NCBI RefSeq assembly: GCF_009668025.1 | Contig: NZ_WJXZ01000011.1 | Location: forward strand, 62,001-126,000 | Length of the DNA stretch: 64,000 bases | Source of the DNA: Larkinella terrae | GTDB lineage: Bacteria > Bacteroidota > Bacteroidia > Cytophagales > Spirosomataceae | Direction: 5' to 3' | Shown: piece by piece, positions 1-64,000 of the stretch | Layout of the letters: the number at the start of each line of letters is the position of its first letter | Numbering within the stretch: the stretch's first letter is position 1 | The notes under the pieces: generated by a model | The model's input: only the letters and a program-made list of their open reading frames with translations | Databases searched by the model: none | What the model was told of the DNA's origin: nothing | Made by a program: the position numbers and the translations under genes

Positions 1-1556
1 CCACCGGTTTGTTCGTTGCGGATATAGTTCATTTTGTCCTCCGGTTTGGCTTCGGCGATGTAATCATCCACTCCCGCCTTTTCGGCAATAAACCTGGCCG
101 TCAACGGATTATCACCCGTTACCATCACGGTTTTGACGCCCATTTTCCGCAGCCGGTCGAAGCGTTCGGCAATCCCCGGTTTGATAATATCCTGTAGTTC
201 GATGACGCCCATCACGGTTTCGTTTTGGGCAACGACCAAGGGCGTACCACCATTGGCGGCAATTTTTTTGGCCTGTTCTTCGGTTTCAACTGGAAAAGAA
301 TGGCCCGCCCGAACCACCATATTTCGGATGGAATCCGTGGCCCCTTTCCGAATCCGAAGCCGTTCAGTGCTGCGGCCATTTTCCGGCAAATCGATGCCGG
401 ACGAGCGGGTTTCGGCGGTAAACTTGATCAGCGTCGCGCCGGTGGTGCTTAGGTTGCGCGTCACTTCCGGCCCCGCCAGTTCCACAATTGACTTTCCTTC
501 CGGCGTTTCATCGGCCAGCGAACTCAGCGCACTGGAGCGGATCATGTCGTTTTTGGAGATACCTGGTGCGGGGTAAAAATGGGTCGCCTTCCGGTTTCCG
601 ATCGTGATTGTACCGGTTTTGTCCAGTAGCAGCGTATCCACATCCCCGGCGGTTTCAACGGCCCGGCCCGACTTGGCAATCACGTTCGCCCGCAACGCCC
701 GGTCCATGCCCGCGATCCCGATGGCCGACAGCAAACCGCCGATAGTGGTCGGAATTAGGCAGACGAAAAGTGAAATCAGGGCCGCAATGGTAATCGGCGT
801 ATTGGCGTAATCGGCGAACGGTTTCAGGGCCACGCAGACGATGATGAAAATGAGCGTAAAACCGGCCAGCAGAATCGTCAGGGCGATTTCGTTCGGGGTT
901 TTCTGCCGACTGGCTCCTTCCACCAGCGCAATCATTTTGTCGAGAAACGACTCGCCGGGCTGGGTCGTCACCTGCACTTTGATGCGGTCGGAAAGCACTT
1001 TGGTACCGCCCGTGACCGACGATTTATCCCCTCCGGCTTCGCGAATAACCGGTGCCGATTCGCCCGTAATGGCCGACTCGTCGATGGTAGCCAGCCCTTC
1101 AATGATCTCACCGTCGGACGGAATGATGTCGCCGGTTTCGCAGACGAAAACGTCGCCTTTCACCAGTTGCGACGACGGAATTGTTTGAATTTCATTGACT
1201 TTCATCATCCCAACTGCGCGAATCACTTTGGCCGGGGTTTCCTGCCGGGTTTTCCGCAACGATTCGGCCTGGGCTTTGCCCCGCGCTTCGGCGATGGCTT
1301 CGGCGAAGTTGGCAAACAACACCGTCACCAGCAGGATCAGGGTGATGACCAGGTTATAGCTCAGCGTTCCCTGAGTCGTGTCGCCCGAAAAGGCAATGTA
1401 GGCGGTCACCAGCACCATGATAAGCGTGCCGACTTCGACGGTGAACATGACCGGGTTCTTGATCAGAATAGCCGGATTTAGTTTGATAAACGACTCCCGA
1501 ATGGCTTTCCCGACGAGCTCGCGCTGGAAGAGGGAGGATTGTTTTGGCTGTGCCAT
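1..1556 (-). CDS. kdpB: Potassium-transporting P-type ATPase subunit KdpB (partial, C-terminus beyond left edge)
   Basis: Catalytic ATPase subunit of the high-affinity KdpFABC potassium pump in the inner membrane. Reading from the ATG at 1556, 518 residues of the usual ~680 are present. The TGES actuator motif lies near residue 157 and the phosphorylation motif DKTGT begins at D312. Hydrophobic segments are seen around residues 36-85 and 220-275. The window ends just before the expected TGDGxND hinge motif. The kdpA stop is about 700 bp upstream, with a two-gene toxin-antitoxin unit in between on the other strand, so kdpA and kdpB are not tightly spaced as in most kdp operons. kdpB may therefore depend on read-through or on its own promoter. 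kdpC would be expected beyond the edge. The identification is secure. Confidence 0.96.
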   Translation of the reverse strand, partial: MAQPKQSSLFQRELVGKAIRESFIKLNPAILIKNPVMFTVEVGTLIMVLVTAYIAFSGDTTQGTLSYNLVITLILLVTVLFANFAEAIAEARGKAQAESLRKTRQETPAKVIRAVGMMKVNEIQTIPSSQLVKGDVFVCETGDIIPSDGEIIEGLATIDESAITGESAPVIREAGGDKSSVTGGTKVLSDRIKVQVTTQPGESFLDKMIALVEGASRQKTPNEIALTILLAGFTLIFIIVCVALKPFADYANTPITIAALISLFVCLIPTTIGGLLSAIGIAGMDRALRANVIAKSGRAVETAGDVDTLLLDKTGTITIGNRKATHFYPAPGISKNDMIRSSALSSLADETPEGKSIVELAGPEVTRNLSTTGATLIKFTAETRSSGIDLPENGRSTERLRIRKGATDSIRNMVVRAGHSFPVETEEQAKKIAANGGTPLVVAQNETVMGVIELQDIIKPGIAERFDRLRKMGVKTVMVTGDNPLTARFIAEKAGVDDYIAEAKPEDKMNYIRNEQTG

Positions 1557-1587
1557 AGTGTTATATTTGAAAAAAATGTCTTGTGTT

Positions 1588-1905
1588 ATGATTGCATCAC
1601 CGAATCAATCCGTACTGGAGAAAGTAGTTCATGCGTTCGGCTATCGTAGTACGGAAGACTTCCTTCGCATTGAAATCCGAAATCTATTGCAGCAAAAAAT
1701 TGCCTATTACCAAAGCCGCATTGATTTTTACGAACAGAAATACGGAATGAATTTTGATGAATTCCGCCGTCGGGTTGTCGATAAATCGGACCCGGTTTTA
1801 TCAAAATTTGGGATCATTGAGAAAGAGGATGACGACAATGATTGGGATGATTCGATCGATTTCATACTGGATTATTCTAGTTATCTGCAGCAGATTAATC
1901 CATGA
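1588..1905 (+). CDS. Probable antitoxin partner of the TumE-family toxin
   Basis: A 105-residue acidic protein, or 109 residues if the ATG at 1576 is used. Its start faces the kdpB start only ~20-32 bp away. An N-terminal segment (valine-rich, then a GYRSTEDFL-like stretch) looks like a small DNA-binding or dimerisation helix pair. A helical middle contains tyrosine- and glutamine-rich YYQSRIDFYEQKYG. The tail is very acidic (EKEDDDNDWDD). Its stop overlaps the start of the next gene by 4 bp (ATGA), the classic coupling of an antitoxin with its toxin. The antitoxin role is inferred from position, size and the partner. I do not recognise a named family with certainty. Confidence 0.7.
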   Translation: MIASPNQSVLEKVVHAFGYRSTEDFLRIEIRNLLQQKIAYYQSRIDFYEQKYGMNFDEFRRRVVDKSDPVLSKFGIIEKEDDDNDWDDSIDFILDYSSYLQQINP

Positions 1906-2264
1906 TTGAAGTCATTGAAACGTTCGCTGCAATTGTTAGTACGTATCAGCACACCGTAGAAAATAGTCCTGGAACCAAAACCGTTGAACGCGCCCAAATT
2001 ACCTTCATTGATCATTCCCGGCTTGTTGCTTACGAATCGCGAAAAGGCGATAAATTCAAGTACGGTTATCAATGGATGAATCCGGATAATGAGACGATTT
2101 TCCGTTGGGACAATACGCCCCATTTTCCTGAATTCACAACCTTTCCGTTTCATCGTCACATTGGATCGAGTGAAATCGCAGAATCTTTCCCAGCTGTTTC
2201 ATTAGCCGATGTTTTGCAATTCATTTCGGATCAAATCATTGCTTCACAACAGTCACCGCAATGA
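1902..2264 (+). CDS. TumE-family (DUF6516-like) toxin
   Basis: A 120-residue protein translationally coupled to the upstream gene. The middle carries the pattern I associate with DUF6516/TumE toxins: a basic Y-x-YQW strand, then RWDNTPHFPE followed by a TFPFHRH stretch with closely spaced histidines (residues ~63-83). The family is annotated as the toxin of toxin-antitoxin pairs, and the biochemical target is not evident from sequence. Its 3' end overlaps the 3' end of kdpA by 12 bp on the opposite strand, so the module fills the whole kdpA-kdpB gap. Toxin activity here is inference. Confidence 0.75.
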   Translation: MIEVIETFAAIVSTYQHTVENSPGTKTVERAQITFIDHSRLVAYESRKGDKFKYGYQWMNPDNETIFRWDNTPHFPEFTTFPFHRHIGSSEIAESFPAVSLADVLQFISDQIIASQQSPQ

Positions 2265-3968
2265 AAAATATTCCGCCAGCGGACCCAGCGCCAGCGCCGG
2301 GAAGAACGACAGGGCGGTGATGATGAAAATGACCGCGAAAATCATCAGCCCGAAAGTCGGCGTATCGACCGGCAACGTTCCTGACGATTCGGGTACGTAC
2401 TTCTTCCGCGCCAGTAAACCGGCAATGGCGACAGGGCCGATAATCGGCAGAAACCTCCCCAGAATCAGCACAATACCGGTTGTGTAGTTCCAGAAAAAAT
2501 TATTGTCGCCCAACCCTTCGAAGCCCGAACCGTTGTTGGCGTTGGCCGAAGTGAATTCGTACAGAATCTCCGAAAACCCGTGAAAACCGGGGTTGTTCAG
2601 CCAGGCCGACGGTTTCACCGCCCAGTCGGCGGCACCATACTGCATAAAAACCCAGGCACCCAAAGCCGTTCCCCCTTTGACGAGCAACGCACTCAGCAGG
2701 GCCACAACCGAAGCAATCTTGATTTCCCGCGCTTCGACTTTCCGCCCAAAGAGTTCGGGGGTGCGGCCCACCATCAATCCCGAGACAAAAACGGCGATGA
2801 TCAGGAAGTAGTAAAAATTAAGCAAACCCGCGCCTGCCCCGCCGTAAAAGGCGTTGACCATCATGCCCAGGAGTTGCATCGCCCCCGAAAGCGCCATCGA
2901 ACTGTCGTGCATCGAATTGACCGAACCCGTTGAAATAATGGTGGTTACAATACTCCAGTAACCCGATGCCAGCGCCCCAAACCGAACTTCCTTGCCTTCC
3001 ATCGCCCCCGACAGTTGCGAAATTCCCATCTTCGCAAGAGCCGGATTGCCGTTCAGCTCCGAAATGATTGTTGGAATTAGCAGACAGAGCATTCCGACAG
3101 TCATGACACTGTAAACGACCCAGGCGAATTTTTTGCGGTTGATGAAGAACCCCATCGCAAAAATCATCGCAATCGGAATCAGCACCTGAGCGATCATTTC
3201 GACCATGTTGGTCAGGTAGTTGGGGTTTTCGAGTGGGTGCGCCGAGTTAGCGCCAAAATAGCCACCCCCGTTGGTGCCCAGGTGTTTAATGGCAATCATC
3301 GCAGCAGCCGGGCCGCGTGAAACGCCCACGGTATCGCCCTGCATTGTCATGATGGTATCTTTGCCGTCGAACGAAGCCGGGGTTCCGTTGAACGCCAGAA
3401 TGAGAGCGATTAGCAGCGAACCAGGCAACAGTAAACGGGTGATAGCTCGCGTAAAGAGAACGTAAAAATTGCCGACCGTTTCAACGGTTTTGGGCATAAA
3501 CGAGCGGAAAAGCAAAACCGCTGCCGCAATCCCGGTAGCCGCCGACACAAACATAAGGAACATCATGACGCCCAGTTGCGTCAGATACGTTGCGCCCGAT
3601 TCACCCGAATAGTGTTGCAAATCACAGTTGACGACGAAGCTGATGGCCGTATTAAACGCCAGGTCCGGCGTTTGTGAGGGATTTCCGTCCGGGTTGAGCG
3701 GCAAACTTCCCTGACTGATCAACAGCACAAATCCGTACACCAGCCAAACCGCATTGATCGTCAGCAAAGCAACCAGATTTTCTTTCCAGGACATGTCCTT
3801 GTTGGGGTCAATGCCGCCCAGCCGATAAATAAGCCGCTCCAAGGGAGCCATGAAATCGAACACATTTGGTTCGTTTTTAAATACTTTGGCGAGATACTTG
3901 CCAAGCGGAATTGCCAGTAAAACCGTCAGTCCGTACATGGCAATGACGCCAATCCATTCCGTATTCAT
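2253..3968 (-). CDS. kdpA: Potassium-transporting ATPase subunit KdpA
   Basis: Channel-like potassium-binding subunit of KdpFABC, 571 residues (family ~560). About ten hydrophobic segments are visible. The selectivity-filter loops are recognisable: VNCDLQHYSGE near residue 113, GTNGGGYFGANSAHP, GSVNSMHDSS and SANANNGSGFEG. It starts 10 bp after the kdpF stop and is co-transcribed with it. Its stop codon overlaps the convergent toxin gene, leaving no room for a terminator between kdpA and the inserted module. Confidence 0.97.
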   Translation of the reverse strand: MNTEWIGVIAMYGLTVLLAIPLGKYLAKVFKNEPNVFDFMAPLERLIYRLGGIDPNKDMSWKENLVALLTINAVWLVYGFVLLISQGSLPLNPDGNPSQTPDLAFNTAISFVVNCDLQHYSGESGATYLTQLGVMMFLMFVSAATGIAAAVLLFRSFMPKTVETVGNFYVLFTRAITRLLLPGSLLIALILAFNGTPASFDGKDTIMTMQGDTVGVSRGPAAAMIAIKHLGTNGGGYFGANSAHPLENPNYLTNMVEMIAQVLIPIAMIFAMGFFINRKKFAWVVYSVMTVGMLCLLIPTIISELNGNPALAKMGISQLSGAMEGKEVRFGALASGYWSIVTTIISTGSVNSMHDSSMALSGAMQLLGMMVNAFYGGAGAGLLNFYYFLIIAVFVSGLMVGRTPELFGRKVEAREIKIASVVALLSALLVKGGTALGAWVFMQYGAADWAVKPSAWLNNPGFHGFSEILYEFTSANANNGSGFEGLGDNNFFWNYTTGIVLILGRFLPIIGPVAIAGLLARKKYVPESSGTLPVDTPTFGLMIFAVIFIITALSFFPALALGPLAEYFSLR

Positions 3969-3978
3969 AGTGGTTGTA

Positions 3979-4059
3979 TTAAAATTTTTCCGGTTTGATC
4001 AGCACGTACAGCATGTACGCGAAAACCAGCAATGCGATAAAAAAAACAAGCGTGATCAT
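3979..4059 (-). CDS. kdpF: KdpF small membrane subunit
   Basis: A 26-residue peptide forming a single transmembrane helix and ending with the typical LIKPEKF tail. KdpF stabilises the KdpABC complex in the membrane. It sits 10 bp upstream of kdpA and 10 bp downstream of another tiny membrane ORF. Length, composition and position all match KdpF. Confidence 0.9.
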   Translation of the reverse strand: MITLVFFIALLVFAYMLYVLIKPEKF

Positions 4060-4069
4060 GGGCGCACGG

Positions 4070-4156
4070 TTAGATTTTCTCGAACCAGTCGATGGTTTTG
4101 TAAAAAATGACGAAGCAGAGCAAGGCGGTAATGGCCAGAATAAAGAGAGTTTCCAT
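4070..4156 (-). CDS. Tiny single-span membrane peptide leading the kdp operon
   Basis: A 28-residue ORF (starts METLFILAI, ends YKTIDWFEKI) immediately upstream of kdpF with a 10-bp gap. It is one hydrophobic helix with a short charged tail and is probably the first gene of the kdp transcript. I believe similar tiny ORFs occur at this spot in other Bacteroidota kdp operons, but I cannot check that here. It may be a second KdpF-like accessory subunit. The function is unknown. Confidence 0.65.
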   Translation of the reverse strand: METLFILAITALLCFVIFYKTIDWFEKI

Positions 4157-4584
4157 TTTACAGGTTGTTTAAAACTGCTTAGGAATTGGCAAAAAGATCT
4201 CCACGAAAAACCCGCAACCCCAACATTCGCTCAAGCCATTGTTTTTCAGATTGTTACTGAGAAACATTTTTCATTGACGTGGTTTTATACCTCGTTAACT
4301 TTTTCATTTTGGAAGGGTCGGATTTCCATTTTAACAGGCTGGTGTCATGCGACTTTTCCCGGTTCGAGTAGCATTCCGGTGCACAAACAGTACTTCCCGG
4401 ACGTTCGCGGGAGGATGCCGTGGTGCTGACAACCCCGGCACTGGTGCCAAAACCGCTCATCGCGCGGCAGTTCGGCGACCGGGCGGTATTCTAACTTATG
4501 GTTTCACAAATGAGGTCGGCCAGCGGCAAATGACAATCCGAGGCCACTTCACTCGAAATGTCCGTATTCATTTCCGGCGTTTAT
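4157..4584. other. Intergenic region upstream of kdp, no gene seen
   Basis: About 430 bp between the kdp leader ORF and the 3' end of the next minus-strand gene. It must contain the kdp promoter near its left side. I see no convincing conserved protein in any frame and no recognisable riboswitch. Open frames here are short and look non-coding. Confidence 0.5.
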
Positions 4585-4953
4585 TTAAGGCAGACAGGTA
4601 TTGAGTTGGCGGAGGTACTCGATCCGGAGCTGGTGGGGCAACAGGTATTCGAGCATTTCGGCCCGGTTGTCGGCGCGATCGATCAGGACAGTTAGCCGGT
4701 GAATGTAAACGGAGTTTATAAACGTTTTGATGGCTTCGCTACCATGTAGCAGCAATTCGTCGGCCGCCAGCAGACAATGCTTGACGGCGCGGAAGCGGTT
4801 CTGGTCCAGCAGTAAGGTGGTGACTTCGGCCAGCTTGTGGGCGATCGCGCAGTCGCTGACTTCGGCGGGCAGGGACTCAAAATCCTGATGAGCTTCGGGA
4901 ATCAGTTTGACCAGAAAGTCAATCAATTCCGGTTTTTCGAGAATGGATTCCAT
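4585..4953 (-). CDS. Small conserved-looking hypothetical protein (DUF7674-like?)
   Basis: A 122-residue, largely helical, cytoplasmic protein if the ATG at 4953 (MESILEKPEL) is used; an upstream ATG at 5013 would add 20 residues that look less protein-like. It has no signal peptide, membrane helix or catalytic motif. The pattern of leucines and histidines (AIAHKLAEVTTLLLDQ, then RAVKHCLLAADELL) suggests a small helical bundle. It resembles small Bacteroidota proteins filed as DUF7674, but this is a weak recollection. It is a single gene, unlinked to its neighbours by spacing. Confidence 0.55.
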   Translation of the reverse strand: MESILEKPELIDFLVKLIPEAHQDFESLPAEVSDCAIAHKLAEVTTLLLDQNRFRAVKHCLLAADELLLHGSEAIKTFINSVYIHRLTVLIDRADNRAEMLEYLLPHQLRIEYLRQLNTCLP

Positions 4954-5082
4954 ACGAGTATTGAATGGGTAGGCCAACCCTACGACCAATTCGATACCAT
5001 TCTTTAAAACCAATTGACTGTTAATATATTACCCTTAAAACCGGGCACTTAGCCCGGCAGGGACCCTTTCATTTCGGAAGGT

Positions 5083-5424
5083 TTATTTCTCAAACTGAAA
5101 AATCTGGTCCATCAGCACCCACTTTTGGCCCGGTTTGGCCCAGGGCAGCGGTTCCTGAAATTTCCACATCAGTTCCTCCCACCGCTGCACGTGCGGATTG
5201 ACGGCATCCAGCGCGGCCTTTTTCTCAAACGTAAAGTTGTCGTCCGTTTCCAGAATCATGAACATGCGGTTTCCGGTGCGGTAAATCTGCAGATCCTGAA
5301 TACCGGCGGCCAGGTCATTCGCCCGGACTTCCGCCCAGCCGCTGCCTTTGGCGTGCCACTGCTCGTATTCGGCGATCAATTCGGAGTCATCTTTCAGGTC
5401 AAGAGCGAGGCAAAATCGTTGCAT
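5083..5424 (-). CDS. L-rhamnose mutarotase-type sugar mutarotase
   Basis: A 113-residue protein of the RhaM/FucU-like ferredoxin-fold mutarotase family (family ~105-115). It interconverts alpha and beta anomers of an L-sugar. The N-terminal strand RFCLALDLKDD, the central YRTGNRMFMILETDDNF and the WEELMWKFQEPLPWAKPGQKW tail match the family. It lies 116 bp downstream of the isomerase gene in a deoxy-sugar type catabolic operon and probably feeds that pathway. Whether the substrate is L-rhamnose, L-fucose or another aldose cannot be read from the sequence. Confidence 0.88.
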   Translation of the reverse strand: MQRFCLALDLKDDSELIAEYEQWHAKGSGWAEVRANDLAAGIQDLQIYRTGNRMFMILETDDNFTFEKKAALDAVNPHVQRWEELMWKFQEPLPWAKPGQKWVLMDQIFQFEK

Positions 5425-5469
5425 TGTATCAGTTAAAAGTATGGAACAATCTATTAATCAAATCTTTAC

Positions 5470-5484
5470 AAGCCCGGAGGGCTT
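5470..5484 (-). terminator. Weak hairpin between isomerase and mutarotase genes
   Basis: AAGCCC and GGGCTT are separated by 3 nt, giving a 6-bp stem in the 116-bp gap. There is no strong U-run on the minus strand, so it may be a partial attenuator or RNA-processing hairpin rather than a true terminator. Confidence 0.3.
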
Positions 5485-5540
5485 TGATTGATCGCTGGTA
5501 GCATCAAAATTTTACAGCCTTGTCTGTAGTACTCAGACGC

Positions 5541-6353
5541 TCAGCCAAAATACCGTTTAAACGACTCAATCGTCTGCTTTGCAGCTTCATCCGGATCGGG
5601 CCAGGGGAAGGCTTCGGCGGAAATGTAGCCCTGGTAATCAAGCTCTTTCAAGACCGCTGCGACTTCGCTGAGACTCGTATGACCAAAACCGATCGGGCGT
5701 CGGTTGCTGTCGGCAAAATGGACGTGACCGATTGCTGAACCGGCCACTCGGATGCTGTCGGCCAGCGACGTTTCCTCAATGTTCATGTGGAACAGGTCAG
5801 CCAACAGCTTAACATGCTGATTATCCAGCGATTCCAGCAAACTGACGCCATCTTCCAGCCGGTTGATCAGGTTGGTTTCGTAGCGGTTCAGTGGTTCGTA
5901 AATCAGGTTGACGCCCCGATCACCGGCCTGTTTTCCGAGAATGTTTAATCCGTCGGCGAGCCATTCCAGTGCCTGTTCCCGCTCGACGCCCGGCTGAACA
6001 TTGCCCTGCATCGAGCCGATGATGGCCGGAGCGCCAAAACCGGCACCGAACGCCATCATGTCGGCAATGAACGATACGGCTTTTGACCGGACGGCCGCAT
6101 CGGGGTCGGTAAGTGTCAACCCGTGAATGACTTTTCCCGCGCCGGTGCCCACGGCGGCTATTTTTACCCCAAACTCCTCGCACAGCGTCGCCAGCCGATC
6201 TGGCGCGACGGCGTCCGCCGAAGCGGTGAACAATTCAACAGCGTCGAATCCGAGGTCGGCGGCTTTGGCCATACTCGTTTCCAGATCGTGCCAGTAAATC
6301 CACGGACCGGTTTTTATTTCAGGCACTAACGCAATAGTTACAGCGGATTTCAT
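5541..6353 (-). CDS. Sugar phosphate isomerase/epimerase (xylose-isomerase-like TIM barrel)
   Basis: A 270-residue AP-endonuclease-2-fold protein. Features of the D-tagatose 3-epimerase/hydroxypyruvate-isomerase group are visible: FDAVELFTAS near the N-terminus, IYEPLNRYE around residue 155 with the metal-binding Glu, LLADLFHMNIEE with Asp/His ligands, GHVHFADSNRRPIGFGH, and a C-terminal GYISAEAFPWPD with the last Glu. Its ATG overlaps the stop of the upstream dehydrogenase by 4 bp, so the two are translationally coupled. It probably isomerises a keto-sugar made by the two oxidoreductases. The exact substrate is unknown. Confidence 0.85.
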   Translation of the reverse strand: MKSAVTIALVPEIKTGPWIYWHDLETSMAKAADLGFDAVELFTASADAVAPDRLATLCEEFGVKIAAVGTGAGKVIHGLTLTDPDAAVRSKAVSFIADMMAFGAGFGAPAIIGSMQGNVQPGVEREQALEWLADGLNILGKQAGDRGVNLIYEPLNRYETNLINRLEDGVSLLESLDNQHVKLLADLFHMNIEETSLADSIRVAGSAIGHVHFADSNRRPIGFGHTSLSEVAAVLKELDYQGYISAEAFPWPDPDEAAKQTIESFKRYFG

Positions 6354-7390
6354 CGGGTTTTACTAGTGTCAAAATCAACCATAATTTTCGTGATGGGTCC
6401 CGGATTGGCCGACCAATCCGCCAGCGCCTGCCCGGCTTCGTCCAGCGAAACCACCCGGCTGATCACCGCATCGACCGGAAATTTACCCGCTTCCAGATAT
6501 TCAATGACGTCCGGGAAATCGCCCAGACAATTACGCGAACCCAGAATTTCAATTTCTTTCCGGACAAACGTGCCGGTATTGTAATCGACCGGTTTTTTGG
6601 CGTACCCAATGTACACCACCCGGCCCGTATACGCCACTTCGTCCACAGCCGCACGGTAGGTTGCCGCATTGCCCACGGCTTCGATAATCACATCCGGGCC
6701 ATCGCCGTCGGTGATTTTGCTCAGCGCTTCGTGCAGATCGACCTTCGTGGTATTAATGGTATGAGCAGCTCCGGCCAGTTTCGCCGTGTGCATTTTAGCC
6801 TCATCGATATCGATAGCAATCACTTCCGCACCTTTGTGAACGGAGGCTGCAATGGCCCCCATCCCGACGATTCCGCAACCGATCACGGCCACTTTTTCGC
6901 CCGCCGAAACCCGACCCCGGGCAGCCGCGTGAAAACCGACCGTTAGCGGCTCCACCAGCGCCAACTCCCGGGCTGACAGTTGCGTCGACGAATGCAGTTT
7001 TTGCCAGGGAACCGCAATGACGCGGGTCATGGCGCCCGGACGCCGGACACCCATCGTCTTATTATCCTGGCAGGCATTCGGACGACCTTTGCGGCAGGAA
7101 ACACAATGGCCGCAGTTCAGATACGGGTTGAGCGTCACTTTCATGCCCGGTTTGAACTCGTCGGGAACCTGGCTGCCGGTTTCCAGAATGGTGGCTCCGA
7201 CTTCGTGGCCCAGCACGTTCGGGTATTCCTGCAATTCGAACAGTCCGCGAAAACCGTTCAGATCACCTCCGCAGAAACCAACCATATTCACCTGTAACAG
7301 AGCCTCTTCCGGACCTAAAACCGGTATTTCAATTTCCCGTACTTCGGTTTTTCCGGGTTCAACCAGCACCAGTGCGCGTTGCGTCGTCAT
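6350..7390 (-). CDS. Zinc-dependent medium-chain alcohol/sugar dehydrogenase
   Basis: 346 residues from the ATG at 7390, one base after the stop of the upstream reductase; a longer frame exists but would overlap that gene. It is an MDR-family enzyme with a catalytic-zinc GHEVG motif, a structural-zinc cluster of four cysteines (CGHCVSCRKGRPNAC) and a Rossmann fingerprint (IGCGIVGMGAIA). It resembles L-threonine/sorbitol/galactitol-type dehydrogenases and oxidises a sugar or sugar alcohol with NAD(P). It is the second gene of the AKR-ADH-isomerase-mutarotase operon. Confidence 0.9.
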   Translation of the reverse strand: MTTQRALVLVEPGKTEVREIEIPVLGPEEALLQVNMVGFCGGDLNGFRGLFELQEYPNVLGHEVGATILETGSQVPDEFKPGMKVTLNPYLNCGHCVSCRKGRPNACQDNKTMGVRRPGAMTRVIAVPWQKLHSSTQLSARELALVEPLTVGFHAAARGRVSAGEKVAVIGCGIVGMGAIAASVHKGAEVIAIDIDEAKMHTAKLAGAAHTINTTKVDLHEALSKITDGDGPDVIIEAVGNAATYRAAVDEVAYTGRVVYIGYAKKPVDYNTGTFVRKEIEILGSRNCLGDFPDVIEYLEAGKFPVDAVISRVVSLDEAGQALADWSANPGPITKIMVDFDTSKTR

Positions 7391-7391
7391 G

Positions 7392-8339
7392 TTAGAAAAT
7401 GGGTTTCGGGATATTGTTTTCCGGTTTTCCTTCAAACCACAACTGGTTTTTGACCGGAGCTACCAAGGTTTCGATCCGTTGCAGCAATTCGTCGGGAATG
7501 GTAAGCTGAAGCGCCCGGACATTCTGTTCAAGCTGCTTTAGCGTGTTCATGCCAACAATCGTGGTGGCAATCACCGGATGACCCACCGCGTAGTTCAGCG
7601 CGACATCGCTCAGTTCCAACCCGTATTCCTGACACATGGAAAGCAATTGAGGTTGCAGATCTTTCACGGCCTGCGGAGAACTTTGCCAGACCGGAATCGG
7701 CGCGTCCGACAGAATCCGCTGCATCAGCGGAGCGGCATTGAGCAACCCAAAACCTTTTTCGAGTGATAGCGGCACCAGTTCGTCGTTGATTTCGTCGGCC
7801 AGCAGCGTGTAATGGCCCCACGACAAAACCGTATCGACCTCGACCTCGCGGGCAACCTTCGCCAGATACCGAACCGGTAAACCCGAAAAACCGATGTAGC
7901 GCGCCTTGCCGGATTCCTTAATTTTCTGGGCGGCCGGAATGGCTTCGTTAATAACCTGATCGTGATCGCCAAACTCGATGTCGTGCACTGTCAGCAGATC
8001 GACGTAATCGGTTTGTAACCGTTCCAGCGACTCGTCGATGCTGCGCAGGATGCGGTCGTACGAAAAATCGAAGACGCCGTTGCCGTAACGCCCGCCTTTC
8101 GTCGCCAGAAAAACCGTATTCCGCTTGGTTTTCAGGGCCTTGCCCAGCCGGGTTTCGGCCAGCGTGTCGCCGTAAAACGGGGCAACATCGAAGAAATTGA
8201 TGCCGTGATCGATGGCTGCGTGAACCGCGCGCGTGCCTTCTTCCTCATTCGTTTCATCAAATACATTGCCCAGGGGCGACGCTCCAAAACTCAGGAGCGA
8301 GACATTCATGTCTGTTTTACCCAATTTACGATACTCCAT
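7392..8339 (-). CDS. Aldo/keto reductase (L-fucose/D-threo-aldose dehydrogenase-like)
   Basis: A 315-residue AKR TIM barrel. The catalytic region is recognisable: FDVAPFYGDTLAETRLGKAL (Asp and Tyr), FLATKGG (Lys) and VDLLTVHDIEFG (His). The C-terminal VGMNTLKQLEQNVRAL matches the cofactor loop. Related enzymes oxidise L-fucose, L-galactose or D-arabinose at C1 with NAD(P). It is the first gene of the sugar operon, with a 1-nt gap to the next gene, and is divergent from the TetR gene about 230 bp away. Together with the mutarotase this points to non-phosphorylated degradation of a deoxy- or L-sugar (inference). Confidence 0.9.
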   Translation of the reverse strand: MEYRKLGKTDMNVSLLSFGASPLGNVFDETNEEEGTRAVHAAIDHGINFFDVAPFYGDTLAETRLGKALKTKRNTVFLATKGGRYGNGVFDFSYDRILRSIDESLERLQTDYVDLLTVHDIEFGDHDQVINEAIPAAQKIKESGKARYIGFSGLPVRYLAKVAREVEVDTVLSWGHYTLLADEINDELVPLSLEKGFGLLNAAPLMQRILSDAPIPVWQSSPQAVKDLQPQLLSMCQEYGLELSDVALNYAVGHPVIATTIVGMNTLKQLEQNVRALQLTIPDELLQRIETLVAPVKNQLWFEGKPENNIPKPIF

Positions 8340-8482
8340 TTCAGTTGGTCGAAAACCGTACGGCCCGAAGGTGCAAATACGGCTTGTTGGTTGCCTTAGT
8401 AAGTCCAGCGGGCGGTTTTTCTACTTTGGGCACTTGCTAACAGATCGTTTCTTAGGCCGTTTAAACCAGATTTCAACCATTT

Positions 8483-8500
8483 TTAATCAATTGATTAAAC
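8483..8500. promoter_or_regulatory. Palindromic operator upstream of the TetR gene
   Basis: A perfect 18-bp palindrome, TTTAATCAATTGATTAAA, with a further half-site (TTGATTAAT) at 8506-8514, lies 67 bp before the TetR start. The identical 18-mer precedes the efflux operon at 9208. It is very likely the binding site of this TetR protein, giving autoregulation. Confidence 0.8.
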
Positions 8501-8566
8501 TTTTTGATTAATCTCTTGTTTATTAGTTTTACGTCGTCTACTTTTGAACCGTTAATCAATACCACT

Positions 8567-9190
8567 ATGAATTGTCTTCTCGTTTCCACCGAAGAAAAAA
8601 TCAAGGAAGCTGCCAAGGCGGTTTTCCTCGAAAAAGGCTTTGATGGGACCACCACGCGTGATATTGCGAAGGCGGCCGGGATCAATAGTGCCCTGATGAA
8701 CTATTATTTTCGCAGCAAAGAGAAGCTTTTTCAATTCATTTTCAATGACTTATGTTCGTTCATGTTCCAGGGCATGCTCGATGTCGTTAATCAGCCGATC
8801 AGCCTGCGCGAAAAAATTTCGAAACTGATTGATCACCAGTTTCAGATGATGATGCAGAATCCGAATCTGACGATTTTCATCATGAATGAATTGCACCGGA
8901 ATCCGGAACGGCTTTATGCCACCGTTGGTATGGCCAAGAAAATTCCGGAATCCATTTTTCACCAGCAGATCGACGAGGCCATTGCGCAGGGTGCCATTAC
9001 CCACCTCAGTTCGCAGCACATCATGACCATGATCGTTGCCAACATCCAGTTTCTGTTCGTCTCCAAACCGATGACCATGCTGGCAAACGGATTGGATGAA
9101 GCTGGCTTTAAAGCCTTTGCCACTCAGCATATTGAATATGTCAAGGAAATGATCTGCGATTATCTTTTTAAACCGGAAACGGCCACCTGA
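8567..9190 (+). CDS. TetR/AcrR family repressor of the adjacent RND efflux operon
   Basis: 207 residues from the ATG at 8567; an upstream in-frame start is less likely because it falls among the operator half-sites. The N-terminal TetR HTH is clear: AAKAVFLEKGFDGTTTRDIA, then AGINSALMNYYFRSKEKLF. The C-terminal half is a helical ligand-binding domain. It is followed by the TolC-MFP-RND genes on the same strand, and identical palindromes flank it. It is expected to repress the pump and itself until a toxic ligand binds. Confidence 0.92.
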   Translation: MNCLLVSTEEKIKEAAKAVFLEKGFDGTTTRDIAKAAGINSALMNYYFRSKEKLFQFIFNDLCSFMFQGMLDVVNQPISLREKISKLIDHQFQMMMQNPNLTIFIMNELHRNPERLYATVGMAKKIPESIFHQQIDEAIAQGAITHLSSQHIMTMIVANIQFLFVSKPMTMLANGLDEAGFKAFATQHIEYVKEMICDYLFKPETAT

Positions 9191-9207
9191 TATTTTTTTG
9201 CGCCTGG

Positions 9208-9247
9208 TTTAATCAATTGATTAAATCAAGCAATTTAATCAATTGAA
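9208..9247. promoter_or_regulatory. Palindromic operator upstream of the efflux operon
   Basis: A second perfect copy of TTTAATCAATTGATTAAA (9208-9225) is followed by a truncated copy (TTTAATCAATTGAA, 9234-9247). They lie just before the TolC-family gene and 18 bp after the TetR stop, so the pump can be controlled separately from its regulator gene. Confidence 0.8.
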
Positions 9248-9272
9248 AATCCAATTTAATGCAACCGCTCGT

Positions 9273-10592
9273 ATGAAACGCAATTTTTGGTATCTCTTCG
9301 CGATACTGACACTCACGCACACACTCGCTCAGGCTCAGGAACTTACACTGGAACAGCTCCTAAATAAGGCGCTTACCAACAACCTGAGCGTTCAATCGGC
9401 AAAACTGGACGAAACCAAAACCGAGGCCCGAATTGCCGAAGTAAAAGCCGGAGCCCGGCCCTCCGTCAACCTCTCGGGGGATTACAAACGCTACCTGAAA
9501 ATTCCGGGGCAGGTTGTGCCGACCTCGGCCTTCGGCGGTCCCGAAGGCACGTATCAGGTGCTGGCATTTGGACTTCCCTACAACTTCTCGACCTCCGTAC
9601 AGGCTTCGCAGGCCCTCTACAATCCGTCGGTGATGATTGGGTTAAAAGTCGCCAAAACCAGTCGCGACCTGTCGGCGCTGCAAACCCGGCAGGTGAAAGA
9701 AGACGTCGCATATAACGTATCGGCCACGTATTACAACCTCCAGACCACCGCCCAGCAAATGGCCTTTCTGCGCCGGAACATCGTTTCGTCCGACCGGCTG
9801 ATTCAGATCACGGATTTGCTGCGTCAGAATCAACTGGCGAAGGGCGTGGATGTGGACCGGCTGCGTTTGAGCAAAACCGCATCCGAAACCCAGATCGAGT
9901 CGTTGCAGGCGACGTACAACCAGTTGCTGAACCTGCTGAAATACCTGAGCGGTATTCCGCAAAGCGAGCCCTTGCAGGTGCAGACCGTGATCGACGAAAC
10001 CATCCCGGCGGTTTCCTTCGACGCGCCCGCCATCAACCGCACCGACCTGCTGGTGCTTGACCGCCAGAAGGCGCTCAATGGCCTTGATCTACAGAATGTT
10101 AAGGCCGGTTTTTTACCTACCCTATCGGCCTACGGCGTTGCGAACAGTACGGTTTTTGCCATTGGCGGAGATCAGTCGTACCTCAAAAATGTGCCGGGTT
10201 ACTGGGTCGGTCTGCAACTGAACTGGAATGTTTTCGACGGTCTGGCCCGGAAAGCGAAAGTGACCCAAAAGCGGCTCGACAACCAGAAACTCGATACGCA
10301 ACTCCAGCAAACCCGCGAGTCGATCACGATGGACATTACGAACGCCCAAAACAAACTGCTCGTTGAACAGCGAAACCTGGCAACCAACCGCGCGCAGGTG
10401 GCGCTGGCCGAAAAGATTTACACCCAAACCCAACTCCAGTTTAAAGAAGGCACCGTCGACGTCAGTGAAGTCATTCAGACGGAAGACGAACTCCGCAAAG
10501 CCCAAAACAATTATCTCAACACGCTGGTGACGTTCCGCACCGCCGAACTCGACTGGAAAAAAGCCACCGGTAATCTCGTCATCAATCAATAA
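9273..10592 (+). CDS. TolC-family outer-membrane efflux protein
   Basis: 439 residues from the ATG at 9273 (MKRNFWYLF), which gives a clean signal peptide ending LAQAQE. A TTG ten codons upstream is inside the operator and unlikely. Two outer-membrane-factor repeats are visible, with long coiled-coil helices (LTLEQLLNKALTNNLSVQ near the mature start) and strand regions. It forms the outer-membrane duct of the RND pump encoded by the next two genes, with a 17-bp gap to the adaptor gene. Confidence 0.92.
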   Translation: MKRNFWYLFAILTLTHTLAQAQELTLEQLLNKALTNNLSVQSAKLDETKTEARIAEVKAGARPSVNLSGDYKRYLKIPGQVVPTSAFGGPEGTYQVLAFGLPYNFSTSVQASQALYNPSVMIGLKVAKTSRDLSALQTRQVKEDVAYNVSATYYNLQTTAQQMAFLRRNIVSSDRLIQITDLLRQNQLAKGVDVDRLRLSKTASETQIESLQATYNQLLNLLKYLSGIPQSEPLQVQTVIDETIPAVSFDAPAINRTDLLVLDRQKALNGLDLQNVKAGFLPTLSAYGVANSTVFAIGGDQSYLKNVPGYWVGLQLNWNVFDGLARKAKVTQKRLDNQKLDTQLQQTRESITMDITNAQNKLLVEQRNLATNRAQVALAEKIYTQTQLQFKEGTVDVSEVIQTEDELRKAQNNYLNTLVTFRTAELDWKKATGNLVINQ

Positions 10593-10609
10593 CACAACCT
10601 GTTAGCACC

Positions 10610-11659
10610 ATGAAACGCATTGTTACAGTACTCGCCATTATTTCCACGCTGGGCCTGACTGCCTGGACGCTGCTCGACAACAAAAAAACCGTTGAAGCCA
10701 AAGTGTACAAACCCGACGCCGACCAGAAAGTGGGCGTTCGGACGGCTATGGCCGAATTCCGGAATCTGGCGGAAGAAACCCAGTTTCTGGGTTCGTTCTC
10801 GCCCAACCGCGAAATCGAAATCCGCCCGCAGGCGGGTGGCCAGATTCTTCAGTTACCGATTGAAGAAGGTCAATTGGTGGGTGCCAACCACCTGATTGCC
10901 AAGCTCGACGACGAACAGCTTCGGTATCAGGTCGAAGCCCTGCAGGTGACGCTGGAAGGGTACCAGAACGACGTTCGGCGGTATGATGCGCTGGTGAAAG
11001 GAGACGCCACGCCCGCCATCAATCTCGAACGCGCTCAGTTGAACATCCGGGCTACCGAAGCGCAGATCAAGCAGCTCAAAAAACAGATTGCCAACACCAC
11101 CGTTGCCGCGCCTTTTTCGGGCATTGTGACCCAGAAACTGGTGGAGAAAGGCTCGGTTGTCTCGGTTGGATCGCCCATCGCTAAAATCACGGATATTTCG
11201 TCGCTGAAGCTGGTTGTCGATGTGCCGGAAAAAGCCATCAATCAGTTCCGCGTCGGCCAGTCGCTTCCCATCCAGACGGAGGTTTATCCCAACATCCGGT
11301 TTACGGGCCGCATTTCGATGATCGGAGCCGAAGGTGATGCCGCCCACAATTATCCGGTTCAGATTACGGTGAACAACTCCAGCGCCAACCCGCTGAAAGC
11401 CGGTATGTACGGTTCAATCGCCAACACCAATACACTGAAAACAAAGACTTTAGCGGTTCCGCGTCAGGCCATTCTGGGCTCGGCCAAAGAACCGCAGCTG
11501 TATGTAGTTGAAAACGGACGGGCGGTTTTGAAACCGGTCGAAATCGGCGCAACGACCAACCAGTATTACGAAATCACGAAAGGGCTGAAACCCGGCGATC
11601 AGGTAGTGACCAGCGGCCAGATCAACCTCCAGAACGGCACCTTAGTTTCTGCGCAATAA
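10610..11659 (+). CDS. RND efflux periplasmic adaptor (membrane fusion protein)
   Basis: A 349-residue HlyD/AcrA-type adaptor with an N-terminal membrane anchor or signal (MKRIVTVLAIISTLGLTAW). The lipoyl/barrel-sandwich halves (IRPQAGGQILQLPIEEGQ and TVAAPFSGIVTQKLVEKGS) flank a coiled-coil hairpin at residues ~110-165. Beta-barrel and membrane-proximal domains follow. It links the TolC-like channel to the inner-membrane RND permease. Gene order OMF-MFP-RND is usual in Bacteroidota. Confidence 0.93.
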   Translation: MKRIVTVLAIISTLGLTAWTLLDNKKTVEAKVYKPDADQKVGVRTAMAEFRNLAEETQFLGSFSPNREIEIRPQAGGQILQLPIEEGQLVGANHLIAKLDDEQLRYQVEALQVTLEGYQNDVRRYDALVKGDATPAINLERAQLNIRATEAQIKQLKKQIANTTVAAPFSGIVTQKLVEKGSVVSVGSPIAKITDISSLKLVVDVPEKAINQFRVGQSLPIQTEVYPNIRFTGRISMIGAEGDAAHNYPVQITVNNSSANPLKAGMYGSIANTNTLKTKTLAVPRQAILGSAKEPQLYVVENGRAVLKPVEIGATTNQYYEITKGLKPGDQVVTSGQINLQNGTLVSAQ

Positions 11660-11664
11660 TTTTC

Positions 11665-11754
11665 ATTGAGTGAATGAGTGATTGAGCGATTGAGTGGCAA
11701 ATCCCACCTCGCTGCTCTTAATCACTCAACCACTCAATCGCTCACTCGCTCAAT
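11665..11754. repeat. Inverted repeat built from GAGTGATT-like octamers
   Basis: The gap between adaptor and permease is filled by two arms (11665-11698 and 11721-11754), each a run of imperfect octamers of the form GAGYGAWT, in inverted orientation with a 22-nt loop. About 29 of 34 positions pair. A single-arm run of the same octamers occurs inside the VCBS gene at 33068-33106. In RNA this would be a long hairpin that could lower permease expression relative to the adaptor. Confidence 0.8.
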
Positions 11755-11764
11755 TTAAAAAGCT

Positions 11765-14700
11765 ATGAACTTCTTCGAAACCATCATCAAACGCCCCTCG
11801 ATGATTATCGTGCTGTTTGCGATATTGACCATCGGCGGTTTTTTCTCCTACCGGATGCTGAGTTATGAGTTGTTACCGGAATTTTCGGTACCAGTCATCA
11901 CCATCACCACGGTGTATCCGGGTGCGGCTCCTTCGGAAGTCGAAACGGAAGTCAGTAAAAAAATTGAAGACGCCGTTTCCGGTCTCGACAACCTCGACGA
12001 CGTGAAATCCAAGTCGCTCGAAAACGCGTCAGTCGTGATTGTCCAGTTCAAACCGGGCACCGACATTGATGCGGCTCTGGAAGACGCCCAGCGCGCCATC
12101 AACAAAATGGTGAGCGATTTGCCCGACGATGCCGAAACACCGTCGATGTCGAAAATTTCGCCCAGCGACCAGCCCATCATGCAGTTGCTGGCGACTTCCA
12201 CCCTGCCGAACGAAGTGTTTTACCAGAAGGTCGAAGACGAATACCTGCCGGTGATTCAGCAGATCAAGGGCGTGGCCGACATCACGATGGTGGGGGGCGA
12301 CAAACGCGAAATCCGGGTGAACGTCGACGACGACAAACTGAATTACTACGGTTTATCGTTGCTGCAGGTGACGCAGGCCATCAACCAGGGCAACATGGAT
12401 TTCCCGACGGGAAAAGTAAAAAGTACCTCGGAAAACATGACGCTGCGGCTGGCGGGCAAATTCACTTCGCTGGATGACATCCGCAAACTCGTGATCGTGA
12501 CGCCCCAAAACGGTAGCCCGATCCGCGTGGGCGACGTGGCCAATGTAACCGACGGTTTAACCGAATCGTCAAGCATCAGCCGCTACAACGGACAGGACGG
12601 AATCGGTTTATTCATCAAAAAACAATCCGACGCCAACGCGGTGGAAATCAGCCGGCTGGTTCAGGAAAAACTGGCCCGGATCGAGAAAGAAAGCGCCAAA
12701 GACAAGGTTCATTTTGCGATTGCCTACGACAGCAGCGTGTTTACGCTCGAATCCGTTGAAGCCGTCACGCACGATTTGATTCTGGCCATTGGCCTCGTAG
12801 GCGTTGTGATGCTGCTCTTTTTGCACAGCTTCCGGAATGCCTTCATTGTCATGGTTTCGGTACCGGCTTCGCTGATTTCGGCTTTCCTGTTCATGTTTGT
12901 GATGGGCTATTCGCTGAACCTGATGACGTTGCTGGCCCTGTCGCTGGTGATCGGGATTCTGGTCGATGACTCGATTGTGGTCCTGGAAAACATTCAGCGA
13001 CACCTGGAAATGGGTAAAAACCGCTGGCAGGCCACGCTCGACGGGATGAAAGAGATCGGTTTTGCCGCCGTAGCCATTACGCTCGTTATTGTGGTGGTTT
13101 TTGTGCCGATTACGTTTGTCGATTCGGTCATCGCCGATCTGCTGCGCCAGTTCTCGCTGACGGTTGCGTTTGCCACGATGGTCAGTTTGCTGGCGAGTTT
13201 TACACTGACGCCCTGGCTGACTTCGCGGTTGGCCAAACTCGAACACCTGAATCCCAGAAATCCGTTCCAGGCTTTTTTAATCTGGTTTGAAAAAGGGTTG
13301 ACCGGTTTAACCAGGTGGTACCACGGCCGGCTGGAATGGGTGCTGAGCCACAAACTGATCTTTACCGGCATGCTGATCGCGCTCTTCGTGTTCACGGGCT
13401 GGGTGATGAGTCTGGGCATTATCGGTTCACAATTCGTAGCGCAGGGCGATCAGGGCAAGTTTTTGCTAACGATGAAAGTCGATAAAAGCGCATCGCTCCA
13501 ACACAATAACCTGACGACCCGGCAGATCGAAACGTATCTCCGGAAAAAACCGGAAGTCCGTTCCATTTTCGCGAACGTGGGCGGGGCCAGCACGGGGATG
13601 AACAGCACGGGACAGGGCGAAACCAACCGCACGGAATTAACCATTCAACTGGCCGAAGCCGCCGAGCGCCCCGGTCATCAGCCCACGGAAACCTACATGA
13701 TTACGCTCCGGAAAGAACTGGAACAGCATTTTCCGGCCATCGAATTCAACTCGTCGGTTGTCGGGATGGTCAATTCCGGTTCCGCGCCGATCGAGATTTT
13801 CCTCAGTGGCGATAATCTGGACCAGATTCTGGCAGCCGCCAATGATCTCGGAAACCGCATCCGCAAAACGCCCGGCGCCAACGACGTGAATGTGTCAATT
13901 GAGTCGGGAAATCCGGAAGTTCGGGTCGAGATCGACCGCGAGAAAATGGCCAAACTGGGGCTCAACATCCAGACCGTCGGAGGTACCTTGCAGAACGCCT
14001 TTGCCGGAAACGACGATTCGAAGTTTCGCGATGGCGGTGAAGACTACGACATCCGCGTGATGCTGGACGCTTTCGACCGCAAAAACCCGGACGACGTTCG
14101 GAGCATCAATTTCTACAGCCCGACGGCGCAGCGTTCGGTTCGTCTGGCGGAATTTGCCAACGTCGCGCTCAGCAACGGCCCTTCGCTGCTGGAACGGAAA
14201 GACCGCCGGTCGTCCGTGACCGTCACCGCCAACGTGCTGGGCACCGGTTCGGGCACGCTGACGGCGGCCATTCAGGCCGACCTGGTGAAAAACCCGCTGC
14301 CTGCGGGCGTATCGCTTACCTGGGGCGGTGACGCCAAGAACCAGAGTGAAGGCTTCGGTTCGCTCGGAATCGCCATGCTGGCCGCTTTGATGCTGGTTTA
14401 TTTCATCATGGTGCTGCTCTACGACAGCTTTATTTACCCCTTCGTGGTATTGTTCTCGGTGCCGGTGGCAGTGATTGGTGCGTTGCTGGCACTCGCACTC
14501 AGTTCCTCCGACGTCGGAATTTTCGCCATGCTCGGGATGCTGATGCTGATTGGTCTGGTGGTCAAAAACGCTATTCTGATCGTTGACTTTGCCAATCAGC
14601 AGAAGGAAAAAGGCGTCCCTTTCCGGGCCGCCATCCTCCACGCCGGGGAAGAACGGTTGCGCCCGATTTTGATGACGACCATCGCCATGGTGATCGGGAT

Positions 14701-14911
14701 GATTCCGATTGCGATCGCCAAAGGCGCGGGTGCCGAATGGAAAAATTCGCTGGCCTGGGTGTTGATCGGCGGGCTGACCAGTTCGATGATCCTGACGGTT
14801 TTTCTGGTTCCGATGGTCTATTACCTCGTCGACCGCACCAAGGAATGGTTTACCAATCGCTTCCGGAAAACCAAAGTCGTCGAAGAAGTAGCGGAAACCG
14901 CCGTTTACTGA
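11765..14911 (+). CDS. RND efflux permease (AcrB/HAE1 family)
   Basis: 1048 residues, the normal RND length, with twelve membrane segments in two halves and two large periplasmic loops. The proton-relay aspartate pair in TM4 is present (D401-D402 in GILVDDSIVVLEN). The N-terminal IIKRPSMIIVLFAILTIGG and the second-half IGLVVKNAILIVDFANQ are typical. Substrates are probably hydrophobic drugs or toxic metabolites, exported by proton antiport. It is the third gene of the TetR-controlled operon and is closed by a strong terminator. Confidence 0.96.
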   Translation: MNFFETIIKRPSMIIVLFAILTIGGFFSYRMLSYELLPEFSVPVITITTVYPGAAPSEVETEVSKKIEDAVSGLDNLDDVKSKSLENASVVIVQFKPGTDIDAALEDAQRAINKMVSDLPDDAETPSMSKISPSDQPIMQLLATSTLPNEVFYQKVEDEYLPVIQQIKGVADITMVGGDKREIRVNVDDDKLNYYGLSLLQVTQAINQGNMDFPTGKVKSTSENMTLRLAGKFTSLDDIRKLVIVTPQNGSPIRVGDVANVTDGLTESSSISRYNGQDGIGLFIKKQSDANAVEISRLVQEKLARIEKESAKDKVHFAIAYDSSVFTLESVEAVTHDLILAIGLVGVVMLLFLHSFRNAFIVMVSVPASLISAFLFMFVMGYSLNLMTLLALSLVIGILVDDSIVVLENIQRHLEMGKNRWQATLDGMKEIGFAAVAITLVIVVVFVPITFVDSVIADLLRQFSLTVAFATMVSLLASFTLTPWLTSRLAKLEHLNPRNPFQAFLIWFEKGLTGLTRWYHGRLEWVLSHKLIFTGMLIALFVFTGWVMSLGIIGSQFVAQGDQGKFLLTMKVDKSASLQHNNLTTRQIETYLRKKPEVRSIFANVGGASTGMNSTGQGETNRTELTIQLAEAAERPGHQPTETYMITLRKELEQHFPAIEFNSSVVGMVNSGSAPIEIFLSGDNLDQILAAANDLGNRIRKTPGANDVNVSIESGNPEVRVEIDREKMAKLGLNIQTVGGTLQNAFAGNDDSKFRDGGEDYDIRVMLDAFDRKNPDDVRSINFYSPTAQRSVRLAEFANVALSNGPSLLERKDRRSSVTVTANVLGTGSGTLTAAIQADLVKNPLPAGVSLTWGGDAKNQSEGFGSLGIAMLAALMLVYFIMVLLYDSFIYPFVVLFSVPVAVIGALLALALSSSDVGIFAMLGMLMLIGLVVKNAILIVDFANQQKEKGVPFRAAILHAGEERLRPILMTTIAMVIGMIPIAIAKGAGAEWKNSLAWVLIGGLTSSMILTVFLVPMVYYLVDRTKEWFTNRFRKTKVVEEVAETAVY

Positions 14912-14929
14912 TTCAACCCAATGAATTGA

Positions 14930-14966
14930 AAACCGGAGCGCTCCCCGCGCTCCGGTTCTTATTCTT
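14930..14966 (+). terminator. Rho-independent terminator of the efflux operon
   Basis: An 11-bp perfect stem (AACCGGAGCGC / GCGCTCCGGTT, 14931-14941 with 14947-14957) has a 5-nt loop and is followed by CTTATTCTTT. It lies 20 bp after the permease stop. Confidence 0.85.
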
Positions 14967-14989
14967 TCAAAACAGAAACCCTAATTGCC

Positions 14990-15250
14990 ATGACCATTCA
15001 ACAAATTAACGATAGCCTCCAGAACCTTTTCGGAAACATGGGCGTCAGCTTGAGCGCCCTTACCGACGAAGCCGATTTTACGAAAGACCTCGGCCTGGAT
15101 TCGCTGGACATTACGGACCTGCTGCTCCAGGTCGAGATCAATTTCGGCATCCGGATTCCGGACGAGGATTGGTGGATGCTGAAAACCATCGGCCAGTTGA
15201 AAGCTTATCTCGTGACCGAGACCTTCTCCGGCATCAGCCAGCCGCAGTGA
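14990..15250 (+). CDS. Acyl carrier protein (orphan)
   Basis: An 86-residue ACP-like protein with the phosphopantetheine attachment motif GLDSLDITDLLLQVE, in which Ser38 is the predicted modification site. The C-terminus is slightly longer than in housekeeping AcpP, and the fold-specific FGIRIPDEDW is kept. No fatty-acid or polyketide enzyme is adjacent; it lies between an efflux operon and a large GAF protein. It could serve a specialised lipid or signalling acyl chain together with the downstream gene, but that is speculation. Confidence 0.85.
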   Translation: MTIQQINDSLQNLFGNMGVSLSALTDEADFTKDLGLDSLDITDLLLQVEINFGIRIPDEDWWMLKTIGQLKAYLVTETFSGISQPQ

Positions 15251-15258
15251 CGACTCCT

Positions 15259-15286
15259 TTCTAACGTATATAGATATTCGTTAGAA
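15259..15286 (+). terminator. Hairpin after the ACP gene
   Basis: TTCTAACG and CGTTAGAA form an 8-bp stem just after the ACP stop, followed by an AATGAAA/TTTCATT mini-hairpin and a T-rich stretch (GAATTTTTAAA). It is a plausible weak terminator before the GAF gene. Confidence 0.45.
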
Positions 15287-15426
15287 ATGAAAATAGTTTC
15301 ATTCTCGAATTTTTAAAGGTGCCAGCGGGCTGCGTAAAATACCGGTTTTCTGGCACCAACCCTCCCGAATTACTGTTTCCAAAATTGGGGTAACGGTCAA
15401 CTTCGATTTTTCCCCTACCCATCGAA

Positions 15427-17781
15427 ATGGAGGCTATGATTACAGAACTACCACACACGACCGAACGGGGCGTTTCATTCAAACTATCGTTTCGGCCTTT
15501 TATAAATTACCTCAACAGTCAGCAGAAAATCTGCCAGTCAACCGATCGGCTGGGCGACATGTATACCTACATGACCGACCAGTTTACGCCCACGTTCGGT
15601 ATTGAACCGCTGGAGGAACTGTATGACAAAGACCGTTTGGCCATGCTTTTTCAAATGGCGACGGTAACGGTTTTTCCGCTGGCCCACGCCAGCCGCGAAA
15701 TTTCGTACGCCTTCGGTCTGCCTTTCCCGATGACGCTGTTTCACCAGTCCGACGAGTTTGGTCGTTTGCAAAACGAGCATCCCAGCTTGTTATCAGACAT
15801 TCGAACTCAAATCGAGGAAGAAGATCAGCAGCGGTTTTGGTACCGTCTGATACTGGAAAAACACTACGGTGTCCAGTCGTTCAACGGCAAAACCGCTTCG
15901 TTTCGCTTTCAGCAGACGATCAACGGTTTAACCAGGTATTTCCGGTTCAAAATCAACACTACTTTTATTGAGCGCAGCCCAGGCGACCCATTCGGAACCG
16001 AACCCCAATTACCAGACTTAAAATCGGCCTGGATTGATTTCGCCAAAGGCGGTCGGCTACCGAATAAAAGCACTGGCCGGCTGACCCTGAGCGATTTTCA
16101 TTTCGAAGGATTCGCTTTTTTTGTCGTGGAAGACATCACGGAAGCCGAAACCGTCCACCAGTTACAGGCGGTTTTTTCGCGTCTGCATTCCGACACCGAA
16201 CCCGAGATTTACCGCCGTTTCGAAACCGCCCTGCGGAACCTTGTCGGACAGCCCGATCTTCAGTTAAGCATCGTTCCGTTTCAGCAGGTTAACGGGTATT
16301 TTGTGCATCAGGAGGAGATGAGCGCCCGCAGCGTTTTTCTGCGGTATTCCGGCAAGGTTGTCGATGGTTACAAAAACCCGAACGCTCAGAAAACCGTTCA
16401 GGAGTTGATCAAAAATCCGGTTCCGCGCCTGTTTCCAAACTTGAAAGGATTGCCCGAAACCGGTCAGAAGATGCTCTACCAGAACGGTTTTCGCAGTTTT
16501 TTGTGGTATCCAATCGTGAACGGCACCGAAGCCCTGGGAATACTGGAAATGGCGAGCCCGCAACCGGATGCCTTTGAAGAAGGCTTACTGCCTAAAATTG
16601 AACAGGTTATCCCGCTGGTTCAGGAATTGTTAAGGTATCAACTGCGGCAGTTCAACCAAAATCTGGAGCAGTTGATCAAACAGAAATTCACGTCCCTCCA
16701 GCCGTCTGTCGAATGGAAGTTTAACGAAGTGGCCTGGGAATACATGCGATTGGGCAAAAAAGAGTCCTTTAACAGTCCGGCCACGCAGGTGCGGTTTCCG
16801 CAGGTTTACCCGGTTTACGGCGCAATCGATATCCGAAACTCGTCGAACGAACGCTACAAAGCGGTTCGGCAGGACTTTTCCAATCAATTAGCCGCTATTC
16901 AGAAGTTACTGAAACAGAAAGATTTGCCCAACGAACTGGCCATCCCCGAACAGCTCATCGCTACTGCCAGCGGCTGGCAAAGCAAGCTGACCGAAGAGCT
17001 GGGTCCGGAAGATGAACTGAATATCAGTGACTTTCTGGCGCTGGAAGTAAATCCGTATTTCGAACACCTGCGGCTGCATTATCCGGATATGGAAACCGCT
17101 ATCCAGCATTATTTCGGGCAGACAAACCCCACAAATGGCCAGTTTAACCGGTCGTTGCAGGTGTACGAACGGAGCGTCGAATGGCTCAATACGGCGGTGA
17201 ATACGTTCATCGAAGACGAAGAAAAACAGCTTCAGGCCGTTTATCCGCATTATTTTGAGCGTTACCGAACCGACGGAATGGAATACACGATCTACATCGG
17301 ACAATCCATTGCGCCCCAAAAACCGTTCGGGCCCGACTACCTCCGGCAGTTGTTTCAGTGGCAATTGAACGCAATGGTGGAAATGGCCCGGCTGACGCAC
17401 CTGCTGCTGCCCCGCCTGCCGCTGCCGCTGCAAACCACCCAGTTGATTCTGGCGCACAGCCAACCCGTCGACATCAGTTTCCGGCAGGACGAGCACCGGT
17501 TCGATGTGGAAGGCTCCTACAGCATTCGCTACGAAGTTTTGAAAAAACGGATCGACAAGGCCCTGATTGCCGGAACGCAGGAGCGGCTGACCCAGCCCGA
17601 CACCATTGCGCTCGTTTACACGAACACCCGCGAAATCGCTGATTATCTTCCTTTTATCACCCAGTTACAGGAACAAAAGAAACTAGCTTCCGAGATCGAA
17701 TACCTTGATCTGGAACCGTTGCAGGGGGTAGCCAGACTAAAAGCACTTCGCCTGAAATTGTTGTATTCAGAGCCCTGTTAA
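15427..17781 (+). CDS. Large GAF-domain protein of unknown role
   Basis: 784 residues, cytoplasmic, with no signal peptide or membrane helix. An N-terminal helical region (1-130) is followed by an unassigned region and a GAF-like sensor segment (about 300-410, including GFRSFLWYPIVNGTEALGILEMAS). The long C-terminal helical half has no histidine kinase, GGDEF or HTH signature. I recognise the general layout of Bacteroidota GAF proteins of unknown function. An alternative ATG three codons downstream (15436) is close to a GGAGG. It is transcribed after the orphan ACP and closed by a strong terminator. The ligand and output are unknown. Confidence 0.75.
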   Translation: MEAMITELPHTTERGVSFKLSFRPFINYLNSQQKICQSTDRLGDMYTYMTDQFTPTFGIEPLEELYDKDRLAMLFQMATVTVFPLAHASREISYAFGLPFPMTLFHQSDEFGRLQNEHPSLLSDIRTQIEEEDQQRFWYRLILEKHYGVQSFNGKTASFRFQQTINGLTRYFRFKINTTFIERSPGDPFGTEPQLPDLKSAWIDFAKGGRLPNKSTGRLTLSDFHFEGFAFFVVEDITEAETVHQLQAVFSRLHSDTEPEIYRRFETALRNLVGQPDLQLSIVPFQQVNGYFVHQEEMSARSVFLRYSGKVVDGYKNPNAQKTVQELIKNPVPRLFPNLKGLPETGQKMLYQNGFRSFLWYPIVNGTEALGILEMASPQPDAFEEGLLPKIEQVIPLVQELLRYQLRQFNQNLEQLIKQKFTSLQPSVEWKFNEVAWEYMRLGKKESFNSPATQVRFPQVYPVYGAIDIRNSSNERYKAVRQDFSNQLAAIQKLLKQKDLPNELAIPEQLIATASGWQSKLTEELGPEDELNISDFLALEVNPYFEHLRLHYPDMETAIQHYFGQTNPTNGQFNRSLQVYERSVEWLNTAVNTFIEDEEKQLQAVYPHYFERYRTDGMEYTIYIGQSIAPQKPFGPDYLRQLFQWQLNAMVEMARLTHLLLPRLPLPLQTTQLILAHSQPVDISFRQDEHRFDVEGSYSIRYEVLKKRIDKALIAGTQERLTQPDTIALVYTNTREIADYLPFITQLQEQKKLASEIEYLDLEPLQGVARLKALRLKLLYSEPC

Positions 17782-17825
17782 GAGAACCTCGCCGGGCATG
17801 GTTTGACTAAACAGGCGGTTTTATA

Positions 17826-17860
17826 TCCCTCAGCAAACGTTTGCTGAGGGATTTTTTTTA
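17826..17860 (+). terminator. Strong rho-independent terminator after the GAF gene
   Basis: A perfect 26-nt palindrome (TCCCTCAGCAAAC and its complement, 17826-17851) is followed by eight T residues. Confidence 0.9.
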
Positions 17861-18122
17861 TTGGCCAACCAGTCAATTTTTCAACGGCAAAAATCCGTTT
17901 GCACCGATTAAACGTATATTGGATTACTCAACACAGATCCCCAATCATTTTAGAAAAAAACGATTGAAATTCGGTCACAAGTCTGGTAATCGAACTCAAT
18001 ACGTAAGTACAATAGCGAGCTGATTAAGAAAATATAATCAGCTGATTACCAGCTATTGATTTTGTCTGATAAAATAATACTTCCTTAATCCTGACAAAAA
18101 TGAAAAAAATTGTAAAAAAAAG
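17861..18122. other. Non-coding region with a palindrome, upstream of the DUF4331 operon
   Basis: About 260 bp, AT-rich, with no convincing gene on either strand. It contains a perfect 14-bp palindrome TAATCAGCTGATTA at 18035-18048, with a related half-site (GCTGATTAAG) at 18019-18028. This may be an operator for the downstream operon. Confidence 0.4.
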
Positions 18123-18274
18123 TATATTTGCCTGATTTGATTTTTGCCTCTAAAACTGAATAGCCGCAAGTTGGTAAAAAGGCTCCGCGCCGTTTTTGCC
18201 AGGAGGTTCAGGAAGTCTGTAGTAGTCCCCCGCGAGAATCTTAACATTTTATGATGTAGCCCCACATCATAAAA
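18123..18274 (+). promoter_or_regulatory. Candidate promoter and structured 5' leader of the DUF4331 operon
   Basis: TATATTTG at 18123-18130 matches the Bacteroidota -7 element TAnnTTTG, although I see no good -33 TTG at the right distance. Downstream, GGTAAAAAGGC (18173-18183) pairs with GCCgTTTTTGCC (18189-18200) through a 5-nt loop. A perfect 11-bp hairpin TTTTATGATGT/ACATCATAAAA follows at 18247-18274. The 5' UTR would then be about 300 nt, unusually long. It does not match a riboswitch I know, and a small RNA is an alternative. Confidence 0.4.
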
Positions 18275-18430
18275 GCCAATCATTTGTTTTTAGCGAAAGT
18301 GTAAAAACCGGTTCGCCGGTCGATTGTATTTCTGACTTCGTTGGAAACCGCAGTCTTTTTATTCGAATCGTCCTGTCTACAACCCACTCGTTAAAGGTTC
18401 AGTACTTTTTCACACTTTTCCCAAAAAACT

Positions 18431-20194
18431 ATGTCCATCTCTCCTACGTTTTTGGGTCAGCTCAGAAGTTTAATCCTGAGTTGTGCCCTGGTGCTGTTGA
18501 CAGTCAGCACGTTTGCCTCCAGTCACCGGGAAGCCCCGCTGATTTCAAGCGACCCGCTCGCCGACAACACGGATGTGTACGCTTTCAAAAGCCCGGATGA
18601 TCCGAATACCATTACGATCATCGCCAATTACATTCCCTTTGAGTTGCCGGAAGGTGGCCCCAATTATTATAATTTCGGTCCTAACATCCGCTACGAAATT
18701 CACGTAAAAAACAAAGCCAACACGCCCGGTGACGACATTACGTACCGGTTTACGTTCAGCAGCAACAATCAGGACCCCACCACGTTTTTCAACATCCGGC
18801 TGGGGCAGCAAAATCTGAAAACCACCTACATCTGCGAAAAAAGCACCAATGGCGGAGCGACCTGGACAACCATCGTCAGCAATGGCGTTGTGCCTTCCGC
18901 CAACATCGGACCCCGCTCCATCGAAAACGGAACCGTTGGTTTGGGTGCTTCTTCGTATAACTCGCTGATTGAACAGGCGATTGCTACGGCGAATTCGGGC
19001 GAAAAAGTGTTCTGCGGCCCGGCCGACGATCCGTTCTTTGTCGATCTGGCGGGGGCGTTTGATGTGGGAAATTTCCGGCCCAGCGGCAACCCAACCAATC
19101 CACCGAAGGACGGGCTGGCCCGGTATAACGTCCACACCATTGCCCTGAAAATACCGGTCAATCTGCTTCAGAAAGACGGAAAATCTGTTGCTCAGGCGGC
19201 CAATATTCTCGATCCCGACTTCGTCATCGGCGTCTGGGCGTCGGCCAGTCGGCGGAAAATCACCACTCTGTACAACGAAGGCGATGTTGGCTACGATGGC
19301 GGCTGGGTGCAGGTTTCCCGGCTTGGCATGCCCCTCACGAACGAAGCTATCATCCCCATCGGCATGAAGGACAAATGGAACTCCCTGACGCCCTACGGAG
19401 GAAACGACCTGCAATTTGCTCCTTATTTTACCAATCCCGAACTGGCGTTGTACATGGATGATTCCAAATTCGGCGGAGCGGTTGGATCGTTGAAAGATCT
19501 CCGGATTCAGGCGAATTCGCTAGGTGCGTTCGACTTCCGGAACGGAAAACCGGGTTTATATGGCCTGAAAGGAACTTCAGCCCTGACCGGCACGGCGCTG
19601 GACGATGCCGTTTTCGGGACGATCCTGCTGCCCAACAACGCCAGCCCCCGCGCCGTTGACCTGCTGCCGATCTTTTACACCGGCGTGCCGAATATAAAAC
19701 CGTATCAACTGGCAACGGGAAAAAACGGCAATCCGCTGGCGGCCGGCAAACCTTTCATCAACAACTTTCTGCCCACGCTGGGCGATATGCTGCGGCTGAA
19801 CATGGCCGTGCCCGCAACGCCCCGTAACGATCCCAAATTCAGCTCGTTGGGTTTGGTCGGAGCGGCCGTACTGGGTCTGACCGATCCAATGTACACCAAT
19901 CTCAATCTGCAGTTTATTCCGAACATGGACGGTTTTCCGAACGGACGCCGGTTGGAAGATGACGTCACGACGATCGAGTTACAAGCAGTTAGCGGGGTTG
20001 TTCTGGCCGCCGTTGGTTTGTGGTACGACGACTTCAAGCCGGGAACCACGCCCAATCCGGTGACGCCCAGTTTAGGAAAAGTGCTGGGATTCACCGCCGG
20101 AGTTACCAAAAATGATACGACGCTCAAAGCTTCGTTTCCCTACGTACAAGCGCCGTGGAGAGGTTTCGATCATTCCAAAACGACCAAATTCTAA
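18431..20194 (+). CDS. DUF4331 family secreted protein (copy 1, no sorting tail)
   Basis: 587 residues with an N-terminal signal peptide ending at ...STFASSHREAP. The family hallmark HREAPLISSDPLADNTDVYAF is followed by a long beta-rich domain. It is highly similar to the next gene over its whole length, including stretches of almost identical DNA, but ends at FPYVQAPWRGF and lacks the C-terminal sorting domain. DUF4331 has no established biochemical role. The SHREAP start and conserved acidic residues could suggest metal binding (inference). It is the first gene of an apparent operon with copy 2, a TPR lipoprotein and a TonB-dependent receptor. Confidence 0.88.
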   Translation: MSISPTFLGQLRSLILSCALVLLTVSTFASSHREAPLISSDPLADNTDVYAFKSPDDPNTITIIANYIPFELPEGGPNYYNFGPNIRYEIHVKNKANTPGDDITYRFTFSSNNQDPTTFFNIRLGQQNLKTTYICEKSTNGGATWTTIVSNGVVPSANIGPRSIENGTVGLGASSYNSLIEQAIATANSGEKVFCGPADDPFFVDLAGAFDVGNFRPSGNPTNPPKDGLARYNVHTIALKIPVNLLQKDGKSVAQAANILDPDFVIGVWASASRRKITTLYNEGDVGYDGGWVQVSRLGMPLTNEAIIPIGMKDKWNSLTPYGGNDLQFAPYFTNPELALYMDDSKFGGAVGSLKDLRIQANSLGAFDFRNGKPGLYGLKGTSALTGTALDDAVFGTILLPNNASPRAVDLLPIFYTGVPNIKPYQLATGKNGNPLAAGKPFINNFLPTLGDMLRLNMAVPATPRNDPKFSSLGLVGAAVLGLTDPMYTNLNLQFIPNMDGFPNGRRLEDDVTTIELQAVSGVVLAAVGLWYDDFKPGTTPNPVTPSLGKVLGFTAGVTKNDTTLKASFPYVQAPWRGFDHSKTTKF

Positions 20195-20216
20195 GCCTGC
20201 ACACCTCGGATAAAAC

Positions 20217-22475
20217 ATGAAAAAGATACTTACCCTTCTGCTGGCAGTGCTGCTGTATCTGCCCATTAGCCAGGTTATGGCTTCGAGCCACCGGGAAGCT
20301 CCGCTGATTTCGACCGATCCGCTGGCCGATAACACCGACGTCTACGCGTTCAAGAGCCCAACCGATGCGGAAAAAATCGTCCTGATTGCCAACTACATTC
20401 CTTTTGAAGATCCGGCGGGTGGCCCCAACTGGTACACGTTCGGGGAAAACATCCGGTACGAAATCCATGTAAAAAACAACGCCACCACGGCGGGAGACGA
20501 TATTACGTACCGGTTTACGTTCAAGGTTGTCAATGAAGACCCGACCACGTTTTTCAACATCCGCCTGGGCAAACAGAACCAGAAAACCACCTATACCTGC
20601 GAACGCAGTCTGAACGGGGGGCAGACCTGGACCACCATCGTCACCGACGGCATGGTGCCCCCGCCCAATATCGGGCCCCGCTCCATCGAAAATGCCACCG
20701 TTGGCCTGGGTGCCACTTCCTACAATGAACTCGCGAAAAAAGCCATCACGACCAGCTCAACGGGCGAGCGGATTTTCTGCGGCCCCATCGACGATCCGTT
20801 CTTTGTGGATTTGGGCGGTGTGTTCGACCTGGGAAACATCCGAAGGAAAGGCCGCGACGGTCTGGCCCGTTTCAACGTGCATACCATTGCCCTCGAAGTA
20901 CCGGTTTCGACGCTGCAGAAAAACAAAAAAAACGTTGCTCAGGCCGCCAATATTCTCGATCCCGACTTCGTCATTGGCGTCTGGGCTTCCTCCAGCCGAC
21001 GCAAAATCAAAACCCTCTACGCTGATGGGATTGGTTACGATGGCGGCTGGGTGCAGGTTTCCCGGCTTGGCATGCCCCTGACCAACGAAGCCGTCATTCC
21101 CATCGGCATGAAGGACAAATGGAACTCCCTAACGCCCTACGGAGGAAATGACCTGCAATTTGCTCCTTATTTTACCAATCCCGAACTGGCGTTGTACATG
21201 GATGATTCCAAGTTTGGCGGAGCGGTTCCGGGTCTGTCGGCCCTCCGGATTCAGTCGAAGTCATTGGGTGCGTTCGACTTCCGGAACGGAAAACCGGGTC
21301 TGTTTGGTCTGAAAGGAGCCTCGGCCCTGAATGGTACGGCCCTGGCCGAGAGCGCGTTCGGGTCGGTTCTGCTGCCCAACAACGCCAGTCCCCGCGCCGT
21401 CGATCTGCTGCCCATCTTCTACACCGGCGTCCCCAACCTGCGCCCTTACCAACTGGCGACGGGGAAAAACGGCGATCCGCTGGCGGCTGGCAAACCCTTC
21501 ATCAACAACTTCCTGCCCACGCTGGGCGATATGCTGCGGCTGAACATGGCGGTTCCGGCTACTCCCCGCAACCACCAGTACTTCAGTTATTCGGGCTTGC
21601 TGGGCGCTGCGGTTCTCGGCTTGACCCAGGAACCGTACAACAACCCGAATCTGCAGTTTATCCCGAACATGGACGGTTTTCCGAACGGGCGCCGGTTGGA
21701 GGATGACGTCACGACGATCGAATTGCAGGCAGTGGGCGGAGTTGTTCTGGCGGCCATTGGTTTGTGGTACGACGATTACATTCCGGGCACGTCGCCCTCA
21801 CCGGTTACGACCATGTTAGGCAACGTTCTGGCTTTCGAAGCGGGTGTTCTCAAAAACGATACGACCTTCAAAAGTTCGTTCCCGTTTGTTCAGGACCCCT
21901 GGCGGGGTTTTCTGGGCAACAGCTACGAAGCCAATCAGCCGCTTGCCGTGACGGTCGTGAACTACAATTGCGCCAACGGCAATATTGTGTACGGCCGAAT
22001 TGGGGGCGATCCCAAAAAGACGGTTGAGTATTCGGCCGCCGGGGTCAATACCTGGAGCACCAACGTAAATCAGCAGGTCGAAGCCGAGTTGCGCAGAGAC
22101 GTCGGCAGCCGTAGGACCCTGGTTGTGTACGGTCGTTACGTGGGCGAACCGGCTTCGCAGGTGAGCTACACCTTCGATTTCCGTACGCCCTGTAACCAGC
22201 GGCTCGGAATCGAATCGGCGGAGGAATTCACGGTTCGCGTGCTGGGCAACCCTTCTACCAAGAACGAAGTGACGGTGGAAGTGACGGGAGCCGCCGGTCA
22301 GTCGCTTCACCTTTCGGTGATCAATAATCAGGGTCAGCAGTTTGGCGAGCATACCGTGCCAATCGCGGGTTCGCTGGAACGCCGGACACTGCGGCTGGGG
22401 CAAGAAACCGGCGTCTACTTCCTGCAGGTAAAAACCCCAACGGATCAGCAGATTATTAAAGTGCTCCGGCAATAA
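20217..22475 (+). CDS. DUF4331 family protein with C-terminal type IX secretion sorting domain (copy 2)
   Basis: 752 residues with a signal peptide ending ...QVMASSHREAP. A DUF4331 domain of ~560 residues is followed by a ~100-residue beta domain and a C-terminal T9SS type A tail (GVYFLQVKTPTDQQIIKVLR). The tail predicts export across the outer membrane and surface attachment or release. It starts 22 bp after copy 1. Much of the DNA between the copies is near identical around the central FGGAV...GNGKPGL region, which points to a tandem duplication or gene conversion, with divergence confined to other parts. Confidence 0.9.
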   Translation: MKKILTLLLAVLLYLPISQVMASSHREAPLISTDPLADNTDVYAFKSPTDAEKIVLIANYIPFEDPAGGPNWYTFGENIRYEIHVKNNATTAGDDITYRFTFKVVNEDPTTFFNIRLGKQNQKTTYTCERSLNGGQTWTTIVTDGMVPPPNIGPRSIENATVGLGATSYNELAKKAITTSSTGERIFCGPIDDPFFVDLGGVFDLGNIRRKGRDGLARFNVHTIALEVPVSTLQKNKKNVAQAANILDPDFVIGVWASSSRRKIKTLYADGIGYDGGWVQVSRLGMPLTNEAVIPIGMKDKWNSLTPYGGNDLQFAPYFTNPELALYMDDSKFGGAVPGLSALRIQSKSLGAFDFRNGKPGLFGLKGASALNGTALAESAFGSVLLPNNASPRAVDLLPIFYTGVPNLRPYQLATGKNGDPLAAGKPFINNFLPTLGDMLRLNMAVPATPRNHQYFSYSGLLGAAVLGLTQEPYNNPNLQFIPNMDGFPNGRRLEDDVTTIELQAVGGVVLAAIGLWYDDYIPGTSPSPVTTMLGNVLAFEAGVLKNDTTFKSSFPFVQDPWRGFLGNSYEANQPLAVTVVNYNCANGNIVYGRIGGDPKKTVEYSAAGVNTWSTNVNQQVEAELRRDVGSRRTLVVYGRYVGEPASQVSYTFDFRTPCNQRLGIESAEEFTVRVLGNPSTKNEVTVEVTGAAGQSLHLSVINNQGQQFGEHTVPIAGSLERRTLRLGQETGVYFLQVKTPTDQQIIKVLRQ

Positions 22476-22576
22476 CTATTCTTCCGCACCAAAACCGGGG
22501 GTTGACGAATCCGCGCCAATCCCCGGTCATTTCTCAACACACTTTCCCCTTTTCCGCGTGGGCGGTTTCATTCACC

Positions 22577-23902
22577 ATGTCAGCACGTAACTCTTTTCTC
22601 AATCGACTCTTTTCGGTCTGCATTCCGGGAATCCTGTCCCTCCTTCTGTTTACACAGACGAGTTGTTCCGAACGTAAAAAAACCGGTACCGAAACCGCAT
22701 CAACCAGCTCTACGATGGAAATACCGCCCCTTTTTGAGCGCCGGGGCGAATTAGCCAGCGCCGTCGAATGGCCCCGGACGAAAGAGAAAGTCGATGATTT
22801 ACAGAGAAAAATCCAGAAGACCCCGAACGACCTGAAACCGCGCCTGCAATTGGCGGTTATTTACCTGTCCGAAGCCCGGATTACCGGCGAACATCCCTAT
22901 TATTACCCGGCCATTCTGACGATTCTGAATGGCGTGCTAGCGATGGACCCCAAAAACTTCGAGGCCACAACGTTTAAATCGTCCGTCAAAATGTCGCAGC
23001 ACCAGTTTGCCGAAGCCCGCGAACTGGCCGAAAAAGCCCGGCAGATCAACCCCAACAACGCCTACGTCTACGGCGTTCTGGTCGATGCCAACGTCGAGCT
23101 GGGAAATTATGAAGAAGCCGTGGCGATGTCGGATAAAATGCAGCAACTGAAACCGTCGCTGGAGTCGTATTCACGGGCGTCTTACCTGCGCGAAATTTAC
23201 GGAAGCTACCCCAGCTCGATCGAAGCCATGAAACTGGCCGTTCAGGCCGGATTACCCGGTTCGGAACCGTATTGCTGGAGCAAAAATATCCTCGGTCACC
23301 TCTACGAAACAACCGGTCAGTTGAGCGAAGCTGAAAAACAATACGCCGGTATTCTGAACGTTCGGCCCAGCTACGCCTTTGCGCTGGCCGGTCAGGCCCG
23401 AATCCAGAAAGCCCGCAAGGAATACGCAAAGGCCCTGGCGACTCTCGACAAAGCCGCCAGCATCATGCCCGAATTTTCGTTCCACGAAGAAATGGCGGAG
23501 ATTTATGCCCTGCAGGGCGATAAGGAAAAGGCCAAAAAGAAATTTGCCGAAGTGGTCACCATGCTGAACGAAGATGCCCGCTCGGGTCATACCGTCGATC
23601 TGGAACTCTGCAAACTCTACACCAAAACCGGTCAATTGGATTCGGCAAAAGTTTACGGCCTGAAAGAATACCGGAAACGGCCGGAAAACATTGACGTCAA
23701 TCACGCCCTGGCCTGGGTTTATTTCAACCAGAATGACCTGCAGAAAGCCCAGGAACACATGCAGATAGCGCTGAAAACCGGTAGTAAAAATCCCGAATTG
23801 CTGCGACAGGCCGGAGCGATTGAAGTTGCCCTGGGACACGTCGAATCGGGAAACAAACTGGTGGCTCAGGCCCGAAAAATAAACCCTAATTTTGTACTTT
23901 AG
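22577..23902 (+). CDS. TPR-repeat lipoprotein
   Basis: 441 residues from the ATG at 22577; an upstream TTG would bury the signal peptide. The lipoprotein signal ends LLLFTQTSC with Cys30 as the lipidated residue. At least seven tetratricopeptide-type repeats follow from residue ~80 (for example ALAGQARIQKARKEYAKALA and NHALAWVYFNQNDLQKAQEH). It is a probable periplasmic scaffold for the neighbouring DUF4331 proteins and receptor. It lies ~100 bp after copy 2 and 35 bp before the receptor. Confidence 0.85.
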   Translation: MSARNSFLNRLFSVCIPGILSLLLFTQTSCSERKKTGTETASTSSTMEIPPLFERRGELASAVEWPRTKEKVDDLQRKIQKTPNDLKPRLQLAVIYLSEARITGEHPYYYPAILTILNGVLAMDPKNFEATTFKSSVKMSQHQFAEARELAEKARQINPNNAYVYGVLVDANVELGNYEEAVAMSDKMQQLKPSLESYSRASYLREIYGSYPSSIEAMKLAVQAGLPGSEPYCWSKNILGHLYETTGQLSEAEKQYAGILNVRPSYAFALAGQARIQKARKEYAKALATLDKAASIMPEFSFHEEMAEIYALQGDKEKAKKKFAEVVTMLNEDARSGHTVDLELCKLYTKTGQLDSAKVYGLKEYRKRPENIDVNHALAWVYFNQNDLQKAQEHMQIALKTGSKNPELLRQAGAIEVALGHVESGNKLVAQARKINPNFVL

Positions 23903-23937
23903 CCGGACTAAGGCAATCTGGTTGCCAACCCATCCGT

Positions 23938-26196
23938 ATGAAACGCGCGCTTTACGCCCTTTTATTGGCCCTGATCAGCCTACCGGTTTTTGCCCACCTG
24001 GGTAGTATTTCAGGAACGATACTCGATCAGGCTACCCATCAGCCACTGCGCGGGGTCAGTGTGCAGCTCACCGGTTTGGGAAAAGGAACCCTCACCAATG
24101 AATTAGGACAATACCGTTTCGTGGGTTTGGTGGCCGCTTCCTACAAGCTTGAAATCTCCCACATCGGTTTTAAATCCCTGACTATTACAGTCGAGATCAA
24201 GGATGACCAGACCGTTGCGCTGAATACGGTTTTGAGTCGCGCGCCCATCGAATTGAGCGAAGTTGTCGTTTCCGTGCAGCAGGCCCACGATCAGCAACTG
24301 ATTAGCAGTCTGGACATTAAGATGCGCCCCATTACCAACTCGCAGGAAATTCTGCGGATGGTGCCGGGTTTGTTCATTGGGCAGCACGCGGGGGGCGGAA
24401 AAGCCGAGCAGATTTTTTTGCGGGGTTTCGACATCGACCACGGCACGGACATTCGGCTGACGGTGGACGGCATGCCGGTCAACATGGTTTCGCACGCCCA
24501 CGGTCAGGGTTACGCCGATCTGCATTTTGTGATCCCGGAATTAATCGAAAAAGTTGACTTCAAAAAAGGGCCTTACACGACGGACAAAGGCAATTTTACC
24601 ACGGCGGGCTGGGCCGATTTCCGGACGCGCACGGCTTTGGACAAAAGTTTCGCCAAGCTCGAAGTCGGGCAATACAACACGTACCGCGCCGTTGCGGGGC
24701 TGGATTTGCTGGGGCAGCGGGGACGGTCGCACAACCAGTCGGCCTATCTGGCGTCGGAATATTCGTATTCCGATTCCTATTTCGACAACCCGCAGCATTT
24801 CAAACGCCTGAATGTGGTGGGCAAATACCACAGCCATTTGTCGCCCAACACTAACCTGACGCTGACCGGTTCGACCTTCTGGAGCAAATGGAATCACTCC
24901 GGGCAAATTCCCGACCGGGCGGTGGCTTCGGGCCTGACCGGTTTTTTCGGTTCCGTCGATCCGACCGAGGGCGGAGAAACCAGCCGGACCAACGTCAACG
25001 CGGAACTGGTGACGGTTACACCCGGCAATTATACGATCAAGAATCAGCTTTTTTACAGCAACTACAATTTTGAGCTGTATTCCAACTTCACTTTTTTCCG
25101 CGAGGATTCGATCAATGGCGACCAGATTCGGCAGAAAGAGCACCGGAATCTGTTTGGCTACAACGGCAGTATCTCGCGAACCGATTTCAGGGGGAACACC
25201 CGGTTTACGACAACCGCCGGGCTGCAATACCGCCAGGATTTAACGCATCACACGGAGCTTTCGCACACCAGAAACCGGGTTGAGACGCTGGAACGGCGGC
25301 AATTCGGAAACATCAATGAAGTAAATGCCGGTGGATATGTGGACGAGCTGGTCCAGTTTTCCGACCATTTTTCCCTCAACGCGGGCGTCCGGCTGGATTA
25401 TTTCCGCAATCAGTACGAAGACCTGATTCCGCCCACCAGCGTTACGAAACGGGCCGATGCGGCCATTGTTTCGCCCAAACTCAACCTCTATTACACGGCA
25501 AATTCGCGGCTTCAATTGTACCTTAATACCGGCAAAAGCTTTCACTCCAACGATACGCGGGTGGTTGTCCCGCAGAATGGGCGGGATATTTTACCCCCGG
25601 CCTACGGTTCCGATCTGGGCATTATTTTCAAACCGTTTCCCAAATTGCTCATCAACGCGGCTGGCTGGTACCTCTGGCTGCAACAGGAATTTGTTTACGT
25701 CGGCGACGAAGGGGTGGTGGAACCCAGCGGCAAATCGCGCCGGTACGGGGTCGATCTGTCGGTTCGCTACCAGTTGACCCATCACCTGTACGCCGATCTG
25801 GATCTGAATACCGCCAAACCGCGCGCCATCGGAGTCGAATCCAGTCAAAACTATTTACCGCTTGCGCCTACGTTCACTTCCACGGGTGGCCTGACGTTCC
25901 AGAATGCCGGACGGTGGAGCGGCTCGTTGCGCTACCGGTACATGGGAAACCGGCCCGCGAACGAAGACAACTCGATTGTCGCTCAGTCGTATTTTGTAAC
26001 CGATCTGCAAGTCAATTACACGCGGGCCCGGTATCAGTTTGGGTTGTCCGTTCAAAATCTGCTGAATACCCGTTGGAAAGAAACGCAATTTGCCACCGAA
26101 AGCCGGTTGCGGGGCGAAACCGCAGCGGTGGACGAGATTCACTTTACGCCCGGAACCCCTTTTTTCGCCCGCCTGAGCTGGACATTGTTCTGGTGA
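23938..26196 (+). CDS. TonB-dependent outer-membrane receptor
   Basis: 752 residues. A signal peptide (ends LPVFA) is followed by a carboxypeptidase-regulatory-like beta domain (about 22-110), a plug (about 120-235, with LRGFDIDHGTDIRLTVDGMP) and a 22-strand barrel ending in aromatic SWTLFW. The plug loop has a histidine-rich MVSHAHGQGYADLHF, seen in receptors thought to take up metal complexes. It lacks SusC-type length and has no SusD partner. It is probably co-transcribed with the DUF4331/TPR genes, suggesting a shared uptake role, perhaps of a metal or metal-binding compound (inference). Confidence 0.9.
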   Translation: MKRALYALLLALISLPVFAHLGSISGTILDQATHQPLRGVSVQLTGLGKGTLTNELGQYRFVGLVAASYKLEISHIGFKSLTITVEIKDDQTVALNTVLSRAPIELSEVVVSVQQAHDQQLISSLDIKMRPITNSQEILRMVPGLFIGQHAGGGKAEQIFLRGFDIDHGTDIRLTVDGMPVNMVSHAHGQGYADLHFVIPELIEKVDFKKGPYTTDKGNFTTAGWADFRTRTALDKSFAKLEVGQYNTYRAVAGLDLLGQRGRSHNQSAYLASEYSYSDSYFDNPQHFKRLNVVGKYHSHLSPNTNLTLTGSTFWSKWNHSGQIPDRAVASGLTGFFGSVDPTEGGETSRTNVNAELVTVTPGNYTIKNQLFYSNYNFELYSNFTFFREDSINGDQIRQKEHRNLFGYNGSISRTDFRGNTRFTTTAGLQYRQDLTHHTELSHTRNRVETLERRQFGNINEVNAGGYVDELVQFSDHFSLNAGVRLDYFRNQYEDLIPPTSVTKRADAAIVSPKLNLYYTANSRLQLYLNTGKSFHSNDTRVVVPQNGRDILPPAYGSDLGIIFKPFPKLLINAAGWYLWLQQEFVYVGDEGVVEPSGKSRRYGVDLSVRYQLTHHLYADLDLNTAKPRAIGVESSQNYLPLAPTFTSTGGLTFQNAGRWSGSLRYRYMGNRPANEDNSIVAQSYFVTDLQVNYTRARYQFGLSVQNLLNTRWKETQFATESRLRGETAAVDEIHFTPGTPFFARLSWTLFW

Positions 26197-26422
26197 GCTT
26201 GTCCACAAAAAACAATTTTCAAATTATCGTCTTTCGACCTGAATGGCCTAATTTTTGCTAATTCATCCACATACCCGTATGGGTAGGACAGAATTAACAT
26301 ACAGCCCGGCCGATCGAGTCGGGTTTTGTTTTAATTTTTAGTACACTTGCACAAACAACGCCAATCTCTGTAAATTGTGCTGGACAATGAAGTGAGATGT
26401 TTCATAAATAGATCGTTCGTGT

Positions 26423-26668
26423 ATGACTAATTTATTCAGTAAAACCCGTGAAACCGTAATTGCTGGTCAATTTAAGAGTCAGACTACCATCTTTCCAATG
26501 ACGCCAACGACCCGCTTCGAGCGGAGGTGTCACATTCTCTATGAATCGTATAACCGTTTCATCGACGATGGCGAAAAACTCCTGGCCGCCGATATCCTGG
26601 GCATTCTGAAAGACGTTCTCGATGACGAAATCAAAGCTTTAAGTACTCCCGCCATTTCCAATAAATAA
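26423..26668 (+). CDS. Small hypothetical protein
   Basis: 81 residues, or 56 if the internal ATG at 26498 (MTPTTRFERR) is the start. It is soluble, with a helical C-terminal half (HILYESYNRFIDDGEKLLAADILGILKDVL) and no cysteines beyond one. No family is recognised. It stands alone between the receptor and the convergent nitronate monooxygenase, preceded by ~225 bp of AT-rich sequence. It could be a small regulator or a spurious frame, although the amino-acid composition looks protein-like. Confidence 0.5.
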   Translation: MTNLFSKTRETVIAGQFKSQTTIFPMTPTTRFERRCHILYESYNRFIDDGEKLLAADILGILKDVLDDEIKALSTPAISNK

Positions 26669-26715
26669 TTCCACTTCAGCGGAAATCATACCCGGTACCT
26701 GCGTCTTCGGTTCGC

Positions 26716-27801
26716 TCACGAATGGAAGGCTGACATTTTATTGCGCATTTCTTCCGCCAACAAGCGGGTCAACTCCCCCGCCGGAAGCTCCCGGCCCAGG
26801 CTGGCAGCCTGGCCGGACCACAGCGACGTAAAGTCGGCAACACCCGTCGGCTCGGCTTTCGCCCGGAGCGGCATTAACGCGCCACCGGCCAGTGGAAATT
26901 CCGGGGTCTCCGCCGATAGCGGTCCCGCTTCCCGAACCAGGCGGTTGACAATCCCCCGCGCCGGGCGACCTGTGAACACATTCGTGATAGCCGTATTATT
27001 GTCTTTTCCATTGCGCAGAGCCTGTTGGTACAAAGGCGAAATTTCTGCTTCGGGGCAGAACAAATAAGCCGTTCCGAGTTGAACGGCCGACGCGCCCAAC
27101 ACCAGGGCCGCGACTATGCCGCGCGCATCGGCAATACCACCGGCGGCAATCGCCGGTATTTTCACGGCATCGACCACCTGCGGCACCAGCGCCATCGTTC
27201 CTACCTGCGTTGCCATATCGTGGCTCAGAAAGTTTCCCCGGTGACCGCCCGCTTCCGCGCCCTGGGCAATAATGGCGTCGCAACCTTCGCGTTCGAGCCA
27301 AACCGCTTCCTCAACCGTCGTGGCCGACGACAACACCTTCGCTCCGGTGGCCTTGACCCGCGCCAGCAGCTTCTGGTCCGGAAGGCCAAAATGGAAACTC
27401 ACCACCTCGGGCCGCAGTTCTTCCACCAACGCGCACAAATCCGCATCGAACGGCGCACGGCTTGAGGTTGGAACAGGCCCGCTCGGATCGATTCCAAATT
27501 CGGTGTAATAGCTTTTCAGCCGTTTCCGCCAGCGGTTTTCACGATCCGGATCGATCACCGGCGACTGGTGACAGAAAAAGTTGAGGTTAACCGGTTTAGC
27601 GGTTTTCTGCCGAATCAGGTCATACTCATGCCGAATCTGGTCGATGCGTAACAGGGCGCAGGGCAACGACCCCAGCCCACCCGCTTCCGAAACTGCAATC
27701 GCCATTTTCGACAAAACCGATCCTGCCATTGGCGCCTGAATAATCGGCAATTCTATGTCCAGTAATTCCTGAATCCGGTTGTCCGGCCATGCCTTCGCCA
27801 T
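26716..27801 (-). CDS. Nitronate monooxygenase (2-nitropropane dioxygenase family)
   Basis: A 361-residue FMN-dependent TIM-barrel enzyme that oxidises alkyl nitronates such as propionate-3-nitronate to detoxify nitroalkanes. Family signatures are present: the N-terminal ELPIIQAPMAGS, the FHFGLPD strand, the catalytic His loop in CDAIIAQGAEAGGHRG and the IAAGGIADARG phosphate-binding stretch. It is a single gene, convergent with the small protein and divergent from the PadR gene. Confidence 0.93.
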   Translation of the reverse strand: MAKAWPDNRIQELLDIELPIIQAPMAGSVLSKMAIAVSEAGGLGSLPCALLRIDQIRHEYDLIRQKTAKPVNLNFFCHQSPVIDPDRENRWRKRLKSYYTEFGIDPSGPVPTSSRAPFDADLCALVEELRPEVVSFHFGLPDQKLLARVKATGAKVLSSATTVEEAVWLEREGCDAIIAQGAEAGGHRGNFLSHDMATQVGTMALVPQVVDAVKIPAIAAGGIADARGIVAALVLGASAVQLGTAYLFCPEAEISPLYQQALRNGKDNNTAITNVFTGRPARGIVNRLVREAGPLSAETPEFPLAGGALMPLRAKAEPTGVADFTSLWSGQAASLGRELPAGELTRLLAEEMRNKMSAFHS

Positions 27802-27861
27802 CGTTTCTCGCGTTTAAACCGATACTGTCCTTTCCGGCAAAAGTAGCAGATTAATTTATAC

Positions 27862-27886
27862 AGCCCACCGGTTTTAATCGTGGGTT
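27862..27886. repeat. Degenerate AGCCCAC...GTGGG palindrome
   Basis: AGCCCACCGGTTTT is followed by AATCGTGGGTT, an imperfect copy of the perfect palindrome at 50613-50636. It sits in the ~290-bp gap between the divergent nitronate monooxygenase and PadR genes, in which I saw no other gene. It is likely a REP-like element. Confidence 0.5.
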
Positions 27887-28094
27887 CAAATCGTCCAAAA
27901 CCGCTGTTCAAACAAACCGTTTCAACAGTTTTGGCTCCTGAAAACCGGCCGGATCGTTGTCCACCAGCGTACAAAAGCTGTCCAGAAACGGACATGGTTT
28001 TTACCAAAAACCGCCCCAATTCGCTCAGAAAGGCCGTATTATCAGTTTGGCAAAGCATTTGTTATACATTTACACAACTAATTCTGCTAGAACA

Positions 28095-28421
28095 ATGAAA
28101 GGAACCTATCTGGGCGAGTTTGAGGAAGTTGTACTCCTGTCCGTGGCCATCCGATCCGGCGACGCTTACGGCGCGGCTGTCACCACCGAAATTGAACAGC
28201 AGATGGGGCGTTCCGTCAACCTGGGCGCGGTTCATTCGGCGCTGCACCGGCTGGAAGAAAAAGGGCTGCTGACCTCCAAAGTGGGGGGCGTCACGCAGGA
28301 ACGCGGTGGTCGCCGGAAGCGGCTGTATTCGGTCACCCTTGCCGGACGTCGGGCGCTGGAAGAAATCCGCCAGCTCCGCAACCAAATGTGGGATTCCATC
28401 CCGAATACCGCCTGGAGTTGA
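28095..28421 (+). CDS. PadR family transcriptional regulator
   Basis: 108 residues from the ATG at 28095. It is a winged-helix PadR protein: LGEFEEVVLLSVAIRSGDAYG, then VNLGAVHSALHRLEEKGLL and a wing with ERGGRRKRLYSVT. PadR proteins of this short type very often precede FtsX-like permease genes in Bacteroidota and are thought to regulate them. Here the permease follows after 92 bp containing an inverted repeat. Confidence 0.92.
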   Translation: MKGTYLGEFEEVVLLSVAIRSGDAYGAAVTTEIEQQMGRSVNLGAVHSALHRLEEKGLLTSKVGGVTQERGGRRKRLYSVTLAGRRALEEIRQLRNQMWDSIPNTAWS

Positions 28422-28430
28422 GAGGGAATC

Positions 28431-28491
28431 AACAATGAAAAATTAACAATTAACTGATTTTCAATCCATTCAATATTAATTATTCATTGTT
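28431..28491. repeat. AT-rich inverted repeat between PadR and permease genes
   Basis: AACAATGAAAAATTAA (28431-28446) pairs with TTAATTATTCATTGTT (28476-28491), 15 of 16 positions, with a 29-nt loop. It could act as a hairpin or as a repeat element. It follows the PadR stop by 9 bp. Confidence 0.7.
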
Positions 28492-28513
28492 ACTTATTAA
28501 TTAAACGTAGTTC

Positions 28514-31108
28514 ATGATGAAACCAAATCCGCCCCGCTGGGCTATGCGGTTTTTACACCTATTCTGCCCGGCTTACCTGGTTGAGGAAATGGAGGGCGAT
28601 CTGGAGGAGTTGTTCGAGCAGCGGGTTAGCCGGATTGGCATCCGCAAAGCCCGGCTCCGCTACGTCCGGGATGTGCTGAGTCTGGTGCGTCCTTCCCTTC
28701 GAAAACAAAAACCGCTTGAGCATCCATCACCTTTTCTATTCCGTCCCGCTATGCTTTTCAATTATTTCAAAATTGCCTTCCGAACCCTGCTCAAAAACAA
28801 GGTTTATTCCGTGATCAACATCGCGGGTCTGGCCACAGGAATGGCCGTAGCCATGCTGATTGGTTTGTGGATCTGGGATGAAGTGTCGTTCGATACGTAT
28901 CACCCAAACCGGGAACGGCTGGCTTACGTGATGGCCACCCAGACCTACAACGGCGAAACCGGAACCTACAACAGCATTGTCGTCCCGCTTGAAAAAGAGC
29001 TCCGTACGCTGTATCGAGCCGATTTCAAACGCCTGTCGATGCTCTGGACCAGCACGAACATTCTGGCGGTCGGCGAGAAAAAGATTGCCCAGCCGGGGAT
29101 TTGGGCCCAGCCCGATTTTCCCGAAATGCTGACCCTCAAGATGCTGAAAGGCAGCCGTGAAGCCTTCAAAGATCCGTCGTCGGTTTTGCTTTCGGAATCC
29201 GTGGCGACCTCGCTTTTCGGCGATGCGGACCCCATTAATCAGGTGGTGAAAGTCGACAACAAAACGAATATGAAAATTGTGGGCGTTTACCAGGATTTGC
29301 CGCCGAACACGACCTTCCGTGACGTTCGCTTCGTGCTGCCCTGGCACAATACCGCCAACTGGTGGAACACCCAGGACAAGGACTGGCGAAATCACGGCTG
29401 CAATTTGTTGGTGCAGGTCAGCGATCGGGTCGACATGAGTCAGCTTTCCGCCAAAATCAAGGACATCGTTCTCCCCCACATCAAGGAAATCGAGTATACC
29501 TCACTAAATCCGATGGCGCGCTGGCACCTGTACAGCAATTTCCGGACCGGCCAGGTCGACGGGGGCCGGATTCAGTTTGTCTGGCTATTTGGCATCATTG
29601 GCGTTTTTGTGCTGCTGCTGGCCTGCATCAACTTCATGAATCTCAGTACCGCCCGGAGCGAAAAACGGGCCAAAGAAGTCGGCATTCGTAAAGCCGTCGG
29701 GTCGATGCACAGCCAGCTGATCGGGCAATTCCTGAGCGAATCAATCGTGGTGGCTTTCGTATCGCTGGCCTTCACCCTGCTGCTGGTTTTGGCCTCGCTC
29801 TCCTTCTTTAACCGGCTGGCCGACAAAGCCATCGACATCCCGTGGACGCATCCGGTTTTCTGGTTATTAACAATCAGTTTCACCCTGTTTACCGGTTTTA
29901 TTTCGGGCAGTTACCCGGCTTTTTACCTGTCCAGTTTCAAGCCGATCAAGGTGCTGAAAGGCGTGATGCGGGCCGGGCGGTTTGCTTCGCTGCCCCGCAA
30001 GGTCATGGTGGTGATTCAGTTTACGGTTTCCATCACGCTGATCATCGGCACGATCATCGTTTACCGGCAAATTCAATACGCCAAAAACCGCCCGGTTGGT
30101 TACAGCCGCGAAGGCCTGATTACGATCGCCATGAATACGCCGGAATTAAACAGTCATTACAACGAATTGCGGGCCGCGTTGATCGAGTCGGGAGCGGCCG
30201 CCGAAATGACCGAATCCAACAGCCCGCCGACGCAGATCTGGTCGAACAACAGCGGTTTCAGCTGGAAAGGCAAAGATCCCACCACCGACCCGTTGTTTGG
30301 CACCATTGCCGTGACGCACGATTTTGGAAAAACCGTGGGCTGGAAAATCGTGGCGGGCCGGGATTTTTCGCGCGATTTCGCGACCGATTCCAGCGCCTTT
30401 ATTTTGAATGAAGCCGCCGTGAAACTCGCCGGTTTTGCCGACCCGGTCGGAAAAGTCATGCGCTGGAACGGCCGCGATCACGTCGTTACGGGCGTTGTCA
30501 AAGACATGGTCATGGATTCGCCGTTTCAACCCACGGTTCCGACCATCTTTCTGGTGGATTACGGGTGGCTGAATATGATTATTGTGCGAACCAACCCCGC
30601 GCTGTCCGTCCGCGATGCCCTGGACAAAATGGAACCGGTTTTCAAAAAATTCAACCCCGGCAGTCCGTTCGAGTACAAATTCTCCGACGACGAATACGCC
30701 CGCAAGTTTTCCGACGAAGAGCGCATCGGCAACCTCGCTACGTTCTTCGCCGTTTTCGCGATCTTCATCAGTTGTCTGGGATTATTCGGGCTGGCGTCGT
30801 TTGTGGCCGAACAGCGCACCAAAGAAATCGGCGTTCGGAAGGTGCTGGGCGCGTCGGTTTTCAACGTCTGGGGCTTGCTTTCCCGGGACTTCGTGGTGCT
30901 GGTAATTATCTCGTGCCTGATTGCTGTTCCCTTCGCCTGGTATTTTATGAACAGCTGGCTGAAGCAATACGATTACCGCTCGGATATTGCGTGGTGGATT
31001 TTTGCGGCCTCCGGTTTGGGTGCGCTGCTCATCACGCTCTTAACGGTAAGCTATCAGGCCATTCGGGCGGCTTTGGTCAACCCGGTCAAGAGTTTGCGAA
31101 CGGAGTAA
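28514..31108 (+). CDS. FtsX-like ABC transporter permease with N-terminal permease-prefix domain
   Basis: 864 residues. A ~75-residue cytoplasmic prefix (PPRWAMRFLHLFCPAYLVEEMEGD...) is typical of PadR-linked permeases. It is followed by MacB/FtsX architecture: TM1 near residue 98, a large periplasmic MacB-PCD domain, three TM helices (~355-480), then a second half with its own periplasmic domain and TM helices (~750-860). The YFKIAFRTLLKNKVYSVINI and EIGVRKVLGAS motifs are characteristic. No ATPase is adjacent, so a trans-acting ATPase would be needed. The substrate is unknown and could be a peptide or lipid. Confidence 0.92.
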   Translation: MMKPNPPRWAMRFLHLFCPAYLVEEMEGDLEELFEQRVSRIGIRKARLRYVRDVLSLVRPSLRKQKPLEHPSPFLFRPAMLFNYFKIAFRTLLKNKVYSVINIAGLATGMAVAMLIGLWIWDEVSFDTYHPNRERLAYVMATQTYNGETGTYNSIVVPLEKELRTLYRADFKRLSMLWTSTNILAVGEKKIAQPGIWAQPDFPEMLTLKMLKGSREAFKDPSSVLLSESVATSLFGDADPINQVVKVDNKTNMKIVGVYQDLPPNTTFRDVRFVLPWHNTANWWNTQDKDWRNHGCNLLVQVSDRVDMSQLSAKIKDIVLPHIKEIEYTSLNPMARWHLYSNFRTGQVDGGRIQFVWLFGIIGVFVLLLACINFMNLSTARSEKRAKEVGIRKAVGSMHSQLIGQFLSESIVVAFVSLAFTLLLVLASLSFFNRLADKAIDIPWTHPVFWLLTISFTLFTGFISGSYPAFYLSSFKPIKVLKGVMRAGRFASLPRKVMVVIQFTVSITLIIGTIIVYRQIQYAKNRPVGYSREGLITIAMNTPELNSHYNELRAALIESGAAAEMTESNSPPTQIWSNNSGFSWKGKDPTTDPLFGTIAVTHDFGKTVGWKIVAGRDFSRDFATDSSAFILNEAAVKLAGFADPVGKVMRWNGRDHVVTGVVKDMVMDSPFQPTVPTIFLVDYGWLNMIIVRTNPALSVRDALDKMEPVFKKFNPGSPFEYKFSDDEYARKFSDEERIGNLATFFAVFAIFISCLGLFGLASFVAEQRTKEIGVRKVLGASVFNVWGLLSRDFVVLVIISCLIAVPFAWYFMNSWLKQYDYRSDIAWWIFAASGLGALLITLLTVSYQAIRAALVNPVKSLRTE

Positions 31109-31142
31109 AGCACCCGGTTTTCGCAACCGAATGAAAACATTG

Positions 31143-31195
31143 AGCGTCCGGATTGGTGGGGTCACCGCCGAATCCGGACGCTTTACGTTGATTTT
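31143..31195 (+). terminator. Hairpin terminator after the permease gene
   Basis: A perfect 12-bp stem AGCGTCCGGATT/AATCCGGACGCT (31143-31154 with 31171-31182) has a small inner GGTG/CACC pairing, followed by TTTACGTTGATTTTT. It ends the permease transcript before the serine hydrolase. Confidence 0.75.
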
Positions 31196-31280
31196 TCCGT
31201 TACTCATTTCAGCGGGCGGTTTCTTTGTATCCATTCGGCCAGAGACTGTTTCTGGCCTTCTGATTCAATCGCATAAACCG

Positions 31281-32336
31281 ATGAAAATAGCCCTGCTGAT
31301 CCTCCTCATGCTGACGGGTTTTCTGTGCTGCACCAATTCCGTCGCGCCCGAACCTTCTTCCAACTCCTATGATTTCTCGTCCGTCGACCGGTTTATCGAC
31401 AATAATACTGCCGTGTATCAGGATAGCATTGCCGTGCTGGTTTCGCAGAATGGAAAAGTGATTTACCAGAAAGAACACAACCTGACGATTGATACAAAAC
31501 GGCTCATTGCTTCGGCGTCCAAGTGGCTTTCCGGTGCCGTGATCCTGGCGCTGGTCGATGAGAAGAAACTGGCATTGTCGGACACTGTCGGCAAGTTTCT
31601 GCCGCTTTTTACCCGATACGGCAAGGGAAATATCACCATCCGGCAACTGTTTTCGCATACGGCCGGTTTTCCGGGCGACTCCCCCGAAAAATACGAATAC
31701 CGGCGCGATTTGACACTGGCGCAGGCCGTCGACTCGATTGCGGTTCATACCCAACTAGCCAATCCACCCGGTACGGTTTTTCGGTACGGTAGTGCCAGTA
31801 TGCACGTGGCCGGGCGCATTGCCGAACTGGTTTCCGGAAAGTCGTGGCAGGTGCTCTTCAACGAAAAGATTGCGGTTCCCTGCGACTTACGCGCCACCTA
31901 TTTGCTGGTCAATCTCCGCAATCCGCTGATTGCCGGTGGTGCCTGGACCAGCGCCCGCGACTACCTGAATTTTCTGGAAATGATCGTTTCGAAAGGTGTA
32001 TTTCGCGGTAATCGCGTCCTGAGCGAGCAGTCCGTTTCGGAAATGCTCCGGGACCAAACCGGCGGGGCAACGATTCAGGCAACGCCGTATCCGGCCAACC
32101 CCTATTCCAAAAATCCCGTCGCCAGCGTTCGGTACGGAATCGGCAACTGGCTCGATGTCGTGGACGCGTCCGGCAAGGTGCTGGAAAGCAGCAGTCCGGG
32201 CTTGTTCGGGGCGCATCCCTGGCAGGACTCCAAAAATCAGGTGGCTGGCATTATTTTCACCCGCACCACCACCCGGCAGAGCGCCGTCACCAGCCTGAAG
32301 ATTCGGGAAATGATCCGCAATAGTATTGAAAAATAA
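31281..32336 (+). CDS. Serine hydrolase lipoprotein (beta-lactamase/class C-like)
   Basis: 351 residues from the ATG at 31281. This start gives a lipoprotein signal (LLMLTGFLCC), whereas the longer frame runs through the terminator hairpin. The catalytic SxxK motif is in LIASASKWLSGAVI and the Tyr of YxS/N is in FRYGSASMHVAG. The overall fold matches the beta-lactamase/AmpH/esterase family. It is probably periplasmic or outer-membrane-anchored and may act on peptidoglycan peptides or esters; beta-lactam hydrolysis is not implied. It converges with the VCBS gene, with only 4 bp between the stops. Confidence 0.88.
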   Translation: MKIALLILLMLTGFLCCTNSVAPEPSSNSYDFSSVDRFIDNNTAVYQDSIAVLVSQNGKVIYQKEHNLTIDTKRLIASASKWLSGAVILALVDEKKLALSDTVGKFLPLFTRYGKGNITIRQLFSHTAGFPGDSPEKYEYRRDLTLAQAVDSIAVHTQLANPPGTVFRYGSASMHVAGRIAELVSGKSWQVLFNEKIAVPCDLRATYLLVNLRNPLIAGGAWTSARDYLNFLEMIVSKGVFRGNRVLSEQSVSEMLRDQTGGATIQATPYPANPYSKNPVASVRYGIGNWLDVVDASGKVLESSSPGLFGAHPWQDSKNQVAGIIFTRTTTRQSAVTSLKIREMIRNSIEK

Positions 32337-32340
32337 ACCG

Positions 32341-35300
32341 TCAGCGTTGCTGCGGTTTCAAAAACCGGTTGAACTGCAAGCCCTGCCCGTTGACCGCCGT
32401 AACGACCAATGGTTCAACGCTTCTGCCGGAAACCACCACCGATCTCCGGGCGTCGCCATTCACCAGAAAACCGCTTTCGCGCGGCAGCAGCGGTTTGAAA
32501 TGACCATGACCGTCGCCCAGCAACACCAACCCGAACGAAGCATCCTGCCGCCCCATGTTGACTTCGTTCGGGTAAAAATTACCGGTCAAAACCGCATCCA
32601 GCTTTCCATCGTGGTTGACGTCCTGCGGAATGATTTCAAAAACCGGTGATTGCTGCGCCATCCGGGGCAGGGGCGTCATTCGGAATTCGCCGTTGCCGAG
32701 ATTCTCGATGTAGGCACTTTGCAGGTACGTGGCCTCCGCCTGATACGCCCCGTCGAGGTCGTCTTTGGACAGCAATTCGTCAAAGGTAACCTTGGCGTAA
32801 TCGGCGTAACGCTGGTATTTTCGCCGAAACTGAATGACCTGCTGGTTCAGGGCGTCGCGGGGAATGGCCGGATACCGAACCCCTTTGATGAAATACCCCA
32901 TCAACGGATCGAACGTGCCGTCCTTGTTGAAGTCTTTCGCAATAATCCTGATCGGTTCCTGCTCCGACGCCCGGTACAAGGTGTTCAACCCCTCATTTCC
33001 GGCGATGTAATCCAGATCGCCGTCGTTGTCAAAATCGCCCTGCGCCAGCGTGTTCCACCAACCTTCGGAGTGAGTGAATGAGCGAATGAGCGAATGAGTG
33101 AATAAACGGTTGGAAGGCTGCTTGCCGCTGGTGTTTTGCAGGAGTGTTAGCGGCATCCACTCGCCGGCGAGAAGGAGGTCGGGCCACTTGTCGTTGTTGG
33201 TGTCGGTCCAGAGGGCGGTGCAGACCAGACCGGCATTCAGCAACGGCGGGCAGAGTTGGGCAGTTACGTCCGTAAACCGGGTCTGGCCGCTCTTTGTGTC
33301 GTTGCGCAGTAGATAGCTGCGAGTGGGAAGCGGGTATTGACCGGGAATCTGCCGACCGCCGACAAACAGATCCAGATCGCCGTCGCGGTCGTAATCAGCC
33401 GCGATGACGCAGGAACCGCTGCCCGATACATCCGGCAAGGCGTTTGGCGAAGCCTCCGTGAAATCACCCCGGCCGTTGTTCAGATACAACTGGTCCTGGT
33501 AAAATGCTTTTTCCGAAGCGGGTCGCTGCGCTCCACCGGCAACGATGTACAAATCCAGGTCCTTATCGCCATCCGCATCGAACAGCAAAGCCGCCGTATC
33601 GTCGTGACCAGTGTGAATCGGGAACGGTTTTTTGGTAAAACCGCCCGTCGAATTTCGAATCAGGAAACAGGCTTCGCTGCCCCGGTAGGTTCCCCCGACA
33701 AAGCAATCGTCCAGGCCGTCGCCGTTGACATCCCCGGAAGCCAGCGCAAAACCGCTGCGCGACAGCATTTTGTGCAAAGCCGCCGTTTGCTTGAAATCCA
33801 CAAAATCCGACCAGCGGTGCTGAAAATCCGGCGAAACCTGGCTGGTAACATTGGCAAACAGCGGCTTTTTGGGCGCAGGTGCGGGGCGGTTTTCGTTCTT
33901 TTTCGCCGGGTCAAAATGCAGTGTCAGGCGCTGATCAGCCTTGATCCGGTACTGTTTTTCCGACAAACCGCCCGGCCATTCCACCAGCAACGAATCAATA
34001 ACCGCCAACTGGCCCAGCCCAAAATGCAATACCGGCTCGACCGACGACTGAAAACCGTGCACCACCGAAACCTCGGCATACTGCATTTGTCCCTTCGTCC
34101 ACAACGTCACTTTACCGCCGATTCCCTGCCGGTTTCCCGCGCTTCCTTCCAGCCTGACGGCCAGGTAATGCGCCGGTTTCAGTTCCTGCGCCCGATTTTG
34201 GTACACCAGTGCTTCGGAATCAACCGTATTGACGACCAGATCCAGATCGCCGTCGCCGTCCAGGTCGCCATAAGCCGCGCCGTTGGAATACGACAGGTTG
34301 TCCAGCCCCCAACTCTTCGAAACATCGGTAAATGCCAGATCGCCCGCGTTGCGATAGGCATAATTCGGGACCCGCACCTCCGGCACTTTCTGGATCAGTT
34401 CCTCGCGCTTTTCCTTCTGAAACTCCGTCGTTCCAAAACCGGAAAACTCTTCGGTGAACGAGATAAAATCGCGGTCGGTCACATCCCGGCGGTAGCCATT
34501 CGTGATGTACAAATCCTTCCGTCCGTCGTTGTCGTAATCCGCCATCAGCGCGGCCCAGCTCCAGTCGGTTTTCGCCACCCCCGCCAGCAGTCCGATTTCG
34601 CTGAAAAGCGGGGGGACGGCAGCGGGCAGAGGGGAAGGGGTATGGGGCAGGGGGGATGGAGCAGAGGGGAAAGGGGTATGGGGCAGGGGGGGGGGGGGGG
34701 GGAGGGGGGGGGGGGGGGGGGGGGGGGGTGTGGCCCCTGCCCCCCCCCCCCCCCCCCCCTGCCCCACGCCCAAATTCAGTTGCAGCGAATTGCGCATGTA
34801 CTGCATCTGGTAGCGATACGGTTCGGAAATACTGAGTTCCTTGCGGTCGTAGTCCTGTCCGGCCAGCATCTTTTTCTGCCGCGCATTTTCCTCCGGTAAC
34901 ATGTCGAGCTGGAAAATATCGGCCCAACCGTCGTTGTTGAAATCGGCGACATCGAGCCCCATGCCGTACAAGCTGGTGTGCGCCGTCGACTGCCGGATGA
35001 CGTTGGTAAACGTGGGGTTTGCCGGGTTGCTCTTCCCGTTATTCAAATAGAGAATATCACTGCTGATGAAGTCGTTGGAGCAGTAAATATCGGGGTAGCC
35101 GTCTTTGTTGAGGTCGCTGATCGCCAGACCCAGCCCGAGCCCTTCGTAGACAATTCCGGCCTGCCGGGAAACATCTTTGAAAACCGGGTGGCCCTGCGGC
35201 CCATTGCCTTCGTTCCGGTAAAGTTTGCCGGTGCTGGGATACGAACCGTCGTTGATGGTGGCCCGCAAATAATTCGGATTTTGCAGATCGGGGCCGGTAT

Positions 35301-35910
35301 TGAGCAGGTAAGCGTCGAGATCGCCGTCGAGATCGTAATCAAAAAAGGCGGTTTGGGTGGTAAACGACGCATCCGCCAACCCGTACTCGGCCGCCATTTC
35401 CTTGAAAACCGGTTTGTCGGTTTTGCTTCCCTGGTTGATAAACAGCAAGTTTTCGGACTGCAGCAACGCCGTGTGTTTGGCCACGCTCACGTAAATATCC
35501 AGCCAGCCATCGCCGTTGACATCGGCCATCGATACGCCCGTACACCAGCGATTGGTTGTCAAACCGGCCACTTCGGTAACATCTTCAAATTTCCATTCGT
35601 GCGTCGCCGGGTCAATGCGGTTGAGGTACAGGCGGCAACTGACCTGATTGCCGCCGAAAAAAACGTCCGGTCGTCCGTCGTTATTTACATCACCGATTCC
35701 GACGCCCCCGCCGTTGTAGAAATTAGTGAACGTGAACGCATTGAGCGGATCGGTTTGCTTGAGGGTATTGGCAAAAGTAATACCGGTTTTTTCACCCGGA
35801 AGTTGCTCAAAAAGAGTCGGTTCCGACTGCTGGCAAGCCATGCAGAAAACTGCCATACTTGCAATGATCCCGTATAAAAAAGAGGAAAAACGCATGGATT
35901 TCACTGGCAA
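32341..35910 (-). CDS. FG-GAP/VCBS-repeat lipoprotein with CRTAC-type domain
   Basis: 1189 residues. The N-terminal lipoprotein signal ends AVFCMACQQSE. Many FG-GAP/VCBS beta-propeller repeats carry DxDxDGxxD calcium-binding loops (for example ADVNGDGWLDIYV and YDLDGDLDAYL). An ASPIC/UnbV-like segment lies about residues 540-650 (RLEGSAGNRQGIGGKVTLW). Such proteins commonly follow SusC/SusD in Bacteroidota and probably bind carbohydrate at the cell surface. Two in-frame low-complexity insertions interrupt otherwise family-like sequence: a poly-proline/glycine tract (~382-434) and an SFTHS-type repeat (~935-948). The gene may still encode a full protein if the homopolymer lengths are right. 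Confidence 0.85.
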   Translation of the reverse strand: MPVKSMRFSSFLYGIIASMAVFCMACQQSEPTLFEQLPGEKTGITFANTLKQTDPLNAFTFTNFYNGGGVGIGDVNNDGRPDVFFGGNQVSCRLYLNRIDPATHEWKFEDVTEVAGLTTNRWCTGVSMADVNGDGWLDIYVSVAKHTALLQSENLLFINQGSKTDKPVFKEMAAEYGLADASFTTQTAFFDYDLDGDLDAYLLNTGPDLQNPNYLRATINDGSYPSTGKLYRNEGNGPQGHPVFKDVSRQAGIVYEGLGLGLAISDLNKDGYPDIYCSNDFISSDILYLNNGKSNPANPTFTNVIRQSTAHTSLYGMGLDVADFNNDGWADIFQLDMLPEENARQKKMLAGQDYDRKELSISEPYRYQMQYMRNSLQLNLGVGQGGGGGGAGATPPPPPPPPLPPPPPLPHTPFPSAPSPLPHTPSPLPAAVPPLFSEIGLLAGVAKTDWSWAALMADYDNDGRKDLYITNGYRRDVTDRDFISFTEEFSGFGTTEFQKEKREELIQKVPEVRVPNYAYRNAGDLAFTDVSKSWGLDNLSYSNGAAYGDLDGDGDLDLVVNTVDSEALVYQNRAQELKPAHYLAVRLEGSAGNRQGIGGKVTLWTKGQMQYAEVSVVHGFQSSVEPVLHFGLGQLAVIDSLLVEWPGGLSEKQYRIKADQRLTLHFDPAKKNENRPAPAPKKPLFANVTSQVSPDFQHRWSDFVDFKQTAALHKMLSRSGFALASGDVNGDGLDDCFVGGTYRGSEACFLIRNSTGGFTKKPFPIHTGHDDTAALLFDADGDKDLDLYIVAGGAQRPASEKAFYQDQLYLNNGRGDFTEASPNALPDVSGSGSCVIAADYDRDGDLDLFVGGRQIPGQYPLPTRSYLLRNDTKSGQTRFTDVTAQLCPPLLNAGLVCTALWTDTNNDKWPDLLLAGEWMPLTLLQNTSGKQPSNRLFTHSLIRSFTHSEGWWNTLAQGDFDNDGDLDYIAGNEGLNTLYRASEQEPIRIIAKDFNKDGTFDPLMGYFIKGVRYPAIPRDALNQQVIQFRRKYQRYADYAKVTFDELLSKDDLDGAYQAEATYLQSAYIENLGNGEFRMTPLPRMAQQSPVFEIIPQDVNHDGKLDAVLTGNFYPNEVNMGRQDASFGLVLLGDGHGHFKPLLPRESGFLVNGDARRSVVVSGRSVEPLVVTAVNGQGLQFNRFLKPQQR
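33068..33106. repeat. GAGCGAAT-type octamer run inside the VCBS gene
   Basis: Consecutive imperfect octamers (GAGTGAAT / GAGCGAAT) are translated in frame as part of RLFTHSLIRSFTHSEG. The same octamer family forms the inverted repeat at 11665-11754. It lies between two conserved FG-GAP segments and looks like an insertion. Confidence 0.75.
34610..34767. repeat. Poly-G/poly-C low-complexity insertion with tandem and inverted repeats in the VCBS gene
   Basis: Two ~35-bp tandem units (each with GAGGGGAAGGGG then TATGGGGCAGGGG) start at 34626 and 34661. They are followed by long G runs (34686-34728) and C runs (34741-34759), and the ends GGGGCAGGGG / CCCCTGCCCC form an inverted repeat. It encodes a Pro/Gly-rich linker in the sense frame. 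Homopolymers of this length are prone to replication slippage and to base-calling error. Confidence 0.85.
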
Positions 35911-35932
35911 AACCGGTTGCTGAAAATGAATA

Positions 35933-35972
35933 AAGCGAGGAGCCGACGGTGTCCTACCGTTGCTCCTCGCTT
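35933..35972 (-). terminator. Hairpin between susD-like and VCBS genes
   Basis: AAGCGAGGAGC (35933-35943) and GCTCCTCGCTT (35962-35972) form an 11-bp stem with an inner CGACGGT/ACCGTTG pairing. On the minus strand it is followed by TATTCATTTT. It would attenuate transcription from the SusCD genes into the VCBS gene. Confidence 0.7.
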
Positions 35973-35996
35973 AACTTTTAAGACATTCGTCCGAAA

Positions 35997-37517
35997 TTAA
36001 TAGCCCGGATTCTGATCGGCTGGCTCAATTTTCGGGTTGTTATCCACTTCCTGCTGCGGAATCGGCAGCAATTCGTGCTTGCTTTTCTGGAAATAGGCAA
36101 ACGGCTCGGCTTTCAATTTACCGGCTTTCCGCCAGCGCAGGATGTCGCGGTTCCGGACTTGTTCCCCGCTCAGCTCCACGCGACGTTCGTGCATGATGGC
36201 GGCAAATACCTGATCTTTCGTGCCAACGGGGTAAGCAGCCGTCGGGTACGCGGGCATGGCCACACTCTTGCGGGCGCGAACCATGTTGAGGTATTTCACG
36301 GCTTCGGCGGTGGTTCCGATTTCGTTCTCTACTTCGGCCATTGACAGCAGCGTTTCAGCGTAGCGCATGATCCGCTGGTTGATACCGCCGGTCAGGAACG
36401 TCTGATCGGTTTTGTACATCAGCGAGAATTTCCGCCAGCTGATCTTGATGGTTTTTCCGTCCACGACCGACGAGTTGCCGTTCTGGGCCGCATCCGTCAG
36501 CACGTTTTTGTCGAGATTGTATTTGTCACCCGTTGAATAAAACGACTTGGCAAACCGGGGATCGCCTTTTTCGAATTCATTCAGCAGGCCGTTGGACGGA
36601 ATTACGTTCCGCCAGCCGATGCCCGAATACTCCTGCGTCCGCACGGTTTCGGTTCCGGCCGTGGCACCGTTGCCATCGCCATCCCAGTTGTAGTTACCTC
36701 CGGATGGATAAAAATTAATTTCCCAGATCGACTCTTTGTTGAATTCGGTTTCTTCGATGAAGTTGTCCGAATACTCATCCACCAGACTGTAAGTACCCGA
36801 TGAAATCACCTTCTGCAGCTCGGTTTTGGCATTCGTATAATCCGCCTGTTGCAAATAAACCCGGGCAAGTAGCATCTGGGCCGCTCCTTTGGTGGCGCGA
36901 CCCAGATTATTCGCATCATAGGTTGCAGGCAAAGCTTCCTGTGCCGCTTTCAGGTCGGCAACAATAAAATCATAAACTTCTTTTTCCGACGAACGGGGCA
37001 ATGAACCTTCCACCGCCGTGACGTAGGTTTTGTACAGGGGAACACCGCCCCACATTGTCACCAGATCAAAATACGACCAGGCGCGCAGAAAACGGGCTTC
37101 GGCCAGTAACCGGGCCTTATCAGCCGCCGGAATGTCGGACACTTTTCCCGACAGGTCCAGCACGACGTTCGCCCGGTGAATTAATTCGTAAAATCCCCGC
37201 CACACGGCTCCCATCACGGAGTTACCGCTGTCGTGGCTCCCGAGCAATAACTGGTTGCGGGGTGTTTCGAGTTGCCCACCGCCCGCGGCTGCATCGTCGC
37301 TGCGCAGGTCCTGAAGGAAAAACCACTCCCGCGAGGTGAGCGGATTGGATTTCGCCATAGCGTAAACCGCATTGACGGCGCTCGTCAATTCCGCTCCGTT
37401 TTTGTAAAATGTATCGACGGTGACACCGTTGGGGTTCAATTTGTCCAGATCACTTTCCTGACATCCTACCACCAGGCCCAGAAAGAGTATCCCGGATAAC
37501 AGAAATTTATTTTTCAT
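35997..37517 (-). CDS. SusD/RagB-family nutrient-binding outer-membrane lipoprotein
   Basis: 506 residues. The lipoprotein signal MKNKFLLSGILFLGLVVGC has a cysteine at 19. The SusD TPR-like helices (LLAEARFLRAWSYFDLVTMWGGVPL) and the C-terminal RNRDILRWRKAGKL / NPGY end are typical. It caps the SusC channel encoded upstream (46-bp gap) and captures a glycan or peptide ligand. There is no neighbouring glycoside hydrolase to suggest the substrate. Confidence 0.95.
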   Translation of the reverse strand: MKNKFLLSGILFLGLVVGCQESDLDKLNPNGVTVDTFYKNGAELTSAVNAVYAMAKSNPLTSREWFFLQDLRSDDAAAGGGQLETPRNQLLLGSHDSGNSVMGAVWRGFYELIHRANVVLDLSGKVSDIPAADKARLLAEARFLRAWSYFDLVTMWGGVPLYKTYVTAVEGSLPRSSEKEVYDFIVADLKAAQEALPATYDANNLGRATKGAAQMLLARVYLQQADYTNAKTELQKVISSGTYSLVDEYSDNFIEETEFNKESIWEINFYPSGGNYNWDGDGNGATAGTETVRTQEYSGIGWRNVIPSNGLLNEFEKGDPRFAKSFYSTGDKYNLDKNVLTDAAQNGNSSVVDGKTIKISWRKFSLMYKTDQTFLTGGINQRIMRYAETLLSMAEVENEIGTTAEAVKYLNMVRARKSVAMPAYPTAAYPVGTKDQVFAAIMHERRVELSGEQVRNRDILRWRKAGKLKAEPFAYFQKSKHELLPIPQQEVDNNPKIEPADQNPGY

Positions 37518-37563
37518 TGGAATCTTTCGTTTAATACTGTTGAAACATCGCCGGTTCTGCGCA

Positions 37564-40500
37564 TCAGAAGCCGATATTCAAGCCGATCAGGAGCGTCCGG
37601 GGTTGTGGATACTGACCATAATCGATTCCGTTCGTCAACAACTTGGTGTTATCACCCGCCGTTCCGTTGATACCAATTTCCGGATCGAGGCCGGTGTATT
37701 TCGTGAAAGTCAGCAGGTTGGTCGATGAAACATACAGCCGGGCCTTCGTCAGCGTGTTCCGGGTAAATTTGCCCAGAACCGGCGCCGGAATGTTGTAGCC
37801 AATGGTGAAGTTTTTCACCCGCATGTACGAACCATCTTCGATAAAACGATCGGACGTACGGCTGTTATTGTTTGGGTCGCCACTGACGGCGCGGGGCACA
37901 TCGGTACCGGTATTCGTCGGCGTCCAGGCATTCAATACGCCTTTGCCCGCATTGAATAACCGCAGCATTCCTTCTTCAATTACCTTCGTTCCGTTGTAAA
38001 TTTTATTCCCGTAAACACCTTGCAGATATACCGTTACGTCGAAGTTTTTGTAGTTGGCGCTGAAATTGACGCCGTAGCTGAACTTCGGAATGTAACTGCC
38101 GAGATACGTCCGGTCAGCATCGGTGATCTTGCCATCGCCGTTGACGTCTTTGAACTTGATATCACCCGGTGAGGTATTCTTGGTCGGATCATGGGCTTCC
38201 CGCGTTTCAGCCCGGTTTTGCGCCCGTGGGCTGTTGAACACATCGTCGAGCGACTGGTAAATTCCTTCCACCTGCCAGCCGTAGAACGACTGAATGGCCT
38301 GTCCGGCTTCGGTTTTCGTGATATCAAAACCGCCAAAGTCCTGATTCAGACCAGAGTAGAGCGTGGCGCTTGGCGTAGCCAGGCTGGTAACCTTGTTGCG
38401 CGTAATGTCCATGTTGGCCGACAGATTCCAGCGGAAATCACCTTCGTTGTGGCTGTAACCGGCCTGAAATTCATACCCCCAGTTTTTCATGCTACCGATG
38501 TTGGCCAGGGGCGGAGAAGCGTATCCAATCGAGTTCGGAATTGGCACATTCAGCAGCAGACCATCGGTTTTGCGGTTATAAACTTCCGCCGTGAAGGTTA
38601 GTTTGTTGCTGAACAGTCCCAGATCGACGCCCACGTTCGACATCGTGGTCGTTTCCCACTTCAGGGCCGTATTGCCCAGGGAGGCAAAATAGGAACCCAG
38701 CACTTTGTTGGCTCCAAAGACGTAGTTGGTGTTGTCCGCCGAAATCAGCGATTGCCAGGCGTAACTGCCGATTCCGTTGAAACCGGTTTGCCCGATGCTA
38801 CCCCGGATTTTCAGTTCCGACAGGTTAGGCACCGACTTCATGAACGATTCTTCGCTAACCCGCCAGCCCACGGATGCCGATGGGAAGGTTCCCCATTTAT
38901 TGCCCGGCGCAAACCGCGACGAACCATCCCGGCGAACCGACCCACTGATCAGGTATTTACCGGCGAACTCATAATTGACCCGGCCGATGTACGAAATCAG
39001 CGCGCTTTCGTCCTTGCTGCTCGTTACGCCGGGGTTGGAAATCCCCTGCAGAACGTCGATGTCGTTGTTGGGCCGAAAACCGTTCCCGTTCAGGCTCGAA
39101 CTCCGGAAGGTCTGCTTCTCCGCAACAACCGTCGCATTGATGTAATGCTTGCCAAACGTTTGGTCATACGTCAGCTGGTTGGTCAGGATCGGAGAATAAT
39201 AGGACGTCCGGTTGTCCTGAATATTGTCCTGCGTCCGGCTTTTGTAGCCGTCGTTGTAAATCGGGAACAGGTTCGTACCAATCGCCGTCACGATGTCCGC
39301 GCCAAAGCTAAACCGGTATTTCAGGAAGTTGGTGAATTTGATTTCCGTGAACAGCGTTCCCAGCAGTTTAACGCGCTGGTTGTAACTTCTGTCCTGGAGG
39401 GCAATCCGAACCGGGTTGTCGGGATCGGAACCGTCGGCAGCCGTCGGTGAGCTGTAACCGCCCGCTTTGGTCGGGTCCGAAACCGGCCAGTAGGGCAAAT
39501 TCCGGATGGCCTGCATGATGGCCGTCCGACCACCGCCGAATCCCTGCTCCCCGCGCATTTTATCGTACGAAATCATCAGCGTCTGGCCGAACGTCAGAAA
39601 CTTGGTGATCTGGTGGTCCGAGTTAATCCGGACATTACCCCGTTTGTAGTTCGTACCAATCAAAATCCCTTCCTGATCGAAATACCCCGCCGAGGTGAAA
39701 AACCGGGAGACGGCGTTCCCGCCCGATACCGAAATCTGGTGTTGCTGAATCGGCGCCGTCCGCAGCATCACATCCTGCCAGTCGGTAGCGGTTTGGGCGA
39801 AAGTCTGGGAAGCACCATCGTAAATCGGGGTATTCAGATTGCTCAACCGGGCCGGCATGGCAATTTTGGCGTTGCCCAGCAAGGCCGTTGCGTATTGAAT
39901 ATACTCCTGCGTATTCAGCAGATCCAGCTTTTTCCAGGCCGTTTGCGTTCCAAAATACGTATCGAAATTTACGTGGAGTTTGCCGTCTTTCGTTCCTTTT
40001 TTGGTCGAAATGATCACCACCCCGTTTGAGGCCCGGGAACCGTAAATAGCAGCCGCGCTGGCATCTTTCAACACTTCCAGCGACTCGATGTCCTTCGGAT
40101 CGAGGTTGTTCAGATCACCCGACGGAACCCCGTCGATCACGTACAGCGGACCCGATGCGTAGTTGATGGAACCGACGCCCCGAATGCGGACAATCGGCGA
40201 TTGACCCGGGCTCCCGTTGTTCACCACCCGAACCCCCGGAACGCGGCCCTGCATGGCCGACTCCGCACTGATCACCGGCAACGCCGTCAGGTCCTTCGGC
40301 GTCACGGACGAAACCGCCCCCGTTACCGACGCCCGTTTCTGCGTACCGTAACCCACGACCACGACTTCTTCCAGCGCGCGCTCGTCTTCCACCAGCGTAA
40401 CCGTCAGGTTCGTCCGGCCGTTGATGGGGACTTCTTTGGAAGCAAAACCGACAAAGCTGAAAACCAGCGTGGCATCGCCCGGCGCATTGATCGAAAATTC

Positions 40501-41088
40501 GCCCTCGCCGTTGGTGGTCGTTCCCCGGGTCGACCCTTTGATGACGACGCTGACACCCGGCAAACCGTCGCCACCCGCCCCCGACACTTTCCCGCGAATG
40601 TCGTCCATCGGTTTATCGGCCGACAGCACCGAGTAACCAATCCGTTCCAGTTTGATGACGTTCAGATCGGCGGACGTAACCGGCTCGCTGCCCACCTGGG
40701 GTTCAAAGGCCTTCTTTTCAATCTGGTTTATTTTACGAAAAAACCGGGTTCCCTTTTCCTTGGTCGCCACGATGACATAAAAATTTGCCTGTATTTTTTC
40801 AAATGTTAATCCTTTGTCCGACAGCAGGTTGGTCAGGGCTTCTTCCACCGTGCGATCCCGGTGGCCGGTCAGAACCACTTTCGTATCGACCAGATCCGTC
40901 CGGTAAATGAACGACACCCGGTATTGTTTTTCCAGTTCCGACAAAGCCGCTTTGAGCGTTACGACCGGCGCAGCCAGATCTTTCTCCTGCAGCTTGATTC
41001 GATGTCCGTTCGATGCAATCAGTTGAGCGTTTGTCGGGATGGTTCCGACCAGTATTACTCCCCACAGAAATAAAAGTATTTTTTTCAT
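37564..41088 (-). CDS. SusC/RagA-family TonB-linked outer-membrane transporter with STN signalling domain
   Basis: 1174 residues. A signal peptide ends TNAQL. A secretin/TonB N-terminal (STN) signalling domain (~45-100) is followed by a carboxypeptidase-regulatory-like domain (~155-235), then the TonB-linked plug beginning with EEVVVVGYGTQKR and a large barrel ending NIGF. The STN domain and the adjacent FecR/ECF-sigma genes indicate cell-surface signalling: ligand binding to SusC signals through FecR to the sigma factor. It is 11 bp downstream of fecR. Confidence 0.96.
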   Translation of the reverse strand: MKKILLFLWGVILVGTIPTNAQLIASNGHRIKLQEKDLAAPVVTLKAALSELEKQYRVSFIYRTDLVDTKVVLTGHRDRTVEEALTNLLSDKGLTFEKIQANFYVIVATKEKGTRFFRKINQIEKKAFEPQVGSEPVTSADLNVIKLERIGYSVLSADKPMDDIRGKVSGAGGDGLPGVSVVIKGSTRGTTTNGEGEFSINAPGDATLVFSFVGFASKEVPINGRTNLTVTLVEDERALEEVVVVGYGTQKRASVTGAVSSVTPKDLTALPVISAESAMQGRVPGVRVVNNGSPGQSPIVRIRGVGSINYASGPLYVIDGVPSGDLNNLDPKDIESLEVLKDASAAAIYGSRASNGVVIISTKKGTKDGKLHVNFDTYFGTQTAWKKLDLLNTQEYIQYATALLGNAKIAMPARLSNLNTPIYDGASQTFAQTATDWQDVMLRTAPIQQHQISVSGGNAVSRFFTSAGYFDQEGILIGTNYKRGNVRINSDHQITKFLTFGQTLMISYDKMRGEQGFGGGRTAIMQAIRNLPYWPVSDPTKAGGYSSPTAADGSDPDNPVRIALQDRSYNQRVKLLGTLFTEIKFTNFLKYRFSFGADIVTAIGTNLFPIYNDGYKSRTQDNIQDNRTSYYSPILTNQLTYDQTFGKHYINATVVAEKQTFRSSSLNGNGFRPNNDIDVLQGISNPGVTSSKDESALISYIGRVNYEFAGKYLISGSVRRDGSSRFAPGNKWGTFPSASVGWRVSEESFMKSVPNLSELKIRGSIGQTGFNGIGSYAWQSLISADNTNYVFGANKVLGSYFASLGNTALKWETTTMSNVGVDLGLFSNKLTFTAEVYNRKTDGLLLNVPIPNSIGYASPPLANIGSMKNWGYEFQAGYSHNEGDFRWNLSANMDITRNKVTSLATPSATLYSGLNQDFGGFDITKTEAGQAIQSFYGWQVEGIYQSLDDVFNSPRAQNRAETREAHDPTKNTSPGDIKFKDVNGDGKITDADRTYLGSYIPKFSYGVNFSANYKNFDVTVYLQGVYGNKIYNGTKVIEEGMLRLFNAGKGVLNAWTPTNTGTDVPRAVSGDPNNNSRTSDRFIEDGSYMRVKNFTIGYNIPAPVLGKFTRNTLTKARLYVSSTNLLTFTKYTGLDPEIGINGTAGDNTKLLTNGIDYGQYPQPRTLLIGLNIGF

Positions 41089-41099
41089 GCGCAGATGGT

Positions 41100-42107
41100 T
41101 TATTCAATAACAATATGATTCGCTTTTCGGGTAATTTTCAGGTCAAAAAGGCCGGAAAGACCTTTCAGAATCGTGTCGGCATCCTTGCCGGGAATGGTTC
41201 CGGAAATCTTCTGTTGCTGCAGCTCCCGATCCCGGATCTCGACGTCCAGTCCGTAGGTTTCCTTGAGCAGCTGCGCAATTTCGGCCAGGGTCGTGCCTTC
41301 AAAAATCAGCTTATTCATGCGCCAGGACGAGTGCGCCACCGCATTGACGGTTTTCTTGTAAAAGGCATTTGTCTGGGTATCGGCGTAGAACATCTCGCCC
41401 GGTTTCATATCCAGGTGATTGGTGGGGCTGTTGGCAACCCGCATCTGAATGTGGCCTTCGTTCAGCACCACCTTCGTCTTCGATTTGCGGGTGTAGACAT
41501 TAAAGCGCGTTCCGAGCACCTCGACGTTCATCTGGCCGGGAAGATGCACCTGAAACCGCTGGTGATTTTGGGTATGAACCACTTCGAAGAACGCTTCCCC
41601 TTCCACCCACACTTCGCGGGGCGTTTCGGTCTGCCATTCCTGCATGTACCGAATGGTGGTGTTGCCGTTCATGGTTACGACAGACTGGTCGGGAAGGACA
41701 ATCCGGCGGGTCTGGCCAAAACCGGTATGCAGCGAGATCGGTTCGGAAACAATGGAGCGCTGGTAGAACAACAGCGAGCCAACAGCCAGTAAAACCGCAC
41801 TAATAGCGGCCGCAGCCAGCCAGCCCCATCGCTGCCCGATCCGTCGAATGGGCCGATTGGTGCGCGCTTCAGTGACCTGTAAATCAGAGGGATTTTTTTT
41901 GCCGGATTGGATTCGGTTGAAAAGTCGCTGGGCATCCAGCCGTTCGGTCGCATCGAGCGGAAGTTCGGTCGGTTCGGTCAGGTCAGCATCGAGCAGTTGC
42001 TGCAACTGCTGCTGCCCATCGGCCGTAGCCAGATACAGCAATACCGCCCGGGCTTCGTCCGGGGTACATTCGTTCCGTAAATATTTCTGTAGAAGTGGTG
42101 TATCCAT
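41100..42107 (-). CDS. FecR-family anti-sigma factor
   Basis: 335 residues. A cytoplasmic N-terminal sigma-binding region (1-95) is followed by one membrane helix (GWLAAAAISAVLLAVGSLLFY, about 93-115), a periplasmic FecR domain with RRIVLPDQSVVTMNGNTTIRY, and a C-terminal DUF4974/STN-like domain ending in a DLKITRKANHIVI strand. It holds the ECF sigma factor inactive until signalled by the STN domain of the SusC protein. It is 75 bp downstream of the sigma gene. Confidence 0.95.
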   Translation of the reverse strand: MDTPLLQKYLRNECTPDEARAVLLYLATADGQQQLQQLLDADLTEPTELPLDATERLDAQRLFNRIQSGKKNPSDLQVTEARTNRPIRRIGQRWGWLAAAAISAVLLAVGSLLFYQRSIVSEPISLHTGFGQTRRIVLPDQSVVTMNGNTTIRYMQEWQTETPREVWVEGEAFFEVVHTQNHQRFQVHLPGQMNVEVLGTRFNVYTRKSKTKVVLNEGHIQMRVANSPTNHLDMKPGEMFYADTQTNAFYKKTVNAVAHSSWRMNKLIFEGTTLAEIAQLLKETYGLDVEIRDRELQQQKISGTIPGKDADTILKGLSGLFDLKITRKANHIVIE

Positions 42108-42182
42108 TAAAGAGTTTAGGGAAAACGCTTCTTAACTGGATACACATTTGCGAACCAATAGTATTACTCGTCAAAGAAAAAA

Positions 42183-42803
42183 TTAGCGGGAAAGCAGAAA
42201 AAAAATCAAACCGGGGAGAATACCCTCCAAATCCGCGTGTTTGCTGAGGTAGTCTTTCAGAAATTTGGTGGCCTGCGAAAACTGGACTTTAACGGTGTTG
42301 ACCGAAACCGATAGCTGCCGGGCCACCTGTTCATTGTCCAACCCGCTGAACACCCGCAGCCGGAACACTTTTTCGCGCTGGGGCGTCAGGTGCTGCAGGC
42401 CCTGCTCCAGAATGGCACTGTATTCCTGAAATTGAAAGGTATGATCGGTCGTTTCGGCGCCGTTGAGCTCTTCGATTTCGGCCGACAGGTACTCCCAGAT
42501 GGACTGATGGTGATTGCGAATCACGTTCAGCACATGGTTTTTCATCGAAATCGACAGGAAATTCTTGATGGAGCAGGTTTCGTTGATATTATCGCGGTGG
42601 TCCCAGAGTTTGAGAAAAATATCCTGAACCGCATCCTCGGCCAGATCGGGATTTTTCAGAAACCGCATTCCGATGGCCATCAAATGCTTATAATACCGGT
42701 AAAAAATTTCCTCAAAAGCAGTCTCATCGCCCGCTTTCAATCGCAGGGCAATTTCTTTTTCAGCGTCTTGGCTCAACCGAACGGGTAATTTTCGGATATG
42801 CAT
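42183..42803 (-). CDS. ECF RNA polymerase sigma-70 factor (Bacteroidota FecI-like)
   Basis: 206 residues with sigma region 2 (FEEIFYRYYKHLMAIGMRFL through AEDAVQDIFLKLW, about 31-68) and region 4 (LTPQREKVFRLRVFSGLDNE through VNTVKVQFSQA, about 138-182). It heads the sigma-FecR-SusC-SusD-VCBS set and should activate it in response to ligand. Its C-terminus (ILPGLIFFLLSR) is unusually hydrophobic for the family. Confidence 0.95.
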   Translation of the reverse strand: MHIRKLPVRLSQDAEKEIALRLKAGDETAFEEIFYRYYKHLMAIGMRFLKNPDLAEDAVQDIFLKLWDHRDNINETCSIKNFLSISMKNHVLNVIRNHHQSIWEYLSAEIEELNGAETTDHTFQFQEYSAILEQGLQHLTPQREKVFRLRVFSGLDNEQVARQLSVSVNTVKVQFSQATKFLKDYLSKHADLEGILPGLIFFLLSR

Positions 42804-43099
42804 GAACTGACCTTTTGACGAATTTCGGTTAATCGGTTAGAAAGCGACTTATCAATTAGCTAAAGTAGGGATTAAAACCGTACGATTCCAATAAAAAATT
42901 CTCTTTAAGCGCAATATATCAACAATTCTCCATAAATAATCTTCCTGTCGCTTAATTACTGCCACGGAAAAATGGCGAAAAAAACCACGTTCCGGTCTTC
43001 AACGCGGACCGTCAAAACGAGCCTAAATCCATTCTCTGCCAGTATTTACTTTATTTCAGAAGCTTTAGTATTAAATTGGGGGCTTATTCCTAGACCACT
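42804..43099. other. Divergent promoter region, no gene seen
   Basis: A 296-bp AT-rich gap between the sigma gene (minus) and the PmoA-haem fusion (plus). It must hold both promoters. I found no strong palindrome or small ORF. Confidence 0.5.
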
Positions 43100-46000
43100 A
43101 TGAAATCCATTCTTCTTTTCCTGAGTCTGCTGATTATTTGTACCGCCAGTGTTTTTCAGCGCCCGAATCAAAAACCGCCCGGCACGGAAAAACCGCTGCA
43201 AATTAAACAGGACCTCCAGACCGGTACCATTTCCATTTTCCGGCTGAATGGCAAAGCGCCCATTGTTACCCAGAATGCGAAGGCGGATTTCCGGCCTTAC
43301 CTCCACCCCATCGTTGCCCCCGACGGCAAGGGCATTCTGACCGAATACAGCCCCGGCCACCACAAGCACCAGACTGGTATTTACTGGGGATATACCCGCG
43401 TCAACGGCCGGGATTATTTCCACCATCCGCAAGGCGACTACTGGCGCCGGGTTTCGGCCAAAGTGGTGAAAGCCAGCGGTACGGAGGTGAAATGGCAAAC
43501 GGTTTACGATTTACTCGACGAAAAAGGCAATGCGGTTTTGACCGAAACCCAGAACTGGTCAATGCGCGAACAACAGGGGAAATATTTGCTCGATCTGGAA
43601 TGGAAAGGCAAAGCCCAGACCGACGTCACGATCGGGAAATACGATTACGGCGGGCTCTTTGTGCGGATGCCCTGGAAAGAAGGCATGAAGGGCGAGGTAA
43701 TCAACGCGGCCCGGCAACGCAACGAAAAAGCGGAAGGCCAGCGCGCCATGTGGGTCGACGTGGGTTTGCAGGTGGAAGGCCGGAACGATCTGGCGCACAT
43801 TGCCATTTTCGACCATCCCGAAAACAAAGGCTATCCCCAGACCTGGCGGGTCGATAATCAGATGGGCATTGGTCCGGCGCGGGCGCGGAACGGCGACTGG
43901 AAAATTGAGAAAGGCGATACGGAAACCATTCGCCATCAGGTAGTTGTTTACACCGGCGACCTGAACGACGTGGAACTGACCAAGACCTGGAGCAATTTCA
44001 GTGGCGTCAACTCCACCTCGCAGCTTTGGGGAATTGCGCAGAAAGAAGGCCTGGAAGCGAAATTTTTGACGCCACAGGCGGCCGTTGAAAGCATGACGAT
44101 GAAGGACGGTTACAAGGCCAACGTCTGGGCGTCGGAACCGATGATGACGCAGCCAATGGCGTTTTGCTGGGACGATCGCGGCCGGTTGTGGGTGGCCGAA
44201 AACCGGGATTACGAATCGCGCGGATACGGTTTTTCCAAAGCCGGTAACAGCCGGATTCTGATTCTGGAAGACACCAACGGCGATGGCGTGGCCGACAGTA
44301 AAAAAGTATTTCTGGACAGCATTCCGTTTCCGTCGGCGATGGCCGTGGGTTTCGACGGCTTGTTTCTGGGCGCACCACCGAACCTTTTGTTCGTGCCGGA
44401 TCGCAACGGCGACGATCGGGCGGATGTGAAAGATATCGAAGTCCGGCTGACGGGCTGGGGTATCCGCGACCGGCACGAAACGCTGAACAGCCTGCACTGG
44501 GGCCCCGACGGCTGGCTGTATGGGTTACAGGGTTTTGCGACGCCCTCGAAAGTTCGGAAACCGGACGGCAAAGGGAAACTCTACAAACACAACGATCCGT
44601 TTCCCGAAGATATTCTGAAAGGCGAAGGCGTGGACATCAACGGGGGCGTCTGGCGGTATCACCCGATCAAAGACCGGTTTGAGGTGGTTGCACACGGTTT
44701 CAGCAATCCGTGGGGCATTGATTACGACGCCAAAGGCCAGCTTTTGATGACGGCCTGCGTCATTCCGCACCTCTGGCACGTCATTCCCGGCGGTATTTAC
44801 CACCGGCAGGGCGGGCAACACTTCAATCCGTACGTGTACGAAGACATCAAAACCATTGCCGACCACAGCCACCGGTCGGCGCACGGCGGAGCGCGGGTTT
44901 ATCAATCCGATGCGTTTCCGCAGTCGCAGCAGGGGCGGATTTTCATGGCCAATATTCACGAACACGGCATTCTGTCGGACGTTCTGGAACCAAAAGGGTC
45001 GGGTTTTGTAGGCCACCACGGCGACGATTTCTTGCAGGCCAACAACGCGCAATGGGTGGGTTTTAGCATGGAAATTGGCCCCGACGGTGGGCTTTACGTG
45101 CTCGACTGGCACGACGCCGACATTTGCGGCAAAGAAGTGCTGAACGGCGAAACCGGTCGGATTTTCCGGATCATGCCGAAAAATTCGCTGGCCGAAAACT
45201 GGACCGGGCGGTACTCCGATCTGAACAAAATGACCGACCAGCAGTTGGTCAATCTCCAAGTAAGCAAAAGCGACTGGCACGCGCGACGGGCCCGAATCAT
45301 TCTGCAAAACCGGGCCGTAAAAGGTAAATTATCGGGCGAAACCCACACGCAACTCCGCCAGTTGTTCGAAACGAATTCGAACGCCGACTGGCGGCTGCGG
45401 GCGATGTGGGCGCTGCACGTAACCGGCGGTTTTGACGCCAACGCGCTCGTCAAAGCCCTGGACGACAGAGATCCGTACGTCCGCGCTTGGGCCGTCCAAC
45501 TGCTGTGTGAGGACAAATCGCCTTCGGCCACCGCTCAGGAAAAGTTTGTCCGGATGGCCAAAGAAGATCCGTCGGCGGTGGTGCGGCTTTACCTGGCGGC
45601 TGCCCTGCAACGCGTCGATACCGAATCACGCTGGAAAATAGCCGGGGAATTGATGGCCCACGGCGAAGACAAAGGCGATCATAATTTACCTAAAATGATC
45701 TGGTTCGGCCTGGAACCGCTCGTCAAGCAGAATCCGGGCCGGGCGCTGGAACTGGCGAACCGCTGTGAGATTCCGCTGGTTGCGCGGTTTATTGCGCGCC
45801 GGGTTGTCGATGCCGACGCCACGCCAACGCTCATCACCGCACTTGGAAAACAGCCTAAAAATCAGATCAATCTGCTGGAAGGCATGCGCGACGGGCTGGA
45901 AGGCCGTTCGGATCTGGCGACTCCGGCCAACTGGAAAGCGGTTTACGCCAAACTAAAAGCGAATCCCAAAACCGCCCAGCTCGCCCAGCAGGTGGCCCAG

Positions 46001-46915
46001 CAGTTTGGCGATACCGAAACCGCCCGCAAGTCGCTGGCCACGCTGAAAGACCGGAAAGCGCCCCTCGACCAACGGCTGAAAGCCCTGAAATCCATTGCGA
46101 GCCAGCAACGGCCGGAATTGCTGGCGGAACTCCCGGTTTTGCTGAACGAACCGAATCTGCGCACCGAAACCATCCGCGCCATTGCCGGGTACGACCGCGA
46201 ATCGCTGGGTGAACTGATGCTGGCGCGTTACCCGGAATTCAGCGCGGCCGATAAGCTCCAGGTGGTTCAAACGATGTCGTCACGACCCCGCTACGGCTGG
46301 CAACTGACCCAGGCGCTGAAAAACAACAAGATTCCAAAGCGGGATGTGCCGACCTATGCGGCCCGACAGTTGCTGCGCGTGGTGGGCAGCGGTTTTGTCG
46401 AAGTCTGGGGACCGATCGAGCAGCACGGCATTGACGAAAAAGCGTACAACCGCTACCAGAAGTTGCTTTCTGAACGGGCTTTACTCAGCGCGAATACCAC
46501 GAAAGGCCGACTGGTTTTCCAGCGCACCTGCGGTCCCTGTCACAAGATGTACGGCGAAGGCGGCAGCATTGGTCCGGACATTACCGGCTCAAACCGGGCG
46601 AATGTCGATTACCTGCTCAGTAACATCCTCAACCCGAGTGGCGAAATCCAGGATGATTATAAAATGGTGGTGGTGACCACCCGCGACGGCCGAACGTATT
46701 CCGGCAATGTGGCCGGGGAAAACGAGCGGCAGCTGACGTTGCGCGTGGTGGGTCAGGATGCCGTGGTGCTGAACAAATCGGATATTCAGTCGCGAGAGGT
46801 GACGCCCAACTCCATGATGCCGACCGGTTTGCTCGACGCCCTGACGGAAGATGAAGTGATTGATCTGGTGGCTTTTCTGCGCACCACGGGGCCGGTGAAA
46901 CAGGCTCGCAAATAA
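43100..46915 (+). CDS. PmoA-like (DUF6807) domain fused to PVC-type membrane-bound dehydrogenase/cytochrome c
   Basis: 1271 residues with a signal peptide at 1-18. Residues ~30-315 form a DUF6807/PmoA-family domain (FRPYLHPIVAPDGKG, then EYSPGHHKHQTGIYWG). About 325-700 is a glucose-dehydrogenase-like propeller domain of the PVC type (DGYKANVWASEPMMTQPMAF). Helical HEAT-like repeats occupy ~720-1100. The C-terminus is a cytochrome-c-type domain with the haem motif C1144-x-x-C1147-H1148 (CGPCHKMYGEGG). It is probably a secreted sugar or alcohol dehydrogenase that passes electrons to its own haem. Both halves are known as separate families; the fusion and substrate are noted as unusual. Confidence 0.88.
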   Translation: MKSILLFLSLLIICTASVFQRPNQKPPGTEKPLQIKQDLQTGTISIFRLNGKAPIVTQNAKADFRPYLHPIVAPDGKGILTEYSPGHHKHQTGIYWGYTRVNGRDYFHHPQGDYWRRVSAKVVKASGTEVKWQTVYDLLDEKGNAVLTETQNWSMREQQGKYLLDLEWKGKAQTDVTIGKYDYGGLFVRMPWKEGMKGEVINAARQRNEKAEGQRAMWVDVGLQVEGRNDLAHIAIFDHPENKGYPQTWRVDNQMGIGPARARNGDWKIEKGDTETIRHQVVVYTGDLNDVELTKTWSNFSGVNSTSQLWGIAQKEGLEAKFLTPQAAVESMTMKDGYKANVWASEPMMTQPMAFCWDDRGRLWVAENRDYESRGYGFSKAGNSRILILEDTNGDGVADSKKVFLDSIPFPSAMAVGFDGLFLGAPPNLLFVPDRNGDDRADVKDIEVRLTGWGIRDRHETLNSLHWGPDGWLYGLQGFATPSKVRKPDGKGKLYKHNDPFPEDILKGEGVDINGGVWRYHPIKDRFEVVAHGFSNPWGIDYDAKGQLLMTACVIPHLWHVIPGGIYHRQGGQHFNPYVYEDIKTIADHSHRSAHGGARVYQSDAFPQSQQGRIFMANIHEHGILSDVLEPKGSGFVGHHGDDFLQANNAQWVGFSMEIGPDGGLYVLDWHDADICGKEVLNGETGRIFRIMPKNSLAENWTGRYSDLNKMTDQQLVNLQVSKSDWHARRARIILQNRAVKGKLSGETHTQLRQLFETNSNADWRLRAMWALHVTGGFDANALVKALDDRDPYVRAWAVQLLCEDKSPSATAQEKFVRMAKEDPSAVVRLYLAAALQRVDTESRWKIAGELMAHGEDKGDHNLPKMIWFGLEPLVKQNPGRALELANRCEIPLVARFIARRVVDADATPTLITALGKQPKNQINLLEGMRDGLEGRSDLATPANWKAVYAKLKANPKTAQLAQQVAQQFGDTETARKSLATLKDRKAPLDQRLKALKSIASQQRPELLAELPVLLNEPNLRTETIRAIAGYDRESLGELMLARYPEFSAADKLQVVQTMSSRPRYGWQLTQALKNNKIPKRDVPTYAARQLLRVVGSGFVEVWGPIEQHGIDEKAYNRYQKLLSERALLSANTTKGRLVFQRTCGPCHKMYGEGGSIGPDITGSNRANVDYLLSNILNPSGEIQDDYKMVVVTTRDGRTYSGNVAGENERQLTLRVVGQDAVVLNKSDIQSREVTPNSMMPTGLLDALTEDEVIDLVAFLRTTGPVKQARK

Positions 46916-46931
46916 ACGACGGTTCTCTACG

Positions 46932-46969
46932 CCGGGTGCTGACGGTTCAGGGTTCAGCACCCGGTTTTT
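46932..46969 (+). terminator. Rho-independent terminator after the PmoA-haem gene
   Basis: A perfect 11-bp stem CCGGGTGCTGA/TCAGCACCCGG (46932-46942 with 46954-46964) is followed directly by TTTTT. Confidence 0.9.
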
Positions 46970-47102
46970 CGTGAACGGTTTACCCTTCCATTGCCTACTA
47001 TTCCCGGATTCATTTCGGCAATTCACCTACTTATTTTTCCTTCCTCCGTTCCTCTCTGCCAATTTCGTGCTTCGAATAGTAAACACGAATCATTGATCGA
47101 AC

Positions 47103-47720
47103 ATGCTTTTTGCGGCACTTACCAGTTGTCTATTGCTTGGAATATGGCATTTTGGGACGAAAAAAGAATTCCTTTCGAACGCTCCCCTCCCCGGTTATGA
47201 TGAGTTACAGGCAAAATGCAGCCATCTGGAAACGCAGCTCCAGCAAAGTCAGGCGGAACAAAACCGGCTGGCGTCCGAACTGGAACTGCGTCATCGGGAG
47301 CTGACGACGCAGACACTCAACCTTTTGCAGAAAAACACGCTGATGGAAGAGGTTCGCGAACTGATCAACGAAATTCTTCAGGCAACGGCTGGGCTGCCAC
47401 AAACGGCGCTGATGAACTACAACCGCCTGATCCGACTCATCGATCACAGCTTCAGTCTGGATAAGGAATGGGAGGATTTCAAACTGTATTTCGAACAGGT
47501 TCACCAGCATTTTTTCGTCCGGCTGAAAGAAAACTGCCCCGACCTGACCGCGGGCGAGCTGCGGTTGTGTGCGCTGGTCAGGCTGAATTTGAGTCTGCGC
47601 GAGTCGGCCACGATTCTGGGTATTTCGCCGGATAGTGTCAAAACCGCCCGGTACCGCATCCGGAAAAAACTGAACCTGCCGGAAGCGGAGAATCTGACGG
47701 ATTTTCTGCTGAAAATTTAA
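47103..47720 (+). CDS. Orphan LuxR-type HTH protein with N-terminal membrane segment and coiled coil
   Basis: 205 residues. A short hydrophobic N-terminus (LFAALTSCLLLGIW) is followed by a coiled coil (~35-85) and a C-terminal LuxR-like HTH of the Bacteroidota type (LTAGELRLCALVRLNLSLRE through ILGISPDSVKTARYRIRKKL). Relatives usually carry long TPR or beta-propeller sensor regions before the coiled coil, which are absent here, and upstream DNA does not encode them. It is therefore a minimal or truncated form. It lies just upstream of the globin and lanthipeptide genes, and a copy of the repeat found before precursor 1 begins 41 bp after its stop. It could be their regulator (inference). Confidence 0.75.
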   Translation: MLFAALTSCLLLGIWHFGTKKEFLSNAPLPGYDELQAKCSHLETQLQQSQAEQNRLASELELRHRELTTQTLNLLQKNTLMEEVRELINEILQATAGLPQTALMNYNRLIRLIDHSFSLDKEWEDFKLYFEQVHQHFFVRLKENCPDLTAGELRLCALVRLNLSLRESATILGISPDSVKTARYRIRKKLNLPEAENLTDFLLKI

Positions 47721-47760
47721 GCGGTTTTGCGCTTGTTTGCGATCATTGCCAGACTAGTTT

Positions 47761-47773
47761 ACTTTTTGTATAC
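47761..47773 (+). promoter_or_regulatory. ACTTTTTGTATAC repeat, isolated copy
   Basis: This 13-mer is identical to the repeats at 48784 and 48817 upstream of precursor 1. It lies in the gap after the LuxR-type gene. It is a possible binding site of the same regulator. Confidence 0.5.
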
Positions 47774-47927
47774 TGATTTGTAAATTCTGTTCACCACAAG
47801 TACACTTGATTGAAATACAATAAGTTATCCTATCAAATACTTTTGCCGAAGTAAATTAAATTTATAAACAGTCCCCGTATTTGTGTCGTGATCAATCATA
47901 CAGATTCCTTTTTGGTGCCGGTTTTTG

Positions 47928-48073
47928 GTCGCATAGCGACTGAATGTTTGTAGCAAACCGCATGCTCTTTTGTCGGGGGTCGCGTAGCGATCTAACTAAG
48001 CCGTTTGTTCGATCGCTACGCGACCACAACGGGTGGAAAGGCTTCTTCTACAAACATTGGGTCGCGATGCGAC
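47928..48073. repeat. Nested inverted-repeat element (GTCGCGTAGCGA family)
   Basis: The inner perfect 15-bp arms are GGTCGCGTAGCGATC (47978-47992) and its complement (48011-48025). The outer arms are GTCGCATAGCGAC + AATGTTTGTAG (47928-47953) and their complement (48048-48073, few mismatches). Four copies of a GTCGCxxxGCGAC-like core occur in 146 bp. It lies in the ~410-bp gap between the LuxR-type gene and the small membrane ORF, otherwise without a gene. It resembles REP/BIME-type mobile palindromic elements. Confidence 0.8.
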
Positions 48074-48134
48074 TTCGTCGGCAGACCGGCAAAAATTGGA
48101 CAAAACGGCAACGAATAAAACAGAAACAACAACA

Positions 48135-48221
48135 ATGAAAACAAAAGCAAACAACGAATTGATGGCGTACGGCCTGATTACCCTGCTGATTCTGGTTTTT
48201 ACCATCATCACTCATCCGTAA
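48135..48221 (+). CDS. 28-residue single-span membrane peptide upstream of globin
   Basis: The ORF MKTKANNELMAYGLITLL continues as one hydrophobic helix and ends ITHP. It is 11 bp before the globin gene on the same strand, so the two are probably co-transcribed. Its length is below common annotation thresholds. The hydrophobic helix and close spacing support a real small membrane protein, but no family is recognised. Confidence 0.55.
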   Translation: MKTKANNELMAYGLITLLILVFTIITHP

Positions 48222-48232
48222 AATCCGACGTT

Positions 48233-48646
48233 ATGAATGACCGGCAAATTCTCCTTATCAAATATTCCTGGAGCTATATTCTGCCCCAGGCGCAGCAGAC
48301 GGGCCAGCGGTTTTACGTCAAACTGTTTGAACTGTCGCCCGCGCTGCAACCCATGTTTCGCAACGACCCGGAACTCCAGGCCCGCAAGTTTATCGCGATG
48401 ATGACCCTGCTGGTCCGCCGATTGCAACACGCCAGGGATTTGACGTACGAACTCGAAGCACTGTCCCGGCGCCATGTGCGGTACGGAACGCAGGCCACGG
48501 ATTATGCGCCGGTGGGTCTGGCGCTTTTCTGGACGCTGTCGCAAACACTCGGCGACCGCTGGACCGGCGAAATTCAGTCGGCCTGGCGGGAACTCTACAC
48601 CGCCATTTCGAACGCAATGGTGACAGCCACCCGTCAGCCAGGCTGA
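48233..48646 (+). CDS. Single-domain globin
   Basis: A 137-residue globin fold related to the globin domain of flavohaemoglobins. The CD1 phenylalanine region (ALQPMFRND), E-helix (ARKFIAMMTLLV) and proximal histidine His81 (LSRRHVRYGTQATDY) are visible. No reductase domain follows. It probably binds O2 or NO in the cytoplasm and could scavenge nitric oxide or sense oxygen. It is closed by a terminator. Confidence 0.88.
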   Translation: MNDRQILLIKYSWSYILPQAQQTGQRFYVKLFELSPALQPMFRNDPELQARKFIAMMTLLVRRLQHARDLTYELEALSRRHVRYGTQATDYAPVGLALFWTLSQTLGDRWTGEIQSAWRELYTAISNAMVTATRQPG

Positions 48647-48673
48647 GCAAAACCGCCTGCCGAATGTATCTGG

Positions 48674-48705
48674 GACCTCAGCTCGCTGAGGTCTTTTTTG
48701 TTTTA
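48674..48705 (+). terminator. Rho-independent terminator after the globin gene
   Basis: A 9-bp perfect stem GACCTCAGC/GCTGAGGTC (48674-48682 with 48685-48693) is followed by TTTTTTGTTTT. Confidence 0.9.
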
Positions 48706-48752
48706 GATTCCAGCTACCGCTGGACTGAAAAACCGGTTTTAGGTTGGTGTCT

Positions 48753-48870
48753 ACTTTTTGTTTACCGCTTAGGAATCATGTTCACTTTTTGTATACAATC
48801 CTGGCGACAACTGTAGACTTTTTGTATACCCGCTAAAATTGCATTCCCCCTTTGACTGACCCTACTTTTG
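48753..48870 (+). promoter_or_regulatory. Precursor-1 promoter with three direct repeats
   Basis: Three repeats of TGTNNACTTTTTGTWTAC have their 13-mer cores at 48753, 48784 and 48817, a spacing of 31 and 33 bp (about three helical turns). They are followed by a Bacteroidota-type promoter: TTG at 48839-48841, 21 bp, then TACTTTTG at 48863-48870. The repeats are good candidate activator sites. Confidence 0.7.
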
Positions 48871-48871
48871 C

Positions 48872-48938
48872 ATCGGCAACGCAAAACGGCCACCCGGGGA
48901 CGCCGAAAACCGCTCAGAGTAGGCAGATCAATCACACC
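48872..48938 (+). promoter_or_regulatory. Conserved 5' leader of precursor 1
   Basis: A 67-nt untranslated segment shared with 49212-49277 and 50835-50900. The 17-mer GGGGACGCCGAAAACCG is identical in all three (here 48896-48912). TCGGC near its start can pair with GCCGA in the middle. The start codon is 20 nt further on. Confidence 0.75.
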
Positions 48939-48957
48939 AGTTCAAACACAAATTCAA

Positions 48958-49092
48958 ATGAAAAAGCAAGTTTCGAAAATCACGCTGAAAACCGACAAAA
49001 TCGTCTCTTTATCGAAAATTCAGGCTCAGCAGGTAGCCGGTGGTGCCCGTCCGACGGCCAGCAACTGTACGACCAAGATTTGTAGCATCTAA
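48958..49092 (+). CDS. Class I lanthipeptide precursor 1
   Basis: 44 residues. The leader MKKQVSKITLKTDKIVSLSK leads to AQQVAGG, ending in a double glycine at 28-29. The core is ARPTASNCTTKICSI with two cysteines (37, 42) and five Ser/Thr available for dehydration. The leader matches the Bacteroidota class I lanthipeptide type (pinensin-like), with a lysine/threonine stretch and GG cleavage site. LanB and LanC in the locus should make two (methyl)lanthionine rings. The C39 protease-exporter should cut after GG. Confidence 0.9.
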   Translation: MKKQVSKITLKTDKIVSLSKIQAQQVAGGARPTASNCTTKICSI

Positions 49093-49133
49093 GTTCGGAT
49101 GGTCCACACGGGTGGTTTTCAATTTATGAGTAG

Positions 49134-49210
49134 AATCCTACTAGCTACCAACATAATCCTGCTAGTTACAAATTGCGATATAAATACCGTGTTCTCATTC
49201 ACCAGTTTTG
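49134..49210 (+). promoter_or_regulatory. Precursor-2 promoter with paired 18-bp direct repeats
   Basis: AATCCTACTAGCTACCAA (49134-49151) and AATCCTGCTAGTTACAAA (49155-49172) have a 21-bp period, two helical turns. The -7-like element CAGTTTTG lies at 49203-49210, 31 bp after the second repeat. The same layout precedes precursor 3. There is no -33 TTG at the usual distance, consistent with activator dependence. Confidence 0.7.
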
Positions 49211-49211
49211 T

Positions 49212-49277
49212 ATCGGCCCATCAGAAAGGCCACCCGGGGACGCCGAAAACCGGATCAGAGTAGGCACATATCACACC
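49212..49277 (+). promoter_or_regulatory. Conserved 5' leader of precursor 2
   Basis: A 66-nt segment homologous to the leaders of precursors 1 and 3. The invariant 17-mer is at 49236-49252, followed by CAGAGTAGGCA and ending in TCACACC. The start codon is 15 nt downstream. Confidence 0.75.
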
Positions 49278-49291
49278 AATTTAAAAAGATC

Positions 49292-49438
49292 ATGAAAAAG
49301 CAAATTGCCAAATTGACGCTGAAAACCGATCAGATCATTTCCTTATCGAAAGCACAGGCTTCGAAAGTAGTGGGGGGCATGGCCCGCAACACTGCTACCG
49401 GTTGTACGACGAAGGGATATTGCCCGACGGAACCCTAA
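49292..49438 (+). CDS. Class I lanthipeptide precursor 2
   Basis: 48 residues. The leader MKKQIAKLTLKTDQIISLSK leads to ASKVVGG with the double glycine at 28-29. The core is MARNTATGCTTKGYCPTEP with cysteines 38 and 44 and five threonines. It differs from cores 1 and 3 by one extra residue between TTK and the second Cys and by a PTEP tail. It is followed by a strong hairpin that would limit read-through into the oxidoreductase gene. Confidence 0.9.
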   Translation: MKKQIAKLTLKTDQIISLSKAQASKVVGGMARNTATGCTTKGYCPTEP

Positions 49439-49465
49439 GCCTCGCTTCCATAGCATGCATTTCCA

Positions 49466-49503
49466 AAGCAGCATTTCTCACCAAATGCTGCTTAATTTCA
49501 TTT
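49466..49503 (+). terminator. Terminator/attenuator after precursor 2
   Basis: A perfect 11-bp stem AAGCAGCATTT/AAATGCTGCTT (49466-49476 with 49483-49493) is followed by AATTTCATTTT. It is likely a partial terminator, since the oxidoreductase gene follows 50 bp later. Confidence 0.75.
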
Positions 49504-49545
49504 TCCAGTTACCTGTTTTAGCCTGTATTACAAATCGTTACCACC

Positions 49546-50484
49546 ATGAAATTGGGTCTTCTTGAATTCGGAACCGGATGCGTCAGTCCGATGGATATTG
49601 TTGAAAATGTATTGGAATACGGGCAACGGGCCGAAGAATTAGGCTACACCCGGTTTTGGCTGGGCGAACACTACGGCGCTTCCTCGGCCTACAGCAATCC
49701 GGAAGTGCTGCTGCCGATTCTGGCCGGGATGACCAGCGAGATCAAAATTGGAGTGGCCGGTTTGCTGATGGCGTTTCACAATCCGTACCGCGTGGCGGCT
49801 GCGTTCAAAGTGTTGAACAACCTGTTTCCTAACCGAATCGACCTCGGCGTGGCGGGTGGGGGCGCTCCGCCGGAAATTGCGGCCCACCTCGTTCCGGAGT
49901 CCGATCTGTCGATTCCGGCGATAAAAGTGGAGCGGTTTATCAAAAATACGACGGCTTTGTACGACTATTTATATGCGGAAGAAAACGCGAATCAGATCGT
50001 GCCGTTTGGCGGTTTTCTGCCCACGTTCTGGTCGCTGACGGCCAGCCTGAAAAACATTCCGGTGCTGGCCAGCCAGGCTTCTTCGCTGTGCAAGTCGCTG
50101 TTTCACACCCCGATCGACGACCACAAACGGGAGGCTGAACGGCTGCATCAATACCGGGCCGCTTTTTTCGAAAACCACGGCCGGGAGCCGGAAATCAACC
50201 TGGCTTTTGCCGGTGTCTGCGCCGAAACGGATCGGCAGGCCCGCAAAATCCGGAAAGAACTGGAACGGCCCGTTGGCGTCTACAACGAACTCATTGGCTC
50301 CCCGACGTACATGCTAGACGAACTGGCCCGGCTCCAGGAAATCTACGAAGTGGACGAATTTATATTCATGAATATGGCCGAAGAAACCGGTCATAAACTC
50401 AAAAGCATCGAGTTGCTGAGCCAGACGCTCCAACGCTACGCTGCCTCACCGTATGCCACGGAACGGCTGGTCGGCATGGTGTAA
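49546..50484 (+). CDS. Luciferase-like (LLM) flavin-dependent oxidoreductase
   Basis: A 312-residue LLM-class TIM barrel of the FMN/F420 superfamily. The N-terminal KLGLLEFGTGC, then EELGYTRFWLGEHYG and NRIDLGVAGGG strands match the fold. It sits between lanthipeptide precursors 2 and 3 on the same strand, in a region otherwise devoted to this pathway. Known LanJC-type enzymes of this superfamily reduce dehydro-amino acids in lanthipeptides using F420H2. Bacteroidota are not generally thought to make F420, so FMN is more likely here. The tailoring role is inferred from context; an unrelated monooxygenase is possible. Confidence 0.82.
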   Translation: MKLGLLEFGTGCVSPMDIVENVLEYGQRAEELGYTRFWLGEHYGASSAYSNPEVLLPILAGMTSEIKIGVAGLLMAFHNPYRVAAAFKVLNNLFPNRIDLGVAGGGAPPEIAAHLVPESDLSIPAIKVERFIKNTTALYDYLYAEENANQIVPFGGFLPTFWSLTASLKNIPVLASQASSLCKSLFHTPIDDHKREAERLHQYRAAFFENHGREPEINLAFAGVCAETDRQARKIRKELERPVGVYNELIGSPTYMLDELARLQEIYEVDEFIFMNMAEETGHKLKSIELLSQTLQRYAASPYATERLVGMV

Positions 50485-50543
50485 CGTTCAGGCGGTTTAT
50501 CTAAACCGAAAACCGGTCAACAATCTAATTTGCACGATGAATC

Positions 50544-50579
50544 AGGCTTGAGTTCCGAAAGGGCTCAGGCCTTTTTTGT
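50544..50579 (+). terminator. Terminator after the LLM oxidoreductase
   Basis: A 9-bp stem AGGCTTGAG/CTCAGGCCT (50544-50552 with 50564-50572, one G-U pair) is followed by TTTTTGTTG. Confidence 0.8.
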
Positions 50580-50612
50580 TGTCAATTCGAATGCATTTCA
50601 AGCAGCAATCTC

Positions 50613-50636
50613 AGCCCACGGTTAAAACCGTGGGCT
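50613..50636. repeat. Perfect AGCCCACGGTT palindrome (REP-like)
   Basis: A 24-bp perfect palindrome with arms AGCCCACGGTT/AACCGTGGGCT. A degenerate copy lies at 27862-27886. It is a probable dispersed palindromic element in the 433-bp gap between the oxidoreductase and precursor 3. Confidence 0.7.
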
Positions 50637-50756
50637 ATTAATTTACCAATACCAAATCGTTAATTCGGAAAAACCGGTTTCTGGTTTCGTTGATGCAATA
50701 GGGAACGACAACCGGTTTTCCTTTCCAGGAAAGGTCCCAAAACAGCCGATGGGTGA

Positions 50757-50833
50757 TTTTCTGCTAGTTACCAATCAATTCCTACCAGCTACAAGTTGGG
50801 CCTTCTGAATCAACCCGCAGCTCGCCAAATTTG
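50757..50833 (+). promoter_or_regulatory. Precursor-3 promoter with paired 18-bp direct repeats
   Basis: TTTTCTGCTAGTTACCAA (50757-50774) and ATTCCTACCAGCTACAAG (50778-50795) have a 21-bp period. The -7-like CAAATTTG is at 50826-50833, again 31 bp after the second repeat as for precursor 2. The segment TTCTGAATC...CGGCCA (50803-50842) is 32/40 identical to the region before lanB. Confidence 0.7.
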
Positions 50834-50834
50834 T

Positions 50835-50900
50835 ATCGGCCAATCAGAAAGGCCACACGGGGACGCCGAAAACCGGACAGAGTAGGCAATTAATCACACC
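50835..50900 (+). promoter_or_regulatory. Conserved 5' leader of precursor 3
   Basis: The third copy of the ~66-nt leader, with the invariant 17-mer at 50859-50875. TCGGC (50836-50840) and GCCGA (50865-50869) can form a closing stem. The start codon is 18 nt downstream. Confidence 0.75.
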
Positions 50901-50917
50901 ATAAAAAACAAACTCTA

Positions 50918-51055
50918 ATGAAAAAGCAAGTTTCAAAAATCACGCTGAAAACCGACAACATCATCTCACTGTCAAAAAGCCAGGCTCGCAACGTTATCGG
51001 TGGCCGTCCGCACGAAACCGCTACGGCTTGTACGTCTAAAATTTGCGAACCGTAA
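50918..51055 (+). CDS. Class I lanthipeptide precursor 3
   Basis: 45 residues. The leader MKKQVSKITLKTDNIISLSK leads to ARNVIGG (double glycine at 28-29). The core is RPHETATACTSKICEP with cysteines 38 and 43 and four Ser/Thr. The T-A-T/S-x-C-T-S/T-K pattern is shared by all three cores, so all should give the same ring layout with different ends. It lies immediately upstream of the lanB operon. Confidence 0.9.
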   Translation: MKKQVSKITLKTDNIISLSKSQARNVIGGRPHETATACTSKICEP

Positions 51056-51094
51056 TCGGTTTTCAAATCCGTTCGCCAAAACAACTCGTTGCTG

Positions 51095-51180
51095 AATCCA
51101 TACCAGTCATTCACCATTTCAAACCAGTGGTTCAATGAAATTTCTGAATCTGTTCGCAACTCACCAAGTTTGTAGCGGCC
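51095..51180 (+). promoter_or_regulatory. Promoter region of the lanBTC operon
   Basis: 51141-51180 is 32/40 identical to the precursor-3 promoter, including the -7-like CAAGTTTG (51164-51171). Degenerate direct repeats (AATCCATACCAG at 51095 and ATTTCAACCAG at 51116) sit where the operator repeats lie before precursors 2 and 3. This predicts co-regulation of enzymes and precursors. Confidence 0.6.
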
Positions 51181-51213
51181 ACCACAATACGACAAGAAAC
51201 CGCTGAAAAGCAC

Positions 51214-51249
51214 GAAGGAGTTTTATGAAAGTAAGACTCCTTCATTTTG
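51214..51249 (+). terminator. Attenuator-like hairpin in the lanB leader
   Basis: GAAGGAGT (51214-51221) and ACTCCTTC (51236-51243) are followed by ATTTTGTT. It lies between the lanB promoter and the lanB start, and would also stop read-through from precursor 3. Confidence 0.6.
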
Positions 51250-51289
51250 TTAAAATGCTGATTGCGAGTACCTACACACAACACGACTG

Positions 51290-54200
51290 ATGACTTTCAT
51301 GAAAACAACTGCTTTCGAAACGACGTTCGTACGCGTGCCCATTGCCGGTTTTGCCGCCATTGAAAACCCCGACTGGTCGAAGCTCCGCCGGGAAATTACC
51401 CGTCCGGCTTTTCTGGAAGCATTGTACATCGCTTCGCCCGCTTTGTACGAAGAAGCCATCCAGTTTGATTTCAGCCGCCAGCCCGACGAAAAATCCCGCC
51501 GGGTGTTGTACTCCCTGATCAAGTATTTATCCCGTTACGCAACCCGTTGCACGCCGTTCGGACTCTTCAGCGGTTTTGCCACAACTCCCGTCGAATCGAC
51601 CCGCACCGACGTACGTATAAGCAATACCGGTAGTCTAAAACGGGTAGTTCGGCTCGATATGAATTACCTTTGCGCACTGGCGCAGGATCTGGAAAAACAC
51701 CCCGATGTAAAACCGCATCTGCGTTTTTTTCCAAATTCCAGCCTGTACGAAATCAACGATCAATACCGGTACGTGACGTATCGCTACGAAAACGGCCAGC
51801 GGATTCACCACCTCAGCAGCGCCGACCAAAGCGAATACCTGACGAACGTACTGGACATCAGCAAAACCGGTTCCCAAATCGAAACCCTGATTTCATCGTT
51901 GATCGACGACGAAATCACCGAAGAAGACGCCGAAAATTTCGTCGAATCGGTCATCGAGGCCCAGTTGCTGGTGAGCGAACTGGAACCTTCGCTGACGGGC
52001 GAAAATTTCTTACTCCAGATCCTGGCCATTCTGCAAACGATTGGCCGTCAGCATCCTTCTGACGAATTAGCGCATCTTGTTGGGCTGTTGCAGGAGGTTC
52101 AGGTTGATCTGAAAACGCTTGAAAACAGCGAACAAGAGACGTCGATCGAACTCCTCAATCAGGTTGAGCAGAAGCTGAGCCGCCTGTCCACCCCGTTCGA
52201 CCGCAAGGTTCTCTTCCAGATCGACACTTATTTACCCACGCTCTCCGGCCAACTCAACCGGGGACTTCTCAATAAATTGGTTGCCAAAATTCCAGCGCTC
52301 CTTAAACTGTCGCCCGGCAGCAGCGGGGCGCTGGATGATTTTCGCGACCGGTTTTACGCGCAATACGAAGATGAAGAAATACCGCTGGTCGTCGCGCTCG
52401 ACCCCGAAATTGGCGTCGGTTTTCCGGCCAACCGCGATCAGTTTGACGATTCTCCGCTGGTAGATGGCGTGGTGGCTGGCCCGTCGGCTTCCGGCAAAAA
52501 AACCTGGACGGTGGCACCCGAACAAGCGTTTCTGTTTCAGAAAATTGCGGAAGCACAACTCAGTCATACCCAGCAGATTACCATTACCGAAGAAGACCTG
52601 GCGCAACTCGGCCAGCCCCGGATGAATCTGCCGCCTACCAACGGCGCGATGCTTTCTGTTATCCGCGAAAACGGGCGCGAAACGCTGATTCTGGACAGTT
52701 TTGGCGGTAATACCGGCACGTCCTTACTCGGTCGTTTCGGGCATACCGACGCGAAAGTGCTCGACCTGGTGCAACAGATCAGCCAGGCCGAAGACGAAAT
52801 TCGGCCCGATGTGATTTTTGCCGACATCATTCATTTACCCGAAGCCCGAACCGGTAACATCATCATCCGGCCCCAGCTGAAAAACTACCAGATTCCGTAC
52901 CTGGGCAAGGCGTCAGTCGACGCGGAACACCAGATTCCGGTGACGGATCTGACGATTCGGGTGCAGGGCGATCGCGTGGTGCTGCGGTCGAAGTCGCTCA
53001 ACAAAATCATCGTTCCCCAGCTTTCGAACGCCCATAACTACGCTCAGAACAATTCGCTAGACGTCTATCATTTCCTCTGCGCCCTGCAACACCAGTCGAT
53101 CCGGCCCTGGCTGGGCCTTTCGATGGGGGCTGCCAGTTCGGTTTTTGTCTTTCTGCCCCGGATTGTATTTGACAACATCATTCTGGCCGAAGCCCGCTGG
53201 AATTGCCGGTCGCAGCAGGTCAAACCGCTGGTAACGGCGTTTAAGAAGGCAGACTGGGCGGGGTTGAAAACCGAGGTCGACCGCTGGCGCGAACACTACC
53301 GGATTCCGCGGCACATTTGCCTGATGGATTACGACAACGAATTGTACATCGATCTGGAAAATCCGTGGCTGGTCGAAACGTTCGTCAACGAGATCAAATC
53401 GCAGGACAAATTTCAGATCAAGGAGTTTCTGCACCACGCCGACAACGCCGTGGTGCAATCCTCCACGAGCTGGCACACGAATCAGTTTATCGTGGCTTTT
53501 AAAAACGAGCCGGATGCTTTAGCCCCTAAATCCCCTAAAGGGGACTTGGACCTGGCAACAACCGAATGCGTAAAGTCCCCTTTAGGGGATTTAGGGGTTT
53601 CCCGGACGTTTTTTTCCGGTTCGGAATGGCTCTATTACAAGATTTACACCGGCATCAAAACCGCCGATACGATCCTGACCAATGTGCTGTATCCGCTGGC
53701 GGAACGGTTTGAAAATCAGGGTTGGACGGACAAATTTTTCTTTATCCGCTACGGCGATCCGCAGCTTCACATCCGGTTCCGGTTTCACCTCATCAACCCG
53801 GCTTTTCTGGGTCAGGTCATTCAGGAATTGCACGACGCGCTGGCGCCTTTCCTGGCCAAAAAGGTGATTACGGGCATCGTCAACGACACCTACAACCGGG
53901 AACTGGAACGCTACGGCCGCACTTCCATCGACGCCGTTGAGACGTATTTCCACCTTGACAGCCAGTCTATTCTGCTATTCCTGAGTCTGATTGAAGGAGC
54001 CGAGGGCGAAGAATGCCGCTGGCGGTTTGGCATGAAGCTCATCGATACGCTGCTGGACGAATTCGGTTTTGACCTGAAACAGAAACTGGATTTTGCGGAC
54101 GAAAAAGCCGCCCAGTTTGGCCGGGAATTTGGCTACAATTCGGTGCTGAAAAAACAACTCGACACCCGCTACCGGGAAATTGAAACCGCCATCGGCGAGT

Positions 54201-54499
54201 TGTGGACCGAAACCAACGAAGAACACCAGTTTTTCTACGACCTGAACCGCCAGCGTCGGGAAACGCTGCAACCGTTTATTCAGACCATCTCGCAACTGGC
54301 CAATCAGGGCAAGCTGGAAGTGCCGCTGTTCTCGCTCCTGAGCAGTCTGATTCACATGACGACCAACCGGTTGTTCCGCACGCGGCAGCGGTTTGTCGAA
54401 TATTCGCTCTACTACCATCTCCATAAATATTATCGGACTACCTACGGACGCGCCGTGCTGGCGAAGAAAAACGCGCTGCTCGAAGCCGTAACTTTTTAG
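51290..54499 (+). CDS. lanB: Class I lanthipeptide dehydratase LanB
   Basis: 1069 residues, a full-length LanB with both halves. The N-terminal glutamylation domain (residues ~1-735; FDFSRQPDEKSRRVLYSLIK and CTPFGLFSGFA are typical) transfers Glu from glutamyl-tRNA to Ser/Thr. The C-terminal SpaB-type elimination domain (~775-1060; WLYYKIYTGIKTADTIL and RYGDPQLHIRFRF) expels it to give dehydro residues. An ATG three codons in (51299) is an alternative start. A perfect 25-bp inverted repeat is inserted in frame in the linker between the domains. lanT follows after 2 bp, so the genes are coupled. Confidence 0.95.
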   Translation: MTFMKTTAFETTFVRVPIAGFAAIENPDWSKLRREITRPAFLEALYIASPALYEEAIQFDFSRQPDEKSRRVLYSLIKYLSRYATRCTPFGLFSGFATTPVESTRTDVRISNTGSLKRVVRLDMNYLCALAQDLEKHPDVKPHLRFFPNSSLYEINDQYRYVTYRYENGQRIHHLSSADQSEYLTNVLDISKTGSQIETLISSLIDDEITEEDAENFVESVIEAQLLVSELEPSLTGENFLLQILAILQTIGRQHPSDELAHLVGLLQEVQVDLKTLENSEQETSIELLNQVEQKLSRLSTPFDRKVLFQIDTYLPTLSGQLNRGLLNKLVAKIPALLKLSPGSSGALDDFRDRFYAQYEDEEIPLVVALDPEIGVGFPANRDQFDDSPLVDGVVAGPSASGKKTWTVAPEQAFLFQKIAEAQLSHTQQITITEEDLAQLGQPRMNLPPTNGAMLSVIRENGRETLILDSFGGNTGTSLLGRFGHTDAKVLDLVQQISQAEDEIRPDVIFADIIHLPEARTGNIIIRPQLKNYQIPYLGKASVDAEHQIPVTDLTIRVQGDRVVLRSKSLNKIIVPQLSNAHNYAQNNSLDVYHFLCALQHQSIRPWLGLSMGAASSVFVFLPRIVFDNIILAEARWNCRSQQVKPLVTAFKKADWAGLKTEVDRWREHYRIPRHICLMDYDNELYIDLENPWLVETFVNEIKSQDKFQIKEFLHHADNAVVQSSTSWHTNQFIVAFKNEPDALAPKSPKGDLDLATTECVKSPLGDLGVSRTFFSGSEWLYYKIYTGIKTADTILTNVLYPLAERFENQGWTDKFFFIRYGDPQLHIRFRFHLINPAFLGQVIQELHDALAPFLAKKVITGIVNDTYNRELERYGRTSIDAVETYFHLDSQSILLFLSLIEGAEGEECRWRFGMKLIDTLLDEFGFDLKQKLDFADEKAAQFGREFGYNSVLKKQLDTRYREIETAIGELWTETNEEHQFFYDLNRQRRETLQPFIQTISQLANQGKLEVPLFSLLSSLIHMTTNRLFRTRQRFVEYSLYYHLHKYYRTTYGRAVLAKKNALLEAVTF
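53523..53597. repeat. In-frame 75-bp palindromic element inside lanB
   Basis: Perfect 25-bp inverted arms (CCCCTAAATCCCC... at 53523-53547 and its complement at 53573-53597) flank a 25-nt loop. The 75 bp equal exactly 25 codons and are read in frame as APKSPKGDLDL...KSPLGDLG (residues ~745-769). It falls in the linker between the two LanB domains. Confidence 0.9.
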
Positions 54500-54501
54500 C
54501 C

Positions 54502-56745
54502 ATGAAACCGATGAAGAACGTTTTAAAATCCATCTTCGGCGGCAAAATGAGCCCTTACGCACTGGTCGACCGGTTTCCGCACCTCGACCAAAGCGCCGGG
54601 ATGGACTGCGGCCCCACCTGTCTGGCGATGGTTTTCCGGTATTACGGTTCGGCGGATGTGCGGCATCAATTGACTAAACTGGCCGAAGTGAACACCGAAG
54701 GCAGCAGCCTGTATGACCTGATGGAAATTTCGGAAAGTTTCGGTTTCAAGGCGGAAGGCTACGAACTGGATTATCCATACCTGCAAAAGATTCAGCTGCC
54801 CTGCATCGCCCACTACGAAGGCCAGCATTTTGTGGTCGTTTACGAAGCCACCGACACTTACGTCCGGGTGGCCGACCCCGCTTTTGGCAAGGCCCGGTAT
54901 TCGCAGGAGGAATTCTGCAACAAATGGAGCGGGATTGTGCTGGAACTGACGCCGACGCCCAAGTTCTACGAAAGCAGTGAACTGACCGAAGCCGTTCAGG
55001 AACATCAGGTTAAAAAAGCCTCGGTTTTCCGGCAACTGTATTTCCCGATTCTGAAGGAAGGCAAGCGCGTGCTGGCCGAGATTTTCCTGTTTTCGCTGAT
55101 TCTGGAACTGGTCGGGCTGGTGTTACCGCTGTTTACGCAAACCATGCTCGACAACGTGCTGATCAACCAGAACAAAAAGCTGCTGGTGGGAATTCTGGCC
55201 GGTCTGATGCTGGTTTTTGTCGTGCAGGTGGTGCTGACCTGCGGGCGCAGCATGCTGATGATGCACTACCGGTTTCGCTTCGAAACCGAGTTCATGGGCA
55301 AGTTTTTCGAGCGACTGATTTCGCTGAAACAGAAATACTACGACAGCCGCAAACGCGAGGAATTTATGTCGCGGTTTCAGGAGGGTATCAGCATCCGGGC
55401 GCTGACCAACCCGATCATCATCCAGCAGTTTCTGGACGTGTTTTTCATGCTGATCTACTTCCCGATTCTGTTCAGTTTCAACACGCAACTGGCGACCATC
55501 GCGCTGGTCTGTTTCGTGTCGTACGGCCTGACAACGGTTTATTTCATTCCGATTGTGAAAAACCTGCGGTCGAAGGTTTACCACAAAAACCAGGCGTCGC
55601 TGGGCGGTTTTCTGGATACGGTTTTGGGCATCAAAACCGTCAAGCTGCTGTCGCTCGAAAAATACAAACTGGTTCGGTGGAAGCAACTGCACCGCGAATC
55701 GATCAACTCCGTGATGGCCGACGAAGAAAAGCAGATTCTGATCAATTCGATCCAGCGGTTAATCTTCATTTTCAGCCAGATAGCGGTGTATTGGGTCGGT
55801 GCCTACCAGATCTTTACCGGCGAACTGACCATCGGGCAATACATGGCGTTTACGGCCATTTTCATGATTCTGATGAACTCCATCAACAGCGTCAGCATGC
55901 TCTGGATGATGGTGACGCAGTTGAGCGTCAGTTTCGGAAAAGTAAACGAGATTTTTCTGGAAGACGAAGAAGCCGCCGACGTGCAAAAGCAGGTTTCCCG
56001 GTTTTCGGGCAAGTCGATCCGGTTCAAAAATGTGTCGTTCCGCTACCAGCAAAAAGACGCCCGATACGTCCTGAAAAACCTGAACTGCGAAATCCGGCAG
56101 GGCGAACGCATCGGGATTGTGGGCCGGAACGGAACCGGAAAATCCACCTTCGTCAAGCTGCTGATGAATCTGTATCCCGACTATGAAGGCCAGATTTTTT
56201 GCGACGACGCCGAACTGCGGACCATTCACCCGAAAACGCTGCGGAAGCACGTTCATTTGTTCCCGCAGGACACCTACGTTTTCAACGACACGATCCGGGA
56301 AAACATCCGCTGCGCCAACCTGTCGGCCTCGATGGAGCAGATTGCGGAAGCCGCTCAGCTAGCGGATCTGCACCAGTTTGTGAAGTCGAACCACCTGGGT
56401 TACAACCACATGATCGGCAGTTTTGGCAGCAATCTGTCGGGCGGTCAGGTGCTGAAGATCGGTTTTGCCCGGCTTTTCGTGGCCGACCAACCCGACATCA
56501 TCATTCTGGACGAAGCCAGCAGCGCGCTGGACGTGGAAACCGAGCGCCGGATTCTGAACAACATTTACGAGCAGTTTAAAGGCAAAACCATTATCTCGAT
56601 TGCGCACCGGCTCAACACACTCAAGAACGTGGACCGGATTCTGGTATTTGACGAAGGCACCATCGCCGAGCAGGGCACCCATGTCGAACTTATTGACAAA
56701 CAAGGACTTTACTACGATTTCATCAAAACCTATATCGACTACTAA
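54502..56745 (+). CDS. lanT: C39-peptidase ABC exporter (LanT)
   Basis: 747 residues in three parts. The N-terminal C39 peptidase domain has catalytic Cys36 in MDCGPTCLAM and His/Asp in EGQHFVVVYE...VADPAFGKARY. The membrane domain (~165-465) follows. The ATP-binding domain has Walker A at 541-549 (GRNGTGKST), signature LSGGQ and Walker B IIILDEASSALD. It should cut precursors after the double glycine and export the core across the inner membrane with the HlyD-type partner encoded 3 bp downstream. Confidence 0.95.
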   Translation: MKPMKNVLKSIFGGKMSPYALVDRFPHLDQSAGMDCGPTCLAMVFRYYGSADVRHQLTKLAEVNTEGSSLYDLMEISESFGFKAEGYELDYPYLQKIQLPCIAHYEGQHFVVVYEATDTYVRVADPAFGKARYSQEEFCNKWSGIVLELTPTPKFYESSELTEAVQEHQVKKASVFRQLYFPILKEGKRVLAEIFLFSLILELVGLVLPLFTQTMLDNVLINQNKKLLVGILAGLMLVFVVQVVLTCGRSMLMMHYRFRFETEFMGKFFERLISLKQKYYDSRKREEFMSRFQEGISIRALTNPIIIQQFLDVFFMLIYFPILFSFNTQLATIALVCFVSYGLTTVYFIPIVKNLRSKVYHKNQASLGGFLDTVLGIKTVKLLSLEKYKLVRWKQLHRESINSVMADEEKQILINSIQRLIFIFSQIAVYWVGAYQIFTGELTIGQYMAFTAIFMILMNSINSVSMLWMMVTQLSVSFGKVNEIFLEDEEAADVQKQVSRFSGKSIRFKNVSFRYQQKDARYVLKNLNCEIRQGERIGIVGRNGTGKSTFVKLLMNLYPDYEGQIFCDDAELRTIHPKTLRKHVHLFPQDTYVFNDTIRENIRCANLSASMEQIAEAAQLADLHQFVKSNHLGYNHMIGSFGSNLSGGQVLKIGFARLFVADQPDIIILDEASSALDVETERRILNNIYEQFKGKTIISIAHRLNTLKNVDRILVFDEGTIAEQGTHVELIDKQGLYYDFIKTYIDY

Positions 56746-56748
56746 TCC

Positions 56749-58020
56749 ATGCATTCGCTCCTGGCAGAACTGGAAGTCACCCAGTACGAGAGTTTATACC
56801 ACGTCGACGATGCGCCCATTGCCGACGTTCGCCAGCGGATTTTGAGCCGCCTGGGCTGGCTGGCCGTGGTGCTGACAATGGTCGGTGCCGGATTGGCTTT
56901 TGTCATTCGGTTTCCGGATATGATCGCCGTTCCGTTCGTGGTCAAATCCGAAGTTGCCGAAGACATGTACCGGTTTCCATCGACGATTTACGTGGAAAAA
57001 ACCTTCGTCAAACCGGGTCAAACCGTAGCGGCCGGAACACCCCTGCTCGAAGTGAGTGCGCCCGATGTGGCCGCGCTGGTGAGCGATTGGTCGGCGGCCC
57101 GCACGGCCGTGGGACAATACGAAAAATACCGGACGGTTTCGGCGGATAAGGAACGTCAGATCATTGCGTTGACGGTGGCCCAGATTCGGGAAGACATTCG
57201 CTTAAAAGAAACGCAGATTGAGGTGCAAAAGGCGAAATGGACCTCCGAACTGGCGAAACTGAAGTTTGAACAGGAAGACGCGCAGCGGATTTTCAAGATC
57301 AATCAGGACCTGTACCGCACCGGCGACATCAGCAAAAACGACCTCAATAATTACGAAGCCACGCTCTTGCGGGCGCAGGCGGCTTACCAGAGCGGCACGC
57401 AGAATTTCGGCCACGAAGACCGCTCCTTACGCCAGCAAATCGAAACCAAACGGCTGGAAATGCTGAGTCTGGAAAAACAGCTGACGAAGAGAGAAACCGA
57501 TTTCCGGGGCGAGGGCGCCCAACTTCGCAGTTCGCTGGATGCCGTTCACAAACGCATTGAAGGGCGGTTTGGAAAGTTCGAAATTACCCCGAATAACCAC
57601 CTGATTCTGAAGGCCGAGCGGGCCGGTACGGTTTCGTTTGTATTCGATGGCGAAAAAGAGGCCGCACCCGGCGCAATGGTTCTCAAAATGATTTATCAGA
57701 ACGCTCCGCTTTACGCATATACGCAGGTCAATTCGTCGCGCATCGGACAGGTGAAAGTGGGACAGGAAGTGGTGTTGAAACTGGATGCCTACCCGGTTTA
57801 CGAATGGGGAACGGTGCGCGGGCGGGTGAGCCAGGTTTCGATTACGCCCGACGAAAAGGGACTGTTCAATGTTCAGGTGCAATTAACGGACTTTCAGCGG
57901 CTCGACAAGCGCGTCCGGATCGGGATGCAGGGCCATTGCAACATCATTTTCGACGAACGAACACTGTCTGACTACACGTTCCGTCATTTCAAAAAAATAG
58001 CTTCCGAAGTCACGGAATAA
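56749..58020 (+). CDS. HlyD-family membrane fusion protein of the lanthipeptide exporter
   Basis: 423 residues. One membrane helix (LGWLAVVLTMVGAGLAFVIRF, about 36-56) is followed by a first barrel-sandwich strand, a long coiled coil (~120-260), the second lipoyl half and a beta-barrel ending in a short amphipathic tail. It connects LanT to an outer-membrane TolC-like duct, needed in a Gram-negative producer. No OMF gene is in the cluster, so a general one such as 9273-10592 or another must be used. Confidence 0.9.
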   Translation: MHSLLAELEVTQYESLYHVDDAPIADVRQRILSRLGWLAVVLTMVGAGLAFVIRFPDMIAVPFVVKSEVAEDMYRFPSTIYVEKTFVKPGQTVAAGTPLLEVSAPDVAALVSDWSAARTAVGQYEKYRTVSADKERQIIALTVAQIREDIRLKETQIEVQKAKWTSELAKLKFEQEDAQRIFKINQDLYRTGDISKNDLNNYEATLLRAQAAYQSGTQNFGHEDRSLRQQIETKRLEMLSLEKQLTKRETDFRGEGAQLRSSLDAVHKRIEGRFGKFEITPNNHLILKAERAGTVSFVFDGEKEAAPGAMVLKMIYQNAPLYAYTQVNSSRIGQVKVGQEVVLKLDAYPVYEWGTVRGRVSQVSITPDEKGLFNVQVQLTDFQRLDKRVRIGMQGHCNIIFDERTLSDYTFRHFKKIASEVTE

Positions 58021-58044
58021 CGCACTGATTCCCAGCCAATAATC

Positions 58045-59250
58045 ATGAACGAATTGCTGACCGACACACAAACATTAGTGGAAACCGAGCTCCACCGGAT
58101 TTATGAACGGATTGCCGCCGAGCCGGTTGGCGGTAATTTTTCCCTGCTGTCGGGACAGACAGGCTATGCGGTTTTTGAAAGTTACTACCTGCGTCATTTC
58201 GGATTAACCGACAACAGCCGCGTCTGGGAACGGCTCGGCGCGGGGATCAACGCCATTCAATCGGGTGACGTAGACCACACGTTTGCCGGTGGCATTTCGG
58301 GCATTGCCTGGGCGTTTCTGCATTTACACAACCACGGTTTTTTAGCCGACAGTTCGGACGATCCGCACGACATTGTAGCCGCACTCGACGAGCCGCTGTT
58401 TCTGCTGTCGATGGACGATCTGTATGCCGGTAGTTTCGATTATTTACACGGCGGTTTGGGCGCCTGTCTGTATTTTCTGGAACGCCCGCGTTCGGCCGAA
58501 ACCGTGTATTACCTCACGGAAATCGTTAATCAACTGGAAAAAATTGCCCTCAAAAAAACCGACGGATCGATCACCTGGTATTTCCGGAATTTCGACCGGC
58601 CGGACGATCGGTCGGTTTCGTACAACCTGGGGTTGTCGCACGGCACGGCCAGCATTGTGGCCGTGCTGAGTTTGCTGTACCGGCATGGATACGCCCAGAA
58701 TCAGTGCGCCCGGCTGATCGAAGGCGGTTTGCAGTGGTTGTGGAGCGTTCGGAATGAGAACAATCCGGCGGTTTTTCCCCGGCAGTTGTTTGACGACCAG
58801 CCGCGCGACGAATTCAGCCGGATGGCGTGGTGCTACGGCGATCTGGGCATTGCGCACACGTTTCAGCTGGCGGGCGAAATCTTCAACCATAACCGCTGGA
58901 AGCAGATTGCCGAACTGACCATGCTGAAAGCCGCCACCCGCCGAAGTCGGAAGGAAACGCTGGTGTCCGACACCGCGTTCTGCCACGGTTCGGGCGGTAT
59001 CAGCCATCTGTTTGCCCGATTTGCGCAATCACATCCGAACCCGGTTCTGGACGAAACCGCCCGGTTCTGGTTGCAGGTTACGCTCGATCACGCCCTGCCG
59101 TCATCGGAGAATGACATTTTGCAGCAACCCATTCCGCTGTCAATCCGTGGGGACCTGAGTTTCCTGGATGGAGAAGCCAGCATTGGCATGATTTTACTGT
59201 CGCAACTGGGCGCGGACACCGCCTGGGAACGGGCGTTTCTGTTGCGGTAG
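58045..59250 (+). CDS. lanC: Lanthionine cyclase LanC
   Basis: A 401-residue alpha-toroid LanC protein. The three zinc ligands are visible: Cys263 in AWCYGDLG, and Cys313-His314 in FCHGSGGISHLF. Repeated GxxG helices (FAGGISGIAWAFLHLHNHG, YLHGGLGACLYFL) match the family. It catalyses addition of Cys thiols to the dehydro residues made by LanB. It is the last gene of the lanB-T-HlyD-C operon and converges with the MFS gene 16 bp on. Confidence 0.95.
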   Translation: MNELLTDTQTLVETELHRIYERIAAEPVGGNFSLLSGQTGYAVFESYYLRHFGLTDNSRVWERLGAGINAIQSGDVDHTFAGGISGIAWAFLHLHNHGFLADSSDDPHDIVAALDEPLFLLSMDDLYAGSFDYLHGGLGACLYFLERPRSAETVYYLTEIVNQLEKIALKKTDGSITWYFRNFDRPDDRSVSYNLGLSHGTASIVAVLSLLYRHGYAQNQCARLIEGGLQWLWSVRNENNPAVFPRQLFDDQPRDEFSRMAWCYGDLGIAHTFQLAGEIFNHNRWKQIAELTMLKAATRRSRKETLVSDTAFCHGSGGISHLFARFAQSHPNPVLDETARFWLQVTLDHALPSSENDILQQPIPLSIRGDLSFLDGEASIGMILLSQLGADTAWERAFLLR

Positions 59251-59266
59251 GAATCAATCTCCGGAT

Positions 59267-60688
59267 TCACTCCGCGACCGAAACCACGGGCTGGGCCAGC
59301 TTTTGATCCGGCAGCCGGTAAAGCAGGTAACTTACCAGAATCAGGCAAAAGACTTCGACCCACGCGCCTGATTGAAAAGCCGCTAGATAATGATAACTGT
59401 CCGGATTTCCCGGCAATTTCGAGAAAAACAACCCGCCGATCAGGCTCACCCCGAGCGCCGAAGCGGTTTGCTGAATGGTGGAATAAACGCCGGATGCGGC
59501 ACCGGCAAATTGAATCGGTATGCTTTTGAGCGCCATGTTCACCAACGACGGCAACACAAAACCGTTCCCAAATCCATACAGGACCATCGTCGTCAGCAGC
59601 AGCCAGCGGGGCGATTGGGGCGTCAGCAGATTCAGTTGCAGCAGAAGAATGGTGGTCATCAGCAGTACGCCCACCTGCAAAACGGCTTTCCCGTAACGCA
59701 CCACCAGCCGGATCGACAACAGCGAAGACGTCATAAAACCGAGGCCCAGCAACACGAAATTAAGGCCGGTCTGGTACGGCGAAATCCGCATTCCGTTCTG
59801 AAAATAAAGCGTGCTGATCAGCAAGTAGGACGTATGCACCATGAAAAAGAACAGGGTAGCTACCAGCGTAATCGTAAAATCCCGGAACTGAAACAGATTC
59901 ATGTTGACAAGTGGGGCTTTTCCGTTCGCCAGTTTCGCCCGCTGATGGCGGATGAAATAATAAAAAATACCCGCTGAAGCCAGTAACATCCCAACGGTCC
60001 ACCACGGCCAGCCGGTTTCGCGCCCCTGAATGAGGGGGTAGATCAAGAAAACGAGAGCAAACGTTAGGATAGCAGTTCCTGAATAGTCGAACGATTGCAA
60101 ACGGTTTCGGGCGGTTTCGGGCAAGTAAACGGCCGCCGTCAGCAACGCGATCAGACCAATCGGGAGGTTGATGAAGAAGATCAGCCGCCAGCCCTCGATG
60201 GCGAAGTGACTTTCCGAGAAATAACCGCCTAAAAACTGGCCCGTAATGGAAGCAACGCCCAGCGTCAGGCCGAAAAAACCGACGGCTTTGGTTCGCTCCG
60301 CCGACTGCGTAAACAGGACCTGAATGTAGGAAATCGTTTGCGGCACCATGAAAGCCGCACTGATGCCCTGCAGAAAACGCGCCAGATTGAGTTGAAGCGG
60401 GGTTTGGGCCAGCCCGCATAAAGCGGACGTAATCGTAAAAAATGCCATGCCCCACATGAATACTTTTTTACGACCCAACACATCGCCCGCCCGGCCACCC
60501 GTGATCAGGAACGACGCGTAACCCAGCAGATACCCGGCAATGACCAGTTGTAATTGCCCGTCGGTGGCCCGAACCCCGGTTTTGATGGCGGGAATGGCAA
60601 TATTGACGATAAATACGTCGATGACGGAAAGCAGGGGGGCCGTCAATACCACCAGTAGCGCGACCCATTTGGAGTTATTCTGATTCAT
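59267..60688 (-). CDS. MFS drug exporter (DHA2/EmrB-like, 14 TM)
   Basis: 473 residues with about 14 membrane helices. DHA2 signatures include LDVFIVNIAIPAIK-like PLLSVIDVFIVNIAIPAI in TM1 and GGRAGDVLGRKKVFMWG after TM2. It is a proton-driven exporter of small organic compounds. The TetR gene lies 71 bp upstream on the same strand, and an 18-bp palindrome sits 5 bp before the start. It converges with lanC; a role in self-resistance is possible but unsupported beyond proximity. Confidence 0.92.
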   Translation of the reverse strand: MNQNNSKWVALLVVLTAPLLSVIDVFIVNIAIPAIKTGVRATDGQLQLVIAGYLLGYASFLITGGRAGDVLGRKKVFMWGMAFFTITSALCGLAQTPLQLNLARFLQGISAAFMVPQTISYIQVLFTQSAERTKAVGFFGLTLGVASITGQFLGGYFSESHFAIEGWRLIFFINLPIGLIALLTAAVYLPETARNRLQSFDYSGTAILTFALVFLIYPLIQGRETGWPWWTVGMLLASAGIFYYFIRHQRAKLANGKAPLVNMNLFQFRDFTITLVATLFFFMVHTSYLLISTLYFQNGMRISPYQTGLNFVLLGLGFMTSSLLSIRLVVRYGKAVLQVGVLLMTTILLLQLNLLTPQSPRWLLLTTMVLYGFGNGFVLPSLVNMALKSIPIQFAGAASGVYSTIQQTASALGVSLIGGLFFSKLPGNPDSYHYLAAFQSGAWVEVFCLILVSYLLYRLPDQKLAQPVVSVAE

Positions 60689-60693
60689 ATTGA

Positions 60694-60711
60694 ATAGACC
60701 AGTCTGTCTAT
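60694..60711. promoter_or_regulatory. Palindromic operator before the MFS gene
   Basis: ATAGACCAGTCTGTCTAT is a near-perfect palindrome placed 5 bp upstream of the MFS start codon. It differs by one base from the site before the TetR gene at 61344. Confidence 0.8.
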
Positions 60712-60759
60712 ATTTAAAAAATTGATTTGTCGTCTGTCAATTAAGCGGGATCTATACGC

Positions 60760-61317
60760 TTAAAGAAATTTTTCCACAATGGTTTTTCCGTTGTGCAACG
60801 ATGAGGAATTTTTAGCAATTGAGCCGTTGACCGCCCCCCCTTCCAGCAGCAAAAAAATCAGATCCGTCAACTGCTCATCCGTCAGAACCGCGGAATGATC
60901 GACCTGCTGCACAAGCTGCCCGATGAAATCTTTAAACCGCTGTTTCTGAGCCTTCACCAGCTCCAGAACGTCCGTTTCGTCGCGGCTCACCTCGGCACTG
61001 ATTTTAATAAACTGGCAACCGCCAAAACCGGATTCCTGCTGACGTTTAACGCGCTGATCGAAAAGCGCCAGCAACTTCTGCTTTGGATCGGCGATCGGCG
61101 CTAAAAACGCTTCCAGTTGGGCAAACCAGTTCCGCTCTGCCCGCTCCAGATACGCCAGCAACAAGGCGGTTTTGGAATCAAAGTGATTGTAAAGCGAGGC
61201 CCGGGCAATTTCAGCTTCGTCGATAATCTGGTTGATGCCGGTCAGGTTATAGCCTTGCTGATAAAAAAGCCGGGAGGCTACGGCAACAATCCGGTCTTTT
61301 ACGGCTGACTCTTTCAT
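60760..61317 (-). CDS. TetR/AcrR family regulator of the MFS exporter
   Basis: 185 residues. The N-terminal HTH (ASRLFYQQGYNLTGINQIID through ARASLYNHFDSKTALL) is clear. The ligand-binding half includes FGGCQFIKI with a cysteine (about 100) often conserved in redox- or electrophile-responsive relatives. It is first in a two-gene operon with the MFS exporter, and matching operators precede both genes, giving autorepression and repression of the pump. Confidence 0.93.
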   Translation of the reverse strand: MKESAVKDRIVAVASRLFYQQGYNLTGINQIIDEAEIARASLYNHFDSKTALLLAYLERAERNWFAQLEAFLAPIADPKQKLLALFDQRVKRQQESGFGGCQFIKISAEVSRDETDVLELVKAQKQRFKDFIGQLVQQVDHSAVLTDEQLTDLIFLLLEGGAVNGSIAKNSSSLHNGKTIVEKFL

Positions 61318-61343
61318 GCAACAAAGGTAACGGATAAATTCAT

Positions 61344-61361
61344 ATAGACAAGTCTGTCTAT
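61344..61361. promoter_or_regulatory. Palindromic operator before the TetR gene
   Basis: ATAGACAAGTCTGTCTAT lies 27 bp upstream of the TetR start, pairing with the copy at 60694. The inverted half-sites are ATAGACA and TGTCTAT around AGTC. Confidence 0.8.
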
Positions 61362-61619
61362 TTTTTTATTTTACAATGATGATCAACTTTCCCGCCCTCC
61401 TCATTTATCCGATCAAAAGCGTATTTCGGTGAATACCGGTTTCGGTACCTCAGCCAATTCAGCTCTGCCAGACCGAACGGAAATTCGCCAGTCTGTTCGT
61501 TAAAAACCCAAAACGGTAACCGGTTTCATGGAATAGTTCCTGTATATTCGTACTTAAATACAAACGGACTAACCCGTCCCGAAATACTGGCCTAAAAAAC
61601 CGCATCAACCGCTTATTAA

Positions 61620-64000
61620 ATGATCCAATCCAAACGCTTTCGAACACCGCTGATCGTGTCGGGCTTGTTTGCCGTGGCCGTCGTGTCGTGTATGAAAATG
61701 GGACCGACCGGTTCGTCAAAAACCGCAACCAGTGCCCCGCTCGTGGTGAAAGAGGACCCCGCCCAGGCCCGCACCCGGGCCAAAGAAATCCGGGACAATG
61801 TCGTTGTCAAACTGGCCGACGGCCTGAAACTTGATTTGTGGGCGTCGGATTCGCTGGCTCCCGATCCGGTTGCCATGTCCATCGACGACCAGGGGCGGGT
61901 CTACCTGACGCGAACTAACCGGCAGAAAAACTCCGAATTCGACATTCGTGGCTACCGCCACTGGATGACGCCCTCCATCGCCCTGAAAACCGTAGAAGAC
62001 CGGCGGGCGTTTCTGCACAGCACGTTTGCACCGGAAAAAAGCAAGGAAAACAGCTGGTTGAAAGACCTCAACGGCGACGGCAGCCACGACTGGAAGGATC
62101 TGGCCGTCGAGAAAGACGAAGTCTGGCGGCTGGAAGATACGACCGGCGACGGTATTGCCGACAAGGCGACCCGCATCCTCAACGACTTTTTTGAAGAAGT
62201 TTCCGACGTAGCGGGCGGTTTACTCATCCGGGCCCAGGATGCGTTTGTGGCCATTGCCCCGGATATGTGGCGGCTGAAAGACACCAACGGCGACGGTATT
62301 CTGGACCAGAAAACGTCCATCAGCCACGGCTACGGCGTTCACATCGGTTTCAGCGGTCACGGTATGTCAAACCCGATTGAAGGACCTGACGGCAAGATTT
62401 ACTGGAACATCGGCGACATCGGGGCCAACATCACCACCAAAGAGGGTGTGAATCACAACCGCTCCAACGAAGGTATCATCGCCCGCTCAAACCCCGACGG
62501 CTCTGATTTTGAGATCTTTGCGGGCGGTTTGCGCAACACCCACGAATTTGTGTTCGACGAATACGGCAACCTGATCAGCTCCGACAACGACGGCGACCAC
62601 CCCGGCGAGAGCGAACGGCTGGTGCACGTTGTCGAAGGCTCGGATGCGGGCTGGCGGTCCAACTGGCAATACGGCAAATACACTGATCCGAAGAACAACA
62701 GCTACAAGGTCTGGATGGATGAAAAGCTGTATAAACCGCGCTGGGAAGGACAGGCGGCTTACATCATTCCGCCGATCCAGAATTTCCACAACGGGCCGAC
62801 GGGCATGGTGTACAACCCCGGCACGGCGCTGGGAAAAGAATGGAAGAACAAGTTTTTCCTGGTTGAATTTGTCGGAAACCCGGCCCGGTCGCCCATCTGG
62901 TCGTTCGGACTGAAACCGAAAGGCGCGTCGTTTGTCCTGGATGGCGAGAAAAACATTCTGAACGGGATTTTGCCCACCGGTATCCGGTTTGGCCCCGACG
63001 GTGCGCTGTACATTGCGGACTGGATCAACGGCTGGGATACCAAAAATTACGGTCGCGTCTGGAAACTCGACGTAACCGACGACAAAAACGACCTGAAAGA
63101 CTTGCGGGCCGAAACCAAACGGCTGATGACGCTGAACTACGGTTCGCAAACGGAAGACATGCTGCTCCCGCTGCTGTCGAACCCGGACATGCGGATTCGG
63201 CAGAAAGCCCAGTTTGAACTGGTGAACCGGGGGGCCAAAGGAGCTGCGGTTTTGCAGAAAGCCATCGCCCAAACCGGCAATCAACTGGCTCGTATTCACG
63301 GCATCTGGGGCATTGGTCAGCTCGAGCGGGGCGATAAATCCTACACGGCGTCGCTGCTGCCGCTGCTCAAAGATGCAGATCTGGAAATCGTTGCCCAAAC
63401 CGCCAAAGTGCTGGGCGATGCAAATGCTTCGGAAGCCGGTTCGCAGTTGATTCCGTTGCTGACCAGCCAGAATCCGCGGGTGAAGTTTTTTGGCGCTCAG
63501 GCGCTCGGACGTATCAAGTACCAGCCCGCCGTTGAACCATTGCTGAACCTGATCAAAGCGAACAACGACGAAGACGTCTATTTGCGGCACGCTGCGGTTT
63601 TGGCACTCTCGCGCATCGGGCAGGTTGAGCCCATTGCCGCGCTGGCTACGAATTCGAACAAATCACTGCGGCTGGCAGCGGTTTTGGTTCTGCGCCGGTT
63701 GAGCAGCGATAAAGTTGCGTTGTTCCTGAAAGACAGCGACGAATACATTGCGACCGAAGCCGCCCGGGCCATCAACGACGATTTGTCCATCGAAAGCGCG
63801 TTGCCCGCCTTGGCCGCAACCCTGAACGAAAACCGGTTTACGTCCGAAGCGCTGTTGCGCCGGGCGATCAACGCGAGTCTGCGCGTGGGTGGCGAAGAGC
63901 AGTTGAACGCGCTGATTGCGTTTACCAAACGTAAAGACGTGGCGAAAGAACTGCGGGCCGAAGCCCTGGCGACCATCGGTACCTGGGCCAATCCGTCGGT
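61620..64000 (+). CDS. PVC-type membrane-bound dehydrogenase/HEAT-repeat lipoprotein (partial, C-terminus beyond right edge)
   Basis: 793 residues are visible from the ATG at 61620. The lipoprotein signal ends AVAVVSCMKM with Cys24. A propeller-type dehydrogenase domain (~60-490; DGLKLDLWASDSLAPDPVAM, then DGALYIADWINGWD) carries several DxNxDG metal-binding loops. HEAT-like helical repeats follow (~510-790; VKFFGAQALGRIKYQPAVEP). A cytochrome c haem domain is usual at the C-terminus and would lie outside the window. It is a homologue of the C-terminal part of the fusion protein at 43100-46915 but lacks the PmoA domain. The substrate is unknown. Confidence 0.88.
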   Translation, partial: MIQSKRFRTPLIVSGLFAVAVVSCMKMGPTGSSKTATSAPLVVKEDPAQARTRAKEIRDNVVVKLADGLKLDLWASDSLAPDPVAMSIDDQGRVYLTRTNRQKNSEFDIRGYRHWMTPSIALKTVEDRRAFLHSTFAPEKSKENSWLKDLNGDGSHDWKDLAVEKDEVWRLEDTTGDGIADKATRILNDFFEEVSDVAGGLLIRAQDAFVAIAPDMWRLKDTNGDGILDQKTSISHGYGVHIGFSGHGMSNPIEGPDGKIYWNIGDIGANITTKEGVNHNRSNEGIIARSNPDGSDFEIFAGGLRNTHEFVFDEYGNLISSDNDGDHPGESERLVHVVEGSDAGWRSNWQYGKYTDPKNNSYKVWMDEKLYKPRWEGQAAYIIPPIQNFHNGPTGMVYNPGTALGKEWKNKFFLVEFVGNPARSPIWSFGLKPKGASFVLDGEKNILNGILPTGIRFGPDGALYIADWINGWDTKNYGRVWKLDVTDDKNDLKDLRAETKRLMTLNYGSQTEDMLLPLLSNPDMRIRQKAQFELVNRGAKGAAVLQKAIAQTGNQLARIHGIWGIGQLERGDKSYTASLLPLLKDADLEIVAQTAKVLGDANASEAGSQLIPLLTSQNPRVKFFGAQALGRIKYQPAVEPLLNLIKANNDEDVYLRHAAVLALSRIGQVEPIAALATNSNKSLRLAAVLVLRRLSSDKVALFLKDSDEYIATEAARAINDDLSIESALPALAATLNENRFTSEALLRRAINASLRVGGEEQLNALIAFTKRKDVAKELRAEALATIGTWANPS

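Follow-up and report, generated by a model that had tools for sequence, protein, structure and literature searches.

The lanthipeptide gene cluster

The window analysed here is a stretch of 64,000 nucleotides from Larkinella terrae. In HMM scans its positions 48753..59250 proved to be a class I lanthipeptide cluster with three precursors, LanB, a C39-type LanT, an HlyD protein, LanC and an LLM flavoenzyme, all encoded on the + strand, as are the repeats, RNA elements and hairpins described below. The precursors P1 (48958..49092, 44 aa, leader ending in GG, core ARPTASNCTTKICSI), P2 (49292..49438, 48 aa, core MARNTATGCTTKGYCPTEP) and P3 (50918..51055, 45 aa, core RPHETATACTSKICEP) are of the double-Gly type and score 41.6, 54.7 and 49.7 bits with the NCBIfam model NF038158 (lant_leader_L1b, class I lanthipeptide), all above its cut-off of 27 bits, which marks their leaders as class I. 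The full-length LanB dehydratase of 1069 aa (51290..54499) carries both the glutamylation and the elimination domain (PF04738, 479 bits; PF14028, 225 bits), as expected for class I, and is collinear with the solved LanB structures 9g04, 5ehk and 4wd9, with NisB among those aligned. It is followed by LanT, a C39 peptidase-ABC exporter (54502..56745; PF03412, PF00664, PF00005) whose residues 34-741 match the bacteriocin transporter 4ry2, by the HlyD-type adaptor (56749..58020; PF13437) and by the LanC cyclase (58045..59250; PF05147). In LanC the WCYG (AWCYG) and CHG motifs, with what we take to be the zinc ligands (Cys, Cys-His), align with NisC 2g02 and also with 8byk. The LLM gene (49546..50484; PF00296) lies between P2 and P3.

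Leaders, LanB and LanC thus confirm by HMM the class I system of the original prediction, and its three paralogous precursors of 44-48 residues on one scaffold are borne out by the NF038158 matches and by a shared core segment (TASNCTTK, TATGCTTK and TATACTSK). The Gram-negative Bacteroidota host is also correct, since the closest LanB proteins among the named relatives come from Larkinella rosea, L. humicola and L. knui. The gene set is common to all seven sampled Larkinella genomes with an L1b leader and is therefore more than a chance arrangement; as exceptions, LanC is placed elsewhere in the genomes G016 and G058, and one precursor of the Larkinella genome G082 sits at a neighbouring contig end. 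The fourth precursor, the RNA elements, the upstream repeats and the LLM-LanB linkage described below had been missed by the earlier prediction.

The cluster belongs to an already known kind. Like the pinensins of Chitinophaga it represents class I lanthipeptides of Bacteroidota, but pinensins have a split LanB (PMC7268733, available in part) whereas the Larkinella LanB is a single protein. The earlier view that such systems are little studied beyond pinensins was overstated: the GG/C39/LxLxK type had been described in 2020 (PMC7268733, in the part available), and a class I cluster of Runella limosa was expressed in two studies (PMC9576775 and PMC9993889, both available in part), yielding in E. 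coli a peptide that was dehydrated 7-fold and carried three thioether rings (PMC9993889, same part). In the R. limosa locus L016 one precursor core has, by hand count, 7 Ser/Thr and 3 Cys, and because this matches the product, L016 is probably the expressed cluster (RuiABC, LanI-101). The R. limosa cluster is probably an orthologue of that in Larkinella, with identities of 61% (LanB), 75% (LanT), 50% (LanC) and 51% (HlyD), L1b leaders and several precursors; in difference to Larkinella, L016 gives no match to LLM, its precursors lack a preceding DUF805b element, and their cores are different. A literature search on Larkinella and lanthipeptides gave no related report as judged by title.

Precursors and ring geometry

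The genome of 7.85 Mb encodes four L1b leaders and a single LanB; the fourth L1b precursor is found on another contig. Pattern-based picking of precursors was incomplete, as it missed one L1b precursor in locus L078 and two in L084, and all 40 L1b matches listed outside the window were rechecked individually. The cores of 18 of the 19 known Larkinella precursors were aligned; the nineteenth (G082:C37) was left out and fits the pattern by eye. The first core Cys has a Ser/Thr exactly four residues ahead in 18/18 sequences and the second a Thr four residues ahead in 16/18, so that the core is conserved in relatives, as the original prediction demanded. Each of the 18 aligned cores has 3-5 Ser/Thr for 2 Cys, and dehydrated residues would thus be left over after ring formation. 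For full dehydration the calculated core masses [M+H]+ are 1475.725 (P1), 1911.830 (P2), 1671.773 (P3) and 1743.838 (P4, the precursor on the other contig).

Upstream repeats and a pseudoknotted RNA element

Upstream of P1 lie three copies of an operator-like repeat A, ACTTTTTGTWTAC (48753-48765, 48784-48796 and 48817-48829, together 48753..48829); the start coordinate 48753 of the cluster is the first base of this repeat and no gene start. A further copy is located on the globin side (47761..47773). These four are the only exact copies in the genome, all within one stretch of 1.1 kb. An operator-like direct repeat B (AGYTACNA twice, 21 nt apart) precedes P2 (49141..49173) and P3 (50764..50796), and both repeat B pairs of the genome are found here. 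The P1 promoter has a candidate -7 box, TACTTTTG (48863..48870), of the form TAnnTTTG, which we take to be the -7 box consensus. Among the matches to the RNA motif DUF805b that were listed, TAnnTTTG occurs within 60 nt upstream in 18 of 148, against 3.9 in mononucleotide shuffles. A scan for sigma-70-type promoters gave 6 against 8.0 expected, a comparison that is uninformative in this phylum.

Each of the three precursors is preceded by an element resembling Rfam RF02914 (DUF805b), an orphan cis-regulatory motif: element 1 before P1 (48893..48925; 28.0 bits, E 1.6e-4), element 2 before P2 (49233..49266; 34.8 bits, E 8.3e-7) and element 3 before P3 (50856..50888; 35.5 bits, E 4.6e-7). No copy reaches the gathering score of 35.6, the best staying just below it, and they are therefore named DUF805b-like; the copy in L. 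rosea scores 36.1, above this threshold. The window copies share with DUF805b the conserved GAAAA and AGAGUAGG, 3/4 Rfam stem pairs and the position upstream of a gene, and differ by a second, pseudoknotted helix that is described here. The fourth, unlinked precursor is also preceded by such an element. In the own genome a weak match (C1:288737) has E 0.0097, and at a cut-off of E<=0.1 7/14 control genomes match too. Rfam matches to MIR9486, snoU13, Acido-Lenti-1, mir-5365 and sR3 were far below their gathering scores and were taken as chance.

The wider set comprised 150 elements, namely 144 of at least 148 matches outside the own genome (82 genomes) and six places within it; one of the 150 had no register. 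The first 60 elements outside the family among the matches listed, 57 of them unique, served as held-out set. DUF805b forms a covarying H-type pseudoknot: the variable pair is formed in 125 of 135 unique family elements among the matches listed, against 66 when shuffled, and in 55 of the 57 held-out unique elements from other families among these matches, against 26. As two of the three helix pairs hardly vary, most of the covariation comes from a single pair. A fourth pair is unsupported (34/135 against 40.5 shuffled, among the matches listed). The helix is 100% paired in 18 Larkinella precursor elements (G082:C37 omitted), where two-sided changes occur at 2/3 pairs, each in one sequence. The distance from element to start codon is 15-35 nt in 124/149 elements and in 56/59 held-out ones, in both cases among the matches listed.

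In Larkinella and two more genera (G044, G120), 27 of the 28 L1b precursors have the element upstream; it was absent before all 14 L1b precursors of Runella. None was seen before 27 pattern-picked L1a-type precursor ORFs in six of eight distant LLM clusters. Class I lanthipeptides therefore do not need the element, and DUF805b as their general mark is ruled out. Among the matches listed, DUF805b elements often lie upstream of secreted proteins or double-Gly peptides, classes that were assigned by crude ad hoc rules for signal peptides and GG; 38 'other' and 15 'short' genes of the 150 had no sign of export, and 38 of 150 were short with a GG, 12 of these being L1b precursors. When L1b precursors are excluded, short genes with GG make up 26/138 (19%) of the matches listed against 147/2000 (7%) of random ATG-anchored starts, a modest excess; in the first 60 elements listed outside the family they make up 9/60. 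In the literature searched, where papers on DUF805 were unrelated as judged by title, we did not find DUF805b described before lanthipeptide or double-Gly peptide genes, the source paper of the motif being outside the coverage of this search.

The LLM flavoenzyme

The LLM enzyme had been predicted as a member of the system, and this holds: among its relatives at E<=1e-30, the window's own included, a LanB is encoded within 10 kb in 18/18 cases (15 of 150 genomes), so that this flavin enzyme stands beside a class I LanB throughout. Runella clusters show no LLM match, and ring formation thus does not need it. With a luciferase-like fold encoded inside a lanthipeptide cluster it resembles LanJC enzymes (birimositide; LxmJ of lexapeptide), whose reductase genes also lie within lanthipeptide clusters, that of birimositide being luciferase-like (PMC7268733, in the part available). 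Unlike the Larkinella enzyme, which is from a class I cluster of Bacteroidota and whose reaction is putative, these belong to class II or V clusters of actinomycetes, and LxmJ depends on F420H2 (PMC10373908, PMC11519912, as far as available). According to the sources available in part, D-amino acids formed by LanJ have been found mostly in classes II and V. The genome, which is 99.94% complete, gave no match to the F420 ligase PF01996 at E<=0.01, so the host does not appear as an F420 maker as for LxmJ; a control search with this model was positive in 3/14 genomes, all archaea. Because the F420 ligase is missing, the LLM protein is likely an FMN-type tailoring enzyme. With 136 bits it stays below the cut-off of 166.95 bits of the MsnO8 family TIGR03558. 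Its PADLOC match was set aside as that of a generic oxidoreductase.

Proposed biosynthesis and regulation

Taken together, we read the locus, with a probability of about 0.72, as a class I system with at least four precursors, a dedicated FMN-type LLM enzyme and precursor units under pseudoknot control. The gene identities, the common gene set, the places of the elements, their covariation and the LLM-LanB linkage are read directly from sequence. In the chemistry that we infer, LanB would glutamylate core Ser/Thr residues and then eliminate, and LanC would close two (methyl)lanthionine rings of the same geometry, twice from Thr(i) to Cys(i+4). LanT would cleave behind GG and export the peptides, with HlyD and a general channel of the outer membrane as its partners. 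As best guess, the LLM enzyme would act near ring B, reducing a remaining Dha/Dhb to a D-amino acid. Transcription would proceed in three units (P1, P2-LLM and P3-lanBTDC, with D for HlyD), each with a 5' UTR that carries the DUF805b-like pseudoknot. This structure, ending about 20-35 nt ahead of the precursor AUG, most likely controls ribosome loading on the precursor, a control that may extend to numerous further proteins and peptides exported by Bacteroidota; its direction and trigger, and the bioactivity of the products, likewise belong to what we infer. The only LanB of the genome probably also acts in trans on the unlinked fourth precursor.

An ordinary class I cluster, in which the similar UTRs go back to duplicated precursor cassettes and DUF805b plays no part in regulation, would account for the likeness of the three window UTRs (77-100% across a 56-nt reference stretch) and for the same GCC/GGC helix in 12/18 Larkinella elements. 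We consider this improbable, as double-sided changes preserve the pseudoknot within the precursor set, in other families the element also precedes unrelated genes, covarying in the same way and lying at the same distance from the start codon, and the fourth precursor carries it on another contig. Slightly less improbable, though still unlikely, is that the peptides are signals and not antibacterials, with the flanking globin and HTH genes as a sensing module. The single-domain globin (48233..48646, + strand; PF00042) lies directly ahead of P1, with repeat A on both sides, and is possibly co-regulated with P1; the putative regulator (47103..47720, + strand), of uncertain membership in the cluster, has an N-terminal hydrophobic stretch, a coiled coil by eye and weak matches to a sigma70-r4/LuxR-like HTH. 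Against the signal reading, neither gene has a match in the Larkinella loci compared, and the HTH gene has no tblastn match in any of the 16 loci L075-L090. In its favour, dedicated immunity genes were not seen: in agreement with the predicted lack of LanFEG, LanT is the sole ABC transporter among the HMM-scanned genes of 47-61 kb, a scan that left out the TetR-like gene 60760-61317 (named by eye) and 61-64 kb. The MFS efflux gene (59267-60688) and this TetR-like gene were rejected as immunity or cluster members, having no match in L075-L090. To our knowledge LanFEG is not universal, which speaks against the signal reading.

For the LLM enzyme, oxygenation at S or C, for example thioether S-oxidation, is a close rival to reduction of dehydroamino acids, and we place it somewhat below even odds. 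The predicted fold of the enzyme comes closest to flavin monooxygenases, above all MsnO8, whereas the first F420 enzyme ranks only 18th, and the missing F420 ligase points the same way. Microbisporicin is a class I lanthipeptide, and actagardine has a luciferase-like S-oxidase. The available part of PMC7268733 mentions flavoproteins that oxidise lanthionine sulphur, and that of PMC10676316 a sulfoxide on a microbisporicin congener. Against oxygenation, LLM enzymes (LanJC) have been proposed to reduce dehydrated residues (PMC7268733, same part), and the excess of Ser/Thr over Cys in the aligned Larkinella cores would leave such residues over.

More tentatively, and in our estimate likewise falling short of an even chance, the DUF805b pseudoknot may be a common translational control of exported antagonistic peptides across Bacteroidota, with the LLM enzyme founding an FMN-dependent class I tailoring family. 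Its targets would be lanthipeptides, double-Gly bacteriocin-like peptides, secreted proteins and possibly parts of contractile injection systems, and unlinked RiPP precursors would form one post-transcriptional regulon. The orphan candidate RNA would gain a testable role in RiPP and exported-peptide control along with a fuller, pseudoknotted structure, and as a tag it would offer a route to finding unlinked precursors.

Hairpins are located between P2 and LLM (49466..49493) and between P3 and LanB (51214..51243), each a possible partial terminator, and a terminator-like hairpin follows LLM (50544..50572); such hairpins are moderately more frequent than in shuffles (31 against 17.6, sd 4.3). 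At 51142..51181 part of the region upstream of P3 recurs over 40 nt (direct repeat D6, 80%) without DUF805b, possibly as a decayed cassette.

The lanthipeptide cluster and its relatives

The original prediction described a three-precursor class I lanthipeptide system with a flavin oxidoreductase, and gene calls together with HMM matches confirmed all its genes on the + strand. The precursors P1 (48958-49092), P2 (49292-49438) and P3 (50918-51055) each have a two-Cys core behind a common leader ending in GG, which scores above the cut-off of NCBIfam lant_leader_L1b. The gene of the luciferase-like flavoenzyme LLM (49546-50484, PF00296) is located between P2 and P3, and downstream of P3 follow the dehydratase LanB (51290-54499), the exporter LanT with its C39 peptidase domain (54502-56745), the adaptor HlyD (56749-58020) and the cyclase LanC (58045-59250). 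Solved LanB structures, NisB among them, align collinearly with LanB; LanC has kept two NisC motifs, WCYG and CHG; and LanT residues 34-741 match the bacteriocin transporter 4ry2. Among named relatives the closest LanB is found in Larkinella species.

The cluster belongs to an already known kind, since excerpts of PMC7268733 describe Bacteroidetes class I precursors whose leader has the form LxLxKx5L, together with GG and C39 proteases, and a class I cluster of Runella limosa (LanI-101, RuiABC) has been expressed, with up to seven dehydrations and three thioether rings according to excerpts of PMC9576775 and PMC9993889. The R. limosa locus in our sample (L016) encodes a LanB 61% identical to that of the window and one precursor core with 7 Ser/Thr and 3 Cys, which fits the expressed product, and we infer that it is the same cluster. 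What sets the cluster apart within this kind are the RNA tag on each precursor, its pseudoknot and the dedicated LLM. A link between DUF805b (Rfam RF02914, a candidate cis-regulatory RNA motif) and RiPPs was not found in the open-licence literature, in searches mostly aimed at other questions.

The L1b leader was matched in 13/150 sampled Spirosomataceae genomes (E≤0.001). In 7/7 Larkinella genomes with this leader LanB and LLM lie 1.5-3.1 kb apart (start to start), and the two Larkinella genomes without it gave no match to LanB (E≤1e-10) or LLM (E≤1e-30). In two genomes (G016 and G058) LanC is placed between LLM and LanB and not at the cluster end. The cores, whose conservation in relatives had been at issue, are indeed conserved: Ser/Thr stands four residues before the first core Cys in 18/18 aligned Larkinella precursors and Thr four residues before the second in 16/18, and from this spacing two rings of equal size are predicted. 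P3-type cores occur in 6/7 of the Larkinella genomes with an L1b leader.

The genome carries one LanB for four L1b precursors. The fourth precursor is encoded on contig 6, with the core MKPTALGCSTKGYCPAGI, and the 16 kb around it contain no match to LanB, LanT, HlyD, LanC or LLM. An L1b precursor off the LanB contig was also found in G108 (C112) and G082 (C4), the latter a fragmented assembly.

An RNA element precedes the precursors

A related stretch of 56 nt, with 77-100% of the reference copy, precedes each precursor of the window. On these three UTRs the DUF805b model reached 28.0, 34.8 and 35.5 bits, with a gathering score of 35.6; we therefore call them DUF805b-like. Seven DUF805b matches are listed for the genome (E≤0.1): each of the four L1b precursors has one in front of it, a fifth lies before a lipoprotein-like gene and a sixth before a 90-aa gene that is probably SCO4226-like, and the seventh is weak. 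When all 43 L1b matches of the family leader search were checked, the element was present before 19/19 precursors in Larkinella, 3/3 in G044 and 5/6 in G120, but before 0/14 in genus g31 (three genomes, including two of Runella) and 0/1 in G094, whose leader is of the L1a type. In general, DUF805b was detected in 101/150 family genomes (E≤1e-4) and 66/247 phylum genomes (E≤1e-5), and in 0/14 control genomes at either threshold.

Locus L088 (12700-14196) holds a row of seven L1b-type precursors, with DUF805b before six and a decayed copy before one. In L091 (G028:C135:10695-14480) seven elements within 3 kb each precede a short GG-leader peptide of another leader type, five of which start with MYS, at 6-9 kb from LanB; this looks like a second RiPP array bearing the same RNA tag.

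Covariation supports a pseudoknot in the element

For structure analysis 150 family elements among the matches listed were used, of which 149 were in register and 135 unique. In the unique elements the inner positions of the Rfam stem are paired in 129, 134 and 130 cases and the fourth in 99. In addition, the bases before GAAAA pair with those after AGAGUA in a second helix (131, 135 and 125 of 135). At two of its positions there is hardly any variation (124.9 and 135.0 paired after shuffling), whereas the variable pair (GC, CG, UA, AU, GU) is formed in 125/135 versus 66.4 after shuffling (sd 4.5), ranks third in mutual information among all column pairs, and pairs in only 31 or 38 of 135 when shifted by one column. 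Since the structure line printed with the model contains the first stem only, formation of the second helix did not influence which elements the search picked. Among 60 held-out elements from other families (the first 60 among the matches listed, 57 unique) the variable pair is formed in 55/57 versus 25.8 (sd 3.5). Taken alone, the 18 Larkinella precursor elements pair throughout the pseudoknot helix (100%; shifted controls ≤42%), and double-sided changes affect two of its three pairs, in one sequence each (ACC/GGU in L076, GCU/AGC in L081).

Position and downstream genes

Among the matches listed, the element ends 15-35 nt upstream of the chosen start codon in 124/149 family cases and 56/59 held-out cases. 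An enrichment of TTTG, part of the promoter box in this phylum, was seen roughly 15-25 nt before DUF805b (56 in 14 positions versus a mean of 1.6 per position), and the element thus probably sits close to the mRNA 5' end.

By crude rules, the ORFs downstream of the 150 family elements among the matches listed were classified as signal-peptide- or lipoprotein-like (58), short with GG (38, of which 12 are L1b precursors), other (38), short (15) and none (1); the 60 held-out elements among the matches listed gave 27, 9, 17, 6 and 1 under the same rules. Leaving out L1b, short ORFs with GG make up 26/138 among the matches listed versus 147/2000 random ATG-anchored starts, a modest excess. An HMM scan of 149 downstream proteins, again among the matches listed, included 13 L1b leaders, 7 ricin-type lectins, 5 DUF805 proteins, 3 subtilases and 3 contractile-injection-system proteins. 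DUF805b lies within 15 kb of LanB for 20/150 elements among the matches listed versus ~0.4% expected, seven of the 20 coming from one G028 contig with the other leader type and three from the window itself.

Outside the family, in loci L213-L272, DUF805b stands before several proteins that by eye resemble contractile-injection or tail proteins, and before bacteriocin-like peptides of the MKNLKKLTRxDLKxxKGG type.

The LLM flavoenzyme

LLM scores under the MsnO8 cut-off. Its relatives (E≤1e-30; 18 matches in 15/150 family genomes) have a PF04738 LanB within 10 kb in 18/18 cases. With 122 LanB places in a sampled total estimated at ~900 Mb, this proximity is far beyond chance. Each of eight distant LLM loci (31-39% identity) contains two LanC-like matches; L1a-type precursor ORFs, 27 in total, were picked in 6/8, none in L211, and in L208 a single ORF without a lanthipeptide-like leader. 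Tandem pairs of LLM genes occur in L209, L210 and L212, where they neighbour L1a-type precursors and two LanC-like genes.

A structure model built from the alignment of the 18 LLMs was confident (mean pLDDT 88.1). Its best matches among solved folds are flavin monooxygenases, led by MsnO8; an F420 enzyme first appears at rank 18, and no F420 ligase was found in the genome. According to excerpts of the literature, LanJ-made D-amino acids occur mainly in class II and one class V lanthipeptide (PMC11519912), LanJC is F420H2-dependent (PMC10373908), the birimositide LanJC is a luciferase-like enzyme, and reductases of other classes may act too (both PMC7268733). Whereas LanJC, F420H2-dependent or luciferase-like, belongs to class II/V systems, the window LLM stands in class I and is putatively of the FMN type; such an enzyme would be a variant of the LanJ-type theme. 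Judged by sequence, reduction and oxygenation would look alike.

Transcription units and proposed working

The repeat ACTTTTTGTWTAC has four copies in the genome, which share one strand and a stretch of 1.1 kb: one before the globin side and three before P1. The direct repeat AGYTACNA, spaced by 21 nt, was found genome-wide before P2 and P3 alone; as both patterns were derived from the window sites, these counts show only that further exact copies are absent. In ten P2- and P3-type genes of other Larkinella loci both halves of AGYTACNA were found in 2, one half in 7 and none in 1. Hairpins downstream of P2, of LLM and of P3 suggest three transcription units, P1, P2-LLM and P3-lanBTDC, with partial read-through.

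We propose that these units would be switched by promoter-specific regulators and that the pseudoknot, at the ribosome loading site, would tune precursor translation. LanB, LanC and presumably LLM would modify all four precursors, to be cleaved and exported by LanT. The ligand or protein partner of the RNA and the reaction of LLM are the least certain parts of this mechanism.

Of 47 family globin matches, four have DUF805b downstream on the same strand at 209-1355 nt (window 48233-48646, G139:C7, G130:C1 and G087:C20), and five, by positions compared by eye, lie within 15 kb of LanB. Between an HTH gene and the window globin, GGTCGCGTAGCGA-type inverted repeats (47928-48073) perhaps form a REP-like element.
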